Source: Prorocentrum cordatum (Eukaryota; Sar; Dinophyceae; Prorocentrales; Prorocentraceae). From it: a stretch of 64,000 nucleotides of DNA. The stretch is from positions 900,969-964,968 of the forward strand of contig CAUYUJ010020726.1 of assembly GCA_963575745.1 (NCBI GenBank), written 5' to 3'. This document shows, in pieces, positions 1-64,000 of the stretch; position 1 is the first letter of the stretch; each line of letters opens with the position of its first letter. The notes under the pieces were generated by a model. It worked only from the letters and a program-made list of their open reading frames with translations, made no database searches and had not been told where the DNA came from. Made by a program: the position numbers and the translations under genes.

Positions 1-1775
1 GGACGGATCTGAGGAAGAGCCTCGACGTGATCTTTGTCTGGCGTATTAACTATGGAGGGCATGGTGATCACAAGCGCCCATCTTGAGTGATATTCATCGC
101 ATCAAGCGCTGGGCTAATTGAAGGCGAGAGCTGGGTGCTTGCTTCAGAGGAGAGGACCAGAGTGAACTCAGGATGTATCAGCGATGCTGTAAATCGACCC
201 GTCCCAAGCCCCCTCCTCAGACATAAGCCTTTCCAGGCCTGTCGTTTGACTACTGTATGGGAAGCACCCCCTGGGCGAAGATCCCCGCTCTGAACAGGAG
301 CTGCATTGAGGAACGCGAACGGATCGAACAGTTGAAGGAAGTGTCCAGCGAGAGCACCTTTTGAAAGGTGCCGCCATTTGTCCATGTAGTTGCTGCACGT
401 TGCTCCAAGTCGGCCGAAACAAATTGAAAACATGTCCAGCGAGAACACCCGTTTTGAAAAGTAAATTCGGGTTGTTGCACAATGTGTGCGCTTTTGATGA
501 GACGCGTTGAGGAAGTTTGAAGGGATAGCCCGCTTTGAAAAGAAGCCGTCCTCCACCCGAGCAAAAGCTGCTCATCGTGTACTCGTCGCGTGGTAGATGC
601 TGAGGAACGGTGAAACAGACGCAAATGTTGAGAGGCAGCTGCCCTCCAGGCTTTGGGCTTCTAGGATGTGCGCGTGTGCGCGCCGCGAAGGCGAGAGTAA
701 CATGATCAAAACGACCCGCCATCCAATTGTGAAGCTGATGGGAGTTTCTAAGACGAAAGCCCGCGGCGCTAAGGCGAGCAGCATGAAAGAAAGCGTCCGG
801 CCCTCTAGTTCCGTACTGTTTGGACGCGTTTGGAGCGAAAGTGCGCGGCGCTACGGCGAGGGCGACGTTTTCAAAACCGCCCGTCCCTCCATACTTTAAG
901 CTTGTGGGGATTGTGATACTCGCGGTTTTCAGTGATGAAGCCTCAGGCGAAATTTCGTGCCCGACCTACCGTCACGTTTGGTGGTGTGACGAGGGTGGGT
1001 TATTCTTCAGGCTTGAACCACATCCGCCGACCCCTTTTTGGGGTTTTTCTTTCTATCGGGTCTGACCGCGATGATTCGGGGCGACCAGCTTCATAAGCAG
1101 GGCGACACCACCCAGAAGGCCAAGGAGTCTTGCTTGCCTCGTGTATTCGTTCAAACAGGCGCTTGGATTTCCTTCTGCGGGTACCCGACCGCCCGACGAC
1201 ATGATGGGAAGCGCGCTTAGACCCATCGAGTTGCGTGATGGACGTCACATACGGACCCGAGGGAAATCAGTACATGCCTAGAGAAATCCAAGAGGATAGA
1301 GGCTGGGTGTCACGCCTGCTCTCTGCCGTGGCGGACGACGGGAAGCACGCTTGGGCTCGGAGAGCCGCGCGATGGCCGTCGCAGACAGGCCAACAGGAGA
1401 GTATACAGGTTTGAGTTGGGCGGCGTCTAGGGACTGGAGTGGTTCAGGGCCCCTCGCTGGGGGATTTGTTTTGTCTTGAAGTTTTTGGTAAGATATGATG
1501 CTCGCGCTGCAGACATCCTCAGAGCATGAAAAAAAATATGTTGAATGTGTTTGCGGATCTCCAAACAATAGGATCTCGCTGCAGACATCCGAAAACCGAA
1601 TGCCGAAAGAGGCGTTCCAAATCGTTCGCCGAGCCTTGCTCAAGTTGCGTTTCTTCATCGCGCGGGCAGTTCTGGCTCTCGAGTCTGGCTGGCGAGGCGA
1701 CACGCTCCTGCGGGGTCCAGCTGGTCGGCAGCGTGTCGGCCAACGAGACGGTGGCCAGCGCCTTCGGCCCTCCTC
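1..1775. other. Intergenic stretch, no gene recognised
   Basis: No reading frame here has recognisable protein character. Two diverged copies of a motif (a 'CCAGCGAGA' core followed by 'TTTTGAAA') lie near 347-370 and 433-460, which suggests an old local duplication. Nothing else stands out. Confidence 0.5.
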
Positions 1776-1902
1776 TTGGCATCGCTCGGACTTGCGCATT
1801 TTTCTGAAAGGGCCATCGAGGAGCATCTTGGATCATCTTGCGGAAAAATAAGCGCGCGAAGCCGACAAATGCACGGGGAATGGACGTCCAAGCGACGGCG
1901 AG
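1776..1902. mobile_element. TIR element, family C (copy 1, diverged)
   Basis: The ends are inverted repeats: the left end contains GGCATCGCTCGGAC and the right end reads as its imperfect complement (GTCCAAGCGACGGC). Copies with the same ends and internal sequence lie at 11218-11348 and 58244-58376. This copy is the most diverged, with an internal change of the TTTTTCTTTCGGCGAGG block. There is no coding capacity, so it is a MITE-like non-autonomous element. Confidence 0.7.
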
Positions 1903-2619
1903 CTCTTTGAGATTCAGTGATCTTCGACCCATGGAGCCACCGCGACCGGGCTCTGGCTCAGCGGTCTCGTGGAGTTTCCTTGCGCCTCTCGGGGACGTGT
2001 CGGGCGATCTCGGAGGCCTCTGGGGTCGCCTCGGGCTTTCTGAAGCCTAAGAATAGCAGGAGCGCTACGTTGGGGGAATGTGCACAGGAGGCTTCAGACC
2101 CTGGAGGGTTCTTAGCTGACGAAGGCAGCGGTGATATCCATGGCCGATCCACGATTGGAGTTCCACTGGCTCCCAGACCCTGGATTCCTCATCTGAGGGT
2201 TCCTTGCCATGCGCCCCCATCGTAACACCTTCCAAGAATTTATGTTTTTGTTTGCCAGCCCTATCCGTGTCCTCGTGCGGCGCCTCGAGCCTCTTGGGCT
2301 GTCATGTGGCCACCTTGGGCCGTGAGGAGGGCGAGGAGGACGTAGCCATTTCGGCTGAAGCCTTCGTGGACGGCGACCGCTGCCGGAGGACAACGCACTG
2401 TTCTGCTTTAGAGCCACGGCGCTGCCGTGGCGTGCGGCTGTAGCGGGAATGCGGACGTCGAGCGCTCCGCGCGTCGGAGTGCGCAGGCAAGGATTGGTGC
2501 ACCGGCGCATGTCGGGGGCCCCCGGTAGGTATACCGAGTGGCCGCGGACCCATCCCGCGTCTGCCCGAGGCCTCTCGGAAGCTTGCTGGTCGTTATCGGA
2601 CGGATAGCTCGAAAGTTCG
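1903..2619. other. Intergenic, nothing recognised
   Basis: No supported gene or repeat was recognised in this stretch. Confidence 0.4.
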
Positions 2620-3030
2620 TTCGTGTTCCCTTTCTTGGACCCCGCTTGGGGCCGTCTTGGGGCCCTCGTGGGCCGTCTTGGAAGCCTCTTGATCCGTCTT
2701 GGGGCACCCTTGGGCCTCTCTAGGAGACCTCTGGGGCCAGTCTGGAGCGATTTTGGGGGCCTGCTGGGCCGTCGAAAACCAAAAGGTGCGATTATGATAA
2801 ATATGCGCGTTTTCCTAGAACGGAATGATACGACTTGTGCGTTTCGGAGGCCTTCTTGTAAGTGCCCTTGGCGGTCTCTTCAGGCGTCTTAAAGATATCC
2901 TGAGCCGTCTGGATACCTCCTTGCGCGGCTTGAACCGACTTTTTGTTTGGCGATTTTTGGGCCTCGAAGGTCATCTTGGGGGCCTCTTAGATCCCCATTC
3001 GAGCTTTATTGGCCGTCTTGGAGCCTCCCG
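2620..3030. repeat. Degenerate CTTGGGGCC-type repeat (copy 1)
   Basis: The sequence is a loose tandem of 9-13 base words such as TCTTGGGGCC, GCCGTCTTGG and GGGCCTCTTG. It is interrupted by an A-rich block near 2775-2830. Related stretches occur at 21570-21800 (opposite strand), 30640-31770, 31955-33100 and 43400-43830. Several of these carry a similar A-rich core, so this seems to be a dispersed composite repeat and not simple slippage. Confidence 0.65.
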
Positions 3031-3787
3031 AGGATGGCCCGACCCACCCTGGTGAGTTCACCCGGCGGTCGTGCTGGGTCACCCGGCGGTCGTGCTGGCT
3101 CAGGCGGAGGGGGTGAAACGAACAGTTTTGGACCCGGTGCATCGGGTTTTACGAGGGGGGAAGACTCCACACGCCTGAAGACTCACAAGGGGTCGGTGGA
3201 TATACAAGGAAGAGGGATGAAGGAGGATGAGGAGGAGGAGGAGGACGACGACGACGACGAGGGACCTTGGGAGGGATCCAGGAGCGATTGTAGATAGATT
3301 CGATAAGATCCTCGATCATATCATTGCTTCTGCGTGACTGAATTCCTGAGATTCTGGGCCGCCATCGAGCGAGCATGAAAGTACTGGGGATGAAAAGGGT
3401 CCATGAATTGGTTCCGTCATGATCCGTTCTCTTGATGGTAGCCAACCCCTATTTTTCACGCGTCCAGTTACCGTACGAAGCAGGCCCGCCCGAGGGCGAA
3501 CCGGAGTGCACGCGTGTGAGAGGTCAGCTGCGAATCACCGACTTTTCAACATTCAGAGCCTCACCTAGGGCCAACTGGGGCGCCACACATGCGAGCTGCA
3601 AGACTCCTGCCTTGGATTTCCCGTATCGCCCATACCTCGTCGTTGCCATCGGTACGTCGTGGGGCAATTCGGTTGTCATGCAGGCAAGGCCCGTGCCCAC
3701 GTCGCCTTCACTCTTGGGTTGGGCCTCTCGAGCAGTAAGTTGTTCCCTAAACATGTAGTCTGCAATGGTTCTATAGCACTCTTCTAT
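3031..3787. other. Intergenic with small tandem repeats
   Basis: A 20-base duplication (unit contains TCACCCGGCGGTCGTGCTGG) lies at about 3057-3100, and a GAG/GAC trinucleotide run at about 3225-3262. No gene was recognised in the remainder. Confidence 0.5.
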
Positions 3788-3941
3788 CGGGGGTGGACAG
3801 ACCTCCTACCCTGACACGTCGATTTGCGGTTCTCGAGAGGGCGCCGCGGCCGTCATTTTCCAGGCTTGCGCCCGCCAGGTTTGGGCCCGAGGTCGTTTTC
3901 ACTAAACCACGTTTCAATAAAGCGAGGTCTGTCCATCCCCG
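3788..3941. mobile_element. TIR introner-type element, family A (copy 1, intergenic)
   Basis: The left terminus CGGGGGTGGACAGACC is mirrored at the right by GGTCTGTCCATCCCCG. The interior is nearly the same, base for base, as the element inside the channel gene at 53585-53754, sharing for example CTCGAGAGGGCGCCGCGGCC and GGCCCGAGGTCGTTTTCACT. It has no coding capacity. The close match between an intergenic copy and an intronic copy argues for recent mobility of the family. Confidence 0.85.
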
Positions 3942-4101
3942 ATTCTAAAAATCCTGGTGGTGGATGCCGCGCCCCCGAAGTCGTTGGCCCACGGTGGCTC
4001 CCAACAGCCTGGGAGCCCCCGAAGTCGGTGGCCCATCGTGCCCGCCCATCGACGGCTCCCCCTTTTGACCCCCCCCCTTATGGTGAATTGTGCAGCGATG
4101 T

Positions 4102-4172
4102 GCCCTCCTCCTCCTCCTCCTCCTCCTCCTCCTCCTCCTCCTCTTTCTCCTCCCTCCTCCTCCTCCTCCTAT
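4102..4172 (+). repeat. CTC trinucleotide tract flanked by direct repeats
   Basis: A run of CTC units is bounded on the left (about 4079-4100) and right (about 4170-4192) by near-identical 20-base copies that begin ATGGTG. Both strands give only poly-Leu, poly-Pro, poly-Ser or poly-Glu, so coding is not inferred. Confidence 0.7.
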
Positions 4173-4222
4173 GGTGGATTGTGTAGCGATGGTCAGGGCC
4201 TTCTGTTTCTATCAAGGGCATA

Positions 4223-4389
4223 GAAAAACGCCCCTACCCTGGTTTACGAGGCGCTGTGCGCTGAAACTCCTGTGGGCTGACAGGGTAAACCCTGGGTGAT
4301 GTGCCGCGTCCTGGCGGCTCTAGGCTTTGGGGGTTCCCAGGAGGTTTACAGACCACGCACTTGTAACCCAGGGTAGGGTCGTTTTTTTC
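4223..4389. mobile_element. TIR element, family F
   Basis: The left end (GAAAAACGCCCCTACCCTGG) and right end (CCAGGGTAGGGTCGTTTTTT) form an imperfect inverted repeat of about 25 bases around a 110-base centre. It has no coding capacity and only one copy is seen in the window. It is classed as a MITE-like element on its inverted ends alone. Confidence 0.65.
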
Positions 4390-4400
4390 ATCCCTCAATT

Positions 4401-4625
4401 CTAGGCCTCTTAGATGGGGTCGGAGAAGACGGGGTCGGAGGATCGCGCCGCATCGACGAAGCATCGACGATGCGGCTCGATACGGAGCCCGATCTTCTTC
4501 GCGCGCACGTCGTCGGCGCATCGCCGACGTCGCCAGTGCATCGACGATGCATCGCCGATACATCGGCGATGCATTGGCGATGCGGCGCGTGTCTCTGACC
4601 CCATCCACTCGCAACCCATCTAGGA
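4401..4625. mobile_element. TIR element, family J (copy 1), rich in GATGC mini-hairpins
   Basis: The outer arms contain CTAGGCCTCTTAGATGGGG on the left and CCCATCTAGG on the right. The interior is built from short palindromic words of the type CATCGCCGATG / CATCGGCGATG. Copies lie at 22031-22243, 27505-27700 and 63236-63455. It would fold into a long imperfect hairpin and has no coding capacity. Confidence 0.75.
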
Positions 4626-5339
4626 AGCCGCTGCTGTCGCAAGGATATCATTTTTTGTCTGTTTGTTCAGGGCGTGCAGACAGAGGGTCTGAGCGGACCG
4701 CCTGGTGGAGCTACGGAGAAGCAGGAGCCGGATGTGGGGGGAGGCCATTACGTAGGCGTGTTTTGTGGCACGGCCGACAATTTTGTGCGATCGCATTGGA
4801 ACGCGTTTGGATAGTAGGATGGTGCGCAGCGATCCCGAGTTCCGGCGCTTGATAGAAATAGATATCGGCCGCGCGTCATGGCTACAGAGGGGAAGTGGGT
4901 GGAAGATTTCAACGACCGAGTTGCGGAAAGGAATCCCAGGGTTGTGGAGAGGGAAGTTGTTGATGGGCATGGCACTAAGTAGCATTGACGAGGGACCATT
5001 GCATATTGAGCGACGCGCGGCGTGCACGGCAACGTCCAGCAAGAAGAACAAGTTGACGATATCTTCTGCACGCCCCTTGAAAACAGTTTCACGGGCGCGA
5101 GAAAGAAGACGAGTGGATCTGGGGGGAAGGGATTTAATCATGTCGGGACGTGTTCAAACATGGGCGCTTTGTCGGAATTTCAGGTGGCCTATCACCGAAT
5201 TGCGCCAGTCTGCTGGTTACGCGCAATTTGAAACCATTTTTTCACCCACCCAAGGGATAACGCGTGTTACCCCCCCCCCCCTGCCCCCCCTCCTTAATGG
5301 TAACGCCCCGGCCCGGCCCAGCGCGCGACCCCGGGCAGC
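4626..5339. other. Intergenic, no gene recognised
   Basis: Reading frames exist on both strands across 4620-5140, but none has recognisable domain character. A short C-rich run lies at about 5270-5290. Confidence 0.4.
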
Positions 5340-6180
5340 TTAGGGCTTGTGGTGCACGCGGGCACTACTAGTGCCGCGGTGCACGCGGGCGTGCACTAGG
5401 GTGTACGCAGGCACTGCGGTGTGCACGGCCGTTGTGGCACACACTTCTGTCGTTGCAGCAGCTGCTGTGGTGTATTCAGGCATAGTGGGTGTACGCAAGC
5501 ATTGTGGCGCACACCACATCACAAGCCCTGTGGTGTACACAGGCTCCGTGATGTACACAGTTGCTGTAGCGTCTAAGTCGTTATGATGTATAATTGCGTT
5601 GTTGGCCAAATTGTACGCACACATTTCTCCCTACTGGTTTCTCCTCCTCCCTTTTCATTTTGTCGTCCTCGTCGTCGTTCTCCTTGCGCACACAGGACGC
5701 TGGCAGGCATTAGTGTACACAAGCATTGTGGTGCACACAAGACTCGTGGTGCACAGAGACGTTGTTTTTCAAATTCGCTGTGGGCTCAAAATGTCCAAGC
5801 GTTTCTCGGGACTGAAACCAATAATCAAAATCAGATCTCATATTAAATATGATACATTCGGGCCTCCAGCGATTTCCTGATACACTCGGTCCCCCCAGAG
5901 AATTCCCGGAGTTCGGCTCCGTCGGTACCTTCAGGTATACACAGTTTTGTGGTGTACGCAGGCACTGTGGTGCACAGGGGGTGTTGAAACAGCAGCTGTG
6001 GTGCACGCAGGCGCCGTGGTGTGCACAAATCGTGTGATGTACAAAGGCGCTGTGGTACACACGGTTGTTTTGGTGTATACGGTCGCCGTGGTGCACTCAC
6101 ACACCTACCATGTCTGTAGCAGTCTGGGTGCACAAAGGCATTGTGCTGTACAGAGCCCGTCTTGTGTGCACAGGCACGAC
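5340..6180. repeat. GTGTAC/GTGCAC minisatellite, about 30-base unit
   Basis: Degenerate tandem units of roughly 27-33 bases (core GTGGTGTACACAGGC, with variants GTGCACGCAGGC) occupy 5340-5580, 5700-5770 and 5935-6180. They are separated by a non-repetitive T-rich block and by a block at 5770-5930. No reading frame through it looks genuine. Confidence 0.75.
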
Positions 6181-6302
6181 GTGTGCGGCGTGCCTCGGGG
6201 TGTGCGCGCCGCGGCCGCCGTTACCGTTCTCCCCCCCCCCCCCCCCCGCCGCCCCCCCCCACACCCCAGGGTAGCACGTGTTGTCCCCCAGGAATGAACC
6301 AC

Positions 6303-6484
6303 ACTCCAGATTTCGTAATAAAAGGGAGGGGGTCTCAACCCTCCCAGACGAGAAGTTTTAGACCCCCCCCATGGGAGAACCCTCCAAAAACATCGTCCCC
6401 AGACCCCCCCAGGCCCTCCAAGATAGCCTGGAAGAGACCCCCCCCGAAATGAGACCCCCCTCCCTTTATTACGAAATCTGGAGT
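6303..6484. mobile_element. TIR element, family G
   Basis: Near-perfect inverted ends of about 33 bases: ACTCCAGATTTCGTAATAAA on the left and TTTATTACGAAATCTGGAGT on the right. Weaker complementarity extends outward to about 6280 and 6510. The centre is C-rich and non-coding. Only one copy is seen here. Confidence 0.8.
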
Positions 6485-6510
6485 AGTTTCTCTTCCACGC
6501 TGGGGACATC

Positions 6511-7636
6511 ACATGGGAACACCATCGAATGTGCGCGGATCGGGGCGCAGGAGAAGGGGTAGAGAAGCCGAGCTGCGCGCATCCGTCGCGTCAGAACCAA
6601 TGTTTCTATTGGCCAGGTCCTCTATTGAACATGGACTGTCTGGGGGACATGACACGTATCACTACATGATCTTGGGGCCTTTTGTCGAATACAATCAGCG
6701 TCGGTCTGCCCGTTGTCCGCTTTCACTTTTCTCGCCCTTCAAAGAAAGTGCTGTCGAAAGATGCAACGTTATTCGTTCCTCGCGGCTTCTAATAGCCCCC
6801 TCTATCTGCACCAGTTGCCACCTGCTATCTACCAAATGGAGCGCTCTCGCTCGCAGGCGGTTCCACTTCAGACGATCTGGCGACTGAAACATCTGTCAAA
6901 CCCAAGAGAAGGTGAAATTTCCAATGACACCCCAGGTTCCAAGGTGAAAGCAGAGTTTCGCGCGATCCCACCTCCAACGGGCTGGCGAGGAACAAGAAGA
7001 CGTCTCTCCCCTGGCGAACGATGAATGCCGTGCTCGGGCGATAGCGTAGCTTTCAAGGTACATCTGCGCGGCTCTTGGTGGAGGTCGACGGGTTTCGCTT
7101 CAGCAGGTGGCCCCGTTTCGGACGCTTCGGCGGACGCGCGGCGCGCCAGCGGGAACGCAACTCTCAAGAACCAGTTGCGCGCCGCTCAGGCGAGGGCGAC
7201 TCGCTCTCCCAAGCGCGGCCCCCGCGTAAGGTTGGTGGGCCCGCTTTGTGGCGGCCATCTGGGCGCCGGGGTGGCGAGTGGGCCTCCAGATAAATTTTGG
7301 GGGACTTTTTGGGTCAGGGGCACCCTCCGCGGCAACCACCGACCGGTGGCAGTCGTTTGTGTGCTAGAGTCTAGAGGGGGGAGGGGCGCTGCAAACGTTC
7401 GGCTGGTGGTCTATGGCCGATGCGTGATGCGTAGCACCGAGTGGCCCTCGCATGCGGGGAGCGTTCAAAGGTTGATTCTGGCCCGTGGACCCCTCGCCTG
7501 CTGGGCGTCGTTCCGACGTGTGCCCAGTCGGCTGTTGCCGGTGGCCTCGCGGCACCTCGTGCGCGGCGCTGCTCTGTTGCATGAGCGACCACTGGCCCCG
7601 TGCCCTTTGGTGTGTGTAAGTGTGTCTGTGTGAATG
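6511..7636. other. Intergenic, no gene recognised
   Basis: Several overlapping frames are open in 6700-7640 on both strands, but none resembles a known family and none has a convincing splice context. The sequence is largely unique within the window. Confidence 0.4.
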
Positions 7637-7841
7637 TTCGGCGGCGAGCGAGGGGGGGAATTGAGAGGGGGCGGGCCTTCTCAGAAGTCTCGGAAGTTCC
7701 GCGGCCTTCTGAGAAGTTTCCTGAGCTTCCCCCGAAGACAGAAAAAAACACGCCTCAGAAGGCGCGAGGGCTTCTGAGGAGTCCCGCCGCCTTCTGAGAA
7801 GGCCTTCGCCTTCTCGTTTCCCCCCCTCGCCCGCCGCCGAA
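7637..7841. mobile_element. TIR element, family H (copy 1)
   Basis: The termini TTCGGCGGCGAGCGAGG and CCTCGCCCGCCGCCGA are inverted repeats, and AATG flanks both sides as a probable target duplication. The interior carries repeated CCTTCTGAGAAG palindromes. Related sequences lie at 45320-45520 (just before the channel gene start) and 62740-63110, with a weaker relative at about 12240-12350. Confidence 0.75.
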
Positions 7842-8027
7842 ATGCCAGTCCCCCCCCCCTTATCGTTGCCCCTCAAGCAGAGGGGGGGGGGCCCTGCTGG
7901 CGCGCCCCGCCACGTGCCCTGCGCCGCATTGAATGCCTTCGCTGGCCGCCCTCCGCCTCCCGAGTCGGTGGCCGGTGGCCCGTGGCCTCTCGCGACGCCC
8001 GCGCGCAGGCGGCACCCTCGGAGGCGG
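7842..8027. other. Intergenic, with a solitary end of element family I
   Basis: The words CCCTTATCGTTGCCCCTC near 7855-7875 match one terminus of the complete TIR element at 61116-61328. Only one end is present, so this is a truncated relic. Confidence 0.5.
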
Positions 8028-8183
8028 ACAGACCTCCTACCCTGACACGTCGATTCCCAGGAAACTGTGGAAAAATATGGGAAGTGCGGGGGGGGGGGAA
8101 GACAAAAGCCCAGAAAATATTGGGAAATATGGGGGGATCCTGTTATTTGTGTGTATTTATTTGTGTGTCCCAGGGCCCCTTCA
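8028..8183. mobile_element. Chimeric relic: family A left end joined to family B body
   Basis: The first 25 bases carry the family A terminus (CGGACAGACCTCCTACC then GACACGTCGATT). The sequence then switches to the family B body: CCCAGGAAA, a G-rich AAGACAAAA block, and an end in GTGTGTCCCAGGGCCCC. Family B is also seen at 41720-41868, 42694-42832 and 56399-56569. The join suggests one element inserted into or recombined with another. Confidence 0.7.
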
Positions 8184-8242
8184 TCTGTTCGTGCGCGATC
8201 GGGGGTGCGGGTGTCTCGGGCAAGGACAGGGCCAAGCAGGGT

Positions 8243-8411
8243 CGGGAGTGGACAGACCTCCTACCCTGACACGTCGGTTAAGGAATTGGCCGTTTTCGGT
8301 TCGCGAGAGGGCGTCGTGGCCGTCACTTTTGCGGGTCCAGGTCCTTCGATTTCGGCCCTAGGTCGTTTTCACTCAGGGGAGGTTTAGTAAAGGGAGGTTT
8401 GTCCACCGCCG
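8243..8411. mobile_element. TIR introner-type element, family A (copy 3)
   Basis: The left terminus CGGGAGTGGACAGACCTCC is mirrored by GGAGGTTTGTCCACCGCCG. The interior matches the copy in intron 3 of the channel gene at 52302-52470 (TTAAGGAATTGGCCGTT and TTTGCGGGTCCAGGTCC). Here it lies outside any recognised gene. Confidence 0.85.
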
Positions 8412-9111
8412 ATATCCAAGAGCCGAGTCAGTGGCGGCCCAGAGCGCCTCGCCGCAGCCTGCCTGTGTCGGGGGGCGGCTTCCAGAAGCGGACCCGTGGC
8501 CCTGCGGCTTGCGGCCGTTGTGCTGGGGCGTGTTTCCCGTGGCCGGCCTTGTCTGTCTCGTTTCCCCCCTCTTGCACGTGGGCTCATTAGCCATTCGGTT
8601 GCCCCGAATCGCCACTCGCTGGTGCGGGCCGCCTCCGCCTCGCCGCCGACAGAAAAAGTGTTTCCCGTGGCCGGTGGCCCTTCGAGACCCCCGTGCGTGG
8701 GCTGATTTTCACCCGCCGCTTGTGGCTATTCATGGCCCTCTTGCGTGGGTTGGTGTGCCATTGTTTTTGTCGACCAGGCCGCAATATCATCTTTGCGTCG
8801 GGTGGTAAGCGCAAGGTGTGCTGAATTCTCATGGAGGTGAAGGCAAAGAGAGGGATGAGAAACCCAGACGTCGAAGAAGCAGGCCTGACACGAAAGATTG
8901 AAAAGGAGAGTGGCCACGGAAGAAGCAGGGGGGACCAGGCAGGATTACGATGTGTTGCTTGGCAGCTCTGCGCTTGCGGACAGATTGCAAGGAAGAGCAG
9001 CAGCAGAGTTGTGAAATCGGTCATCGGGGGGAACGGCAGCCGCGAGCGCTCGAGCAAGAAAGAGCGTTGTTTTGGTGGCCGAGCTTTTTGCGCCTTCTTT
9101 CTGCGCCTGCC
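8412..9111. other. Intergenic / upstream of the small gene candidate
   Basis: No supported gene. A long open frame on the minus strand across 8587-9570 has low-complexity composition and overlaps a better splice-consistent plus-strand candidate, so it is not called. Confidence 0.4.
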
Positions 9112-9825
9112 ATGAGCCAGCTGCCTGTGGATGCGGGCGACGTGGCCGAGGAGGCCACCGACGACGTGGCCCTCCCGCTTGAGGGGAGCAGCAGACGCGT
9201 GGGCCGCAGCGGAAGCACGGGAGAAGGCTGGTAAGTCCCGAGTGTCTGGAGATGCTTCCATGCACGCCGAGGGGGACGGAAGGCAGGTGTTGGCTGTGAG
9301 GAGTCGGACAAGGGAGAGGGGAGGACGGGGGAAGAGGGGGTGGGGGCCAGTGGGGCTGATCGGTCGGAAGAAAAGATTGATGGCCAGGGTTTGCCAGGAG
9401 GGCTGGCCGCAGCAGTCAGTTCCTCTGCCCGCAGCTCTTTCGACCGAGGAGTGGCAGCAGCCGAGGATATCCGCCCGTTGGCGCATGCATTGCACGAACA
9501 GACCACGTCTGCGGTCGGAGTCTGGCCTGGTATCGCCGGGTCCCGGAGAAAGGAAGACTTGTTGGACCACGCCACCTGTCGCTTGTTTGCCGTTCGCTTG
9601 GCTCCCCTGCGTGTTGTCTGCCCTCCTGTCACGCGTGCGCTCTTAGCCGCAGTCTCGCGCGAGATGCCAGGCATGTCCGGTGGTACCTGTGATGTCTCTC
9701 TCGTCGTGGAGCTCGTGGGCGGCGGCCTCTCACGAGCCGGGAGCTTTGAGACGGGGGTCAATGCAAACGGGGGTCAGCCAGAGCGCCGGATCTGGCAGGA
9801 TCCTGCAGGGCCAGGGTCGCACTGA
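9112..9825 (+). CDS. Candidate two-exon gene, unknown function
   Basis: An ATG at 9112 opens a short acidic exon (begins MSQLPVDAGDVAEEATDD) that ends at 9230, directly before a strong donor GTAAGTCC. A pyrimidine-rich acceptor (CTCTGCCCGCAG) ends at 9434. Phase 2 of exon 1 joins in frame to exon 2 from 9435, which reads SFDRGVAAAEDIRPLAHAL and stays open to 9825, the last part running into a tandem repeat. A canonical GT-AG pair with matching phase is the main support. No domain is recognised. The true 3' end or further exons are unclear, and exon 2 beyond about 9760 may not be coding. Confidence 0.35.
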
Positions 9826-9965
9826 CCCGGGCTTGGGTGCAGGATCCTGCAGGATCTTGCAGGATCCTTCGCGTTGACCCGGGTTTGGGTGCAGGATCTT
9901 GCAGGATCTTGCAGGATGCTGCAAGGCCTGACTGACCCGGGTCTGGATTGACCCGGGTCAGAAGA
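9786..9965. repeat. GCAGGATC / TGACCCGGG tandem repeat
   Basis: Units combining GCAGGATCCTGCAGGATCTT and TGACCCGGGT(C/T)TGG recur about three times. The words are themselves near-palindromic (BamHI- and SmaI-like cores), so the tract can form several small hairpins. Confidence 0.75.
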
Positions 9966-10300
9966 GCCCCGAACGAGGAGAACCGCAGAAGCAACAAACC
10001 ATGTCGGACAACGCCACCTTGACACCCTGACACCAGAGGCCATAGGCAGTGCGAGGCCGAGGGCTCGTCAAACGACGCGATGATCGGGACAAAATCGGAT
10101 CGGGATCATTCGAAATCTCTGAGAATCGGCGGGTTTGGAGGATGTATTGGGCGCCGCGGCCGCTCCAGAGCGTTCCGGATCCTAGCCCTGTTTTAGCTCG
10201 CCTCGCCGAGGAGCCAAAGCAGCGACGGCAGTTCGCGGGGCCGGCTGTGCGGACACTCGCGCGCAAGGTCCCCTCCGCGGGTCCGCGCGTGGGCGCCGTC

Positions 10301-10363
10301 TCCTCCTCCTCCTCCTCCTCCTCCTCCTCATCCTCCTCCTCCTCCTCCTCCTCCTCCTCCTCC
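10301..10363 (+). repeat. TCC trinucleotide tract
   Basis: About 20 TCC units with one interrupting TCA. It lies between a low-complexity GC-rich segment and the fold-back element. Confidence 0.85.
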
Positions 10364-10487
10364 GTCTCCTCCACGCCGTGCGCCGCGCTAGCGTCCTGCG
10401 CGGGCCGGACGTCTGCCTCGCCGCTCGACCGAGCAGCCCCGGGCCGGCGGCTCCCCGCCGAGCCGAGCGCGCCACGCCTCGCGGTGT

Positions 10488-11081
10488 GTCGGGCGTGTCC
10501 CCCGACAGGGGGATTTTCGACGAAAAATTTACAAATGCACGAAACATATTCTTTTGATGTTTTCGATTATTTTTTGACATAAGCAATCCACAGAAAAAAT
10601 AATGAATACACACCAATACACAAACTGGTCCCAAATCGTATGGGGGCTATTTTTTGACTATGTTTGACCTTTTTGGGGTATGTTTGGGGTATGCTTTTAG
10701 GGCGACGAAATCTATACATATCCACTGCTCCCTGACCATGCCCGTCTTGAGCCCAGGAGCTGTGTATGCGCTCTCCTGGCCAAGCCAGGAGGGCGTGGCG
10801 TATACACCGCTGCGGGGTTGAGGATGGGCCTGGCCAGGGAGCAGTGGATATGTATAGATTTCGTCGCCCTAAAAGCATACTCCAAAAATGCCCCAAAGAG
10901 GTCAAACATAGTCAACGAATAGTCCCCAATACGATTTGGGAACTCGTTTGTGCATCGGTGTATTTCTTATTTTTTCTGTGGAGTGCTTATGTCAAAAAAT
11001 AATCGAAAACATCAAAAGAATATGTTTCGTGCATTTGTAATTTTTTCGTCGAAAATCCCCCTGGAGGGGGGCAGGCCCGAC
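10488..11081. mobile_element. Fold-back TIR element, family D (594 bp, arms about 295 bp)
   Basis: Almost the whole element is one inverted repeat. It begins GTCGGGCGTGTCCCCC and ends with the mirrored CAGGCCCGAC. The arms continue inward through TTTCGTGCATTTGTAA, the CATATTCTTTTGATG region and CACTGCTCCCTGGCCA to a centre near 10786. It is AT-richer than its surroundings. A 188-bp relative with the same ends lies at 12575-12762. No transposase is seen. Confidence 0.9.
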
Positions 11082-11217
11082 GTAAGCCTCGCTCCGCCCA
11101 GCAGCCCAGGTGGTCATCGAGGAGGTGGCGCCGGGATCGGACGAGCAGGCGCCGGGCGCGCGGCCTCGTTGGGGCACCTCCGGGACCCTGGCGGCCCACC
11201 TCTCCCTCTTCTCTTCC

Positions 11218-11348
11218 TTGGCATCGCTCGGACGTGTGCATTTTTCTTTCGGCGAGGACCATCGAGGAGCATCCTTGATCATTTGGCGAAAAAGCCACGC
11301 ACGAAACCGGAAAAAAACACAGGGAATGGACGTCCGAGCGATGGCGAG
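11218..11348. mobile_element. TIR element, family C (copy 2)
   Basis: Left end TTGGCATCGCTCGGACGTG, right end GGACGTCCGAGCGATGGC. The interior (GCATTTTTCTTTCGGCGAGG, then GAAAAAGCCACGCACGAAAC) is nearly identical to the copy at 58244-58376 inside the 3' part of the channel gene. Confidence 0.85.
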
Positions 11349-11684
11349 CTCCCGCCCTCCCCGCTTCGCTCGCTCCTCCCATCCCCCTCGCTCGCTCGCC
11401 CTCCCCTCCCCTTTCTCCAGAGCGTGAAATACCTGCCCCGCTCTCGCTTCCAGGCAAAACCAGGTCCTACCACGCGCCGCCTCGTCGAGCGGCCTGACCG
11501 GTACAGGCCGCAGTTTGGCACCGCTTGGTACCTCTTGGAAGCGAGGGTGGTCAAAAGCGAGGTAGGTTTGCTTGCCCCCTATTTCTGCTTCGCTCGCCCG
11601 CCTCTTGCGCTCGCTGCCTCGCTCCCTTGCTTCGCCCGCGCGCCTCCCCCCTTTCGGAGCACACGCTGTACAGGCATAAACTTG

Positions 11685-11805
11685 TCGGAGCTCCGCGCGG
11701 AGTCCTCGGAGCTGCGCTGCCCCTGGCGACGCCTCCCGCGTCACCCCCAGCGCACCCCGCGCGGCAGGGATGGCTTCAGCGCAGATCGAAGACATCCGCG
11801 CGAGC
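11685..11805. mobile_element. TIR element, family O (copy 1)
   Basis: The left arm contains GGAGCTCCGCGCGGAGTCCT. The right arm (GATCGAAGACATCCGCGCGA) is its imperfect reverse complement. Other copies lie at 18256-18385 and within intron 3 of the channel gene at 52486-52590. Confidence 0.6.
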
Positions 11806-12087
11806 CTTCAAAAGTTAATGCCTGTGTCGGTGTGTCTCTTTTACGTCTTCTTCCCTCTCCCGGACCACCACGGGCCCCACAAACGATGGACCCACGAGAC
11901 ATGACAGTGTTTGTTTCAGGTGCCGGATCTGAGGTGGATAGGGGGAAGTTGCCTTTCTGGAGCTGCACACCACAACAGGTGGAAAGATTTGACGAACAAA
12001 TGTTGCTGCACACGCAGAATTGAGGCGTTGCGGCGCCAGTCACCCCTTGCCGGGCCAGGACGGGCTTCGCCCGCAGGTGGGGGTCTT

Positions 12088-12143
<56 letters not shown>

Positions 12144-12570
12144 TCCCCCGTTCCCGTCCCCTCCCGCACGCCAGGTCGCCCCAGTCCCACCAACGGTCCC
12201 TCCTCAGCCGCGCGTGGAGGGGGGGAGGGGGAGGGAGGATGGCTTCTTCGAAGCACCCCTGCTTCTTAGAAGGCGCGAGCCTTATCTAGAGATGTAGGGC
12301 CAGCGTCTTCTAAGAAGCGGTCTCCTCATAAGAAGCCTTCCCCCCTGCCCCCACCCCCTTGTGCGCGCCTCGAATGGTTCTCCAAGTCCCCCCCCCGGTC
12401 CCTCCTGCGACACCGACGCCCGCGTGGCAGCCGCGGCGCACCTCTCGCAGTCATCAGTGTTGCTGACGCCGGTTCCCGTGGCGCTGCAGCGCGGGCGAAA
12501 AGACGGCACTGCACTGCCCTGCTGGGAAAGCAATGCAATCTGAATTGTCGATTTGTTAGTGTTTGTAGCC
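11806..12570. other. Intergenic with CT tract and a weak family H relative
   Basis: A CT dinucleotide tract occupies about 12088-12141. At about 12240-12350 the words CTTCTTAGAAGG and CTTCTAAGAAGC form an inverted pair that resembles the palindromes of family H. No gene was recognised. Confidence 0.5.
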
Positions 12571-12574
12571 TTAT

Positions 12575-12762
12575 GTCGGGCGTGTCCCCCTACAGAGGGA
12601 TTTTCGACGAAACATACAAAATACACCCAAAATAACCCAAAAAGGTCAAGACATTTTCAAAAATAGTTCCCAGACTGCTTTGGGAGTATGTTTGATTATT
12701 TTGAGGGCATGCTTTTTAAGAATTTGTCGTCGAAGATCCCCCTGTAGGGGGACAGGCCCGAC
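12575..12762. mobile_element. TIR element, family D (copy 2, 188 bp) with TTAT duplication
   Basis: Termini GTCGGGCGTGTCCCCCTACA and TGTAGGGGGACAGGCCCGAC are a clean inverted repeat, and TTAT sits directly outside both ends as a target duplication. The interior is AT-rich and resembles parts of the larger fold-back element at 10488-11081. It is non-coding. Confidence 0.9.
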
Positions 12763-12949
12763 TTATTTGTAGCCTTGGGTCGTTCGCAGTGTTTGGCCTC
12801 CGGAGGCCGTTTGCGGGCCTTGGGCTTGTCAAGAACGGACCCGGAAGGAGAAACTACCCGCAGAGACGACGCCAGGCGATTCCTCGACACGACCTGCAAC
12901 AGCGGTATTATTCTCTTGCACAGCTGTGCTCCAGATCTCGGACATCCTT

Positions 12950-14020
12950 ATTTTCGTCGTGGTGGTTCGTCCCCCTCGGCCCCTCCCCTGAGCCTGAGCC
13001 CCCACTCCCCAGGGCCACCCCCCCTTGGAACCGCCCATCCGTCCAGGCTTCCCAGGACAGCCCCCCTGGGCCGCCGAACCCTTTTATTTTCTTCGTGGTG
13101 GTTCGTCCCCCTCGGCCCCTCCCCTCCGCCTGAGCCCCAGCTCCCCAGGGCCACCCCCCTTGGAACCGCCCCTCCGTCCAGGCATCCCAGGGCAGCCCCC
13201 CTGGGCCGCCGAACCCTTTTACTTTCTTCGTGGTGGTTCGTCCCCCGCGGCCCCTCCCCTGAGCCTGAGCCCCAGCTCCCCTGGGCCACCCCCCCTTGGA
13301 ACCGCCCCTCCGTCTAGGCTTCCCAGGTCAGCCCCCCTGTGCCGCCGAACCTTTTATTTTCGTCGTGGTGGTTCGTCCCCCTCGGCCCCTCCCCTGAGCC
13401 TGAGCCCCAGCTCCTCTGAACCGCCCCCCTTGGGACCCCCCCTCCGTCCAGGCTTCACAGGGCAGCCCCCCTGGGCCGCCGAACCCTTTATTTTCGTCGT
13501 GGTGGTTCGTCCCCCTCGGCCACCTCCCTGGAGCCTGAGCCGGCTTCCCTGGGCCCACCCCCCCTTGGGACCTCCCCCATTCCAGGTTCCAGGACAGCCC
13601 CCTGGGCCGCCGAACCTTTTATTTCCGTCGTGGCTCGTGGTGGTTCGCCCCCCTCGGCCCCCCCCCTGAGCCTGAGCCCCAGCTCCCCCGCCACCCCCCC
13701 CTGGGGACCCCACTCCGTCCAGGCCCCTTCGTAATGGTTCGTGGTTCGTGGTGGTTCGTCCCCCTCGGCCCACCCCTGAGCCTGAGCCCCGGCTCACCTG
13801 GGCCCCCCCCCCCATGGGACCCCCCCTCCGTCCAGGCTTCCCAGGACAGACCCCCTGGGCCGCGGAACCCTTTTATTTCCGTCGTGGCTCGTGGTGGTTC
13901 GTCCCTCTTGAGCCTGAACCCCAGCTCCCCTGGGCCACCCCTCCTTGGGAGCCTTCCTCCGCCCAGGCTTCCCAGCTCCCCTGGGCCATGCTTGAAGGGC
14001 CGCCCCCCCTGGCTGCACTT
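12950..14020 (+). repeat. Satellite of about 115-140 bp units (first block)
   Basis: Units share TTCGTCGTGGTGGTTCGTCC, CTGAGCCTGAGCCCC, CTTGGAACCGCCCCTCCGTC and GGGCCGCCGAACCC. About nine units are visible with substitutions and small indels. Long open frames across it on both strands are by-products of the repeat. Confidence 0.9.
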
Positions 14021-14134
14021 CATCGCGCGCGCCGCCAGAAGAGAGCACTCGGCAAGCGCAGGGCATGCCGAGTGGCGCCTCTGATGGGCAAATTGTCCAC
14101 TACCGTTTACCAGATGTAGGACTGGGGAGGAGGG

Positions 14135-14350
14135 AGGGTGAGAGGGTCCTCCTCCTCCTCCTCCTCCTCCTCCTCCTCCTCCTTCCCTTTCCTCCTCCTC
14201 CATCCTCCTCCTCCTCCTCTCCCCTTACTCCCTCCCCCTCATTTCATCATCCTCGACCTTTCACCTCCTCCTCCTGCCACCTTCCTCCTCTCCTCCTTAT
14301 CCTCCTCGTCCTCCTCTTCCTCCTTCCTCACCTCCTCCTCCTACTCCTAC
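14135..14350 (+). repeat. CTC-rich trinucleotide region splitting the satellite
   Basis: Perfect CTC units at about 14151-14180 grade into imperfect CTC/CCT sequence. It interrupts the satellite between its two blocks. Confidence 0.8.
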
Positions 14351-14357
14351 TCCCCCC

Positions 14358-15210
14358 TCGTTCAGGCTTCCCAGGGCAGCCCCCCTGGGCGCGGAACCTA
14401 CTTTTCTTTCGTGGTTCGGTGGTTGTTCGTCCCCCTCGGCCCCCCCTGGTGCTTCGTCCCTCTCGCCCCCCCCCTGAGCCTGAGCCCCAGCTCCCCTGGG
14501 CCACCCCCCCTTGGGAGCCTTCCTCCGTCCAGGCTTCCCAGCTCCCCTGGGCCACCCCTTGGGACCCCCCCTCCGTCCAGGCTTCCTAGGGCAGCCCCCC
14601 TGGGCCGCGGAACCCTTTGGTTTTCTCGTGGCTCGTGGTCCTTCGTCCCCTTCGCCACCCCCTCCCCTCTGAGCCTGAGCCCCAGGTCACCTGGGCCGGC
14701 CCCCCCCCTCCGTCCAGGCTTCCCAGGGCAGCCCCCCTGGGCCGCGGAAACATTCATTTTCGTTGTGGCTCGTGGTGGTTCGCCCCCCTCGGCCCCCTCC
14801 CTGAGCCTGAGCCCCAGCTCCCCACCCACATTCCACTCCTTCCTCCTCCAGGCCACCCCCCCCTTGGGACGCCCCCTCCGTCCAAGGCTTCCCAGGGCAG
14901 CGCCCCCCTTGCTTGGGCCGCCGGGACCCTTTTGTTTCAGTCGTGGCTCGTGGTGCTTCGTCCCTCTCGGCCCCCCCCCCCCCCCCCCTGAGCCTGAGCC
15001 CCAGCTCCCCCAGCTCCCCTGGGCCCCCCCCGCTTGGACCCCCCCCTCCGTCCAGGCTTCCCAGGGCAGCACCCCTGGCTCGTGGTGGTTCGTCCCCCTC
15101 GGCCCCCCCCTGAGCCTGAGCCCCAGCTCCCCTGGGCCACCCCCCCTTGGGACCCCCTCTCCCTCCAGGCTTCCCAGGGCAGCCTCCCTGGGCCGTGTGT
15201 CCAGTCCTTC
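14358..15210 (+). repeat. Same satellite, second block
   Basis: About seven further units with the same core words (GGCTTCCCAGGGCAGCCCCC, GAGCCTGAGCCCCAGCTCCC), more diverged than in the first block and with short C-runs. Confidence 0.9.
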
Positions 15211-16238
15211 GCAGCTCCTCTGTGCAAGAGCCAGGGCACGCGTGACGCTTGTTTTTCCCGTGGGGTGTAGGACCACTGTTGCACGCCTGCGTCCCCACAC
15301 GTGGCATCGCTCGCGTACCATGGTGCAGCTCTGGGTAAGTTCTCATGGCAGCTGTGCCCCTTGCAGCGTCCAAGTTGGAACAACAGCCAGCCAGCTGGCC
15401 CCAACCCCGGAGCTCAGGAGGCGACGGGGAGAACGAGGGGGTGGAGAGCAGGAAGGAGCAGGGGGGGGCGGAGGATGAGCGACAGGCCTCCGGCCGAGCA
15501 TGATGGACCGAGCGAGACGGTCAGCGCGCGCGGCGAGCGCAGCTGTTCAGCAGGCGTGTCGCCGCTGCGTCTTGCGGACGCCGCCGGCCTCGCGGCAGGT
15601 GTGCACTTGCAGCCATCGCGCTGAAACAGGGGCCACTCTGGGCTCAGGAGGGCTCGGGTCCTGGGCCGCTCCCTGAGCTCACGTCGGTGATCCATTCGGG
15701 GCCGAGGTTCGCCGAGGTCAGGCAGGCTCCTTCGCTCCGTGTGCAGCGCTACCTCTGGCAGGACGATGGCTGCAGTATGTGTGTGTTGCTGCCCGAGCTC
15801 GCGAATCCTTAGCATCAGACAGCGGTGTCATCGGCCAGAACGAGCTGCACTGACATGGCATCTTACGGGTCACGGCGTGGCCTCGACCCCCCCCCTTTCC
15901 ATTCGGGACGTCTTCCGGGCCTTGTTCTCCTGGCGCCGTCCAAGCGTTCCGTCACAGTCCCAAGCTTGATGTAGGATGTGTCGATTATTCCGCTAGTTTG
16001 CAAGACTCCTTGATCCTACTGGGCTGGACGTCTCAGGTCACCGACCAAGTGTGCTTGCGCAGCCAATCGCAGAAACCCGAGTTGAAGCACGAGTGCCACG
16101 GGATCATCGCCGGTTCGCACGTCGCAGTTGATCGGTGACGTCTTCGACCCATCTGCACAGAAAATTGGCTTGGCGATGTGCAAGTATCAGACAATCAGCG
16201 CGTAGATGCTCCCTGCCTCAGGTACTTTGGGCGCTGCG
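15211..16238. other. Intergenic; one weak exon-like ORF
   Basis: An ATG at 15475 opens a stretch (begins MSDRPPAEHDGPSET) that runs to a possible donor GTGTGCACTTG near 15600. No partner exon or domain can be shown, so it is not called as a gene. The rest is unremarkable. Confidence 0.3.
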
Positions 16239-16389
16239 TAATGGGGGGGTCATAAATGGGGGGGCGGCGAGGGTGGTCCGAAAAGGTACCCAAACGGTGC
16301 CAAAACGAGCCCCCTGGGGCTCCGGAGGGGCCCGAAAGGGGCACGAAAGGGGACCGTTTCTGACCCCCCCATTTGTGACCCCCTCATTA
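16239..16389. mobile_element. TIR element, family E
   Basis: Inverted ends of about 27 bases: TAATGGGGGGGTCATAAATG on the left and CATTTGTGACCCCCTCATTA on the right. It is 151 bp long and non-coding. TA lies at both tips, consistent with a TA-targeting MITE. Confidence 0.8.
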
Positions 16390-16504
16390 AGCCACGCCCA
16401 AGTACTCTGTCTGGGCGAGTCAGAAGACATCTGATGCCAGAACTCTCTTTCCCACAGGGCCCCTACACGCCATCGCGGCGACGGCTCAGCATTCTGGACG
16501 AACG

Positions 16505-16725
16505 AAATGGGTACGGTAGGTTCGCGTCGTGTCGACCGGCGGCGACCCCGCCGCCGACGTTCAAGGTTGAACGCCGACGGCGGCCCAGAATCGGTCGATG
16601 TTGAACGATCGGACGTTGCGGAGACGGCCGATCGTTCAAGGTTGAACGATCCAGCGCGGTGTCAGGAACCAACGCCAGGGTCGACACGGCACGAACCTGC
16701 AGTACGGGAAGAATGGGTACAATGC
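16505..16725. repeat. GTTCAAGGTTGAAC palindrome repeat (copy 1)
   Basis: The self-complementary word GTTCAAGGTTGAAC occurs twice here. The segment with ACGATCCAGCGCGGTGTCAG and CAACGCCAGGGTCGACACGG resembles 17955-18130 and a part of 18430-18560, so it is a dispersed repeat. Confidence 0.55.
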
Positions 16726-16884
16726 CCTACAGCAGCTCCTTTTTCACTTTGAACAGGGCGCGCTGTCCGCGCCGCCGCGGCCTGTGTCCATTTGAGACAG
16801 GAGCTCGCCTGCCCAACAGCGGCCGCTGTCGGTTTGCGGCAGCATCTGTTGTTGGGCATTGTACCTCTTCTTTCCGTGCCCATT

Positions 16885-17095
16885 TCGGTCGCAGGCCTAG
16901 AGGTTGACCCCAACACCGATATCGGCGGTGTTCCTCCACCGAGGGAAGGAGATCCCGATCTCGGTGATGGTGGTAATATTCTGGCTTCAAGGTAACCGAA
17001 ATATTACCACCAACACCGAAATCTAGGATCATCTTTCCCATGTGGAGGCAACCTCCTGTGCTGGTGTTGGTGCCAATTTCCAGGCCTCCAATTCG
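16885..17095. mobile_element. Long imperfect inverted repeat
   Basis: Arms pair from about 16951-16980 (GATGGTGGTAATATT) with 17001-17030 (AATATTACCACCAACACCG). Weaker pairing extends outward through GTTCCTCCACC / GGAGGCAACC to about 16890 and 17095. This is probably a MITE-like element of about 200 bp, single copy in the window. Confidence 0.6.
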
Positions 17096-17225
17096 GGCGT
17101 CCAAAAGCATTGCAGGGTGCCAGGAAATCCAAAGGCTGCACGCGGACGGCATCCCGAAGCAGCGCGTTCCGACACCGGGCAGCGCCATCGTGAGCATATG
17201 CGGGAGGTTCGTGCCTGCGTTGGCG

Positions 17226-17536
<311 letters not shown>

Positions 17537-17605
17537 GGGCCCCCGCGGCCCCGCCGTGGAGCCTCATGGTGGAACGCCACCAGTGGCCGAGAATTTAGAT
17601 GCTCC

Positions 17606-17790
17606 CTCCCTCCTCCCCCTCCCCCTCCTCCTCCTCCTCCTCCTCCTCCTCCTCCTCCTCCTCCTCCTCCCCCTCCTCCTCCTCCGCCTCCTCCTCCTCC
17701 TCATCCTTCTTTTCCTCCCTCCTCCTGTCCCTCTCCTTTTCCTCCCTCCTCCTCCTCCGCCTCCTTCTCCTCCTGCTCGTTTTGGGGACC
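17606..17790 (+). repeat. CTC/TCC trinucleotide-rich tract
   Basis: Perfect CTC units at about 17626-17670, then imperfect pyrimidine-rich sequence to about 17780. Coding is not inferred. Confidence 0.85.
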
Positions 17791-17814
17791 TTGGGGCCCA
17801 CCTAACGGATCTGT

Positions 17815-17925
17815 TCGACCCCAGTTCGACTCCAGCTCAACTCAAGTTCGACTCAGGTTCGATTCATGTTCGACTCAAGGTCGACTCGAGTCGACGGACG
17901 TTCGACGCAGCTTCGACGCATGAGT
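17815..17925 (+). repeat. Short-period GTTCGACTCA tandem repeat
   Basis: Eight to nine degenerate units of about 11-12 bases based on GTTCGACTCAAG. They end in GTCGACTCGAGTCGAC, itself a palindrome. Confidence 0.75.
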
Positions 17926-17954
17926 GGAGCGAGTGGCTCCAGGAAGGTCCCCAG

Positions 17955-18130
17955 AATGAGCAGCCAACAGAATCGGTCAAAGTGGAACGATCTGGCGACC
18001 AGAAAACCGCTCATCGTTCGAGGTCGAGCGGTGCACGCGGTAGCAGGAGCCAACGCCCCAGGCCGTCACGACACGAATCTGCCGCACACCCGCGCGTTGG
18101 CGCACTGGCACCAGTTGGTATGTGCCGAAG
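17955..18130. repeat. GTTCAAGGTTGAAC-type repeat (copy 2, diverged)
   Basis: The order of words (TGGAACGATCTGG, ATCGTTCGAGGTCGAGCGGT, AGCCAACGCCCCAGG, ACGACACGAATCTGC) parallels 16600-16700, with many substitutions. Confidence 0.5.
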
Positions 18131-18255
18131 GCGCACGCGGGGGCGCCGCGCTCCCGCCCGGACGGGCTCAGGTGTCTGCCCTGAAGGCCTCCCAGGCGAA
18201 GGCCAAGGAGTGCGCTGCATGTCGTTTGGATGTGGCATCAGTCAGCATAATGTTT

Positions 18256-18385
18256 CGGAGCTCCGCGCGGATTTCTTGGATCCGCGCTGGGGCCCCTTGG
18301 CAGCGCCTCCGGCGCCGCCTGTGGCGCGCGTCGCGCCAGGGAGAGGAGGCCCCGCGCCGATCGAAGAAGTCCTCGCGGACAATCG
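18256..18385. mobile_element. TIR element, family O (copy 2)
   Basis: The left arm contains CCGCGCGGATTTCTTGGATC and the right arm GATCGAAGAAGTCCTCGCGG, an inverted repeat. The centre is GC-rich with GGCGCC palindromes. Confidence 0.7.
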
Positions 18386-18804
18386 TACTGTATGTTGGCA
18401 CCTTCTACACGTGGCATCATCTAGAACGACATGTTGGCGCCGCGTCGCCACGGCGGCGACCCCAACGCGGTCGTTCAGGGATGAACGCCGCCAGCGGCCC
18501 AAAATAGCTTGATGTCGGATGATCGGCGATTGTTCAAATTCGAATGGCTGTCCTTCATTCAAAAATATGCGCCCACGTGAACGAGACGTGAGCCTGTCTT
18601 ATCGGGCGGCCATACCTGGTGCGAGTTGTATATTCTGCGGGCTGGCAGAGACCAGCATGTATGGTCGACCTCGCTTAACATATACAGGTTCACAATTGTC
18701 ATCAATTTTGCGCGTACGTTGTTGTGTACACGTATGCGTTTTTACGTAGATGCCCATGCGAATATACAACGCGGAACTTGGGAAGGAACTGGGAGTCCAA
18801 GTAG
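18386..18804. other. Intergenic, nothing recognised
   Basis: No gene recognised. A diverged GTTCA-type repeat fragment lies at about 18430-18560. Confidence 0.4.
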
Positions 18805-21250
18805 CTTGACGAAGGACCCAACCATATGCAGGTGTGAGTACCGCAATTGTGATTCCCTTTTTCGGTGGTGATCCCTATGACGCAACGAACCGTGCTAGGG
18901 GTGTGCCGACATGAGTGGCGTGGTACACGACGCGAACGGAAACGATTGACCTGAGTACGTAGGGAGACTGAGCGCGGGTGAATCTGAGCGCGAGTGCGTC
19001 TGACTGTGAATGAATCTGCGTGCGTGCGAGTCTACGTGCACGAATGCGAGTACGCCAACGCATGGTGCAATTGTATATGATTGCTAATAGTTTGTGAATG
19101 ACTGCCTCTGAGTACTCGTGACGCTGGGCGTGGCCGCCGCAAGGAGCTTCCCCGGGGCTCCCCGACGGCATCGCCCGCGCGCCGCGACGCCACCGCGAAG
19201 ATCGCGCCCGCTTCATCCCCTTCTTTTACTCCCTCTTTGCCCGCGCACTCAAAAGTCCAAATCTGTGGGCGCAGCGCAGCGCGGAGCCCCAGCGATGCGC
19301 GCAGGTCGCCCCGGAGGGGTCCCAGCGACGCGCGCAGGTCGTCCGCTGCGCGCAGCAAAATGAGCGAGCTGGCTGGCTGATAGCGGGCAAGGCTCTTGCC
19401 GTTGGGCAGAGCGACGACGGGCGAGCGACGCGCGGAACTCCGACGGCCTCCGGCGGAGGTGTATTGGGTGGGGGAGACGCAACGGACTGCGCCGCGGGGA
19501 CCGTCGGTGGAGCTCCCTATGGGGCCACGAAACGTGTGAGGGATGTGCCGAAATGGGTGTGCGGGACGCATGCGGGCACACCCACTGGGACCTTCGGTTG
19601 GGCTCCCTATGGGGCCGCGGAACGTGTGAGGGATGTGCCGAAATGGGTGTGCGGGACGCATGCGGGCACGCCCACTGGGACCTTCGGTGGAGCTCCCTAT
19701 GGGGCCACGAAATGTGTGAAGGGTGTACCGAAATGGGCGTCCGGGGAGCATGCGGGCACACCCACTTGGGACTTTCGGTGGAGCTTCCTGATGGGGCCAC
19801 GGAAAACGTGTGGGGATGTGCGAAATGGGCTAGTGCGGACGCGTGCGGGCACCGCCCACTGGGACCATCGGTGGAGCTCCTATGGGGCCACGAAATGGCG
19901 TGAGGGATTGTGCCGCATGGATGTGCGGGACCGCATGGCGGGCAGTGCCACTGGGGACCTTCGTTGGAGCTAACTAAGGGGCCACGAACATGGTGTGAGG
20001 GTGTACCGAATATGGGTTGTGCGGGACGCCTATGCGGGCAGACCCACTGGGCCCTTGGCTGAGCGGCCTATGGGGCCACGAACCGTCGTAAGTGTGAACG
20101 GTGAGCCGGCATGGGTGTGCGGGACGCATGCGGGCACACCCACTGGGACTTTCGGTGGAGCCCTCTTATGAGGCCACGAAACGTGTGAACGGTGTGCCGA
20201 AATGGGCGTGCGGGACCCATGTGGGCACACCCATGGAGCTCCCTATGGGGCCACGAAACGTGTGAAAGGTGTGCCAAAATGGGTGTGCGGGACGCATGCG
20301 GGCACACCCACTGTGACCTTCGGTGGGGCTCCCTTACTGGAAGCCCCCGAAGCGTAGTGAGGAATGCGCCGACGCCGTGTTGTGCTGTGCGGGACGCATA
20401 TGCGGGCATTCCCCGGGACCTTCGGTGGAGCCCCCTGGGGGCCACGAAAACGTGGTGAGGGGTTGTGCCGACCTGGGTTGTGCGGACGCAATTGCGGGGC
20501 ACACCACGGGGACTTCGGTGGAGACTCGCTTATGGGGCAACGAGGCGTGCGACAGGGTTTTTTGTACCGAAATGTTGATACATTTTGTTTACGTGACTTT
20601 TGCCTTGTATCGTGTGCGAGGACGAGGACGCATGCGGGCACACCACGGGACCTTCGGTGGCGCTCCTATGGGTCCACGAACAGTTCCGGAAGGGTGTGCC
20701 GAAATGGGTGTGCGGGACGCATGCGGGCACACCCATGAGACCTTCGGTGGAGCTCCTATGGGGCCACGAACCGTGTGAGGGGTGTGCCGTCATGGAGTGT
20801 GCGGGACGCATGCGGGCACACCCACTGGGACCTTCGGTGGAGCTCCCTATGGGGCCACGAAACGTGTGAAGGGTGTGCTACAATGTGCGTGCGGGTCGCA
20901 TGCGGGCACACCCACTGGGACCTTTTGTGGAGCCCTCTTATGGGGCCACGAAACGTGTGAGGGGTGTGCCGAAATGGGTGTGCGGGACGCATGCGGGCAC
21001 ACCCACTGGGACCTTCGGTGGGGCCCTCTTATGAGGCCACGAAACGTGTGAACGGTGTGCCGAAATGGGTGTGCGGGACGCATGCGGGCACACCCACTGG
21101 GACCTTCGGTGGAGCTCCCTATGGGGAGGAGGAGGAGGAGGAGGAGGAGGAGGAGGAGGAGAAGAGGAGGAGAAGAGGAGGAGACGCGGGGACCGTTTCT
21201 TCAAAACGAGGACCCACCACCACAGGATGGTTGGGAAAAACAAGGAGTGA
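18805..21250 (+). repeat. Satellite-cored element, family K (copy 1)
   Basis: The core (about 19480-21120) is a tandem array of about 90-120 base units containing CTATGGGGCCACGAAACGTG, GTGTGCGGGACGCATGCGGG and CACTGGGACCTTCGGTGG. The left flank (18808-18855: GAAGGACCCAACCATATGCA, then GTACCG and TTGTGA) and right flank (21180-21245: TCAAAACGAGGACCCACC) match the flanks of the array in intron 1 of the channel gene. That defines a larger element with conserved ends and a variable core. An unrelated 500-base stretch (about 18930-19470) lies between the first unit and the main array. Confidence 0.75.
21126..21185 (+). repeat. GGA trinucleotide tract at the 3' edge of array K1
   Basis: GGA/GAA units replace the expected continuation of a satellite unit directly after CTCCCTATGGGG. 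A GGA tract is found inside a unit of array K3 (60520-60590) as well. Confidence 0.85.
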
Positions 21251-21569
21251 ATCTATAATTTGGCCCGGGGGCGTCCCAGGTGTCTCCCCAGCCGCTGAGA
21301 AGAGCTGGCCGCAGAGAAGCCAAGAATCCCGCAGAGGGCACGAGAAAACAACAAGGGACCCCACGGGCATTCTCGACGCTCCCAGGACGGCTCAGGACAG
21401 ACTGACTGAGCCCATAAGCCTCACGGGACCCCTGGAGGGCCCCTGAGAGGCAAACATCATTCACTCTCATTTAATGTCGCATTCATTGTACGGTTCTTGT
21501 TCCCCCGCTGCTCAGAGCACCCGAGTCGGCAAAAGGGCTCCAAATATTCTTCCCAGACAGCGCGAAGTG

Positions 21570-21800
21570 CCTTCAGAAGGACACCGAAAGGCGCCCAAGA
21601 CAGCCCAAGAGGGCCCCAAGACGCTCCCAGGGGCATTTGGGGGAGTTCAAGACGGCCCAATAGGGCCCCAGTACGACCCAAGTGGGGAGTCAGATGGTCC
21701 TGCGCAGCCCCCGGAGTCTCCCAAGACGGCCTGGAAGAGCCCAAGATTGCCTTGGAGGCCCCCAAGGTTCCTCCGAAGTTGCTCCAGCGGGTGCTCCGAA
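21570..21800 (-). repeat. Degenerate CTTGGGGCC-type repeat, minus orientation
   Basis: The plus strand shows GCCCAAGACAGCCCAAGAGG and GGGCCCCAAGACGCTCCC. These are the complement of the CTTGGGGCC repeat seen at 2620-3030 and 30640-33100. Confidence 0.65.
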
Positions 21801-22030
21801 CAGGCTTCAACCATTTATGTTCGTGAGATTTGGGTGGATCGTTGCGCACCCGTTGGCTCCACTGATGGAGCTTCCCAAGCAGCTCAAGCAGCCCCCAAGA
21901 TTGCTCCCAGATGTCCCGAAAGAACCCCAGAGAGCCACAAAGCGTGTAACATACGCTGTAAGTTGGCCCCATGTGGACACCCTTGGCGCTCAGCCCAGCT
22001 TCTAAGGAAGTGCCCCCAGGAAGTCCGCAT

Positions 22031-22243
22031 TCTAGGCCTCTCAGATGGGGTTGGAGTATATGGCGTCGGAGGATCGCGCCGCATCGCCGATGCACCGGCG
22101 ATGCTGCTCGATGCGGATCCCGATTCTCGCCACATCGACGGGAGCGATGAATCGCCGACGTCGCCGATGCATCGCCGATGCATCGGCGACGCGGTGCGAT
22201 CCTCCGACCCCATTTACTCCGACCCCACCTACGAGGCCTCTGC
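22031..22243. mobile_element. TIR element, family J (copy 2) with GCAT target duplication
   Basis: Left arm TCTAGGCCTCTCAGATGGGG, right arm CCCCACCTACGAGGCCTCTG. GCAT at 22027-22030 and 22244-22247 flanks it. A duplicated copy of the surrounding DNA without the element lies at 22663-22775 and serves as an empty site. The interior consists of CATCGCCGATG-type palindromes. Confidence 0.85.
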
Positions 22244-22662
22244 GCATGGCGTGTTGATGGACCATCCACGTCCCACGATCCGTCCAGAACGGCCTACGGG
22301 CGCCGAGGCCGCGTTCCCAGAAAGCTGTAGGAGCCTCCAAGAGCGCGACCAGGCGGGCCCAGCAGTGCTTCGAGAACCCCAGAGAGCCACGGCGTGCCAC
22401 TGACGCCCAAACATTGATTTATGTGGATCCCGGGGGCGCTCAACCTAGCTTCCAAGATTGCCTAAGTTCGGGGGCGGAAAAGAGGGGGGTGATGACTAGG
22501 GCGGGGTGGGTATCATGGCGGGAGCCATGATATTTCCCCAGATGTCATTGCGCCCCTTTTTATTTCATTACGTCCCTGGCCCCCCCGCTGGGCCGCGCAC
22601 GTGCCGCCGGTCATGATTTGCACCCCCCCCTCTTGGACACCCCCATCTTTGGCCGCTCCCGA

Positions 22663-22775
22663 TAAGTGCCCCCAGGAAGTCCGCATGGTTTCCAGAACGG
22701 CCTACGGACGCCGCAGCCGCATTCCCAGACAGCTGTAGGAGCCTCCAGGATCACGACCGAACGGGCCCCACCGGG
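22663..22775 (+). repeat. Paralogous empty site for element J2
   Basis: AAGTGCCCCCAGGAAGTCCG and GGAGCCTCCA, with CAGAACGGCCTACGG between, repeat the DNA at 22010-22030 plus 22285-22360. Here GCAT is present once and no element intervenes. Confidence 0.75.
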
Positions 22776-25440
22776 CTTCAAGAGTATGTACGCGATCTGG
22801 TCTGGCCCGTTTTGGCTGAGATGGTGTCACTCGGTTCTTGCAACTCTACGCCCCAAAGTGTCGCGCGAGAGGGTGTCTGGCTTATCCCTTCTGAGACATC
22901 CTCGCAACTCTCGGCTCTCAGGTTCAGCGCGCGAAGTTGCCTGCCCCGTTTGACGGGAGACATCCTTGCATCTCTGGGCTCCGAGATGCCGCGCGTGGGG
23001 AGTCTAGCTCGTGTTGCCTAAAGGCTCACCGCAACTATCCCGCGGACCATCTTCCCTAGTCGAGGACGAAGAAGATTACGAGCGCGTCCCGGAACGCTGT
23101 CCCCGAAATGTGTCCGCTTCACTAAATCGGTCAGAATTTCTTCGTTCCCTGTTATGTTAGAATGCTCTTCGCTTCTTGCAACTCATCCCGCGAGCAGCCT
23201 TGCTTCAAGCGAGAAGCGCTCATATGTTGGCAGAGCACGCCGCAAGGTCCCCCGCGCATGGCTGTTACCGAGTGTCAATGAGGAGAGGAGCCTACGGACA
23301 CACGAAATGACCAAATTGTGACAAGATCCCAAGCGGGCGCAAGCCGCGCGCGTGGTTCTAGTGTATGCGTATGTGCTGTTGCATGCTTACGCGTGGTAAT
23401 GCTGTAGGCTGTGCTACGCCGCACTGTTTTGCCAAACAATGGCGATTCGTCCGGTGCTATGCGACGAATTGCGTTTGCACATTCTACCGTTGCATCCGAT
23501 AACGTGTCACGACCTGTCGCATGCCAACCCACGGCCAAGCGCACAATGCGTAAAAGGTTACCAAGTGCTTTGATTGAGCGCAGTCATTTTTTGGCAGGGG
23601 TCACACTTGTGGACCATGAGCTTGCGTCCCTTGCAGCGATTACCGGTTTGTCTCCCTCGTTAGCATATTTGCATTTGAATGTTATCGATGACGCCTTTGG
23701 CGAGTCTCCGCCGCTCCCTGCCTTGGTAGCAATGCTTTTTCGACTAGAGGTTGAGACAAAGCTTGGCCAAGCAATTGGCGCATGTGCCATTTACCACGGG
23801 ACGGGGCCAAGTCTCGTTCCCCCCACCACCTATCCAAGTTCGCAGTCACTTCCCGCCCTGCCCCAGACATTTAACGAGACGTTTTGTTTGCCAGCGAAAT
23901 TTGACCACACCGGTGTACCACATGTCAATTCGAGCGTGCATGCATCAGACCAAACAGTCGAGCGTGAAGTCTGATCTTTTTGTTGGCATGCTTGTAGATA
24001 CCATCTGACAGGCACTATTATGAAGTCGGCTCAGCCGGAATCGCACGGTGTACTCAAGCATGTATTGACAGGCTTGTGTGTTGTCGCAGGTTCGCCAGCG
24101 AGACGGCATGCGTGCGTATAGTCTTATGCCTACGTGCGCAACGTGCCCCCACATGCAATATAATGCGTTAGTATCCCCATGTATGAGCACGCTTGTGTGC
24201 CCATCCGTATGTGTATGTTCGCGTGCACGTGTGATCCGCACGTGCATCGCTAGTCGACACAGTCGTGTTTGCAAACATGTGCGGTCAGCATGTGTTGCGA
24301 TATTGTGACGCTGATTGGTCCAAACATCTTTGAACTGTCGCAGGTTCGCAGCATGTGTTTACCCTTGGCACATCGCACATTCTGCCGATATGATTGATGC
24401 GTATTGCAGTTGATTCGCGGCCTTGTGTTAGAGCAAACAATGACCGTGCCGTGTCGTTCGTTTGTGGTTTCATGGTCGCTCGCAGTTGGTACGACCAGGC
24501 AACCAGGCTCTTCCTTTAGCAGTCGATACGTACGAACTGTTGTACAGCCAGCCGTGTTTGAGTCGATACCACTAGATACCGCCTTGCGCGGAATGAGACT
24601 GCAAGAGGTTGTGGCGTCCTACCACATGGGCGGTGATGTGAGTAATTGCTTGGCCAGTTGGTCTGGCACGCCATGTCGCATGTTTAGCGCTCTGATGTGA
24701 CTCCTGTGTTTTGGGTCAATATTCCAAGGACCTCTCATACTATTACGCCCACAACAAAGGCGCCCTCGACGGCTCTCTTTGGTTTGGATGAAGTTGTGGT
24801 GCGCAGCCGCGCGTTCAAAGGGCGCACAGACTCGGGTCGCATGGCGCTGGCGAACATGATTTGGATATTCAATGCGAAGGCCCAACCCCAGGTAAGCCTG
24901 GTTGCGGTGTGTGCGCATTCTGGGGCACGCAGTGTTTGGTATGGTCGGGCTTGGATGCTTGGCCACGTGGCCTGCGAACTTGTTGGCAGCTGCCCATTGC
25001 ATGGTAAGGCCAGCAAGTTCTGCCTCCTGACGCCGTGGTGCGCGACGTGGACCGGGGGGGTAGTGGAGGCTCACGATCGGAGGTTTGGCTTGGTTCGCAG
25101 ACAAGTTCAGGGTGCAGTCAGAATGCAAGAAAAGGATGACTAGCTTTCCAAGGGTGCGCGTGTTTCCTTTCCTTACTGGGCCCTTCAATGGGTGTGCTTT
25201 GCATAGGCTGTTGCCGTTCACAGCTCGAAGAGTTTTCTGATTGGGCGCCTCAGGGGCTTTCATCCTTACCGCGCGTCGTTCCTGACAATCTTGGTGATTG
25301 CAAGGTAGAGCACAGGCAGTCATCTGGTATCGGGTCCTGGGCGAAATGTTGTGAAGCACGTGCCCCAGGAAACATGTGTTTTATAAGCGCAAGAGGAGCC
25401 CTGTGGCAAGAGTAAGGAGGGGGGGGGAGGGGGGGAGGGA
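22776..25440. other. Long intergenic stretch with lower GC, no gene recognised
   Basis: Open frames exist, for example plus strand 23411-23974 and minus strand 24619-25359. They lack recognisable domains, convincing splice sites or compositional support. The word TGTCGCAGGTTCG occurs twice (near 24085 and 24339). No repeats dominate. If a gene is hidden here it is fragmented beyond what I can support. Confidence 0.4.
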
Positions 25441-25456
25441 GGGGAGGGGGGAAGGG

Positions 25457-25539
25457 CACACACACACACACACACACCCACACACGCACGCACCACGCAC
25501 CGCACGCACTCCCGCACGCACGCACCGCCGCAGCACGCA

Positions 25540-25636
<97 letters not shown>
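25457..25636 (+). repeat. CA dinucleotide microsatellite with CACG variants
   Basis: CA units at 25457-25490, an interrupted CACGCACG segment, then an uninterrupted CA run at about 25558-25636. Confidence 0.95.
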
Positions 25637-25637
<1 letters not shown>

Positions 25638-25899
25638 GCGCGCTCAGCCCCTCAGCGGCCGTGTCGGGGCGCCCGGCCGCGAGCCCGAGCAGCCCGAGCC
25701 CGGCAGCGCCTCAGGCCTTGCCGGCCGGCGCCAGGGGCCGCGCCGCCGCCGCCGGTGTCGCGGGCCCGCCCGCGGCGGGGCCGCGCCCGCCGCAGCGGCC
25801 AACCGCTGCGCCGCCACGGCAGCCGCCGCCCCGACCTCCACCGGGCCCGGCCGGCCCTAGCCACGGCCGCCACCGCCACGGCCGGCGGTCCTGCGGCCG

Positions 25900-26460
25900 C
25901 CTCCACCATGCACGGCGGCCGCCACCTCGACCACATGGGGCGCCCCAGGAAGGGTCTCTTATATACCGCGGCCCCTGGGTGCCCCGGCGCCGCGGCCGGA
26001 GGCGGAGGCCCAGGGGCCCAGCCCCTCCAGCGCGCGACGAAGACCCGCGCGACCTCCACCTCGTGCCCGGGGGCGCCCCAGGAGGGAGGGGGGCCGGCGC
26101 CGCCTCCACCACCTCCGCCTCCACCGGGGGCCCCGGGAGGGAGCACCCCGCCCCTGCGCAAGACAGGGCAGAGCCGCGCCAGCGTCGCCTCGACGCTGGG
26201 GCCTCGAGGCCGGGGGCCGGGGCCTCGGGTCCGCGAGGGGCCACCTCCACCAGAGGAGGCGGGGCCCCAGGCGGGGCCGTCCGCTCGCCGGGGGACGCCC
26301 TGGGAGGGCGGGAGCCCGCCTCGACCTCCACCGGGGCCGCCCTTGGAGGGAGGGCGGCCGGCGACGCCACCACCTCGACCTCGACCGGGGGAGTCCTGGG
26401 AGGGAGGACGACGACCTCGACCCGGCCAAGCCTGGGAGGGAGCTAGGGGGCCGAGGGCGG
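25900..26460. repeat. Very GC-rich minisatellite-like region
   Basis: Words such as CCTCGACCTCCACCGGGG and GCCCTGGGAGGG recur at about 45-60 base spacing. Long open frames run across it on both strands and are all Pro/Arg/Gly-rich, which is expected from composition. No gene is inferred. Confidence 0.55.
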
Positions 26461-27504
26461 CGCATACCCGCCCTCGATGGGGAACTCGCCCACGTCCACA
26501 CGGGCACTCCGCCCTGCCGGGACCGCTGGCGAGGGCCAGCGTCAGCGCTCGCGCCGCTCCGCGCGGCAGCTGCTGCCGGGGCCGTGCGGCGCGCCGCCGC
26601 CGACGCCGCTGCCTCGGCGACGCCAGTGGCAGGAGTCACGTGCCCTCTTCCAGCGTCCTCGGTGTCAGCCCACCGCCTGCGAGGGCTGCCTGCGCCGTAC
26701 CAGGAAGTGCCGAGGCCTCCCGATTCCGAGCCGGACACTCCGGCGTCCGCAGAACCCACGGAGCCGCTCCTACGCTCGCGCAGGGCGCCCACTGGAGGAG
26801 GACGCCCTCCGGGACGGCCTCGGCCCCGCAGCCCCGCAGCCCACGCAAGCATCGCAGCACGTCGCACCATCGCACAACATCGCACCACGGGCGCCTCATA
26901 CATGGAGCGTGGAGAGAAGTATCGCTTTGCACCACTCTGGGAAGGCAGTCACGACCAGTCTAGAACAGGTAGTATTTGAAGGTAACGCTTGCAGGAAGAA
27001 GGGCAGTCACATCGAATACGTCTCTGACCGTTCGAGGGACTGTGTTTCATGATTATGCGACTGCTCGGTCTCTTCGCACAGCAGCAACTCCTGGAAAGTC
27101 CGCCGGGGCCGTTCTTCTACAGGGAGGGGGGTCGATGAGGATCCGGAAGACGGCAACAGCACGACGGGTCAGGCGGGGCGGAGAGCGGTCAGCTTGCCCC
27201 GGGCAGAGCAGAGCAGGTTTTGACGCATGCCATGGGATATAACATTGCAGTCGCGCGCCAGCAACCGTGCGCGAGCTTAGACACTGGCAGCGCCGCGCGC
27301 AAATTTGAATAGCTTATAACAGGAGGAGACGGGAGGAGGAGAAGGAGGAGGAGGAGGAGGGGGGGATCTGAGACCACTTGTGAGCCATACCTCTGCGGGT
27401 CCCATCGACGCTGGGGTATCGGACACCCCTGTGGGGGTTGACTCGGCTGCAGGCGTCCGTCCGTTTCTGAGCGCCGCCAGAGTTTCAGAAGTCTGGGCTG
27501 CAGG
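26461..27504. other. Intergenic, no gene recognised
   Basis: GC-rich to about 26830 and more balanced after. A GGA-rich run lies at about 27325-27365. No supported coding sequence. Confidence 0.4.
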
Positions 27505-27700
27505 GGTAGGATTCACATGCGGTCAGGAGGTAGCGGATCGCGCCGCATCGCCGATGCTTGGTGATGCACCAGCGATGTCGGCGATGCATCGGCGCCGTCG
27601 CCGTGGAGAAAATCGGGGTCCACATCAAGCCGCATCGACGATGCGGCGGGATCCCCCGGCCCCATCTACTCCGACCCCATCTGGGAGGACTAGAGCAAGA
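27505..27700. mobile_element. TIR element, family J (copy 3)
   Basis: It carries the family features: CGGATCGCGCCGCATCGCCG, many GATGC palindromes, and the right end TACTCCGACCCCATCTGGGA. The left end is more diverged than in copies 2 and 4. Confidence 0.65.
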
Positions 27701-27929
27701 CTTACATGAGGGATGAAAAGCAGGGCCCCAAAAGAGCCCATTGAGGGCCCCTTTTGGGCCCATGCTTGCTCCAAAAGGAGCCCTCTTAAGAGCCCCATGT
27801 AGGACCCTTTTATTCCCCCCTTCAGGTCCCCCCCCCCCGCAGCACCCGCCCGAGAGAAAGGCATGCCCGGGCGCCCTGCAGACCTCGAGCGGGGGGGGAG
27901 AGACGACACCGCGCAGGGTGGACCGGAGC

Positions 27930-30300
27930 TTTTGGCCTCCTTCTCCTCCTCCTCTTCCTCCAGAGGCAGATTTTCTCGAAGCTGATGCTCGAGGCCTCGA
28001 CCTCGAGCCGATGTCGGCGGAGCAGTTTCGCCGAGCCAGCCGTTGTTTCAGCACGACCACAGCTAGGACTTGGGATGGGATCCACCCCAGGAATTTCAGC
28101 TTCCTGGAGGACGCTCACTTGGTTATTGTCTGCAGGCTCTTCAGGACTATTGAGAGGGCTGACAGGTTCCCCACCCAAATCAGAGCTGTCGTGACCGTCC
28201 TCATCGAAAAGCACAGAGCTGGTCCCACCCCAGTTCCAAGCTACCGTGGTAGAGGTATGACGCCAGAGCTCTGGAGAGCCTGGGGCAAACATCGTCAAGT
28301 TGAGTCTCGCGCTTGGGAGCACAATCGCCATAGGAAGTACCTGGCACACCAGTCGGGCAAGCGAGTTCTCGAGGTGATTTTTGTGCAGGCCATGCTTGCC
28401 GAGGGAAACTTTCTGGACGACAAGAAAGTTTTCTCTGGGGTTGTTCTCTGTGACCTCTCTAACTACTACGAATACGTGGATACAAATATATGGAGGGCCG
28501 GAGCCACGGAAACGAATTTCTCGGACTCCCTGGTGGCCACTATTTATAACAAGAACCAACCCCCCCTTGCCACCCGTATCCCACCGTTGCCAGCAGGTTG
28601 CCCGCAGCGAGGTATTGCCGCAGGATGTTGGGCAGCCACTTTTCTGTGCAGCAATACGGGTTCCCGCCAGTTGATATTTGGGTAGCCAACAACACTCGCG
28701 TGCAGCCGACGATGTTCATCGATGGTTTCCTGGTGTTCAGGCACACCAGCAGCCAGGAGTATCTTATCCGAGATCCTGTCAGGGCCTCAGACAGCATGCA
28801 CCAAACGATCGCTCATGATCTCAAGTGTGAAACCGCCATGCGTAAGACTGTTGTTGTGGCCTCTTCGCTTGTGATCCAGGCTGATCTAGCTTCTCGCCTT
28901 GGGCACAGGGCTGGGCCAGCCACACCTGATGGCAGCCGCGAACCATCAGCCTCCAACCGAGGTGTAGATTTCACTGCGTGAGCCAAACTATGGAGCAGGG
29001 CCAGGAGTACATTCAAAGGTAGAGTCATCAAGCTGACGTCTCGGCTCCGCAGGCTACGTGCGCTCAGAATGGCAGGTGCAAATATTAGGAAGCCTTGGAA
29101 TACTGGGCTTCAACAAGCAGGCTATTGTGGAATGGAAGTCTTGGGATTATCCGAACTCCAGCTCCAGGAGGCCCCAGATCGATTTCTGAAGGTTGCTGGT
29201 CCCAAGTGTGCTACCCGCCCGAGAAGCATCTCACTGGCGTTCCTGGAGGACCCGGCTTGGCGCTCGGCGCTGGGACCCTGTATCTACTGCAGCCTTGTCG
29301 CCTGGAGAGCTTCCCAGAGCCCCCATCAAGGCTGCAGGTATCCTTCCCCGGCTACGCCGTCTTGCCAGCAACGACATAGAGTCCCCACCTGCGGGATGGG
29401 GAAGTGTCCGAGGCCCTTTTGGAGCGACCTACCTGCGTTTGAAAAGCAACGGGTGGGCTTGGTCGCACTCCTTCGCCTTCACCAGCCACACTGGTGAAAA
29501 ACTTCTGCTGCCAGCGACCTCGCCAGCCTTGTTCGAAAAGCTTCCTGATTGCAGCCTGGCAGGAGGACCGCACGGGTGTTGCTGCACGGAAGATAGGCAC
29601 CGACGCCATCGACCTGTTTTACGCCCAACAGGCGCCTGGCAGGAAGGACCTGCCCAGCAGCGAGCGCAGCACCCTCCTCGCCTTCCTCACCCAGTCCATC
29701 TGGACCCTCAGCCGCCTTAGCGAATCAGGCTACGACACCCCAACACAGAGCATACGCGGTGCGCAGAAGGACGACCTCAGGCACAGGCTCCTGGAATGCA
29801 GCGCGTCAGCCACCCTCCGTGAAGAGCACCTGGAACCCAAGGGCCCGAACGCTCTGAGTCGCCCTGTGGCCTTTGCAACATGTGCTGGTTTTCCTGATGA
29901 GCCTCCCCTCTCAAGGTCCCCAGGCCTCCTGGTCTTGGTTTTGAGTTTTCTGAGTTTTGCTGCGCCGATGGGCCTTTTGCCCGAAGAAGCTTTTTAAGGG
30001 GGAGGCGCATGTAGATGGCAGTGCAACCAAGGATGGTCATCCCTGCTTTCACGCTCCCAGATGGGCCCTGACAGAGTTGGGGCCCGACGGTTCTCTTTCG
30101 GCCTACATGCGCGGGCCTGCGGGGGGCGCCCCCCCCCCGCTGAGTTCAGAGGCGAAGCTAAAATAGATTCGGCGCAGTTACGCCAGGAGGGAGCAGACAA
30201 GCGAGGAGGCATCCGAATGGTTCCAGCAGTTCGAGGGCCACACGCACGACGGCCAAGTTCGATTGCCTTCCGAAGATCTCTGACCAGATCGCTCGCGCCG
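27930..30300 (+). pseudogene. Decayed non-LTR retroelement: reverse transcriptase plus RNase H-like segment
   Basis: Frame at 27960-28685 reads like the reverse transcriptases common in dinoflagellate genomes. It has a WDGIHPRNFSFL finger segment, then PTQIRAVVTVLIEK, then motif A as LCDLSNYYEYVD, then a motif B-like RGIAAGCWAAT. The frame then shifts and continues at about 28700 with FIDGFLVFRH where the YVDD-like motif C belongs, so one catalytic Asp is missing. KTVVVASS follows. Further frameshifted pieces follow, including a Cys/His-type segment (GAQKDDLRHRLLEC, about 29760-29800). At about 29995-30110, GEAHVDGSATKDGHPCF resembles the DGS motif of an RNase H domain. The several frame changes and lost residues show it is inactive. 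Family assignment beyond RT is inference. Confidence 0.75.
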
Positions 30301-30447
30301 TTTCTCGGCAGGCGCGCCTCGACGAAGGGAGAGGCAGGGACAAAGCATACCGGTTCGAGGCCCCGGCCTGCACGCCATCCCCTGACGGGCACGGGCGGGC
30401 TCTCCCGAATGGAACGCGCACGATTCTGGCGCTTTGCTTCGCTTCGC

Positions 30448-30491
30448 TTCCTCCTCCTCCTCCTCCTCCTCCTCCTCCTCCTCCTCCTCCC
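30448..30491 (+). repeat. CTC trinucleotide tract
   Basis: About 14 CTC units within a pyrimidine-rich region. Confidence 0.85.
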
Positions 30492-30639
30492 AATTTTCCT
30501 CTTCCTCCTCTATCCTGCTTCCCCTGCTCTGACCATATAGTGGCCTTCGGCGGACATCAGCAAATTCTCAGCTCTTCTCTCCCTGCTCCCGCTTATTGAA
30601 TCGCTTCGCTCATTCCGCCGGCCCGTATTGTGCCATCGC

Positions 30640-31110
30640 GGGTTCTTGGGGGGTCTTGGGAGCCCTTGGAAGCTTCGTGGGAGCTTCTTGGGAACTTTGG
30701 GAGGCCTCGTGGATGGCTCTGGGTGGGCCCTCTTGGTGGTCTCTTGGGGGGGTCTGCCTGGCCTCTTGGGGGCCTCCTGGTAGCTTCCTGGGGGTCTCTT
30801 GGGGGCCTCTTGGGGCTTTCTTGCGGCCTGTTGGGGGCCTCTTGGGGCTCTCTTGGGGGCTTCGTGGGGCTACTTGGGGGCTTGTAGCGGCATTTCGGGG
30901 GCGTGTTTGGGCGGGAGGCTCAAAATTGTTGTCGCTTCGCGAATCCCCACCAGCCCATCCAGAAACGATGCCCAGAGGAATTGCCTCGATCAGAGAAGTG
31001 GGCAGCACACAGAGGAAGCCATTATGAGACATCTTGGGATATCTTGAGCCATCTTGGAGGTCATTTTGGGCTCTCCCAGACGCTCTTGGAGTCATCTTAA
31101 TCCGTGCCCC
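30640..31110 (+). repeat. Degenerate CTTGGGGCC-type repeat
   Basis: Successive words such as TCTTGGGGGCCTCTTGGGGC with 10-13 base periodicity. An A-rich core lies near 30930-30990. Confidence 0.75.
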
Positions 31111-31184
31111 CCCCCAAGAGGCCTCCATGTGGCTAAAACCTGTGTAGAATCAATGATTAGGCATTCTCGCCGAGGCCTCTTGGA

Positions 31185-31770
31185 GCATCTTGGGTGCATC
31201 TGGGGGGGCTCTTGGGGCCTCTTGGGGGTCTCTTGGGGGCCTCCGGGGGGCCTCTTGGGGGCCTCTTGGGGCCATTTTGGGGCCATCTTGGGACCTCTTG
31301 GGGCTTCCTGGGCGCTTCTTGGGGCCATCTTGGAGGAGATCGATCAAACAAGAGGGGGGGTTTAATTAGCGTCCCCCCTCGGAAGCCCCTAAAATCGCCT
31401 CTTGGACCCCTCTTGGAACGCTCTTGGAGTGCTCTTGGGCGCTCTTGGGGCCGTCTTGGGGCTCTTTTGGGGCTCTCTTGGGGCCCTCTTGGGCCATCTT
31501 GGAAGCCATCTCCAGGCCTCGGATGGCCATCGGAAGCGAAAAGGCGAGAAAGCAAAAATCATTGATTTTCCTTAGGTTTTGGGACGATTTTGGCCTCTTC
31601 GGGGCCTCCTTGGGGAGCTGTTTGGCCACTTGGAGTTATCTTGGGGCCGTCTTTGGGCTTCTTGGAACCATCTTAGGAGCCATCTCGAGCGATCTTGCGC
31701 TATCTTGAGCCATCTTGGAGCTCATCTTGGGTTCTCTGAGGCGCTCTTGGAGCCGTCTTGGGCCATCTTG
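31185..31770 (+). repeat. Degenerate CTTGGGGCC-type repeat (two blocks)
   Basis: Blocks at 31185-31510 and 31570-31770 flank an A-rich segment (GAAGCGAAAAGGCGAGAAAG) that resembles the core at 43640-43690. The repeated block-core-block arrangement supports a composite dispersed unit. Confidence 0.75.
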
Positions 31771-31954
31771 GACGCTCTAACTACCCGCGGCCCCCCCCGT
31801 CCAGGTCCAGGGGAGGGGGTAGGGGGAGGGGTAAACCCCTCCCCAAGGGGGAAGAGGGAGGGGTGGAAGAGGATCTGCTCTAGACCACCTACGCCCAGAG
31901 GGCTGGTGGGATTTCCGTTCAGGTTGCCCCTGTGGACCTCAATCATGGGGCCGT

Positions 31955-33100
31955 CTTGGGGCCTCTTGGACCGTCTTGAGGGTTTCTTGGGCTTCTTGGA
32001 GCGCTCTTGGGCCGTCTTTGAGCGGTCTTGAGGGTCTCTCGGGCCGTCTTGGGGTGATCTTGGGGGCCTCTTGGACCGCCTTGAAAGGTGTGAAAGACGA
32101 AGAGGCGGATATGTTAAAAATGCACGTTTTCCCAAGGGAACGAGACGGTTTTTTTGCTTGTGGGAGCCCTCTTGGGACGCCGCTTAGGGACCTCTTGGGG
32201 CGTCTTGAAGGCCTGTTGGGCCGTCTTGAGGCCATCGTAGGCGCTTGGGGGTGATATTTCGGCGTCTCCCGGCTCTCTTGGACCGTCTGGAGGGCTTCTC
32301 GGGCCCCTCTTGGACCGATTTGGAGCCCTCCTGGGCTCCGAAAAAGAGTTCTTGAGGGTTTCTTGGGCCTTCTTGGAGCGCTCTTGGGCCGTCTTTGAGC
32401 GGTCTTGAGGGTCTCTCGGGCCGTCTCGGGGTGATCTTGGGGGCCTCTTGGACCGCCTTGAAAGGTGTGAAAGACGAAGAGGCGGATATGTAAAAATGCA
32501 CGTTTTCCCAAGGGAACGAGACGATTTTTGCTTGTGGGAGCCCTCTTGGGACGCCGCTTAGGGACCTCTTAGGGACCTCTTGGGGCGTCTTGAAGGCCTG
32601 TTGGGCCGTCTTGAGGCCATCGCAGGCGTTTGGGAGTGATATTTCGGCGTCTCCCGGCTCTCTTGGACCGTCTGGAGGGCTTCTCGGGCCCCTCTTGGAC
32701 CGATTTGGAGCCCTCCTGGGCTCCGAAAAAGAGTTCTTGAGGGTTTGTTGGGCCTTCTTGGAGCGCTCTTGGGCCGTCTTTGAGCGGTCTTGAGGGTCTC
32801 TCGGGCCGTCTTGGGGTGATCTTGGGGGCCTCTTGGACCGCCTTGAAAGGTGTGAAAGACGAAGAGGCGGATATGTAAAAAATGCACGTTTTCCCAAGGG
32901 AATGGGACGATTTTTGCTTGTGGGAGCCCTCTTGGGGCGCCGCTTAGGGACCTCTTGGGGCGTCTTGAAGGCCTGTTGGGCCGTCTTGAGGCCATCGCAG
33001 GCGTTTGGGAGTGATATTTCGGCGTCTCCCGGCTCTCTTGGACCGTCTGGAGGGCTTCTCGGGCCTCTCTTGGACCGTTTGGAGCCCTCCTGGGCTCCGA
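31955..33100 (+). repeat. 380-bp tandem triplication
   Basis: Three consecutive units carry the same series of landmarks: GAAAGGTGTGAAAGACGAAG at 32083, 32460 and 32845, each followed by GCACGTTTTCCCAAGGGAA and later GATATTTCGGCGTCTCCCGG. Unit length is 377-385 bases and identity is high. The words are of the CTTGGGGCC type, so this is a locally amplified version of that repeat. Long open frames across it on the minus strand are by-products. Confidence 0.9.
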
Positions 33101-33105
33101 AAAGG

Positions 33106-33183
33106 GACCTTGCCGGGACCTTGCCGGGACCTTGCCGGGACCTTGCCGGGACCTTGCCGGGACCTTGCCGGGACCTTGCCGGG
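33106..33183 (+). repeat. 12-base tandem repeat (GGACCTTGCCGG)
   Basis: About six to seven perfect units directly after the last 380-bp unit. Confidence 0.95.
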
Positions 33184-33414
33184 GTACTTTTCGTCCGGGG
33201 ACCCCCAGGGCCCGCCCCGCGCGCGCGAACTAGAAATATTGTTGAGCAGTTACCGGAGATCTTAGCACGCCTCTGGCCCGTTGGGCCGGCGAATTTCCCC
33301 CCGCTCCCTCCCGTCCATTCCCCCCTCCCCCCTCCCCGTCCCCCTGCCCCAACCCCTCGCTCATCTCCTCCCCTCCTCTCCTCCTCACGCCCCTCCTCCG
33401 CCCTCTCGTCATCC
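33184..33414. other. Intergenic, nothing recognised
   Basis: C-rich sequence without a supported gene. Confidence 0.4.
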
Positions 33415-33830
33415 TCCGCCCTCTCGTCCTCCTCCTCCTCTCCTCCTCTCCTCCCTCCTCCTCCTCCTCCTCCTCCTCCTCCTCCTCCTCCCTCCCCCCC
33501 CCACCCCCTTCGTTGTCCCCCCCCGCCTCCGACGCCCGCGCCCGCGCTGCCGCCCGCGCCGCCCGAACCCCCGCCCCCGAACTCCGCCGAGAGGACCCCT
33601 TGGAACGGGCGGACGGCCTCGGCCCGAAGAAGACAGCCCCGCGCGCGCCTGCGCCCGCGCCGGAACGCCCGAGGAGGAGGAGGAGGAGGAGGCGGAGGAG
33701 GAGGAACACGAGGACGGGAGGAGGAGGAAAAGAAGGAGGAAGAGGAGGACGGGGAGAATGAGGAGGAGGAGGACGACGACGAAGAGGAGGACGAGGGAGA
33801 GGGAAAGGAGAAGGAGAAGGAGGGTTCCAG
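33415..33830. repeat. Two opposed trinucleotide-rich blocks (CTC then GAG)
   Basis: CTC-rich sequence at 33420-33495 and GAG-rich sequence at 33660-33830 lie on the same strand, about 165 bases apart. They could pair as an imperfect hairpin. Frames across it are poly-Pro/Arg/Glu and are rejected. Confidence 0.7.
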
Positions 33831-34059
33831 GAGGCCCCAGGGTCCAAGCTGCTCCGTTGCGAACCCCATCGCTGCGCGATGGGTTTCGCCACGGCCCCGC
33901 CTCAGGCCTTTCGAAGAGCCAGCCGATGCAAACGCATCGAAGCACGGCAAACGGCGGCCGCCGCGGAGGCGGTCGCGCCAGGCCAGCGCCCGTTTTTCCC
34001 CCTTTCGGCACGGCCTCCGACGGCGACGGTTCCAGTGACAGTAGTATCCGTGCGAGGAA

Positions 34060-35260
34060 GCGCCACCCGTCACAGTGCGAGGGACAGCCAGACGTCACCA
34101 GCTACTGCGTGAGAAGCCACCCACAGTGTGAGGCAAACAGACGGCTTCAGCTACAGTTCTGGGCCAGCCTGTGCGCTTATGGGCGGCAGTGGCAACAGGC
34201 GTCGTGCGAGGAAGCGTCACCAGCCACAATGCGAGAGACAGCCAGACGATCATCCGACACGGTGCGAGAAGCAGCCACAAGCGGAGACCTCGATGCAGCC
34301 AGACGTCATCACCCACAGCGCTGGGGCCAGGTCGTGCGAGGACGGACGGCAGTGGCAACAGGCGTCGTCCGAAGAGGAGTCGTCAGCTACAGCAAGAAAA
34401 ACAGCGAGATGTCATCAATTACAGTGCGAGAAGCAGTCAGAGGTGAAGGTAGCGATGCAGCCATACGTAGTCACAAACCTGGGACCAGCCCGTGCAAGAT
34501 CTGGCGGCAGCGGCAAACGGCTTCGTGCGAGGAGACGCCATCGGCCGCAGTGCGAGGAGCGGCCAGACGCCATCATATACAATGCAAGCGGCAGCCAGCG
34601 GAGGCCTCGACGCATCCAGGCGTCAGCTACAGCACTGGGGCCAGCTCGTGCGAAAACGGGCGGCAGCGACAGGCGTCATCAGGCATAGTGTGAATGGCTT
34701 CCAAACGTCATCAGCTACAGTGCGAGAAGCAGTCAGAGGAGGAAGCCCCGGCGCAGCCAGACGCCATCAGCTACAGTTCAGGGCGGCAGTGGCAGCAGGC
34801 TTCGTGCGAGGCTGCGCCATCGGCTACTTCAGCGAGCAGCAGCCAGACGTCGCCAGCGACAGTGCGAGAAGCAGCCCGTAGCGGCGACATTGGCGCAGCC
34901 AGACGTCCTCACCCACAGCATTGGGACCAGTTCGCGCGAGGACGGACGGCACTGGTAACAAGCTTCGCGCGAGGAGGCGTCGCCAGCTACAGCGCGAGCG
35001 GCAGCCAGACGTCGTCAGCTCCAGTGTGCGACGCAGTTGGAGGTGGATGCCTCGATGCAGCCAGGCGCCATTAAGTTCAGATCCGGGACCAGCCCTTGTG
35101 AGAACGGAGTGCATTGGCAATTGGTTCCGCGTGAGGAGGCGACGACAGCCACAGCGCGAGAGACAGCCAGACGTCATCAGCTACAGCGCGAGAAGTAGCC
35201 AGAGGAGGCCTCGACTCGTCGACGCAGCGAGACGCCAGCAGCTATAACATTGGAGCCAAC
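34060..35260 (+). repeat. Degenerate minisatellite (GCCAGACGTCATCAGCTACA)
   Basis: The word CAGCCAGACGTCATCAGCTA or a variant recurs irregularly (about 34087, 34302, 34758, 34848, 34898, 35004, 35166). CAGTGCGAGAAGCAG and GCGAGGACGGACGGCAGTGG alternate between copies. The period is not constant, and frames across it are open but repetitive. Confidence 0.75.
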
Positions 35261-37289
35261 ATGCGCGAAAGAGGCTTGCAGTGCCAGGAGGCCCCAGACG
35301 AGCGTGCATTTCCTGAGGAGGATTATGCAGTCCAGTGAAGGATGCGAGTCTCTCTGATGAACTTTCTATCCTCGCCGATGCCTTGGGCGTCCTGCAGCAT
35401 CACTGCGTCTGCCAGGCTCAACAGCTCAAGTTTGAGGCCACTGCGTCTTTCGAGCTGGGTATTCGTCCGTGTTTTGTTTTGAAACACATCGATTGTAAGT
35501 GCGATGTCGAGCGCACCACGCAACGCAGCTTATTCCAGAAATTCATTATTAACCAAGACTTCACCCACAGACTTCTGAAGGTCCAACACGTAGGCGGGGC
35601 TCGGGCGACTACGGTCGCCTTCCGCGACCCAGCAGACAGTGCCCCAGCGCGGGCAGTTGGCAGCGGCAGCTAACAGAATTGCGCCGCAGTCAGCAGAGGC
35701 CGATGCTGGGTTAAGGACGGACAGTAATGAGGCCATTTGGCCACAGTGCTTGCTGAATGCGGCTCGTTTCGCTTTCCCTCGGGGCCCATGGTCGCCAAGC
35801 TGGGCTCAATTCGTTTCACGTCGGGCCCCCGCAGGGCCCGCGGCCTCGGGGGGGCTGGGCTTCCTTGGCCCCATTGTCGCCTGTATTGTTTTCGTCCTGA
35901 GGAGCGGCAGCTATCGTCGAATGCCAGAAGCTCGGCCGACTGACCGCGGAGAAGGAGGAGGAGGAAGAGTACGAGGAGGGCTCCAGGAGGGTGGCGAGGT
36001 GGAGGGAGAGGTGTTTAAATGGACGGCGCCAGGTAACTGTGCACCCGCTGACGCTTGGCTCGGGAACTATAACCACCGCCAGGCTGCGCGCGCTCTCCCA
36101 GCCTCGGCCGCCAATCTCGAAGCCGCGCCCCATGGTCGTCGCGATCGCTTGGTTTCATTCGCAGGATAGCGGAGCGAGGGCACGGCAACGAGCGCAGGTG
36201 CAGCGCCGCGTTCGCCACGACAAGAATGCATTGACGGTGGCCCTGCAAAGTTTGCATTTAAACACGTTGCCGCCAAACGCCAATGCGGTTACGACTTCGC
36301 CGAAGCTGGCCTGCAGGGGAATCGCGACGCGATGGCGAGCTAGCCCGGGGGAAAAGAGCGCCGGCTACCCGTGCTTTCCCAGCGAGCGCGCTATATAACG
36401 AATCAAAGAAGTAGGAGCAGCTGGGGAAGATCATGAGAGGCCACGTTCAATCGCGATAACAAGCGCAGCTTGGATACCACGCATGCGAAGATGCGAGTGG
36501 CCCGATTGGAGAGAGTCGCCGAGGAACCGCTGGAGCCCCATGCGATCCTTGCCCAGTTAGTCGAGATGGTGGTGCCCAAGGGAAGCCAGACCCACAAGAG
36601 GCCCGCGAACGAATCAAAGGGTTTAAATTGCTACAAGGCGCCAACGGAGACCGGACGAGGTTCCGAGAATGGGCTGACAGCTAAACGCACCGCACACGCC
36701 ACCAGAGAGAGCAGCAAGGATTTCAAATCCTCGAGCCCCCACATAGGAACACTGAACGGAGCTGCGCCATGACGCGTGGAATCCAAAAATGGAACCAAGG
36801 GGGGCGCGATACAATTTGCATGCGAAACGAGACAACGAAAGCAGCAGAGTGCAACGACGCATCAGCAGAACGGAAGGGCGAATAATACAATCACGAAGAC
36901 GAGTGCGTTGTAGACGAGGATGCAGCCCACATGCTGGGCGAGAACCTATAGGACACCTGAACCGAAACAAGGGGAGAACGCGCCGGCATGGGACAAGCGT
37001 CGCGGCCATCTGCCACATCGCGGGAAACAGTTTCGGACGAGATGAGCTCAGCCATGGAACCCGAAAGGCTTGCTAAGTGTGCTTGCCTTGGTAGAGAAGC
37101 TCTTGGAGCGCGGGCATTGAGTTGATCTGCCCTCGCAGTTCAAGGCCGCGAATTGCACGCGCGTGGGGCCAATTCGACAGTCGGTAGAAATACTTGAGCA
37201 GTCCGAAAGTTGTCCCCCGTGAGGCCCGGATGACAAATGCGAAGTGTCGTTGTCTTTAGCGGATGCGGACGCAACGATCGCATTGCGCT
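35261..37289. other. Intergenic, no gene recognised
   Basis: Short frames on both strands (for example minus 35323-35523 and plus 36470-36772) read as mixed-composition peptides but match nothing I recognise and lack splice support. A small GAGGA run lies near 35950-35985. Confidence 0.4.
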
Positions 37290-37600
37290 CGCGTCGAGGT
37301 GGGGCGCGGCATATGTTATGGGAGGCTGCGGGAGTTGGCCAGGCCCGCCGTGGCGCTCGAGCACCCGCATGTTATCGGGGCTGCGGGAGTTGGCCGGGGC
37401 AGCTGTGGCGCTCGAGCAGCGACATGTTATGGGGCGGGTTCGGAGAGGTGGCCGGGCCCGCTGTGGCGCTCGAGCTCCCGGCTTTGGTTTGTGCTTCCCT
37501 ACTCGTCCCCGCGCGTTGTGCCTCTCGGTAGGGAAACCCCTCCACCGCGCGTTGTTGCGTCTCTCGGTAGGGGGGCCCCTCCCCCGTAGAATCGTAGATT
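37290..37600 (+). repeat. 57-base minisatellite and adjoining 47-base duplication
   Basis: Three units share GCTGCGGGAGTTGGCC, GTGGCGCTCGAGCA and CATGTTAT (37290-37475). They are followed by two units of CGCGCGTTGT / CTCTCGGTAGGG (37500-37590). Confidence 0.8.
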
Positions 37601-37954
37601 GGGCCGCAGGTCCAAGGCTCCGTGGATCCATTTCCCCTTGGGCCCCTTGCAGCAATTAACATTATAAACTCATTCCAGCAGAGGAATACGATCCACGAAG
37701 CTCCCGCGCCGGAAAATGGCATCCAGAAGACGCGGATATTGGATCCAGGTGACTCTCGCACGCACGTAATTGGATCCAAATGGACCCATGCGTCCCCATG
37801 CAAGAGGAAAGAACTTTCGGCCCGGGGGTGCGTTGTCACAGGCCACTTGACCCCCTGAGGACCGGGGCGCATCGGGAACGGCACGTGCGACGCGTGGACC
37901 GGGCGCGGAAGGCGCGACTGGGCGCAGACGCTGACCGCGGCGGCGGCCGGCTCA

Positions 37955-39070
37955 GGCATGACAGGCGGCGACGCCAGCCCGATCGCGAACCTGGCCCGTA
38001 GCGGCCAGGAACTTGTCCCCGCCGACCCGGGGCCCATGCCAAGGGGGAACGTCGACGGGCTGCACGTCGCGATGGCGCGCGTCGCGAAGCCTAGCAATTT
38101 GGCGCGCAATTCCATCCGTCGCGACGACCGCTTCGACGAGGCCAGCGACATGATGAATGCGCGCACAACCAGGTTGCTGTGCAACGCCGCGGACGCTGTC
38201 GGACCCGCCACGGGGGGCCACGGTGAAAAGTTCGAGGCGCGTCAGAAGGCCATCTCCGAGATGTTGGACCGCCCGCAACCGAGAGCCACTCGATCACGAC
38301 CGGGTGCCCACGAAGGCCGACGAGGAAGCCGAGTAGCAAAGCGACGAGCTACTCAAGGTCTAAATGGCGGGGAGCGCCGAACGATCCACTTGAGGGCGCG
38401 ACGCCGTTCGCGGCGCCGATCTGGGCGTCGCCAAAGCCAGTGGGGCGATCATGATGCCGAGAGCGAATGAAGGAACAAAGGCGCTTCCTAGCCAGGCACT
38501 GGAGGAAGTCATCGGGACCTCGGCGATCTGTCGAGCGGTCGGGGACCGGGCCGATAGAGCCGCGCGCGCCAGGGCCGATCGCAAAGTTGAGAAGCTACCA
38601 TTCAAGGCAGCTCCGCTTCGCCCGCCAGGCTCATCATGCGCGCCCAGCATCGGCCAGCCCCGCCGGCGGCTCGGGGGCCCAGGCCCTCTAGGACAGCATC
38701 AGCTGGCCACGGCCCTCGCGCTGAAAGGGCCGAGAGCGACGCTAACGACGCGCATCGAGACCAAGCGAGTGAAACTATAGATAAGAATCCGAACTCACCC
38801 GCGGGGCTGCTGTGTCCGACGCCAGAGCCAGAGAAAGACGCGACCAGAGGTGAGGGTGGCGGCAGGAAGGCGACCGAGAACGCGACGCCCGTGGATGAGT
38901 CAGCGTCAGCTTCGTCGCGGTCGGAGTCGCCCACTGGGCCCCTCCTCGCCACATCAGTCTCCGCGCTAGCCTCCGGGCCCAGTGGGCAGGGAAGCGCGAG
39001 CACTCGTGCTTCGCGGGCACCTCGTCGAGTCGCGGGGCGGTCGGGCCCCGAGACAAAGCGATTCTAAGCA
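37955..39070 (+). other. Coding-like region with frame changes, unrecognised
   Basis: Protein-like composition moves between frames. From 37958 it reads GGDASPIANLARSGQELVPA and on to MMNARTTRLLCNAADAVG. From 38451 another frame reads QALEEVIGTSAICRAVGDRA. From 38636 to 39067 a frame reads SETIDKNPNSPAGLLCPTPE and is Ser/Glu-rich. The pieces look like one decayed gene, or a gene with unrecognised introns. A retroelement Gag-like origin is possible but not shown by any motif I can name. Confidence 0.3.
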
Positions 39071-39179
39071 TGGCCCCAGTTTCAAGAGACCCCCCCACCG
39101 AGCCCTTGACCCTAACCAGGGATCACGAGGTGGCGGGGTGACCGATTCAGAGGTTGGGCCAATCGCGACGCACGCGAGC

Positions 39180-39960
39180 TAGAAGACCCGACGGGCGACG
39201 TCATTATTGTGGACGGCTGTGGCAGTTACCAGGACTCGTTCAAGGCGCTATGCGGCACAGCTTACTGCACGTGGCCAGAGACGCACCAGAGCCCCACCAG
39301 AGCCCTGCCAGAGTTGCGTCACGCATTCACGGATAAACCGCAGGAAAGAGCACGACGAGCGGGTAAAATTCGCGATGGCCACCACGCTATCATTCCCGAC
39401 GGCGTCGATGGTTGCATTGGTTCCATGTGTCCGAATGATGTTCCCCGTCCAGCGCATGCTTGGGGCATCGGCAACATAACCCAGGCGCAAAATGACACGC
39501 GTCAACCTCGACCGCGAGGTCCTGAATCGAGAGCGCATTGACCTGATCACCACCAGGTGTCGGATCCTTTGGCCCAGCAGCGCCACCCTGCTGGCCATGC
39601 GGTTTGGAATGCGGAGCGGTTCAAACAAGAGTGGTTGTAGCACGGTTTCTAACCAAAGAGTTGGGGGAGGAGCTTGTTGTCTCCGGCGACGGCCTGGAGG
39701 TTCCATCGGATACTTTCGGCGCGAACGCCAGAAAGAACCTTCGGGTGTGAAACCGAGATGGTGGAGGCGCTCGCACTTACCTTGCACCGCCGTGCGTAGC
39801 TATCCGCGACGATGTGCGTGAGCGAGTATGCACAACCGACGGAGAGACGAGTGACTCTGTTCGGATCCTATCAGTCGCGGTAACCGGCTGGACCGAAGAT
39901 CCTACGGTTGGCCCAGATCTTTCTGGGTGGCTACCACCCATGAGCTATTGACACGTCTTG
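39180..39960 (+). other. Second coding-like stretch, unrecognised
   Basis: The frame at 39190-39541 reads LEDPTGDVIIVDGCGSYQDS then KALCGTAYCTWPETHQSPTR, then TDKPQERARRAGKIRDGHHA. After further frame changes, about 39780-39950 reads CVAIRDDVRERVCTTDGETS and VTGWTEDPTVGPDLSGWLPP. The composition is protein-like and differs from the repeats around it. It may be the continuation of the element or gene at 37955-39070. No family is recognised. Confidence 0.3.
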
Positions 39961-41719
39961 GGCCGTCAACCACCACTCGGGCATAGCTCATGACCGCAGA
40001 CGGGAGAGCCGCAATTGGAGGAAGGCCACACCAAACGCCAAGCACCCCGGGCTGCACTAAATGGAAGACCGGTCAGCCAAGAAACAGCCTAGGACTAACA
40101 TGGTGGAGCGCTTGGATGCCTGGGAGTTTGGGCAGACAGCAAGGTGGGGGATAACGCTTGGAACGAGAGCTGCCACGTGGAGCACGACGCGCGGGCGCGC
40201 ATTTACACCATAAAGTGTAACCGCGAGGAGGGGAACGCGCGCACCGAGGCAGTGTACAGGGAAGCGGCCGGGATCAACTCCTGCGAGGTCCAGGAGGCCA
40301 TGAGTGACAATCAACAGTGGTTTCCTTTTCAACGTTCTTTCTTGTTAGGGTCTGCCGAGTGATCAATCTAGGTTGTTTCACGTGGGGCTGACTGACACGG
40401 CCGCTGCGACACAGAAAGATCTAACAAGTCGAAGGGGACCAATGGAGTTATCTTGCAATCGCTGGCAATTGGTTCGGGTATTCTAACCGCCGCCAGGCGG
40501 CGTGTGCACTCTCAGCGATGACCGCCTGTTGCAGAACAGCGTTCCATGCTCCTCACGACCGTTCTGTCAAATTTGCCGGTGGAGGAGTAGAAAGAGAAAG
40601 TATAGCCGGAGGAAAAAACGGTGCCCGTGCCGCTACCTTTCCCTCGTCGCCGCGACTGGATTGTTTCGAAATCTTCGCCAGAGAGTCCGGAGAGTAGCGA
40701 TATCGGTACTTTTTTTGTCACCCCACGGAATAGAGAAGCAGGGAAAGTGCGGAGGAGCAGAAAACATAAGGAAGGATTAATGGAATGCGGGGGGGGACGA
40801 ACGCCCCAGCTTGAGTCTCAAAGGATTGCGTCCGCCCTACAGTGGCGATGGCGCGCCTTCTTTGCATGCGCCTCCACCTCGCAAGGCCTCGAGGCCATCG
40901 CAACACGGTGGAGGGCATTATCCCTCATGGCCGGGCGGCCCAACAAACTGAGACGTGGAAGGGTGGGAGCACCAGTGCCCAAATCTTTCCGGGGGCAAAA
41001 GGGAAACCAGCAGCGAAAATGCGGACACACGCCAGGCACTGAAACACTCGGCCACCACAAGCTGCCTTGATTATTGCAACGTTGCGGCCCGCACGGCGCT
41101 CTCAGCTTTCCCTTGCCGCCGACAGATCTGCACGCAAGTTCGTGCATCTTACACCTCCAGGTGTTGCAGGTCCTACGCTTCCACCAGGTCGCTGGTAGCG
41201 TAAAGTCAAAGGGATCGGGGTAAAATGCGCATCCGCGCGTTGGGGGGTCATCTGGCATGCAGGCGACCTTGCCCAGAAGGATGAGTTGCCGGAGCGTGAA
41301 TAAGCGCCCTTGTCTTCGCAGCTTGTGGTAGTAGTGGTCCTGCGCACAAGGTATGCCCGATGGCCCTCGGGTGCCAGGATTGCGTTGGCAACCCGTAGGG
41401 CCCCCTGCGAAGGGTCTTGCAAGTCTCCAATCAGCCGTCTTTCCCTAAACAACTTGTGAACCAGGATTATCTCTCAATTTTTTATCTTTGTTTATCTTTC
41501 TCTTTCTCTCTGTCTCTCTATCTCGGCCTGCTGCGGCTACTCGCTCGCACCTTACGCGCCCTGCAGCGCACCGGCGTCGTCCCCGACCCCCTGCTCCACG
41601 TCCCGTACCCCTGCCTGCGCAAAGGACGCGGGGAACTCACGACCAGCCCACGGCTCCTGTCCGTGACGGCGGCTTGGATGTACGCCTAGGAAAGACCCGG
41701 CTTTAGATCCTTAGGTATA
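39961..41719. other. Intergenic, no gene recognised
   Basis: No supported gene. Sequence is mostly unique, with a T/CT-rich patch at about 41470-41525. Confidence 0.4.
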
Positions 41720-41868
41720 TTCAGGAGGAAAAGAAGCACACAGACATATCTAATCGGCGATGCCCAGGAAAATATGGGAAAATGGGGGGAAGACAAAACC
41801 CAGAAAACATGGGAAAGTATGGGGAATCCGTTTATGTGTGTATTTACTTGCGTGTCCCAGGGCCGCTT
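41720..41868. mobile_element. Introner-type element, family B (copy 2, intergenic)
   Basis: It begins TTCAGGAGGAAAAG, then CACACAGACA, CCCAGGAAAATATGGG and GGGGGGAAGACAAAACCCAG, and ends GCGTGTCCCAGGGCC. The same order of blocks forms intron 5 of the channel gene (56399-56569). Confidence 0.85.
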
Positions 41869-42693
41869 TGTATATGACGCTCCGCCAGTGGACCCACGCT
41901 ACCAGCTTCGGGGCCGTCCCACACGCCACCATCGGAGATATGTCCGCACCGCCCCCGCTCTCCAAGGGGAGCAGGCGCGCGAGCCCTTCCCCTCCCACAG
42001 GCCGGAGCTGCATTCGACCGCCCAAACTGTCTTGACTACAGTATGTCCGACGTGCGCTTCCAAGTTGCCCAGCACACCGGATGCCCAGAGGATATCATTA
42101 ACGTTCGGGCATGCTTATATAAAAAACAACAAGCGCTGCACGCGAATGGGGCGGCCTACTCGCGGCCCTTGGCCCGCACCAACGGACACCTGCAAGGCAG
42201 CCCCTGGCCCTTGGACGACATCAGAATCTTGATGTGCGTCTGGGCCAACCGCCAGCACCGCCACGTTCCGAGGTCGCTCAGCGTCACCTTCGTCGACGAC
42301 AGCACCTCCAGCGAGGCACCGCCACGCCGAAGATGGGCGCGGGCCTCGCTTCACCCACCCTGTGGACTCGGATCGCTGCGGTGCAGAGCCACAAGTTCCG
42401 CCTCCTGCTCGCCGGGGGAGGGCCCCCATCACCCCTCCCTCTCTTTCCTTCCCTGGCCGTCCGCCCAAGACTCAAGCAGTGGTGAAGGCCTATATTCCCA
42501 CCAAACAATGTTCTAAGAACCTTATGTGGTTTCCACGAAATGCTCTTAGAACATGTCTGGCGGAGCCTGTCTTGTTTGAACACGTCGGGCTTATGTTCTG
42601 AGAGCATTGTCTTTGTTCTTAGCACATTCTTGGGCTCTGAGAACATGTCGTGGTAGGACTAAAGGAATGCCGGGACGGTCGGTCCCTGCTCTA
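41869..42693. other. Intergenic with one unrecognised ORF (42043-42516)
   Basis: An ATG at 42043 opens a 157-residue frame on the plus strand (MSDVRFQVAQHTGCPEDIIN, then DDIRILMCVWANRQ). The first 90 residues have ordinary protein composition; the rest is low-complexity. It could be an exon of an unknown gene or a transposon fragment. No family is recognised. Confidence 0.25.
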
Positions 42694-42832
42694 GAAGGAC
42701 AACTCACAGACACGATTACTCGACGATCCCCAGGAAAGTATGGGGGGGGGGAAGAAGAAAACCCAGAAATGTACAGGGAGGGGAAAAACCTGGGATGTGT
42801 GTTTCCTATATATGCGTCCCTGGGTCTCCTTA
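42694..42832. mobile_element. Introner-type element, family B (copy 3, diverged)
   Basis: It contains the family blocks ACTCACAGACACGATTA, ATCCCCAGGAAAGTATGGGG, a G-run followed by AAGAAGAAAACCCAG, and TGCGTCCCTGGG near the right end. Confidence 0.75.
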
Positions 42833-43008
42833 GGATAGATGGTCGACGATTTGGGGCGTGTTTGGGCTTCTTGGGCGCCCTGGTGGCCGTCCGCCCAAGA
42901 CGGGTGTGAGGGGCCCCCTTTTGGGCGACTCGCATCGGCCAGGGCGCGGGGCGCGCCCGCCGCCAGTCTGTGGGGCGCCCGCACGCTGCCGGGCCCAATC
43001 GGTTCGTT
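42833..43008. other. Intergenic, nothing recognised
   Basis: Short unique segment before the CT tract. Confidence 0.4.
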
Positions 43009-43069
43009 CTCTCTCTCTCTCTCTCTTTCTCTATCTCTCCTTCATTCCTTCTCTCCTTCTCTGTCTCTC

Positions 43070-43121
<52 letters not shown>

Positions 43122-43123
43122 GC

Positions 43124-43166
<43 letters not shown>

Positions 43167-43227
43167 CTCTCCCTCTCTCTCTCTCTGTCTCTCTCTCTCT
43201 CTCTCGCTCTTTGTTCGTCTCTTTTTG

Positions 43228-43271
<44 letters not shown>

Positions 43272-43310
43272 TATTTTGCTCTCTCTCTCTCTCTCTCTTT
43301 CTCTCGCGTT
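43009..43310 (+). repeat. CT dinucleotide tract, about 300 bases
   Basis: Long CT run with G and TT interruptions. Frames read as poly-Ser/Leu on one strand and Arg/Glu on the other, and are rejected as genes. Confidence 0.95.
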
Positions 43311-43399
43311 CTTGCTGTTCCTATCTCTCTCCCGCTTTCTTCGGAAAATGCAAGGCCTTGGGCCGATCCCGCCACCGTGCCTGGGTTGTGGGTCAGAGT

Positions 43400-43830
43400 T
43401 TTCGGATGCTTCTCGGGGTCTCTTCGGAGCGCTTTCGGGGGCCTCTTGGGGGCAGTTTCGGCGCCTCCTGGGAGCTTCTTGGGGTCCTCTTTGCGGCCTC
43501 TTGGGGGCCTCTTGGGGGCCTTCGGGGGCCTCCTGGGAGTCACTCGGGGCCGAGGGCTCGAAATGTCCGCCGTGAGGCCATGATGGGCCGTTTTGGGGCC
43601 CTCTGAGAGGCCTGTTGGATCGTCTTGGGGCGTCGGAAAGCTGAATAGGCGAGAAGGCCAAACATTTGCAACAACAATTCGGACAATCAATGAGTTTGGC
43701 CTCCTGGCGCCCTCTTGGGACCCCTCTTGGAACACTCCTTGGGGTATCTTGGAGGTCTTTTGGGCCGTCGATGGAGCCTCTGGGGGGCTCCTGGGCCCGT
43801 CTTGGGGCCCCTCTTGGGCCCGAGAGAGCC
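43400..43830 (+). repeat. Degenerate CTTGGGGCC-type repeat
   Basis: Two blocks of TCTTGGGG words flank an A-rich core (GGAAAGCTGAATAGGCGAGA). The same arrangement is seen at 31185-31770. Confidence 0.75.
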
Positions 43831-43845
43831 ATGCGACCAGCCGCG

Positions 43846-44154
43846 GGAAGCCCCCGACAGGCTGCGGCAGGCCCCGAGAGATCTGGCAATGTGGGCTCGT
43901 TGCCCTCTGAAGATTCCCCAGGAGTGGAGATTGAGGCTTAGAGGATCAGGTAAAGAACGTATGTATATACGCACATCAATATATCGCTGAGTTCTAGTAG
44001 GAAGCCCCCGACAAGCTGCGGCAAGCCCCGAGAGATCTGGCAATTTGGGCTCGTTGCCCTTTGAAGATTCCCCAGTGGTGGAGATTGAGGCTTAGAGGAT
44101 TAGGTGAAGAACGTATGTCTATACGCACATCAACAGATCGCTGAGTTCTAGTAC
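43846..44154 (+). repeat. 155-bp direct tandem duplication
   Basis: Both copies contain GAAGCCCCCGACA(G/A)GCTGCGG, CCCCGAGAGATCTGGCAAT, GAGATTGAGGCTTAGAGGAT and CGCTGAGTTCTAGTA. Differences are scattered single bases. Confidence 0.9.
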
Positions 44155-45319
44155 ATGGACTTCCGGATCAGGAGTCGGAGGTGCCATGGTGTTGCCCGTC
44201 GCCTCCTTTTGCATCCCCGCTTCCCGTTGCCTCCAGTGTCCTCCCTTGCTTGCCGTGGCATCCTGTGGCGTATTAGTGCCCCCCGTGCTAGCATTCGCAG
44301 TAGCTGTCGTACTACGAGTAGTGCTGGAAAACACGTACGCATTAGTATTCGTATTACCTGTCGCAAGAGTACCAGTAGTAGTAAGGGCCACGATGTGAAC
44401 TGCCGAGCCTTTTTGGAAAGTTGTTCTGGGTCTTCTGCCGAAAGGGGGTCATTAATTGTTTGGTGATCCACGCGCTGCTTTGGTTTGAGATCGTCATGGG
44501 ATGTACCGACCTGCATTTCTTATAGCGCGAATGAGTATCTGATGCGTGCATCCCCAATGCAGTCATAGGCGGGCTGTTGGGTGATTGGTAGTACTGTTCC
44601 TCATGGCCTCACAGTGCCCTCGCAAGCCGGCACCACCGCAACCCTGACGCCCGAGGCAAATGGGAGGGACCCCAATCCACGCAGACGAAGGCGATTGTTT
44701 ATGAGCCGAGCTAGGGCTCCTCAGTGCACACGTGGTATCTTGGGAAACCTTCGGACCAGGCTCGGTGTACGGTGCAGGGTCTTGCAATCTAGTCGCGGTG
44801 GCAGCGCGGGCGTGGACGTTCACGATTGAACTCCCGGGCAGCCTCTGAGGAACCCGTCAGCTGAGGTCATTCAAGATCGAATGTTTCGCGCCGCGACAGA
44901 ATCCGGAGCCCACCACCGCGGCAGAGAATTGCCGCACGCTTCCGGCGATGCGCCACTCGTTGTGTGTTTGGGAGCAGATGGTGCGTTGCGTAAGAGTGCC
45001 GGCCAGGCGTGGTTGGTCGGGTTAGCTTGCACACGTGCCCCCATCGACCGCAACCCTCCCTTATCTCACTCACTTGCTCGTTGAACGCTGTCATCCTACC
45101 CATCAACTAGGGGAGAGATCGTGGAGAAGTCTTCCTCCCCACACTCGCCCTTCCCAACGGAACTTCGCTTCTTCGTCATCCGCAGCCGTTTTGGCCCCGG
45201 CCTTCTTGCAGCCAGCGGTGTGCCCCCAGCACCGTCCTGCCCTAACTTACCTGTCACACAGGTCCAAGTACCCGCCTTACCTGTCACATAGGTCGAGCAC
45301 CCCGATCAAGCCGTCTCTC
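44155..45319. other. Intergenic upstream of the channel gene
   Basis: No supported gene. Minus strand 44119-44391 encodes a Thr/Asn-rich frame without recognisable features. No TATA box is expected in dinoflagellates and none is claimed. Confidence 0.4.
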
Positions 45320-45520
45320 GGCTGCGAGCTCGGGGGGGGGTGAGAAGGAGCGGGCATTCTCAGAAAGGCTCGGAGGCCCCCAGGCCTTCTAAGAAGTGCT
45401 CTAAGTTTTCCCAGAAGACACAGAAAACTGTTCGGCAGGCGAGAGGGCCTCTGAGAAGTCCCGCCGCCTTCTGAGAAGGCCTTCTCCCTCTCGCCTTCCC
45501 CCCCTGCGCTCGCCGCCGAG
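45320..45520. mobile_element. TIR element, family H (copy 2) ending 10 bases before the channel gene start
   Basis: The left end CTCGGCTGCGAGCTCGGGG is the inverted partner of the right end CTGCGCTCGCCGCCGAG. The interior has CCTTCTGAGAAGG palindromes. TCT follows the right end and precedes the left end as a possible short target duplication. It ends at 45520, and the start codon is at 45531. It contributes a C/T-rich stretch (CCCTCTCGCCTTCCCCCCCT), followed by CAG at 45524-45526, that could serve as a trans-splice acceptor. Confidence 0.7.
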
Positions 45521-45530
45521 TCTCAGCACC

Positions 45531-45743
45531 ATGGGCACCGCGGGGTCCTCTCTGTCCTCCCGTGCGCGCCCCGAGGGCCAGGAGAGGCCCACGTCCGGGC
45601 CCGACGTCGCGGCCCTGGCGCCGTGGCTGCGCAGCGAGGAGGCCCTCGGCCGCTTCCTGGAGGAGCACGGCGTGAGCACTCGGCTCTTCGGCGCGGGCTC
45701 CGCCAAGACGGTGAGAGAGCTCCTGGCGGAGCTCCGCGAGCAG
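45531..45743 (+). CDS. Exon 1: N-terminus and first short helical module
   Basis: The exon encodes MGTAGSSLSS, then ALAPWLRSEEALGRFLEEHG and SAKTVRELLAELREQ. Gly2 with Ser6 fits the N-myristoylation consensus MGxxxS, so membrane anchoring is possible. The rest is homologous to the linker at 49250-49386 (LAPWLRSEDALGRFLEEHGV), which links this exon to exon 2. It ends CAG before a GC donor. Confidence 0.75.
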
Positions 45744-48700
45744 GCCTCACATAAGAAAAAAGCACCCTGCCGAAGGACCCAGCCACGTGCAGTTGCGGGT
45801 ACCGTCGTTGTGAGCATCGCTGTCGGCGCCATGCGAACCCTGGCATCTGGGCCTCAGCTGGGGCTCCCTATGGGGTCACGAAGCGTGTGAGGTGTGTGTG
45901 TGTGTGGTGTGTGTGGTGTGTGTGTGGTGTGTGTGTGTGTGTGCGTGCCGTTAAAGCTGTGCGTAGCCCGCCTAGCTTTTAGCTGAAGAGGTTCGCTCTC
46001 GCCCCGCAGATCAAAGTGTGTGTGTGCGTGCCGAAACGAAGCATCGACGCCGAATTGAGGCACCGACTCCATGCAAACTTTGGCATGTGGGCCTTAGTTT
46101 GGGCTCCCTATGGGGCCACGAAGCGTGTGAAGGGTGTGCTAAAACGAGGCACCGACACCATGCGAACCTTGGCTTTGGGGGCTTAGCTGGGGCCCCCCAC
46201 GGGGCCAGGAAAGTTTTGGCCTGGCTGGAGCTCCCCATGGGTCAGCGAAACGTGTGACGGGTGTGCCGACATGAGGCACCGACGCCATGCGAACCCTGGC
46301 ATTTGGGCCTCAGCTGGGGCTCCCGGTGGGGCCACGAAACGTGTCGAAATGAAGCACCGACGCCGCATGTAGGCACCGACGCCATGCGAACCCCGGCATG
46401 TGGGCCTTATTTGGGCTCCCTACGGCGTCACAGTCGTGATGCGCTTTGTGCTTCTGCTTCACAGTCGTGTCGCACTCCGTTTTCCGCCGCGCGCTATCGC
46501 AACCCAGAGGTATTTTTTACACCTACAAGCAGGCGCACCGCCAAGCATCGGTCCACTAGCGATCCGGATGCTTTTGCCAATGCGTCTCACAGATGCACGG
46601 CTTCTGACCTGACCTACGGGCCACGCAACGTCTGCGGGGTGCCGAAGTGAGGCACCGATGCAATGCGAACCTTGGCATGTGGGCCTTGGCTGGAGCCCCC
46701 TTTTATGAGGCCACGGAGCGTGTGAGGAGTGTGCCGAAATGGGGCACCGACGCCATGCAAATCCTGTTACGCGGGCCTTGGGCTGGCACCCCTCATGGGC
46801 CACGAAGCGTGTAAGGGGCGTGCCAAAATGAGGCACCGGCGCCAAGCGAGCCTTGGCATGTAAGCCCTGACTGGAGCTTTCTATGGGGCCACGAAACGTG
46901 TAAGGGGCGTGCCAAAATGAAGCATCGACGCCATGCGAACCCTGGCCGTTGGGCCTTCGGTGGAGCTCCCTATCGGACTACGGAACGTGGGAGGGGTTTG
47001 CTGTAGTGGACATGCGGAGGACAGGGGCTTGGATGGGAGGAGCCAGGAGCGAGCGGGAGGAGGAGGTGCGACGCGGGGCACTGTCTCCTCAAAGCGAGGA
47101 CCCAACATCACGGGAATGGTCGAGAAACAAATCCGATACCGATGTGTTCCCCTCGTTTTCACTCGGGCCCTTCTGTAGGGCCCAGCCGCTGTCGGAAGGA
47201 TTTGCTTCAGAATCGGTGTCCGAAACCATCCAGGATAGGTCTAAGGAGCAGCGATGTCGCTATTGAATACGGTCCCTCCGAAGGCTTGCCACTTGGAGCT
47301 CCAGAGCCGCGGCCCTGGCAGCAGCGGGGACGAGCCTCCGAAGAAGGAGAGCCCAGTGGTGCTCCGCATCGTGGAGCCGATCTTCGTCCGCCTGCGCTGG
47401 CGCGGGTGCGTGCTGGTCCAGGACTCGCAGAAGATGCTCGATGGGCGCTTCCGCGAACGCAACATGCTGCTCGCGGAGAAGATGGAGCCCAGCGACGGCG
47501 GCGGCATCATGGCCGCCGTAGTGCGGGGGATTCGCGAGAAGCTCAGCATTCCGCGCGAGGCGTTGCTGCAGGACGGCGTGCTCCGCTATCGGCCGGACGC
47601 CTACCAGTTCGAGATCGAGCAGATCGATTCACCTTCCTACCCGGGCATGGTCTCGGTCTACCGCACGCACCACGTGCAGGTCGACATCCTCGACGGCGGT
47701 CTGCCCGCGTTCGCGGGCCGTGGGTTGCCGGAGTGCAACCCCTTCACCACTCTGGAGACCACCCCGCTCGGCACCACCACAAACTTCTGGAAGTGGAGCA
47801 GCATCGAGGAGGCGCTGGGTGACAGAGTGGTGAAATTCCCACCCAAGGCGCTGTCCGCGAGCTGCCCTCGGTCGACCTCCGCAGATGGCGGCGCGCCCCT
47901 GGGAACGGGAACGCGCATGCTGGGGCCCGAGGACCTCCCCAGCGAGGAGGCATTGGCGGGCTACCTGCGGTCCGCTGGGATCGACCCCACGAAGTACGGG
48001 GTGGGGAAAGCGAAGCCCCTGTCGTCGCTCATCAAAGAGGTACAGAAGGGCGACTCGCGCCTGGAGTGGACGGAGAGCCCGCCAAGCCTGCGGCGGGTGG
48101 TGGAGCCCGTGTTCATGCAACTGCGCTGGGGCAAGCTGGTGCTGGTGGAGGCGGAGCAGCGTTTCACAAACGGAACCTGCCGCAAGCGCAACATGCTACT
48201 GGCGGAGAAGATGTCACCGGAGGACGCCGACGCCGCCGACACGTGCATCCGCGGCCTCTTCGAAGAGCTGAACCTGCCGGAGGACCTGTCGCCCCCGAAG
48301 GACTACTTCCGCTTCATGCAGGAGTCCTACTGCTGCTTGGCAGAGCACCTCGAATCGCCCTCTTATCCGGGCCTCGCCTGCGTGTACACGACGCACTACT
48401 GTAGCGTGCAGCTGGTCGATTCAGGTCTCAGCAGGCTCCGGGAGATCGGGATCTTGGAGGAGGAGTTCGAGACCCCCGAGGACGACAAAGTCAACGTCTG
48501 GAGGTGGACCGACATCAAGGAGGCCCGCGAGAGCAAGGCGAAGGGCTTCCCGGCCTTCGAGGCGTTCTCCTCCTCGGACGCGAGCTCACCCCAGAGCCAA
48601 GAGGCCTCATTTGAGCCCGTGGCCAGCATCCCCACGGACCCGGCCCAGATGTGCGTCTTCCTCGAGATCGGCGGCGTGAACGTTAGCTTGTGGGGCAAAT

Positions 48701-51700
48701 TCGTGCACGATTCGCTGCTGTCTCTGATGGACGAGGTGGAAAAGGGTGTCTCTCGCCTGGAGAGGGACGTAGAGACAGGGAAGCTGCGGCGTGTGATGAC
48801 CTCCAGCCACGTGCATTTCAACCTGTCGAGCGCGGCGGCGGGGCGCCCTGGCGCCCCGGCAGGGCCCGGCTCACACTTCGGGCGGGACGAGGCCATGGAC
48901 CTGGTGCGGTACCGGAGCGACCTCGAATGCTTCGAGGTGGAGCACGTCAACGTTGCGGCGTACCCTGGCCTGCCGTGCTTCCACCAGACGCGCCAGATGC
49001 ACTTCGCACCCCGCAGCAGCGAGCACCCCGCGGACGCGCCCGGGGACGGCGACGCCGCTGCGGCGGAGGCGGCCCCGCGGAGCGACGGCGTCGGCAAGGA
49101 GGGCTCCGCCGGCGCCGGTCTCGCCCGCCTGCTCCCGTCCCTCATCGGGCGCCGCAGCGCGAGCTTCCCCGGCGACGCCGCACCGCCCCTCAAGCAAGCG
49201 GAGAGCACGAGGAGCGCTGCCACGGAGGGGCCCAAGGCTGAGCCCGACGGCGTGGCCCTGGCGCCGTGGCTGCGCAGCGAGGACGCCCTCGGCCGCTTCC
49301 TGGAGGAGCACGGTGTCAGCACTCGGCTCTTCGGCGTGGGTTCCGCGAAGACAGTAGCGGAGCTCCTGGCGGAGCTCCGCGCGCAGGCTTGCCACTTGGA
49401 GCTCCAGAGCCGCGGCCCTGGCAGCAGCGGGGACGAGCCTCCGAAGAAGGAGAGCCCAGTGGTGCTCCGCATCGTGGAGCCGATCTTCGTCCGCCTGCGC
49501 TGGCGCGGGTGCGTGCTGGTCCAGGACTCGCAGAAGATGCTGGATGGGCGCTTCCGCGAACGCAACATGCTGCTCGCGGAGAAGATGGAGCCCAGCGACG
49601 GCGGCGGCATCATGGCCGCCGTAGTGCGGGGGATTCGCGAGAAGCTCAGCATTCCGCGCGAGGCGTTGCTGCAGGACGGCGTGCTCCGCTATCGGCCGGA
49701 CGCCTACCAGTTCGAGATCGAGCAGATCGATTCACCTTCCTACCCGGGCATGGTCTCGGTCTACCGCACGCACCACGTGCAGGTCGACATCCTCGACGGC
49801 GGTCTGCCCGCGTTCGCGGGCCGTGGGTTGCCGGAGTGCAACCCCTTCACCACTCTGGAGACCACCCCGCTCGGCACCACCACAAACTTCTGGAAGTGGA
49901 GCGGCATCGAGGAGGCGCTGGGTGACAGAGTGGTGAAATTCCCACCCAAGGCGCTGTCCGCGAGCTGCCCTCGGTCGACCTCCGCAGATGGCGGCGCGCC
50001 CCTGGGAACGGGAACGCGCATGCTGGGGCCCGAGGACCTCCCCAGCGAGGAGGCATTGGCGGGCTACCTGCGGGCCGCTGGGATCGACCCCACGAAGTAC
50101 GGGGTGGGGAAAGCGAAGCCCCTGTCGTCGCTCATCAAAGAGGTACAGAAGGGCGACTCGCGCCTGGAGTGGACGGAGAGCCCGCCAAGCCTGCGGCGGG
50201 TGGTGGAGCCCGTGTTCATGCAACTGCGCTGGGGCAAGCTGGTGCTGGTGGAGGCGGAGCAGCGTTTCACAAACGGAACCTGCCGCAAGCGCAACATGCT
50301 ACTGGCGGAGAAGATGTCACCGGAGGACGCCGACGCCGCCGACACGTGCATCCGCGGCCTCTTCGAAGAGCTGAACCTGCCGGAGGACCTGTCGCCCCCG
50401 AAGGACTACTTCCGCTTCATGCATGAGTCCTACTGCTGCTTGGCAGAGCACCTCGAATCGCCCTCTTATCCGGGCCTCGCCTGCGTGTACACGACGCACT
50501 ACTGCAGCGTGCAGCTGGTCGGTTCAGGTCTCAGCAGGCTCCGGGAGATCGGAATCTTGGAGGAGGAGTTCGAGACCCCCGAGGACGACAAAGTCAACGT
50601 CTGGAGGTGGACCGACATCAAGGAGGCCCGCGAGAGCAAGGCGAAGGGCTTCCCGGCCTTCGAGGCGTTCTCCTCCTCGGACGCGGGCTCACCCCAGAGC
50701 CAAGAGGCCTCATTTGAGCCCGTGGCCAGCATCCCCACGGACCCGGCCCAGATGCGCGTCTTCCTCGAGATCGGCGGCGTGAACGTTAGTTTGTGGGGCA
50801 AATTCGTGCACGATTCGCTGCTGTCTCTGATGGACGAGGTGGAAAAGGGTGTCTCTCGCCTGGAGAGGGACGTAGAGACAGGGAAGCTGCGGCGTGTGAT
50901 GACCTCCAGCCACGTGCATTTCAACCTGTCGAGCGCGGCGGCGGGGCGCCCTGGCGCCCCGGCAGGGCCCGGCTCACACTTCGGGCGGGACGAGGCCATG
51001 GACCTGGTGCGGTACCGGAGCGACCTCGAATGCTTCGAGGTGGAGCACGTCAACGTTGCGGCGTACCCTGGCCTGCCGTGCTTCCACCAGACGCGCCAGA
51101 TGCACTTCGCACCCCGCAGCAGCGAGCACCCCGCGGACGCGCCCGGGGACGGCGACGCCGCTGCGGCGGAGGCGGCCCCGCGGAGCGACGGCGTCGGCAA
51201 GGAGGGCTCCGCCGGCGCCGGTCTCGCCCGCCTGCTCCCGTCCCTCATCGGGCGCCGCAATAATTGCAGCACGACGAGCGTGGCCTCTGACTACGGCACG
51301 CCGCTCCGCAGCACTCGCAGCTCGGAGGTCTCCGTCATGCCCTTAAAGACGTACGAGTACGACGAGTGCCAGTCGCGTCTGCTCCCCCTCTACGACCAGC
51401 TGCGAAGCCTACGCAGCAATCTGCGGTTCAAGATGATCGCGCATGCCGATTGCACGAGCGAATTTTCGGACCAGGCCGTGGCGTGCTCGTGCATGATCCA
51501 ATCGATTCGCAATGTGAACCCGCTGAACGCCACGTTCCAGTGCTGTTTCACAGTATTCCTCGAGTGGCTGGACTCCTCCGCAGCGGGCCTTCCCGAGGGT
51601 AACCTCGGGGAGGGAGTGCATGGGGTCCTGAACATCCCCGAGATCGAGCTGCAGAACACCCTGGCCACCAGCAAGAAGGTCCAATCGCCTCCCCAGGTCT

Positions 51701-54700
51701 TGGTATGCAACTCTTGGAATACTCTCGGCATTAGGAGCAGCATCGCTGGTATATTCTCGGTCGGCAACCAGCAGTATCCGGCACAATCCCATTCAACCTG
51801 GTTTAATCCCGCCTGGGCCTAGTCCGGTCCAATCCAGCTCAGTCCCGAGCTTGAGCAGGGCAGCCGGGCTCAATAGCCATCGCTCTGAAGAATCCTTAGG
51901 AATTCCTAGGAATCCTTTGGAATTCCTAGGAATCCTCAGGAATTCCTGGGAATCCTTAGGAATTCCTAGTAATCCTTAGGAATTCTTATGAATCCTTAGG
52001 AATTCCTAAGACCTTCCAGGAGTTGCCTCCTAACAGGTCGTGGACCCAGCCACGGGCCACGTGGCGTGCACGATACGCTACGAGGCGCTCGTGCAGATGG
52101 AGCTCGACATGCGCCTCTTCCCCTTCGACGCCCAGCGCCTCGTCCTCGTGCTGGGCCTGCGGGCCCGGCGGGACCGGCGCCGCGCGCTGGCGTGCCAGTC
52201 GTGCCTCGCGGACGCGCAGATCCGCCTGGAGGAGTGGCGCGTCATGCGCACCTTTGCGCACAGCGACTCTCCGGACGTCGAGGCAGAGAAAAAGGGGCAT
52301 TCGGAGGTGGATCGACCTCCTAGCCTGACACGTCGATTAAGGAATTGGCCGTTGTCGGTTCGCGAGACGGCGTCGCGGCCGTCATGTTTGCGGGTCCAGG
52401 TCCGTCGGTTTCGGTCCCAGGCCGTTTTCACTAAGGGGAGGTTTGCTAAAAGGAGTTTGGTCCACCGCCGAGGCATACGCATAATTTCGCGGAGGTCCGC
52501 GCGGATTTCTCGGATCGGCGCTTGGGCCCCCCTTTGGCGGGGTCGCAGCGCCAGTCCAAGAGAAATCCGCAAGGGGCTCCGAGACGTTGTGCTTGTGCCG
52601 CTGCTCCCGCTTCAGGACGGGCGCGCCCGCATCCAGTTCGGCGTGATGATATCCCGGCGCTATGGGTATTACGTCGTGACCGTCTTCACCACCCTGCTGG
52701 CCATTGCCACCTCGAGTTTCGCGGCCTACGTGCTGCCCGCCGCGGAGGTGTGGGACCGTCTCCGCTTCGGGATCGCCATCCTCTTCGCGCAGATCACCTT
52801 CCGCCTCGCGCAGGACAACAAGCTTCCGAAGGTGGCCTACGCCACGATCTTCGATATGTACGCAATGTTCTGCCAGGTCATGGTCTTGGGGATGATACTC
52901 GGCTTCATCCTGGTCAGCATGTGCGACCAGGACATCTTTGGCCATCGTGCTCGCCATGCTACCGGCACCTTGGACCGGGCCTGTGGCGCCCTGCTCTTCT
53001 GCATGTGGTCGCTCGGGCACCTCGCCGGGCTGCAGAGAGTCATACGCCAGCGGCGCGAGCAGCGCTGTTCGTTGCTGCAGCTGTCGAGCTCCAGCCAGGG
53101 CTCACCTCAGGCGGCGGAGGCGGACGCACTTCAGAAACAGCTGGCCACCTTACAAGCGGGCCTCCACTATCGTGAGTCTACGCTCGAGCGAAGGTCTGTC
53201 ATGAGCCGCCGGGTGAGCCAGGCGGTGTCCCTGGACGTGCACGTGTGGCTGCTTCACGACATCAACCCCCTGACTGGCACTTTCGAGTGCAAGTTCTCCG
53301 TCACCCTCGGATGGCTCCACGAGGGGGCCGTGGGCCTGCCGGAGGGGGCGCCGCTGACGGCCCAGCAGCTCAGCCTGGTCGACGTCCCCGAGCTGGATGT
53401 GCACAACAAGGTCGAGCTGGTGTTGGAGGAGGGCCCCCGCGTGTGCGTGGCCTGCTCTTCCAGTGGCCGGGTCCTCTCGACGTCTCGGTTCCACGCCAAG
53501 CTGCAGATGAACTTGAATTTGCGGGAGTTCCCTTTCGACTCCCACACCCTGCCCGTCCACATCATCATGCCTCACGAGAAGGATCGGGGGTGGACAGACC
53601 TCCTAACAGTGACACGTCGATTAGTGAATTGTCCGTTTTCGGTTCTCGAGAGGGCGCCGCGGCCGTTATTTTCCAGGCTTGCGCCCGCCAGGTTTGGGCC
53701 CGAGGTCGTTTTCACTAAACCACGTTTTACTAAAGGGAGGTCTGTCCATCTCCGAAAGGATGAGAGGCGCGCCTTCGTGCACTGCGGCGGCCAGCTGGGA
53801 GAGAGCGCCCAGATGCTGGACGAGTGGTTCGTCAGAGGCCACACGGTGGACCCAGACACGGGCAACGGCGTGCCGACGGCGTCGCTCCAGATCCACCTGC
53901 AGCGGCGCTCCTTCTTCTACGTGGTGAGCGTGATGGCTGTCCTGCTGGGGATCTCGTCGTTGGTGTTCACCGTGTATGTGATTCCGATGGACTCCAGCGG
54001 CATGGATTTCGCAAATCAAGGGAAGATCTTGGTGCCCCTCGTCATGACCCTCCTCGCGTTCAAGCTCTTGACTGCGTCAGGCAAGCTGCCCACCGTTGCT
54101 AGCGCCACCAGCTTTGATCGGTACATGATTGCATGTGAGATGATGTTGCTGGGGACCATCGTCATCTGTACCGCGTCTCGTGGCTTTGCGCGACTCTATG
54201 GAGTCGGCTCAGTGCAGTCTTACCGCACCTACGCCGCCATGATATCCGCTCTCTTGTGGGTGGCGTTCAACGTCTACTTCGCGCTCAGCGTCTGGCTCGC
54301 GCGGCGGAGCAACGATCGCCAGACGACCGCCGCGCTCACGTGCACACGGACCCACTGGAGCAGCGATGCGCCCGGCTTCGAGGAGCAGTGCGCGCAGCTG
54401 CAGCACGTGAGACCCGACGCGGGCGACATCCAGGGAAGCGCCTCCTCGGCGGTGATGCTGCGCATCGTGATGAAGAGCATCCACTCGGTGAACCCGGCCG
54501 GCGGCACGTTCCAGGCCGAGCTCGTGGCGAGGCTCGAGTGGCTCAGCCCGGGTGCGGTGGGCATCGCCGCGGGCTCCGAGCTGTCCAGCGAGCAGCTGGG
54601 GCGCCTGCAGCAGCCCAAGCTCATGGTCCAGAACGCCATCGGCTGCTCTGCCAAGGTGCTCGACGGTGCGCGCGTGGTCGACGGTGCCACTGGCCACGTC

Positions 54701-57700
54701 ACCTGCCAGGTGCAGATCAAGGCGTCGGTGCAGATGCGGCTTCACTTGGCACAGTTCCCGTTCGACGAGCAGGTCCTCGAGGTGGTGGTCATGCTCCCAG
54801 ACCCAGGCGATCGGCACCGCAGCCTGGTGATCGAGCACCTGGATTGCGCAGACGTGGCGCGGGTGGGCGAGTGGATCGTGCTCGGAGACGTCTCAGCATG
54901 TGGCCGTCGGATGGGCATATCGTGGGCTTCCGTTGGAGTGAAGATCAAGCGCTCCAGCCGCTACTATGTCTTGAATATGGTGTCGCTGTGCTTGTGGTGT
55001 GTCGCCGGCTTCTCGTTGTACGCCCTTGATGTCAGCGATTTCCAGAATAGGGGGAAAATCTTGGTCGGCGTGTTGCTCGTTCAGATTGTTGCCAAGCTCG
55101 CCGTATCCAGCAAGCTGCCCCGCATCGCCCGGACTACCGCTTACGATCGAGTGTCGTTGAACAATTTGGCGATGCTCTTCTGCGTAGGCAGCGGCGCGGC
55201 ACTCTGCTGCGCCCTGAACCAGCTGGAGGGCTGGGAGGAGTCCAGCAAGGTCTGCGATTCGAGCGTCGCTTGCGCTGTCTTCCTGGCTTGGGTGCTCATG
55301 AACGCCGTAACTGCGCTCCAAGTGCACAGGTCGCTGAGGGGAAGCCGCCGCGCCATGCGGGAGCTGGACGCGAACCATCGCAACGCCCAGGCCGTCGACC
55401 AGGCTTCCATAGGGCGGGAGGTAGCCCTCATGCGCCCCTGTGTGTTGCCAGAGTCGCCCGTGTCTCGTCAGGCGAACTCTAAACATGAACGGTTCAGCAG
55501 TGTCGACATCAGCAAGCAAGACCAGAGGGCGGCCATCAATGTCGGTGCCAAGGTCCAGCTCATTTCTGACGTGGACACCAGCTCCGGCACGGTGGAGTCA
55601 AAATTCCATGTCTTTCTGGATTGGTTTGACACTGCAGGGGTGCACCTGCACCAGCAGAGGCGCACCAACAGCAGTGCGCTGCCAGCCGAGGAACAGGCGG
55701 TAGTGCCAAACATCAAGGTGCGCAATGCAATAAAGATCATCATGGAGGATTGCTCCGATGTCAAAGTCTTGGACGCCGCAACGGGCCACTGCTCCTGCCA
55801 CATTCAGTTCCACGCGCGCCTCTACAACAGGTTCGACCTGCGCAGCTTCCCCTTTGACCGCCAGAGGCTGGAGATCGAGCTCGCGCTCGAGAATTGCCCG
55901 GACCGCTTCCTGGTGGGAAGTTGCTGTGAGAGTACGGACCGGGGCTCGAGGCTCGACGACTGGAAGCTGCAGGACGTCTCGCTCAGTGTCGACCACGAGT
56001 GGCCTCTCCCAAGGCTCGCGACCATCACGATGTTGGTGGAGCGGCGGTCTCGTTTCTACCTGGTGCAGGTCATTGGCGTTCTCACCTGCCTGACCACGCT
56101 GGTGTTCTCCCTCTACCTGGTCAGGGCAAAGGACCTGGGCAAGAGGATGCCAGACGCTCTCAAGGTTGTTCTCACCATGACGACCTTCCGCTTCTTCGTG
56201 GAGCACCGCCTGCCCAAGGTGCAGCACTGGACACCGTTCGACGTCTACTACGTCTCCTGCCAGGCGCTCATCGCCTGCATCATCGTCTGCTTCGTCGTGG
56301 CCAAGCTGAGCGACCCGCTCGGCACCCTCGAGTGCCAGACCCGGCAGAGCGAGCACCGCGTGCTGGCGTGGATCTTCTCCGCGTGGGCGCTGTGGCTCTC
56401 AGGAGGAAAAGAAACACACAGACACAATTCATCGCCGATGTCCCAGCACATATGGGAAAACATGGGAAATGGTGGGGGGGGAAGACAAACACCCAGCAAC
56501 TATAGGAAAACCTTGGGGGATCTTTCTATCTGTGTGTGTGTTTATTCGTGCGTCCCAGGGCCCCTTCAGGCTCCTCGGCTGCGGCCTCGCCTCCCTGCTC
56601 CTGAAGTGCCTGGGGCCGCGCGGGGGCGTGCAGCGGCACCCCGGGGCTCCGCTGGGCCCGCTGGCTCGGCTCCGAGCGCTGCCGCTCGCGCACGGCAGGG
56701 AGCCCGAGCGCCGCGGCAGCACGGATCGGCTGCCGTGGGCCGCGAGGCCGTCGGCGGGTCTGGAGACGCAGGTCGTCTCCATCGCCTTCCGCATATGGCT
56801 GGTGCGCAACGTGGACCTGGTGAGCGGCACCTTCGAGTGCAAGTTCCGCGTCCTGCTCGAGTGGCTGGACGCGGACGCGAAGGGCCTGCCCAAGGGGAAG
56901 AAGGCCAAGCTGCCGGTGCCCGACATCGCGGTCACCAACGCAATCCAGTCGCAGATTCTGGACGCCAGCTCCGCGCCCGAGGTGGTCGACCCGGAGACGG
57001 GGCACCTGGCCGCCCAGAGGCTCTACAAGTGCACGGTGCGGATGGATCAGGAGGTGCGGCTCTTTCCCTTCGACTGGCAGTGGCTCGCGATCTCCGTGAG
57101 CCTGCGCGGCGGGGGCGAGCTCGGGCGGCCGTTCTTCTTCCAGTACTGCGAGGTCGAGGGGCAGCTGCAGCTGGACGAGTGGACTGTCCACGGCCAGCCC
57201 GCATTTGCCACCCTCGACAGGCACGAGGCCCCGAGCCTGGAGGATACCGTGATGTGTGGCATCCTCATCAGGCGCGAGGCGCGCTACTACGTCATAAACA
57301 TCATGCTCATGCTCGGTCTCATCACGTCCCTGTGCTTCTCCGTCTACACCGTCAAGGTCCAGCTCTTCTGGGAGCGCGCCGAGATATTCCTGGGCATCTT
57401 CCCAGTGATCATCGTGTTCAGGATGTCCGTCCAGGGCAAGTTGCCGAAAGGCGGCTCCTCCACGCAGTTTGACTGCTACGCGAACGCGTGCACGATCCTG
57501 TTCTTGGTGATCGTGTTCGAGGCGATGCTGGCGTCCTTTGCCACGGTCGCTCCCGAGTGGGTGTCGTCGACGTGCTCGCAGGACGACGCGACGGAGCTGA
57601 TCTCCACCCTGGAGGGGTGGTTCTGGTACCTGCTCGGCACCGTCTGGATCGCGTGGAACGCGCGCTTCGCGGTGCAGTCGTGGCGTTTCTGGCGGCTGCA

Positions 57701-58572
57701 TCCCCTGGGGGCCCTGGGCAGCGGGGTCCTCGCCCGGACGCAGGACTCCGCAGAGGGCACCTGTGCACCACCACCATGCCTGGCTGGGGCCACCCGGGGC
57801 CCTGGAAGGGTGGATGGACGCTCCTGGCCTCGGCCAGGGGGGCGCGTACAGTCAACGCGCAGAGTATGGACAAACGGCTTTTTCAAGGGCACCCTTGGGT
57901 CCTTGCCTGCCTCAGCCTCTGCGGCCCGTCCCTGGCAATTTCGCCGCCCAGAATACTGCAGCTTCGGCCTCCAAGGGTCTTGCGTCCTCACCACGCGCCC
58001 TTACTGGACGTGTTCACCGTACGCCGTGCCGGCGCCCAGGATTGCCCAAGCCGGGCACGGTGGTGGTGCGCAGGCGCCCTCCGCGCGAGGACAGCGAGTG
58101 GGTCGCCGGCTGCTCCGCCGCCGAGCCAGACTGCAACGGCCTCGCGCCGCGCTTCTCCGCCCGGGCGGCGTCGCAGCGAGCCCAGCGGCAGAGCATCGCC
58201 GACGCCGAGCAGGCCGCGCTGGAGCCTGGCGGCGCGCAGGAGGCTTGGCATCGCTCGGGCGTGTGCATTTTTCTTTCGGCGAGGACCATCGAGGAGGATC
58301 CTTGACCATTTGGCGAAAAAGCCACGCACGAAACCCCCAAAAAAAAACACAGGGAATGGACGTCCGAGCGATGGCCAGGAGGGGGGGAAGGAGGTGGAGG
58401 ACAGGGAGGAGGAGGGCGAAGGTGAGGAGGAGGAGCAGGAGAGGAGGAGGAAGTGGAGGAGGAGGAGGAGGAGGAGGACCCCCTCCCCATCTCCGACGCC
58501 GCACAAGCCGCGCTGGAGCTTGGTGGCGCGCAGAATCGAGGGGCGAAGAACCACCCCGATGGCGATCAATGA
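45531..58572 (+). CDS. Giant fused protein: duplicated Nudix-like array plus five concatenated pLGIC subunits
   Basis: My model uses exons 45531-45743, 47284-51696, 52037-52273, 52616-53581, 53759-56394, 56570-57764, 58051-58239 and 58534-58572. This totals 9,888 bases, about 3,295 residues, and reading phase is kept at every joint. The start is chosen at 45531 for its ACCATGG context and because exon 1 encodes the same linker module that recurs between repeat units. Residues 72-1397 hold two near-identical 701-residue-period units with Nudix-like modules. Residues about 1465-3190 hold five pLGIC subunits with FPFD motifs at about 1570, 1926, 2276, 2640 and 2987. The likely product is a plasma- or endomembrane channel of about 20 membrane segments. 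Channel family assignment is strong, the Nudix-like call is moderate, and single-chain pentamer assembly is inference. A polyprotein cut into subunits, as in some dinoflagellate genes, is an alternative. The last two joints are uncertain and the stop could be at 58814-58816 instead. Confidence 0.75.
45744..47283 (+). other. Intron 1 (GC-AG, 1,540 bases)
   Basis: Donor CAG|GCCTCA and acceptor CCGAAG|GCTTGCC; AGGC is repeated at both edges. Joining gives LAELREQ|ACHLELQ, exactly as in the uninterrupted copy at 49370-49400, so the boundaries are supported by an internal paralogue. The body is mostly the satellite-cored element K2 (45767-47130), with GT microsatellites at 45890-45945. Apparent reading frames in this interval are not coding. 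Confidence 0.8.
45767..47130 (+). repeat. Satellite-cored element, family K (copy 2) within intron 1
   Basis: The array units contain GAGGCACCGACGCCATGCGA, CCTGGCAT and GCTCCCTATGGGGCCACGAA. The left flank (CGAAGGACCCAGCCACGTGC then GTACCG and TTGTGA) and right flank (CTCAAAGCGAGGACCCAACA) match the flanks of K1 at 18805-21250. The units are less regular than in K1, and the element fills most of the intron. Confidence 0.75.
47284..49386 (+). CDS. Exon 2, repeat unit 1: three Nudix-like modules
   Basis: The 701-residue unit has three related modules. Each has a short helical part (pattern LxxYLxxxGIDxxxYGVGKAK then LIKEVQKGDSRLE) followed by a beta-rich part. Module 1 carries RFRERNMLLAEKM then AAVVRGIREKLSI, and SPSYPGMVSVY. 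Module 2 carries CRKRNMLLAEKMSPEDADAA then RGLFEELNLP, and SPSYPGLACVY. Module 3 (LWGKFVHDSLLSLMDEVEKG, then AYPGLPCFHQT) has lost the RGxxEEL stretch. RGxxEEL resembles a degenerate Nudix box (REUXEEXGU). The leading Gly and full glutamate set are not all kept, so ligand binding is more likely than catalysis. The role is inferred. Confidence 0.6.
49387..51261 (+). CDS. Exon 2, repeat unit 2: near-identical duplicate of unit 1
   Basis: The unit repeats 47284-49158 at an exact offset of 2,103 bases (701 codons). I see only about ten base differences, giving about six residue changes: S/G in FWKWSSIEEA, S/A in LRSAGID, Q/H in FMQESY, D/G in QLVDSGL, S/G in SSDASSP and C/R in AQMCVFLE. Unit 1 ends with a 76-residue linker that carries the helical module of exon 1. 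Unit 2 passes at 51262 into a different linker (NNCSTTSVASDYG) leading to the channel part. Confidence 0.8.
51262..51465 (+). CDS. Linker between the Nudix-like array and the channel part
   Basis: About 68 residues (SVMPLKTYEYDECQSRLLPL, then YDQLRSLRSNLRFKMIAHAD) with a predicted helical, charged character. It contains no recognised domain and connects the soluble array with the first ligand-binding domain. Confidence 0.6.
51466..53070 (+). CDS. pLGIC module 1
   Basis: The ligand-binding domain begins MIQSIRNVNPLNATFQCCF, then FLEWLDSSAAGLPEG. After intron 2 it continues VVDPATGHVACTIRY and the Pro-loop MRLFPFDAQ at 52118. The Cys residues of metazoan Cys-loop receptors are absent. After intron 3, TM1 is YYVVTVFTTLLAIATSSFAA, TM2 is LRFGIAILFAQITFRLA, the TM2-TM3 loop is NKLPKVAYATIFDMY (a family hallmark), and TM3 follows as MFCQVMVLGMILGFILV. 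TM4 is ACGALLFCMWSLGHLAGL, then a basic end. This is a complete subunit of about 355 residues. Confidence 0.85.
51697..52036 (+). other. Intron 2 (GT-AG, 340 bases) with a 20-base tandem repeat
   Basis: CAG|GTCTTGG at the donor and CAG|GTCGTGG at the acceptor form a direct repeat CAGGTC. Splicing gives SPPQ|VVDPATGH, which aligns without gaps to modules 3-5. A donor six bases later (GTATGC) would also keep phase and add two residues. Positions 51889-52013 are six or so copies of GAATCCTTAGGAATTCCTAG. Confidence 0.75.
52302..52470. mobile_element. TIR introner-type element, family A (copy 4) in intron 3
   Basis: Termini CGGAGGTGGATCGACCTCC and GGAGTTTGGTCCACCGCCG. The interior is closest to the intergenic copy at 8243-8411. 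Confidence 0.85.
52486..52590. mobile_element. TIR element, family O (copy 3) in intron 3
   Basis: The left arm GTCCGCGCGGATTTCTCGGA pairs with the right arm CCAAGAGAAATCCGCAAGGG. Relatives lie at 11685-11805 and 18256-18385. Confidence 0.7.
53212..54320 (+). CDS. pLGIC module 2
   Basis: The ligand-binding domain has VHVWLLHDINPLTGTFECKF, then GWLHEGAVGLPEG. The Pro-loop LREFPFDSH is at 53528. Intron 4 interrupts the strand after IIMPHEK. The domain resumes DERRAFVHCGGQLGESAQML, then DEWFV. TM1 is FYVVSVMAVLLGISSLVFTV, TM2 is GKILVPLVMTLLAFKLL, the loop is SGKLPTVASATSFDRY, TM3 is EMMLLGTIVICTA and TM4 is AAMISALLWVAFNVYFALSV. All four membrane segments are present, with no Cys-loop cysteines. 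Confidence 0.85.
53582..53758 (+). other. Intron 4 (GA-AG, 177 bases), an almost pure introner element
   Basis: AAGGAT occurs at 53579-53584 and again at 53756-53761. Between them lies one family A element (53585-53754). Splicing at AAG|GAT...AAG|GAT uses the duplicated target both as a GA donor and an AG acceptor, and restores PHEKDERRAFVHC. The intron is a multiple of three and open, so the element would also be translatable if retained. Confidence 0.85.
53585..53754. mobile_element. TIR introner element, family A (copy 5) forming intron 4
   Basis: The left end CGGGGGTGGACAGACCTCC and right end GGAGGTCTGTCCATCTCCG match at 17 of 19 positions. A 6-base target duplication (AAGGAT) flanks it. 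The interior is nearly identical to the intergenic copy at 3788-3941. Confidence 0.9.
54439..55365 (+). CDS. pLGIC module 3 (no intron)
   Basis: The ligand-binding domain starts MLRIVMKSIHSVNPAGGTFQ, then LEWLSPGAVGIAAG, VVDGATGHVTCQVQI and the Pro-loop LAQFPFDEQ at 54755. TM1 is YYVLNMVSLCLWCVAGFSLY, TM2 is GKILVGVLLVQIVAKLA, the loop is SSKLPRIARTTAYDRV, TM3 is LAMLFCVGSGAALCCAL and TM4 is SVACAVFLAWVLMNAVTAL. The module is contiguous in the genome and so is the best template for defining the others. Confidence 0.88.
55526..56640 (+). CDS. pLGIC module 4
   Basis: It begins INVGAKVQLISDVDTSSGTV, then FLDWFDTAGV, VLDAATGHCSCHIQF and the Pro-loop LRSFPFDRQ at 55847. TM1 is FYLVQVIGVLTCLTTLVFSL, TM2 is PDALKVVLTMTTFRFF, the loop is EHRLPKVQHWTPFDVYYVSC, and TM3 is CQALIACIIVCFVVAKL. 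TM4 (VLAWIFSAWALWL joined to LGCGLASLLLKCL) is split by intron 5. The ligand-binding loop after FLDWF departs from the GLPxG pattern of modules 1, 2 and 5, so ligand contacts probably differ. Confidence 0.85.
56395..56569 (+). other. Intron 5 (GC-AG, 175 bases), family B introner element
   Basis: GCTC is present at the left edge (56395-56398) and again directly after the right edge (56570-56573), as a target duplication. The intron begins with the duplicated GC and ends CCTTCAG. Splicing gives WALWLLGCGLASLLLKC, a continuous TM4, and corrects the one-base frame difference between the flanking exons. The body (56399-56569) has the family B blocks CACACAGACACAATT, a G-run with AAGACAAACACCCAG, and GTCCCAGGGCCCC. 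Confidence 0.85.
56399..56569. mobile_element. Introner-type element, family B (copy 4) forming intron 5
   Basis: It begins TCAGGAGGAAAAG and ends GGGCCCCTTCAG. Intergenic relatives lie at 41720-41868, 42694-42832 and 63807-63869, and a partial one at 8053-8183. Confidence 0.85.
56757..57690 (+). CDS. pLGIC module 5
   Basis: It begins VSIAFRIWLVRNVDLVSGTF, then LLEWLDADAKGLPKG, VVDPETGHLAAQRLY and the Pro-loop VRLFPFDWQ at 57063. TM1 is YYVINIMLMLGLITSLCFSV, TM2 is AEIFLGIFPVIIVFRMS, the loop is QGKLPKGGSSTQFDCY, TM3 is CTILFLVIVFEAMLASF and TM4 is GWFWYLLGTVWIAWNARFAV. It is the last module; only a short tail follows. Intron-free apart from its upstream linker. Confidence 0.88.
57765..58050 (+). 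other. Intron 6 (boundaries tentative), bounded by inverted repeats
   Basis: The ends of this interval carry an inverted repeat of about 24 bases: GCACCACCACCATGCCTGGC at 57765 and GCCGGGCACGGTGGTGGTGC near 58050-58070. The best phase-consistent choice is TGT|GCACCACC to GCCCAAG|CCGGGC, a GC-AG intron of 286 bases that leads to PGTVVVRRRPPREDSEWVAG. A GT-AG choice (57763-58073) leads into a less protein-like frame. The element nature is clear, but the exact splice sites are not. Confidence 0.5.
58240..58533 (+). other. Intron 7 (GA-AG, tentative) containing a family C element and a GAG tract
   Basis: The upstream exon ends GCGCAG in a 39-base word (GACGCCGAGCAGGCCGCGCT onward) that is repeated with five changes at 58495-58533. 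Splicing 58240-58533 keeps frame and gives QAALEPGGAQ|NRGAKNHPD then a stop. A shorter intron (58240-58378) uses the CAGGAGG target duplication of the family C element, and would read an Arg/Glu-rich tail to 58816. The sequence cannot decide between them. Confidence 0.45.
58244..58376. mobile_element. TIR element, family C (copy 3) with CAGGAGG target duplication
   Basis: Left end TTGGCATCGCTCGGGCGTG, right end GACGTCCGAGCGATGGCC. CAGGAGG lies at 58237-58243 and again at 58376-58382. The interior is nearly identical to 11218-11348. Confidence 0.85.
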
Positions 58573-58944
58573 ACGGCTCTGCGCGTTCACGTATGAAGCA
58601 GCCTTGTCTGGCGTTTGCTGCGGGTGGCTCTTACGCCCTCTGAAGAAGGAAGCGGCGCGAGGGGGGCGACGTTCGAGGAATGCTGGGGGTTTGGCAGAAA
58701 CACTTTCGGATGCCGTCTTGGAAGTTGTCTTGCAGCTGCAGCAAAACACACAGACGTACTCAACCCATCTGCAACGCCTGGCAATGTCATCCAAAACCAG
58801 TGACCATTTGATTTGACCAGGGCAGATTGTTCCGTGTGAAAGCTACGTGCATGGGTAGCCTGTTCGTTCCACACACACACACACAGGCTACGCTGCCCCC
58901 CCCCGCTCAGGCGCACGAATGTGGCGGCATGTGCATAGTCAACA
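58573..58944. other. 3' flank of the channel gene
   Basis: Contains the alternative terminal reading frame to 58816. No polyadenylation signal is claimed. Confidence 0.4.
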
Positions 58945-59870
58945 CCGCCCACGGAGGCGAGGTCCAGTTTGGGCGTGGGTACGGCCTCACCCCGCTGGAT
59001 CCCCACAGGATCACGAAAGTGGTGACAGTTGCGCAGCTACTCAACTGGCACCACCCAGACGAGGCGAGTTCTAGTTTGGGTCTGGGTAGGGCAGCATTCC
59101 GCTGGACACCCCACAGGCGGGGGAGGTCAAGCCCGGGTCTGAGTAGGCCAGCGCCCAAAGCAACCCACACCAGTCTCCAGGAATATGGGGGCAGAAGTGC
59201 AGTTGCCACCACCTAGGGGGAAGAGGTATGGTTCTTGTCTGGGTCCGACCGCACTCTGCTGGACCACATACGGGCGCACGAGAGTGGCGACGCTTGCGCA
59301 GGTAACAGCACCGAGGGAGGCGAGATCTAGTATGGGCCTGGGTCGGTCCTCACTCGGCTGCCCCCCCCCCACGTGCTCACGAAAGGGGCGACACGCTTGC
59401 ACAAGTTGCGCCACTCACGGGGGCGACGTCCAGCTTGGCAATGACCAGTACCGCGCTCCGCTGGACCCAACTTGCTCACGAACTCGGTACAATAGGCCTG
59501 CCTTCCGCAGGACCCCCCACAGGCCCACGAAAGCGGCGATTGTTCGAAGAAGAACCAACTGTTCATGCCGTGTTTTCTTCCTCTAATTGCATGGCATCAC
59601 CCCGCGAGGTGAGGTCTAGTTTTGGTGTAGGTAGGAGCTCGCCCCACTGACCCACCAACGAGCTCACGAAAGCGGCGACAGTTGTGCGCTGATGACGCCA
59701 CCTAGGGAGGTGAGGCCCAGGTTGGGCTTGGGTAGGACTCCGCTGGACCCCACGGGCTCGCGAAAGCGGTGACGGCTGCGCAGGCGGCACCGAGGGAGGC
59801 GCGGCCTAGCATGGGTCTCGGTAAGGTCCCGCCCTGCTAGATCCACGTTGTCGAAAGAGGCGACGGGTGC
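58945..59870 (+). repeat. Tandem repeat of about 110-130 base units
   Basis: About seven degenerate units contain GGAGGCGAGGTCTAGT, TGGGT(C/G)TGGGTAGG, CGCTGGACCCC and CTCACGAAAGCGGCGACAGT. They differ from the K array that follows, although both carry ACGAAA-type words and may be distantly related. Confidence 0.75.
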
Positions 59871-59879
59871 GTATCCAGG

Positions 59880-60720
59880 AGAAGTTGTCAGCACACCTCG
59901 CACGTTTCGTGCACCCCGAGGGAGCTCCCACCCACGGACCCAGCAGGTGCGCTCGCATGCCGCCTCCTCGCTCACTTCGGCTCACCCCGCACACGCTCCG
60001 TGGCCTAACAGGGAGCTCCGCCCACGGCCCCAGTTGGCGCGTTCGCATGCGCCTCTCCGCTGACTTCGTTGCACCCCTTGCACGTTTTGTGGACCCAGCG
60101 GGACCTCCTACCCACGGCCCAAGCGTCTGCATTCGCCTGCCGACGCCCCGGCCATCTCGGCACACCCCTCACACGCTTCGTGGCCTACAGGGACCTCCAC
60201 CTACGGCCCCAGCGGGTGCGCTCGCATGCTGCCGCCCCCGGTGCACCTCGCACATGCTTCGCGGCCGACAGGGAGCTCCACCCACGGCCCCCCCCGCTCA
60301 TTTCAGGACGCCCCGCACACGTCTCGTGCCCGTCGTGGGAAGCTCCACCCACGGCCCCAGCCGATGTGTTCGCATGCCGCCGCCTTGCCCACCGCCGGCG
60401 CACCAATCAGCCAGTTCGGAGCCCTTCAGGGCTCCACCCACGGCCCTAGCCGATGCGTTCGCACGACGCCGCCCAGCCCACTTCGGCGCACCCCCCGCAC
60501 GTTTTGTGGCTCGGAGGAGGCTGAGGAGGAGGAGGAGGAGGAGGCGGAGGAGGAGGAGGAGGATGAGGAGGAGGAGGAGGAGGAGGAGCTCCACCCACGG
60601 CCCCAGTGGGCGCGGACGCATGCCGCCGCCCCGCTCATTGCGGCACACCCCACAGGTTTCGAGGCTCTCCTAGGGAGTTCCACCTATGGCCCGAATGGAC
60701 GCGGACGCCTGAGGCGCCAC
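59880..60720 (-). repeat. Satellite family K (copy 3), inverted orientation
   Basis: Units read on the plus strand as CGTTTTGTGGCCxxxAGGGA, GCTCCACCCACGGCCCCAG and GCGTTCGCATGCCGCCGCC. They are the reverse complement of the K1/K2 unit words. About eight units, one interrupted by a GGA tract at 60520-60590. Confidence 0.75.
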
Positions 60721-61115
60721 GCCCAGTTCTGCACATCCCTCATTTGTGACGTGCATTTCGATATCATAGGGCATCAAAACAGGTTGCTCTTGAACGTTTG
60801 GTTCGTGAGGTGTGGGGAACACTGCTGGGGCATCGGGACACATGTTCATTGAGCCGTTGACTTGAGCGGTGTCAGCGATGCTTCTCGAAGCTGGTAACAA
60901 CCTTCTCGCGCCACTGGATATCACTCGCGATGACCGGCGTCACTGTGAACCGCGCGCCGCAGTGGGGTCAGGCTGCCTCGGCGTGCCCGGCCCCTGGACC
61001 CCCACCCGCACATCCCCGAGCTTCATCCAATTGGCGGCGCGATGCCTATGATGAGAAGGCCACATCCTGCGCTACTCGCACCGGCATGGGGCAGGGTCCT
61101 CCGCCAGGTTCTTCC
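60721..61115. other. Intergenic, nothing recognised
   Basis: No supported gene. Confidence 0.4.
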
Positions 61116-61328
61116 AGGGGCAACGATAAGGGGGGATAGGCATAGGGGGGGATGCATCGACCCCCAATCGCCCACTGATCGCCGATAGGGGCCCGATAGC
61201 CTCGCCCCAACCTGCCCAGGAAGGTGCGGATTCACCGTCGAGGGCCTATCGCCGATCCATCGGCGATGTATCGCCGATCCCAGGCCGAAATTTCCCCCCT
61301 ATCCCTATCCCCCCCTATCGTTGCCCCT
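61116..61328. mobile_element. TIR element, family I
   Basis: Inverted ends of about 33 bases: AGGGGCAACGATAAGGGGGG on the left and CCCCCCTATCGTTGCCCCT on the right. The interior has ATCGCCGATC palindromes reminiscent of family J. A solitary end is found near 7855-7875. Confidence 0.85.
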
Positions 61329-62093
61329 CATTCTTGTTTGTTCCCCCAGGAGCCTCGTTCCTCTCTGACCAGCGCGCCCTCGGACCTTAGCATCTGACGC
61401 TGCCTGGCCGCATCCCGCCTCCGCACCTGAGGCGCCGGCACCTCCGCTGGCCCGCGGCGCCGAATTCGAGGATATTTGCGCGACGGGTTTCCGCCTGTCA
61501 GCCCGAGGCCTCTCTCGGGCGGGCGGCAGAACCCGAGCGCTCACTTCGCGGAGACTGGGAGGAGAGAGATAATCAAAGGAAGGACCCCCCTGAGCGCGTA
61601 TCTGAGCCTCGGTCCTTTGCGCAAGCACGTGCATGAGTTGCGCATTCTCCCGCCTCTACTCAGGGAGACGTGCGCCGCAGGTCAGCCGCGCGGTTTAACG
61701 TGAAACGTTCGGCGAGTGGTTGAACTTGTCATCCACTTCCCCTTCCACCTTTTCCCGTCTCTTCCTTCTTCTCCTGCCTCGTCTTCCTTGTCATATTCCT
61801 TCACCTCCTCCTCCCCCGTCCTCCTCATTCACCTCATTCCCTCCCCTCCTCACCGTCCTCATGCCCCATCCCCTTCCTCCCTCATTCCTCCTCCGCCTCC
61901 CACCCCTGGTTCCTATTCATGCTCGTCCTTCCCCTGCTCATCCTCATCCCTTTCCTCCTCGTCCTCATCCCTCCTTCACGCCCTCACGGAAGCCCGCAGA
62001 ACCCCTAGGAACCCCACGCATCCGCCTCAGACCCGTCAGAGATCCATTGAGACTTCATATGCAATTGTGATCCTCATCGTGTTCCTCCTCCCT
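61329..62093. other. Intergenic, pyrimidine-rich in its second half
   Basis: No gene recognised. From about 61735 to 62000 the plus strand is C/T-rich with CCTCCT words. Confidence 0.4.
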
Positions 62094-62340
62094 CCCTCAG
62101 AGGAGCAGAGGGAGAAGGAGGAGGAGGGGGATCAGGAGGAGAAGGTCGTGGAGGAGCATGAGGATGAGGAAGAGAAAGAGGAGGTGGAGAGGGAAGGGGA
62201 AAAGGAGGAAGAGAGGGGAAGGAGAAGGAGGGAAAGGAGAGGACAAGGAAGGGGAGGAGGAGGAGGAGGAGGAGGAGGAGGAGGAGGAGGACGAGGAGGA
62301 GGAGGAGGACGAGGAGGAGGAGGAGGAGGAGGGAAGCACG
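62094..62340 (+). repeat. GAG/GGA trinucleotide-rich tract
   Basis: Imperfect GAG units grade into perfect GGA units at about 62253-62330. Together with the preceding CCT-rich segment it forms a second opposed pyrimidine/purine pair, like that at 33415-33830. A TCG run follows at about 62453-62485. Confidence 0.85.
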
Positions 62341-62451
62341 GGGGAGGAGCAGGAGGAGGTCCTCCCTCCCGCCACGCCTCCCAGCCTCCCTCCTCGGGGT
62401 CAAGGCCGCCACGTCCCTCTCCGCCACGGCCCTGCGGGGCCAGGGGAGGGC

Positions 62452-62482
<31 letters not shown>

Positions 62483-62526
62483 CGGACGCCGCGTCGCGAC
62501 CTTGGTCTTCATAGCCGTCTCGGTTT

Positions 62527-62675
62527 GGGGGCCACATGTGAACCCTGCCCCTACCCCCCACGATTTCTGAGGGGGAGGGTGGGGTTCACTTCGTTCGGGA
62601 GCTCCCGAGCGAAGTGACCAACCCCCTCCCCCTCAGAAATCGTGGGGGTAGGGGCAGGGTTCACATGTGGCCCCC
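62527..62675. repeat. 149-bp near-perfect palindrome
   Basis: The left arm GGGGGCCACATGTGAACCCT onward is mirrored by the right arm ending AGGGTTCACATGTGGCCCCC. The centre is CGGGAGCTCCCG near 62602, with few mismatches (for example GTGGGGTTCAC versus GTGACCAACCCC). It could extrude a cruciform and is likely a fold-back MITE; only one copy is seen. Confidence 0.9.
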
Positions 62676-62739
62676 TATCGGTCGTCGTGCCCCCTGGTAG
62701 GGGAGCGGGAGTCAGCATGAAAGAAGCAGGTCCTGGAGG

Positions 62740-63110
62740 TTCGGCTGCGAGCGAGGGGGGGAAGTGAGAAGGAGAAGGCCTTCTCAGAAGGCGGCGGGGC
62801 TTCTCAGAAGCTAGAAGACTTCCGAGCCTTCTTCGGGGGGGGCTTGGACGAGGATAAATCTGTTCCAGAGCGTTCCAGGACGCGCTCAAAGCGTTCCGGA
62901 ACGCTCTGAGAAAGCCGCGGCGCCCGAGACATCCTCCAAGGCCGCTGGATCAGAGATCCTCCATTTATCTTCACCCGATGTTATCTTCGTCCTGGCTTCG
63001 TCTTAGAAGGCTTTGAAAACTTGTCATTCAGCTGGAGGACTTCCGAGCCGTCGGAGAAGGCACGCCCCCTCTCGCTTCCCCTCCCACCCTGTGCTGGCCG
63101 CCGAGGGGTC
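62740..63110. mobile_element. Family H relic, interrupted
   Basis: A left half at 62740-62840 (GCTGCGAGCGAGGGGGGGAA, GGAGAAGGCCTTCTCAGAAG) and a right half at about 63000-63105 (GGACTTCCGAGCCGTCGGAG, CTCTCGCTTCCCC) are separated by about 160 bases with GTTCC(A/G)GAACGC words. This is probably a copy split by another insertion. Confidence 0.55.
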
Positions 63111-63235
63111 AGAGAGGTCCTGGAAGTCGTTGCTGCCATGTTTTTGTTGACCCCATGGGGCCCTCCACGGGCCCCAGGACCGTCACAGAACTGCCCAAGA
63201 TGACGGGCCAGTCCCGGGGTCAGGGTAAGTTGGTC

Positions 63236-63455
63236 CTCCCAGATGGGGCCCGAGCACATGGGGTCGGATGATCGCGCTGCATCGCCGATGCATCGCCGAT
63301 GCATCGCCGATGCGTCGCCGATGCGGCACGATGCGGAAACCCGATGCTCTCCTCGCCGACGTCGCGGATGCAGCACCGTCAGCGATGCATCGGCGATGCA
63401 TTGGCGATGCGGTGAGATCCTCCGACCCCGCCCGGGCCCCATGTCGGAGGCCTCT
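63236..63455. mobile_element. TIR element, family J (copy 4)
   Basis: Left arm CCCAGATGGGGCCCGAGCAC, right arm GGGCCCCATGTCGGAGGCCT. The interior is made of ATCGCCGATGC units in direct and inverted order. Confidence 0.75.
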
Positions 63456-64000
63456 AGGAAAGCCCCGGGGCCGAGAGCACTTTGCCCTCAAAGGCCTCGT
63501 GCCTCATGGCGAGGCTGGTCCCCCGCCTCCCACTCCCACCGTTCTACACGGGGGCACTTCGGACAGGGCCGCGCCCCCGGGGGTGGACGCGGGCGGACCC
63601 CTACCTCAGAAAAGAGGGCGCCAGTGTTATGTCGCAATGTTTGGGTTTCTGGGGGCCGCTGCCGGGCCCCAGGGTCGTCGGAAAGCAGCTCCCGATGAGA
63701 AGCCTGCCCAGAGAAGGGGGTCGAGAGCACCAGGGATGAGGGTCGGATGGGACGAGGCCAGCCGCGAAGGGAGTCGGTGTGCATTCCACACCTCGAGCCG
63801 CCATCTTTCAGGAGGGGAAAAACACACACAGACACAATTAATCGTCGATCCCCAGGAAAATCGGAGGTGAGGGGGTGAGATCGAAGTGGAACGGAGAGCC
63901 CCCCTACCGGGAAATCGATTTCGGTTTCGTGTTCGTGCGTGCCGTGCGTGCGGGCGAGGCGAAGCTGCGTGGGCGGGCGAGAGAAAGTCTCCTGTGGCTG
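63456..64000. other. Window end: intergenic with a family B left end (63807-63869)
   Basis: TTTCAGGAGGGGAAAAACAC, CAGACACAATTAATCG and ATCCCCAGGAAAATCGG reproduce the left third of family B. The right end is missing. No gene was recognised. Confidence 0.5.

Follow-up and report, generated by a model that had tools for sequence, protein, structure and literature searches.

A five-module pentameric ligand-gated ion channel chain in the dinoflagellate Prorocentrum cordatum suggests a natural linked channel

The DNA analyzed here (the window) is a stretch of 64,000 nucleotides from Prorocentrum cordatum (contig CAUYUJ010020726.1), in which five modules of the pentameric ligand-gated ion channel (pLGIC) type, termed M1 to M5, follow one another on the forward strand (Table 1). 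By ORF scanning of the window, frame 2 was found to be free of stop codons from 52034 to 57472 (1812 codons), an open frame that takes in M1 from its second exon onward, M2, M3, and M4 to its last helix. Comparison of the window with P0001, the deposited protein of this gene, revealed that splicing connects this long frame to the start of M1 and to M5, and a four-intron model reproduced P0001 residue for residue through position 2393 of 2450. A donor for intron 2 at 52283 was ruled out; P0001 uses 52274. At the M4/M5 junction, enumeration gave several in-frame donor and acceptor alternatives, with the deposited one among them. A sequence-only reading of this stretch had placed the five-subunit chain at 51466..57690; the five modules do lie there, but the gene is larger, with P0001 starting at 49537 and ending beyond 57690. 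The five FPFD positions given in that reading were all exact when compared to the codon positions, and its spacings between them (356, 350, 364 and 347 residues) are identical in P0001. Rfam and tRNA scans of the whole window detected nothing.

Table 1. Positions of the modules, introns and array copies in the window.
Feature	Position	Strand	Details
Array copy 1	47279..49156	+	99.4% identity with copy 2 by blastn self-comparison; shares its open frame
Array copy 2	49382..51259	+	two repeats of small helical cap plus degenerate Nudix, and a third, more degenerate; in frame with channel
Module M1	51466..53059	+	exon pieces to 51696, 52037-52273 and from 52616; binding domain, FPFD 52118, pore helix 52754-52828
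Module M1 end	53059	+	flank following TM4
Intron 1	51697..52036	+	GT-AG; inverted ends match 16/20, without chance control
Intron 2	52274..52615	+	GA-AG; 173-column repeat (75.7%) common to introns 2 and 3; inverted ends not seen (10/20)
Module M2	53204..54307	+	split by intron 3; FPFD 53528, pore helix 54014-54091, with one extra residue ahead of LP motif
Intron 3	53582..53758	+	GA-AG; inverted ends 18/20, introner-like
Module M3	54434..55339	+	FPFD 54755, pore helix 55046-55120
Module M4	55511..56621	+	FPFD 55847, pore helix 56141-56215; intron 4 falls within TM4
Intron 4	56395..56569	+	GC-AG per deposited model; other in-frame junctions possible
Module M5	56748..57695	+	FPFD 57063, pore helix 57372-57446, TM4 end ~57695

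Beyond what the sequence-only reading had described, the chain is predicted to begin with a degenerate Nudix-fold array. ORF 47245-51822 holds both copies of this array, and copy 1 lies outside the deposited P0001. An AlphaFold model of 49303-51258 matched Nudix/MutT hydrolases, in a comparison that covers mainly residues 26-222, and the relative P0046 was assigned Pfam NUDIX at 6.3e-7. Nudix-box remnants were located at 49600 and 50326. The Nudix box REUxEE is not intact: RE is replaced by RG, RA or RI in 13 of 13 boxes from seven proteins (a pattern-search count, which leaves boxes missed by the pattern uncounted), and the EE pair is retained in 11 of these. A PDB profile search with the Nudix repeat detected nothing significant (best 0.42).

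The modules had been read as pLGIC subunits, and this assignment was confirmed by several types of evidence. With the window sequence, the Pfam membrane domain scored over the cut-off for M1 (4.7e-7) and M4 (4e-8) and under it for M2, M3 and M5. For the latter three, orthologues were informative: Neur_chan_LBD was detected in P0013 (5.7e-17 for the whole protein), with its best stretch at 1048-1186 in M2, and in four stretches of P0009 (9.8e-24), and comparison of P0009 to PDB sequences matched M3 with GLIC (4.8e-7) and M5 with DeCLIC (2.4e-8). The predicted structure displayed the pLGIC subunit fold for M3 and M4. Pairwise identity among the five window modules was 26.6-33.9%, as calculated from a chain with 3 residues extra in M1 and 4 missing in M4. 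The Pro-loops in the window read FPFDAQRL, FPFDSHTL, FPFDEQVL, FPFDRQRL and FPFDWQWL; thus, the FPxD-loop proline is present in all five modules, and five FP[FW]D motifs were found in each of 12 full-length proteins. The second Cys-loop cysteine after FPFDxQx is absent from the five window motifs, which places the modules in the Cys-less type, outside the strict Cys-loop receptors.

Fourteen further relatives were identified: 11 with exactly five modules, and three that represent the same chain truncated at its 5' end. Two relatives carry Trinity transcript names, and in four the ORF takes up 91-97% of a contig of about 8 kb; therefore, it is very probable that a single mRNA covers the five modules. 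Stops between modules, which the sequence-only reading had set as grounds for refuting a single chain, were not found, and with transcript-type records spanning the modules, a tandem array of separate genes was ruled out. In a tree of 60 modules (including M5 of P0007 and M5 of P0002, a gene model that loses frame after TM1 of this module), every position from M1 to M5 formed one clade, and module order is therefore older than the split of these dinoflagellates. Thus, the earlier claim of a single chain whose subunit order is fixed was supported on two grounds, the transcript-type records and the orthology of modules by position across dinoflagellate proteins. No intact single-subunit dinoflagellate channel was detected among 16 matches to a seven-row module profile, in a word-based search that distant ones may escape. 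Four of the 16 were inspected (two apparent fragments of a single split gene model from one species, one fish nicotinic subunit and one unnamed single-subunit pLGIC), and the remaining 12 were judged from the match table alone.

Conservation was compared across 12 aligned proteins, with M5 of P0002 and P0007 included. By this approach, the pore helices were found to be the most conserved part of each of the five modules, with TM4 (0.47-0.63) clearly lower. Each module's pore helix was found to have its own fixed, position-specific residues in a comparison made without P0002 M5, with conserved basic residues at 2' or 6' in M1, M3 and M4 and a glutamate at 2' in M5. No conserved motif was detected in the linkers (45-91 residues) between modules in the 12 proteins; the four linkers hold 2, 0, 0 and 0 invariant residues, and both of these residues adjoin the following domain. 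In the predicted model, the long linkers 2 and 3 have low confidence (pLDDT <50 at 186-226, 535-546 and 561-589). The two most conserved binding domains are those of M1 and M5, and the arginine-rich segments G.RARRD..R and PDGRAR of M1 are invariant.

Taken together, we favor, with a probability of about three in four, that this one polypeptide is a natural single-chain heteropentamer with five non-equivalent ring positions and one pore, to which we add a proposed M1/M5 ligand site and a Nudix sensor; one-ring assembly, ligand, gating, selectivity and orientation are what we infer. The five modules would fold as a single ring round the pore. With four membrane helices per pLGIC module, the binding domains would all come to lie on one side of the membrane, and each linker would lead from the end of one TM4 into the binding domain that follows. 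As the pore residues are specific to each module and retained in it, the ring would be asymmetric by selection. The M1-M5 contact would be the only non-covalent seam of the ring and may form the main ligand site, with the invariant M1 arginine segments binding an acidic or phosphorylated ligand. The Nudix array, missing one catalytic glutamate of the Nudix box, may sense a metabolite resembling a nucleotide, in the manner of NUDT9-H in TRPM2.

The alternative raised in the sequence-only reading, a cleaved polyprotein, is improbable and is weakened by the present results. Under this alternative, cuts between modules would release five subunits in 1:1:1:1:1 supply for a conventional heteropentamer, as proposed for the multi-coding-unit RuBisCO and HSP70 genes of P. 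cordatum. Genes of this type do exist in P. cordatum, where, according to PMC10666404, each RuBisCO gene model has one to three units of >95% identity, separated by spacers that share motifs. The dinoflagellate RuBisCO II and HSP70 polyproteins resemble the present gene in having several units per transcript without stops, and the length and low confidence of linkers 2 and 3 are what one would expect of cleavable spacers. By contrast to those near-identical units of variable number, with motif-bearing spacers and products thought to be released, the units here share 28.5% identity on average, every complete chain has five modules, and three of the four linkers have no invariant residue. Less probable again is an intact chain whose modules are shared between rings, or an interlocking of two chains; laboratory concatemers sometimes loop out, and the linkers are long enough to permit such arrangements, but five modules with similarly constrained, position-specific pore helices fit one ring best. 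Least probable is a non-conducting receptor or scaffold that keeps the pLGIC fold for ligand sensing, with its pore shut by the charged 2' and 6' residues of M1, M3, M4 and M5, as the pore helices are the top-conserved part of every module, far over TM4.

Within the single-chain heteropentamer reading, a tentative and rather doubtful form is an inverted channel in the plasma or an organelle membrane, with the five binding domains and the Nudix array in the cytosol and gating by an intracellular metabolite, as a pLGIC counterpart of TRPM2. By inspection, no obvious signal peptide was seen in five of seven N-termini, and thus the binding domains may face the cytosol; a hydrophobic segment ahead of the M1 membrane part was likewise absent from 11 of 12 full-length proteins. 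Against this form, the gene models of P0005 and P0007 have hydrophobic N-terminal extensions upstream of the Met that matches the P0009 start, and P0007 has a hydrophobic segment at 781, within an insertion missing from P0005. In 48 of 58 modules, net charge was higher in the C-flank of TM4 than in the M3-M4 loop (means +2.0 vs -1.2; M5 of P0002 and P0007 left out of the count, and P0002 M5 out of the per-module means), the reverse of the pattern in two nicotinic controls. Also counting against the inverted form are the seven modules with the opposite pattern (three were ties) and the mean charge of M2, which goes the other way (M3-M4 loop +0.9, C-flank +0.25). The controls, too, weaken it, as they are few: P0024 (0 and +1) runs in the same direction as the dinoflagellate modules, and the ELIC loop is neutral. 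N-glycosylation sequons were at about chance level in the 12 proteins and say nothing on orientation.

These results suggest that nature has built a linked five-subunit channel, based on dinoflagellate relatives that keep the same five modules in the same order. Arrangement versus gating in pLGICs has so far been studied with artificial concatemers, and a conserved natural one would be an evolved answer, showing the asymmetry fixed by selection at five positions, the location of the ligand site and the linkers used. The Nudix array suggests a concrete set of ligands. The finding is also an example of a dinoflagellate pLGIC, remote from any nervous system.

To our knowledge, known pLGICs assemble from separate subunits, and linked ones are known from the laboratory alone. 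Engineered concatemers of nAChR and GABA-A receptors join TM4 of one subunit to the next binding domain, the same linkage as found here; these are laboratory constructs of known subunits, whereas the dinoflagellate chain is natural and conserved. No report of a natural pLGIC concatemer was found among the matches listed from the open-access literature, and the word stems dinoflagellat, Symbiodinium, tandem, concat and fused do not occur in the main text of PMC4795631. The Cys-less Pro-loop channels GLIC, ELIC and DeCLIC, the group with the best structural and sequence matches to the modules, have the same binding-domain sandwich, FPxD Pro-loop, four helices and LP-type M2-M3 loop; the present gene differs in that it joins five diverged modules into a single chain, preceded by a Nudix-like array. 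TRPM2 differs in its unrelated channel fold and in its Nudix domain (NUDT9-H), which is C-terminal and not an N-terminal array; the channel part here is pLGIC and not a TRP channel domain. In Nav and Cav channels, according to PMC6259924, domain duplication likewise gave one pseudo-symmetric chain. These channels have an unrelated fold and are four-fold and voltage-gated; the five-module chain would be the pLGIC parallel of their four-domain fusion.

By protein search, the spliced chain, in which an N-terminal array of degenerate Nudix folds is followed by five pLGIC modules (M1 to M5), matched the deposited protein P0001 with 100% identity over 100% of the query and two small differences at intron junctions. 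P0001 is labelled Prorocentrum cordatum, and its displayed nr label opens with Polarella glacialis, which we take as a labelling overlap. All five FPFD (Pro-loop) motifs were present in the window where the sequence-only reading had placed them. The modules of the window are pairwise 26.6-33.9% identical, and recent duplication is therefore ruled out as their source.

Features of the gene and its surroundings (window positions)
Feature	Position	Remark
P0001 exon	49537-51696	
P0001 exon	52037-52273	
P0001 exon	52616-53581	
P0001 exon	53759-56394	
P0001 exon	56570 onward	
Stop-free frame	52034-57472	introns 2 and 3 within
Nudix-array coding region, first copy	47279-49156	tandem copies 99.4% identical over 1878 bases, one open frame
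Nudix-array coding region, second copy	49382-51259	contains start of P0001
Inverted-end stretch (intron or intron-like)	51697-52036	16 of 20 bases, no chance control
Inverted-end stretch (intron or intron-like)	53582-53758	18 of 20 bases, no chance control
Inverted-end stretch (intron or intron-like)	57750-58100	18 of 20 bases, no chance control
Tandem-repeat arrays 5' of gene	12948-14817, 19497-21126, 30644-33103, 43437-43537	units of 11 to 385 bases

The tandem copy of the Nudix-array region reflects either duplication in the very recent past or an error of assembly. Introns 2 and 3 have a 173-column repeat in common, and the inverted-end stretches look like introner elements, for which enrichment is reported in P. 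cordatum (PMC10666404, consulted in part). Further tandem-repeat arrays were detected elsewhere in the window. The short proteins P0046, P0047 and P0038 each have a small helical cap and a Nudix-like domain; P0046 shows a weak match to Pfam Ish1 in its cap, and in P0038 an apparent hydrophobic anchor precedes both parts.

Gene models of P. cordatum draw on transcripts as well as ab initio prediction (PMC10666404, consulted in part); thus P0001, assumed to derive from that annotation, is by itself no proof of one transcript. Independent support came from orthologue records. Among 15 proteins found by search with the chain, 12 had exactly five FP[FW]D motifs, spaced 336-382 residues apart, and the others had 4, 3 and 3, since they start inside M1, M2 or M3; M5 was present in all three. 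P0011 and P0013 carry Trinity transcript names. Contigs filled to 96-97% by the ORF (P0006, P0009 and P0012; 7.7-8.0 kb) or to 91% (P0008) are probably cDNA, given intron-rich genomes. Named sources were P. cordatum, Polarella glacialis, Symbiodinium natans and Symbiodinium sp. KB8. P0005 and P0007 are near-duplicates of each other. A second P. cordatum protein, P0002, is 62% identical and has five FPFD motifs; its deposited model loses the M5 frame after TM1. One of the gene models behind P0004, P0007 and P0018 carries fused leucine-rich repeats.

The fixed subunit order proposed from sequence was supported by a maximum-likelihood tree built on the 60 modules of 12 proteins (some long branches were flagged by the program). 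For each position, a single branch (bootstrap 100, SH-aLRT 99-100) set its modules apart from all others, a grouping recovered in 100% of 200 bootstrap trees. Across five chosen proteins, same-position identity averaged 39-58% compared to 28.5% (maximum 36.2%) between positions within one protein, only M4 overlapping this range (lowest value 33.4%), and these identities gave no sign of concerted evolution. The five-module order is thus older than the split of these lineages and has been retained since.

Majority identity, as a mean across the aligned columns of the 12 proteins, was 0.86-0.89 for the pore helices of every module, 0.47-0.63 for TM4 and 0.39-0.46 for linkers. Pore residues were fixed by module: R2' (12/12) and F9' (11/12) in M1, K2' and G6' in M3 and K6' and L9' in M4 (all 12/12), and E2' and P9' in M5 (all 11 sequences read); M2 numbering is unsure because an extra residue precedes its LP motif. 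Such a pattern would be expected with five different helices lining one pore. By the same measure, the binding domains of M1 (0.79) and M5 (0.83) were most conserved (others 0.59-0.66); these modules lie at the two ends of the five-module sequence, yet a closed ring would bring them together at its seam. Two M1 stretches are invariant (G863, R865, A866, R867, R868, D869, R872 and P902, D903, G904, R905, A906, R907; P0009 numbering), and an anionic ligand may bind at these arginine-rich stretches.

Nudix domains usually work in the cytosol. Ahead of the M1 membrane part, no segment exceeded the hydropathy threshold in 11 of the 12 full-length proteins, several of which lack a complete N-terminus; P0007 had one such segment at its start and another within an insertion. 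No hydrophobic start was seen in five of seven N-termini inspected; P0005 and P0007 had one, lying upstream of the Met that corresponds to the start of P0009. The TM4 C-flank was more positive than the M3-M4 loop in 48 of 58 modules (3 ties, 7 opposite), with M2 modules outside this trend by mean charge. Among controls, two nicotinic receptors showed the reverse, GLIC and DeCLIC loops were positive, ELIC was neutral and the comparison protein P0024 resembled the chain modules. By the positive-inside rule, this bias would place the binding-domain side in the cytosol; such inverted mounting is put forward tentatively, as a testable reading less likely than not rather than as a result.

Neither a natural pLGIC concatemer nor a dinoflagellate pLGIC study was found among the matches listed in the open-access literature or in the consulted part of the main pLGIC evolution paper. 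Deposited orthologues (among P0004, P0007 and P0018) bear misleading names such as HTR3A and CLASP, the architecture being apparently unremarked by annotation within the literature searched. The pLGIC fold itself is known; within the reach of these searches, a natural pentamer in one chain, fronted by a Nudix array, is new.

Alternatively, the product may be a polyprotein cleaved between modules, as with the multi-coding-unit RuBisCO and HSP70 genes of P. cordatum, where the spacers are stated or presumed to be cut out (PMC10666404, in the part consulted). This is less favoured. Linkers are 45-91 residues long (36 linkers, nine proteins) and, over 12 aligned proteins, hold two invariant residues in all, both adjoining the next domain. 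By contrast to P. cordatum RuBisCO, with units >95% identical, one to three of them in each gene model, and motifs common to its spacers (same source and part), the chain has dissimilar units in constant number and linkers nearly without invariant residues, differences that favour a chain that would last over one that is cleaved.
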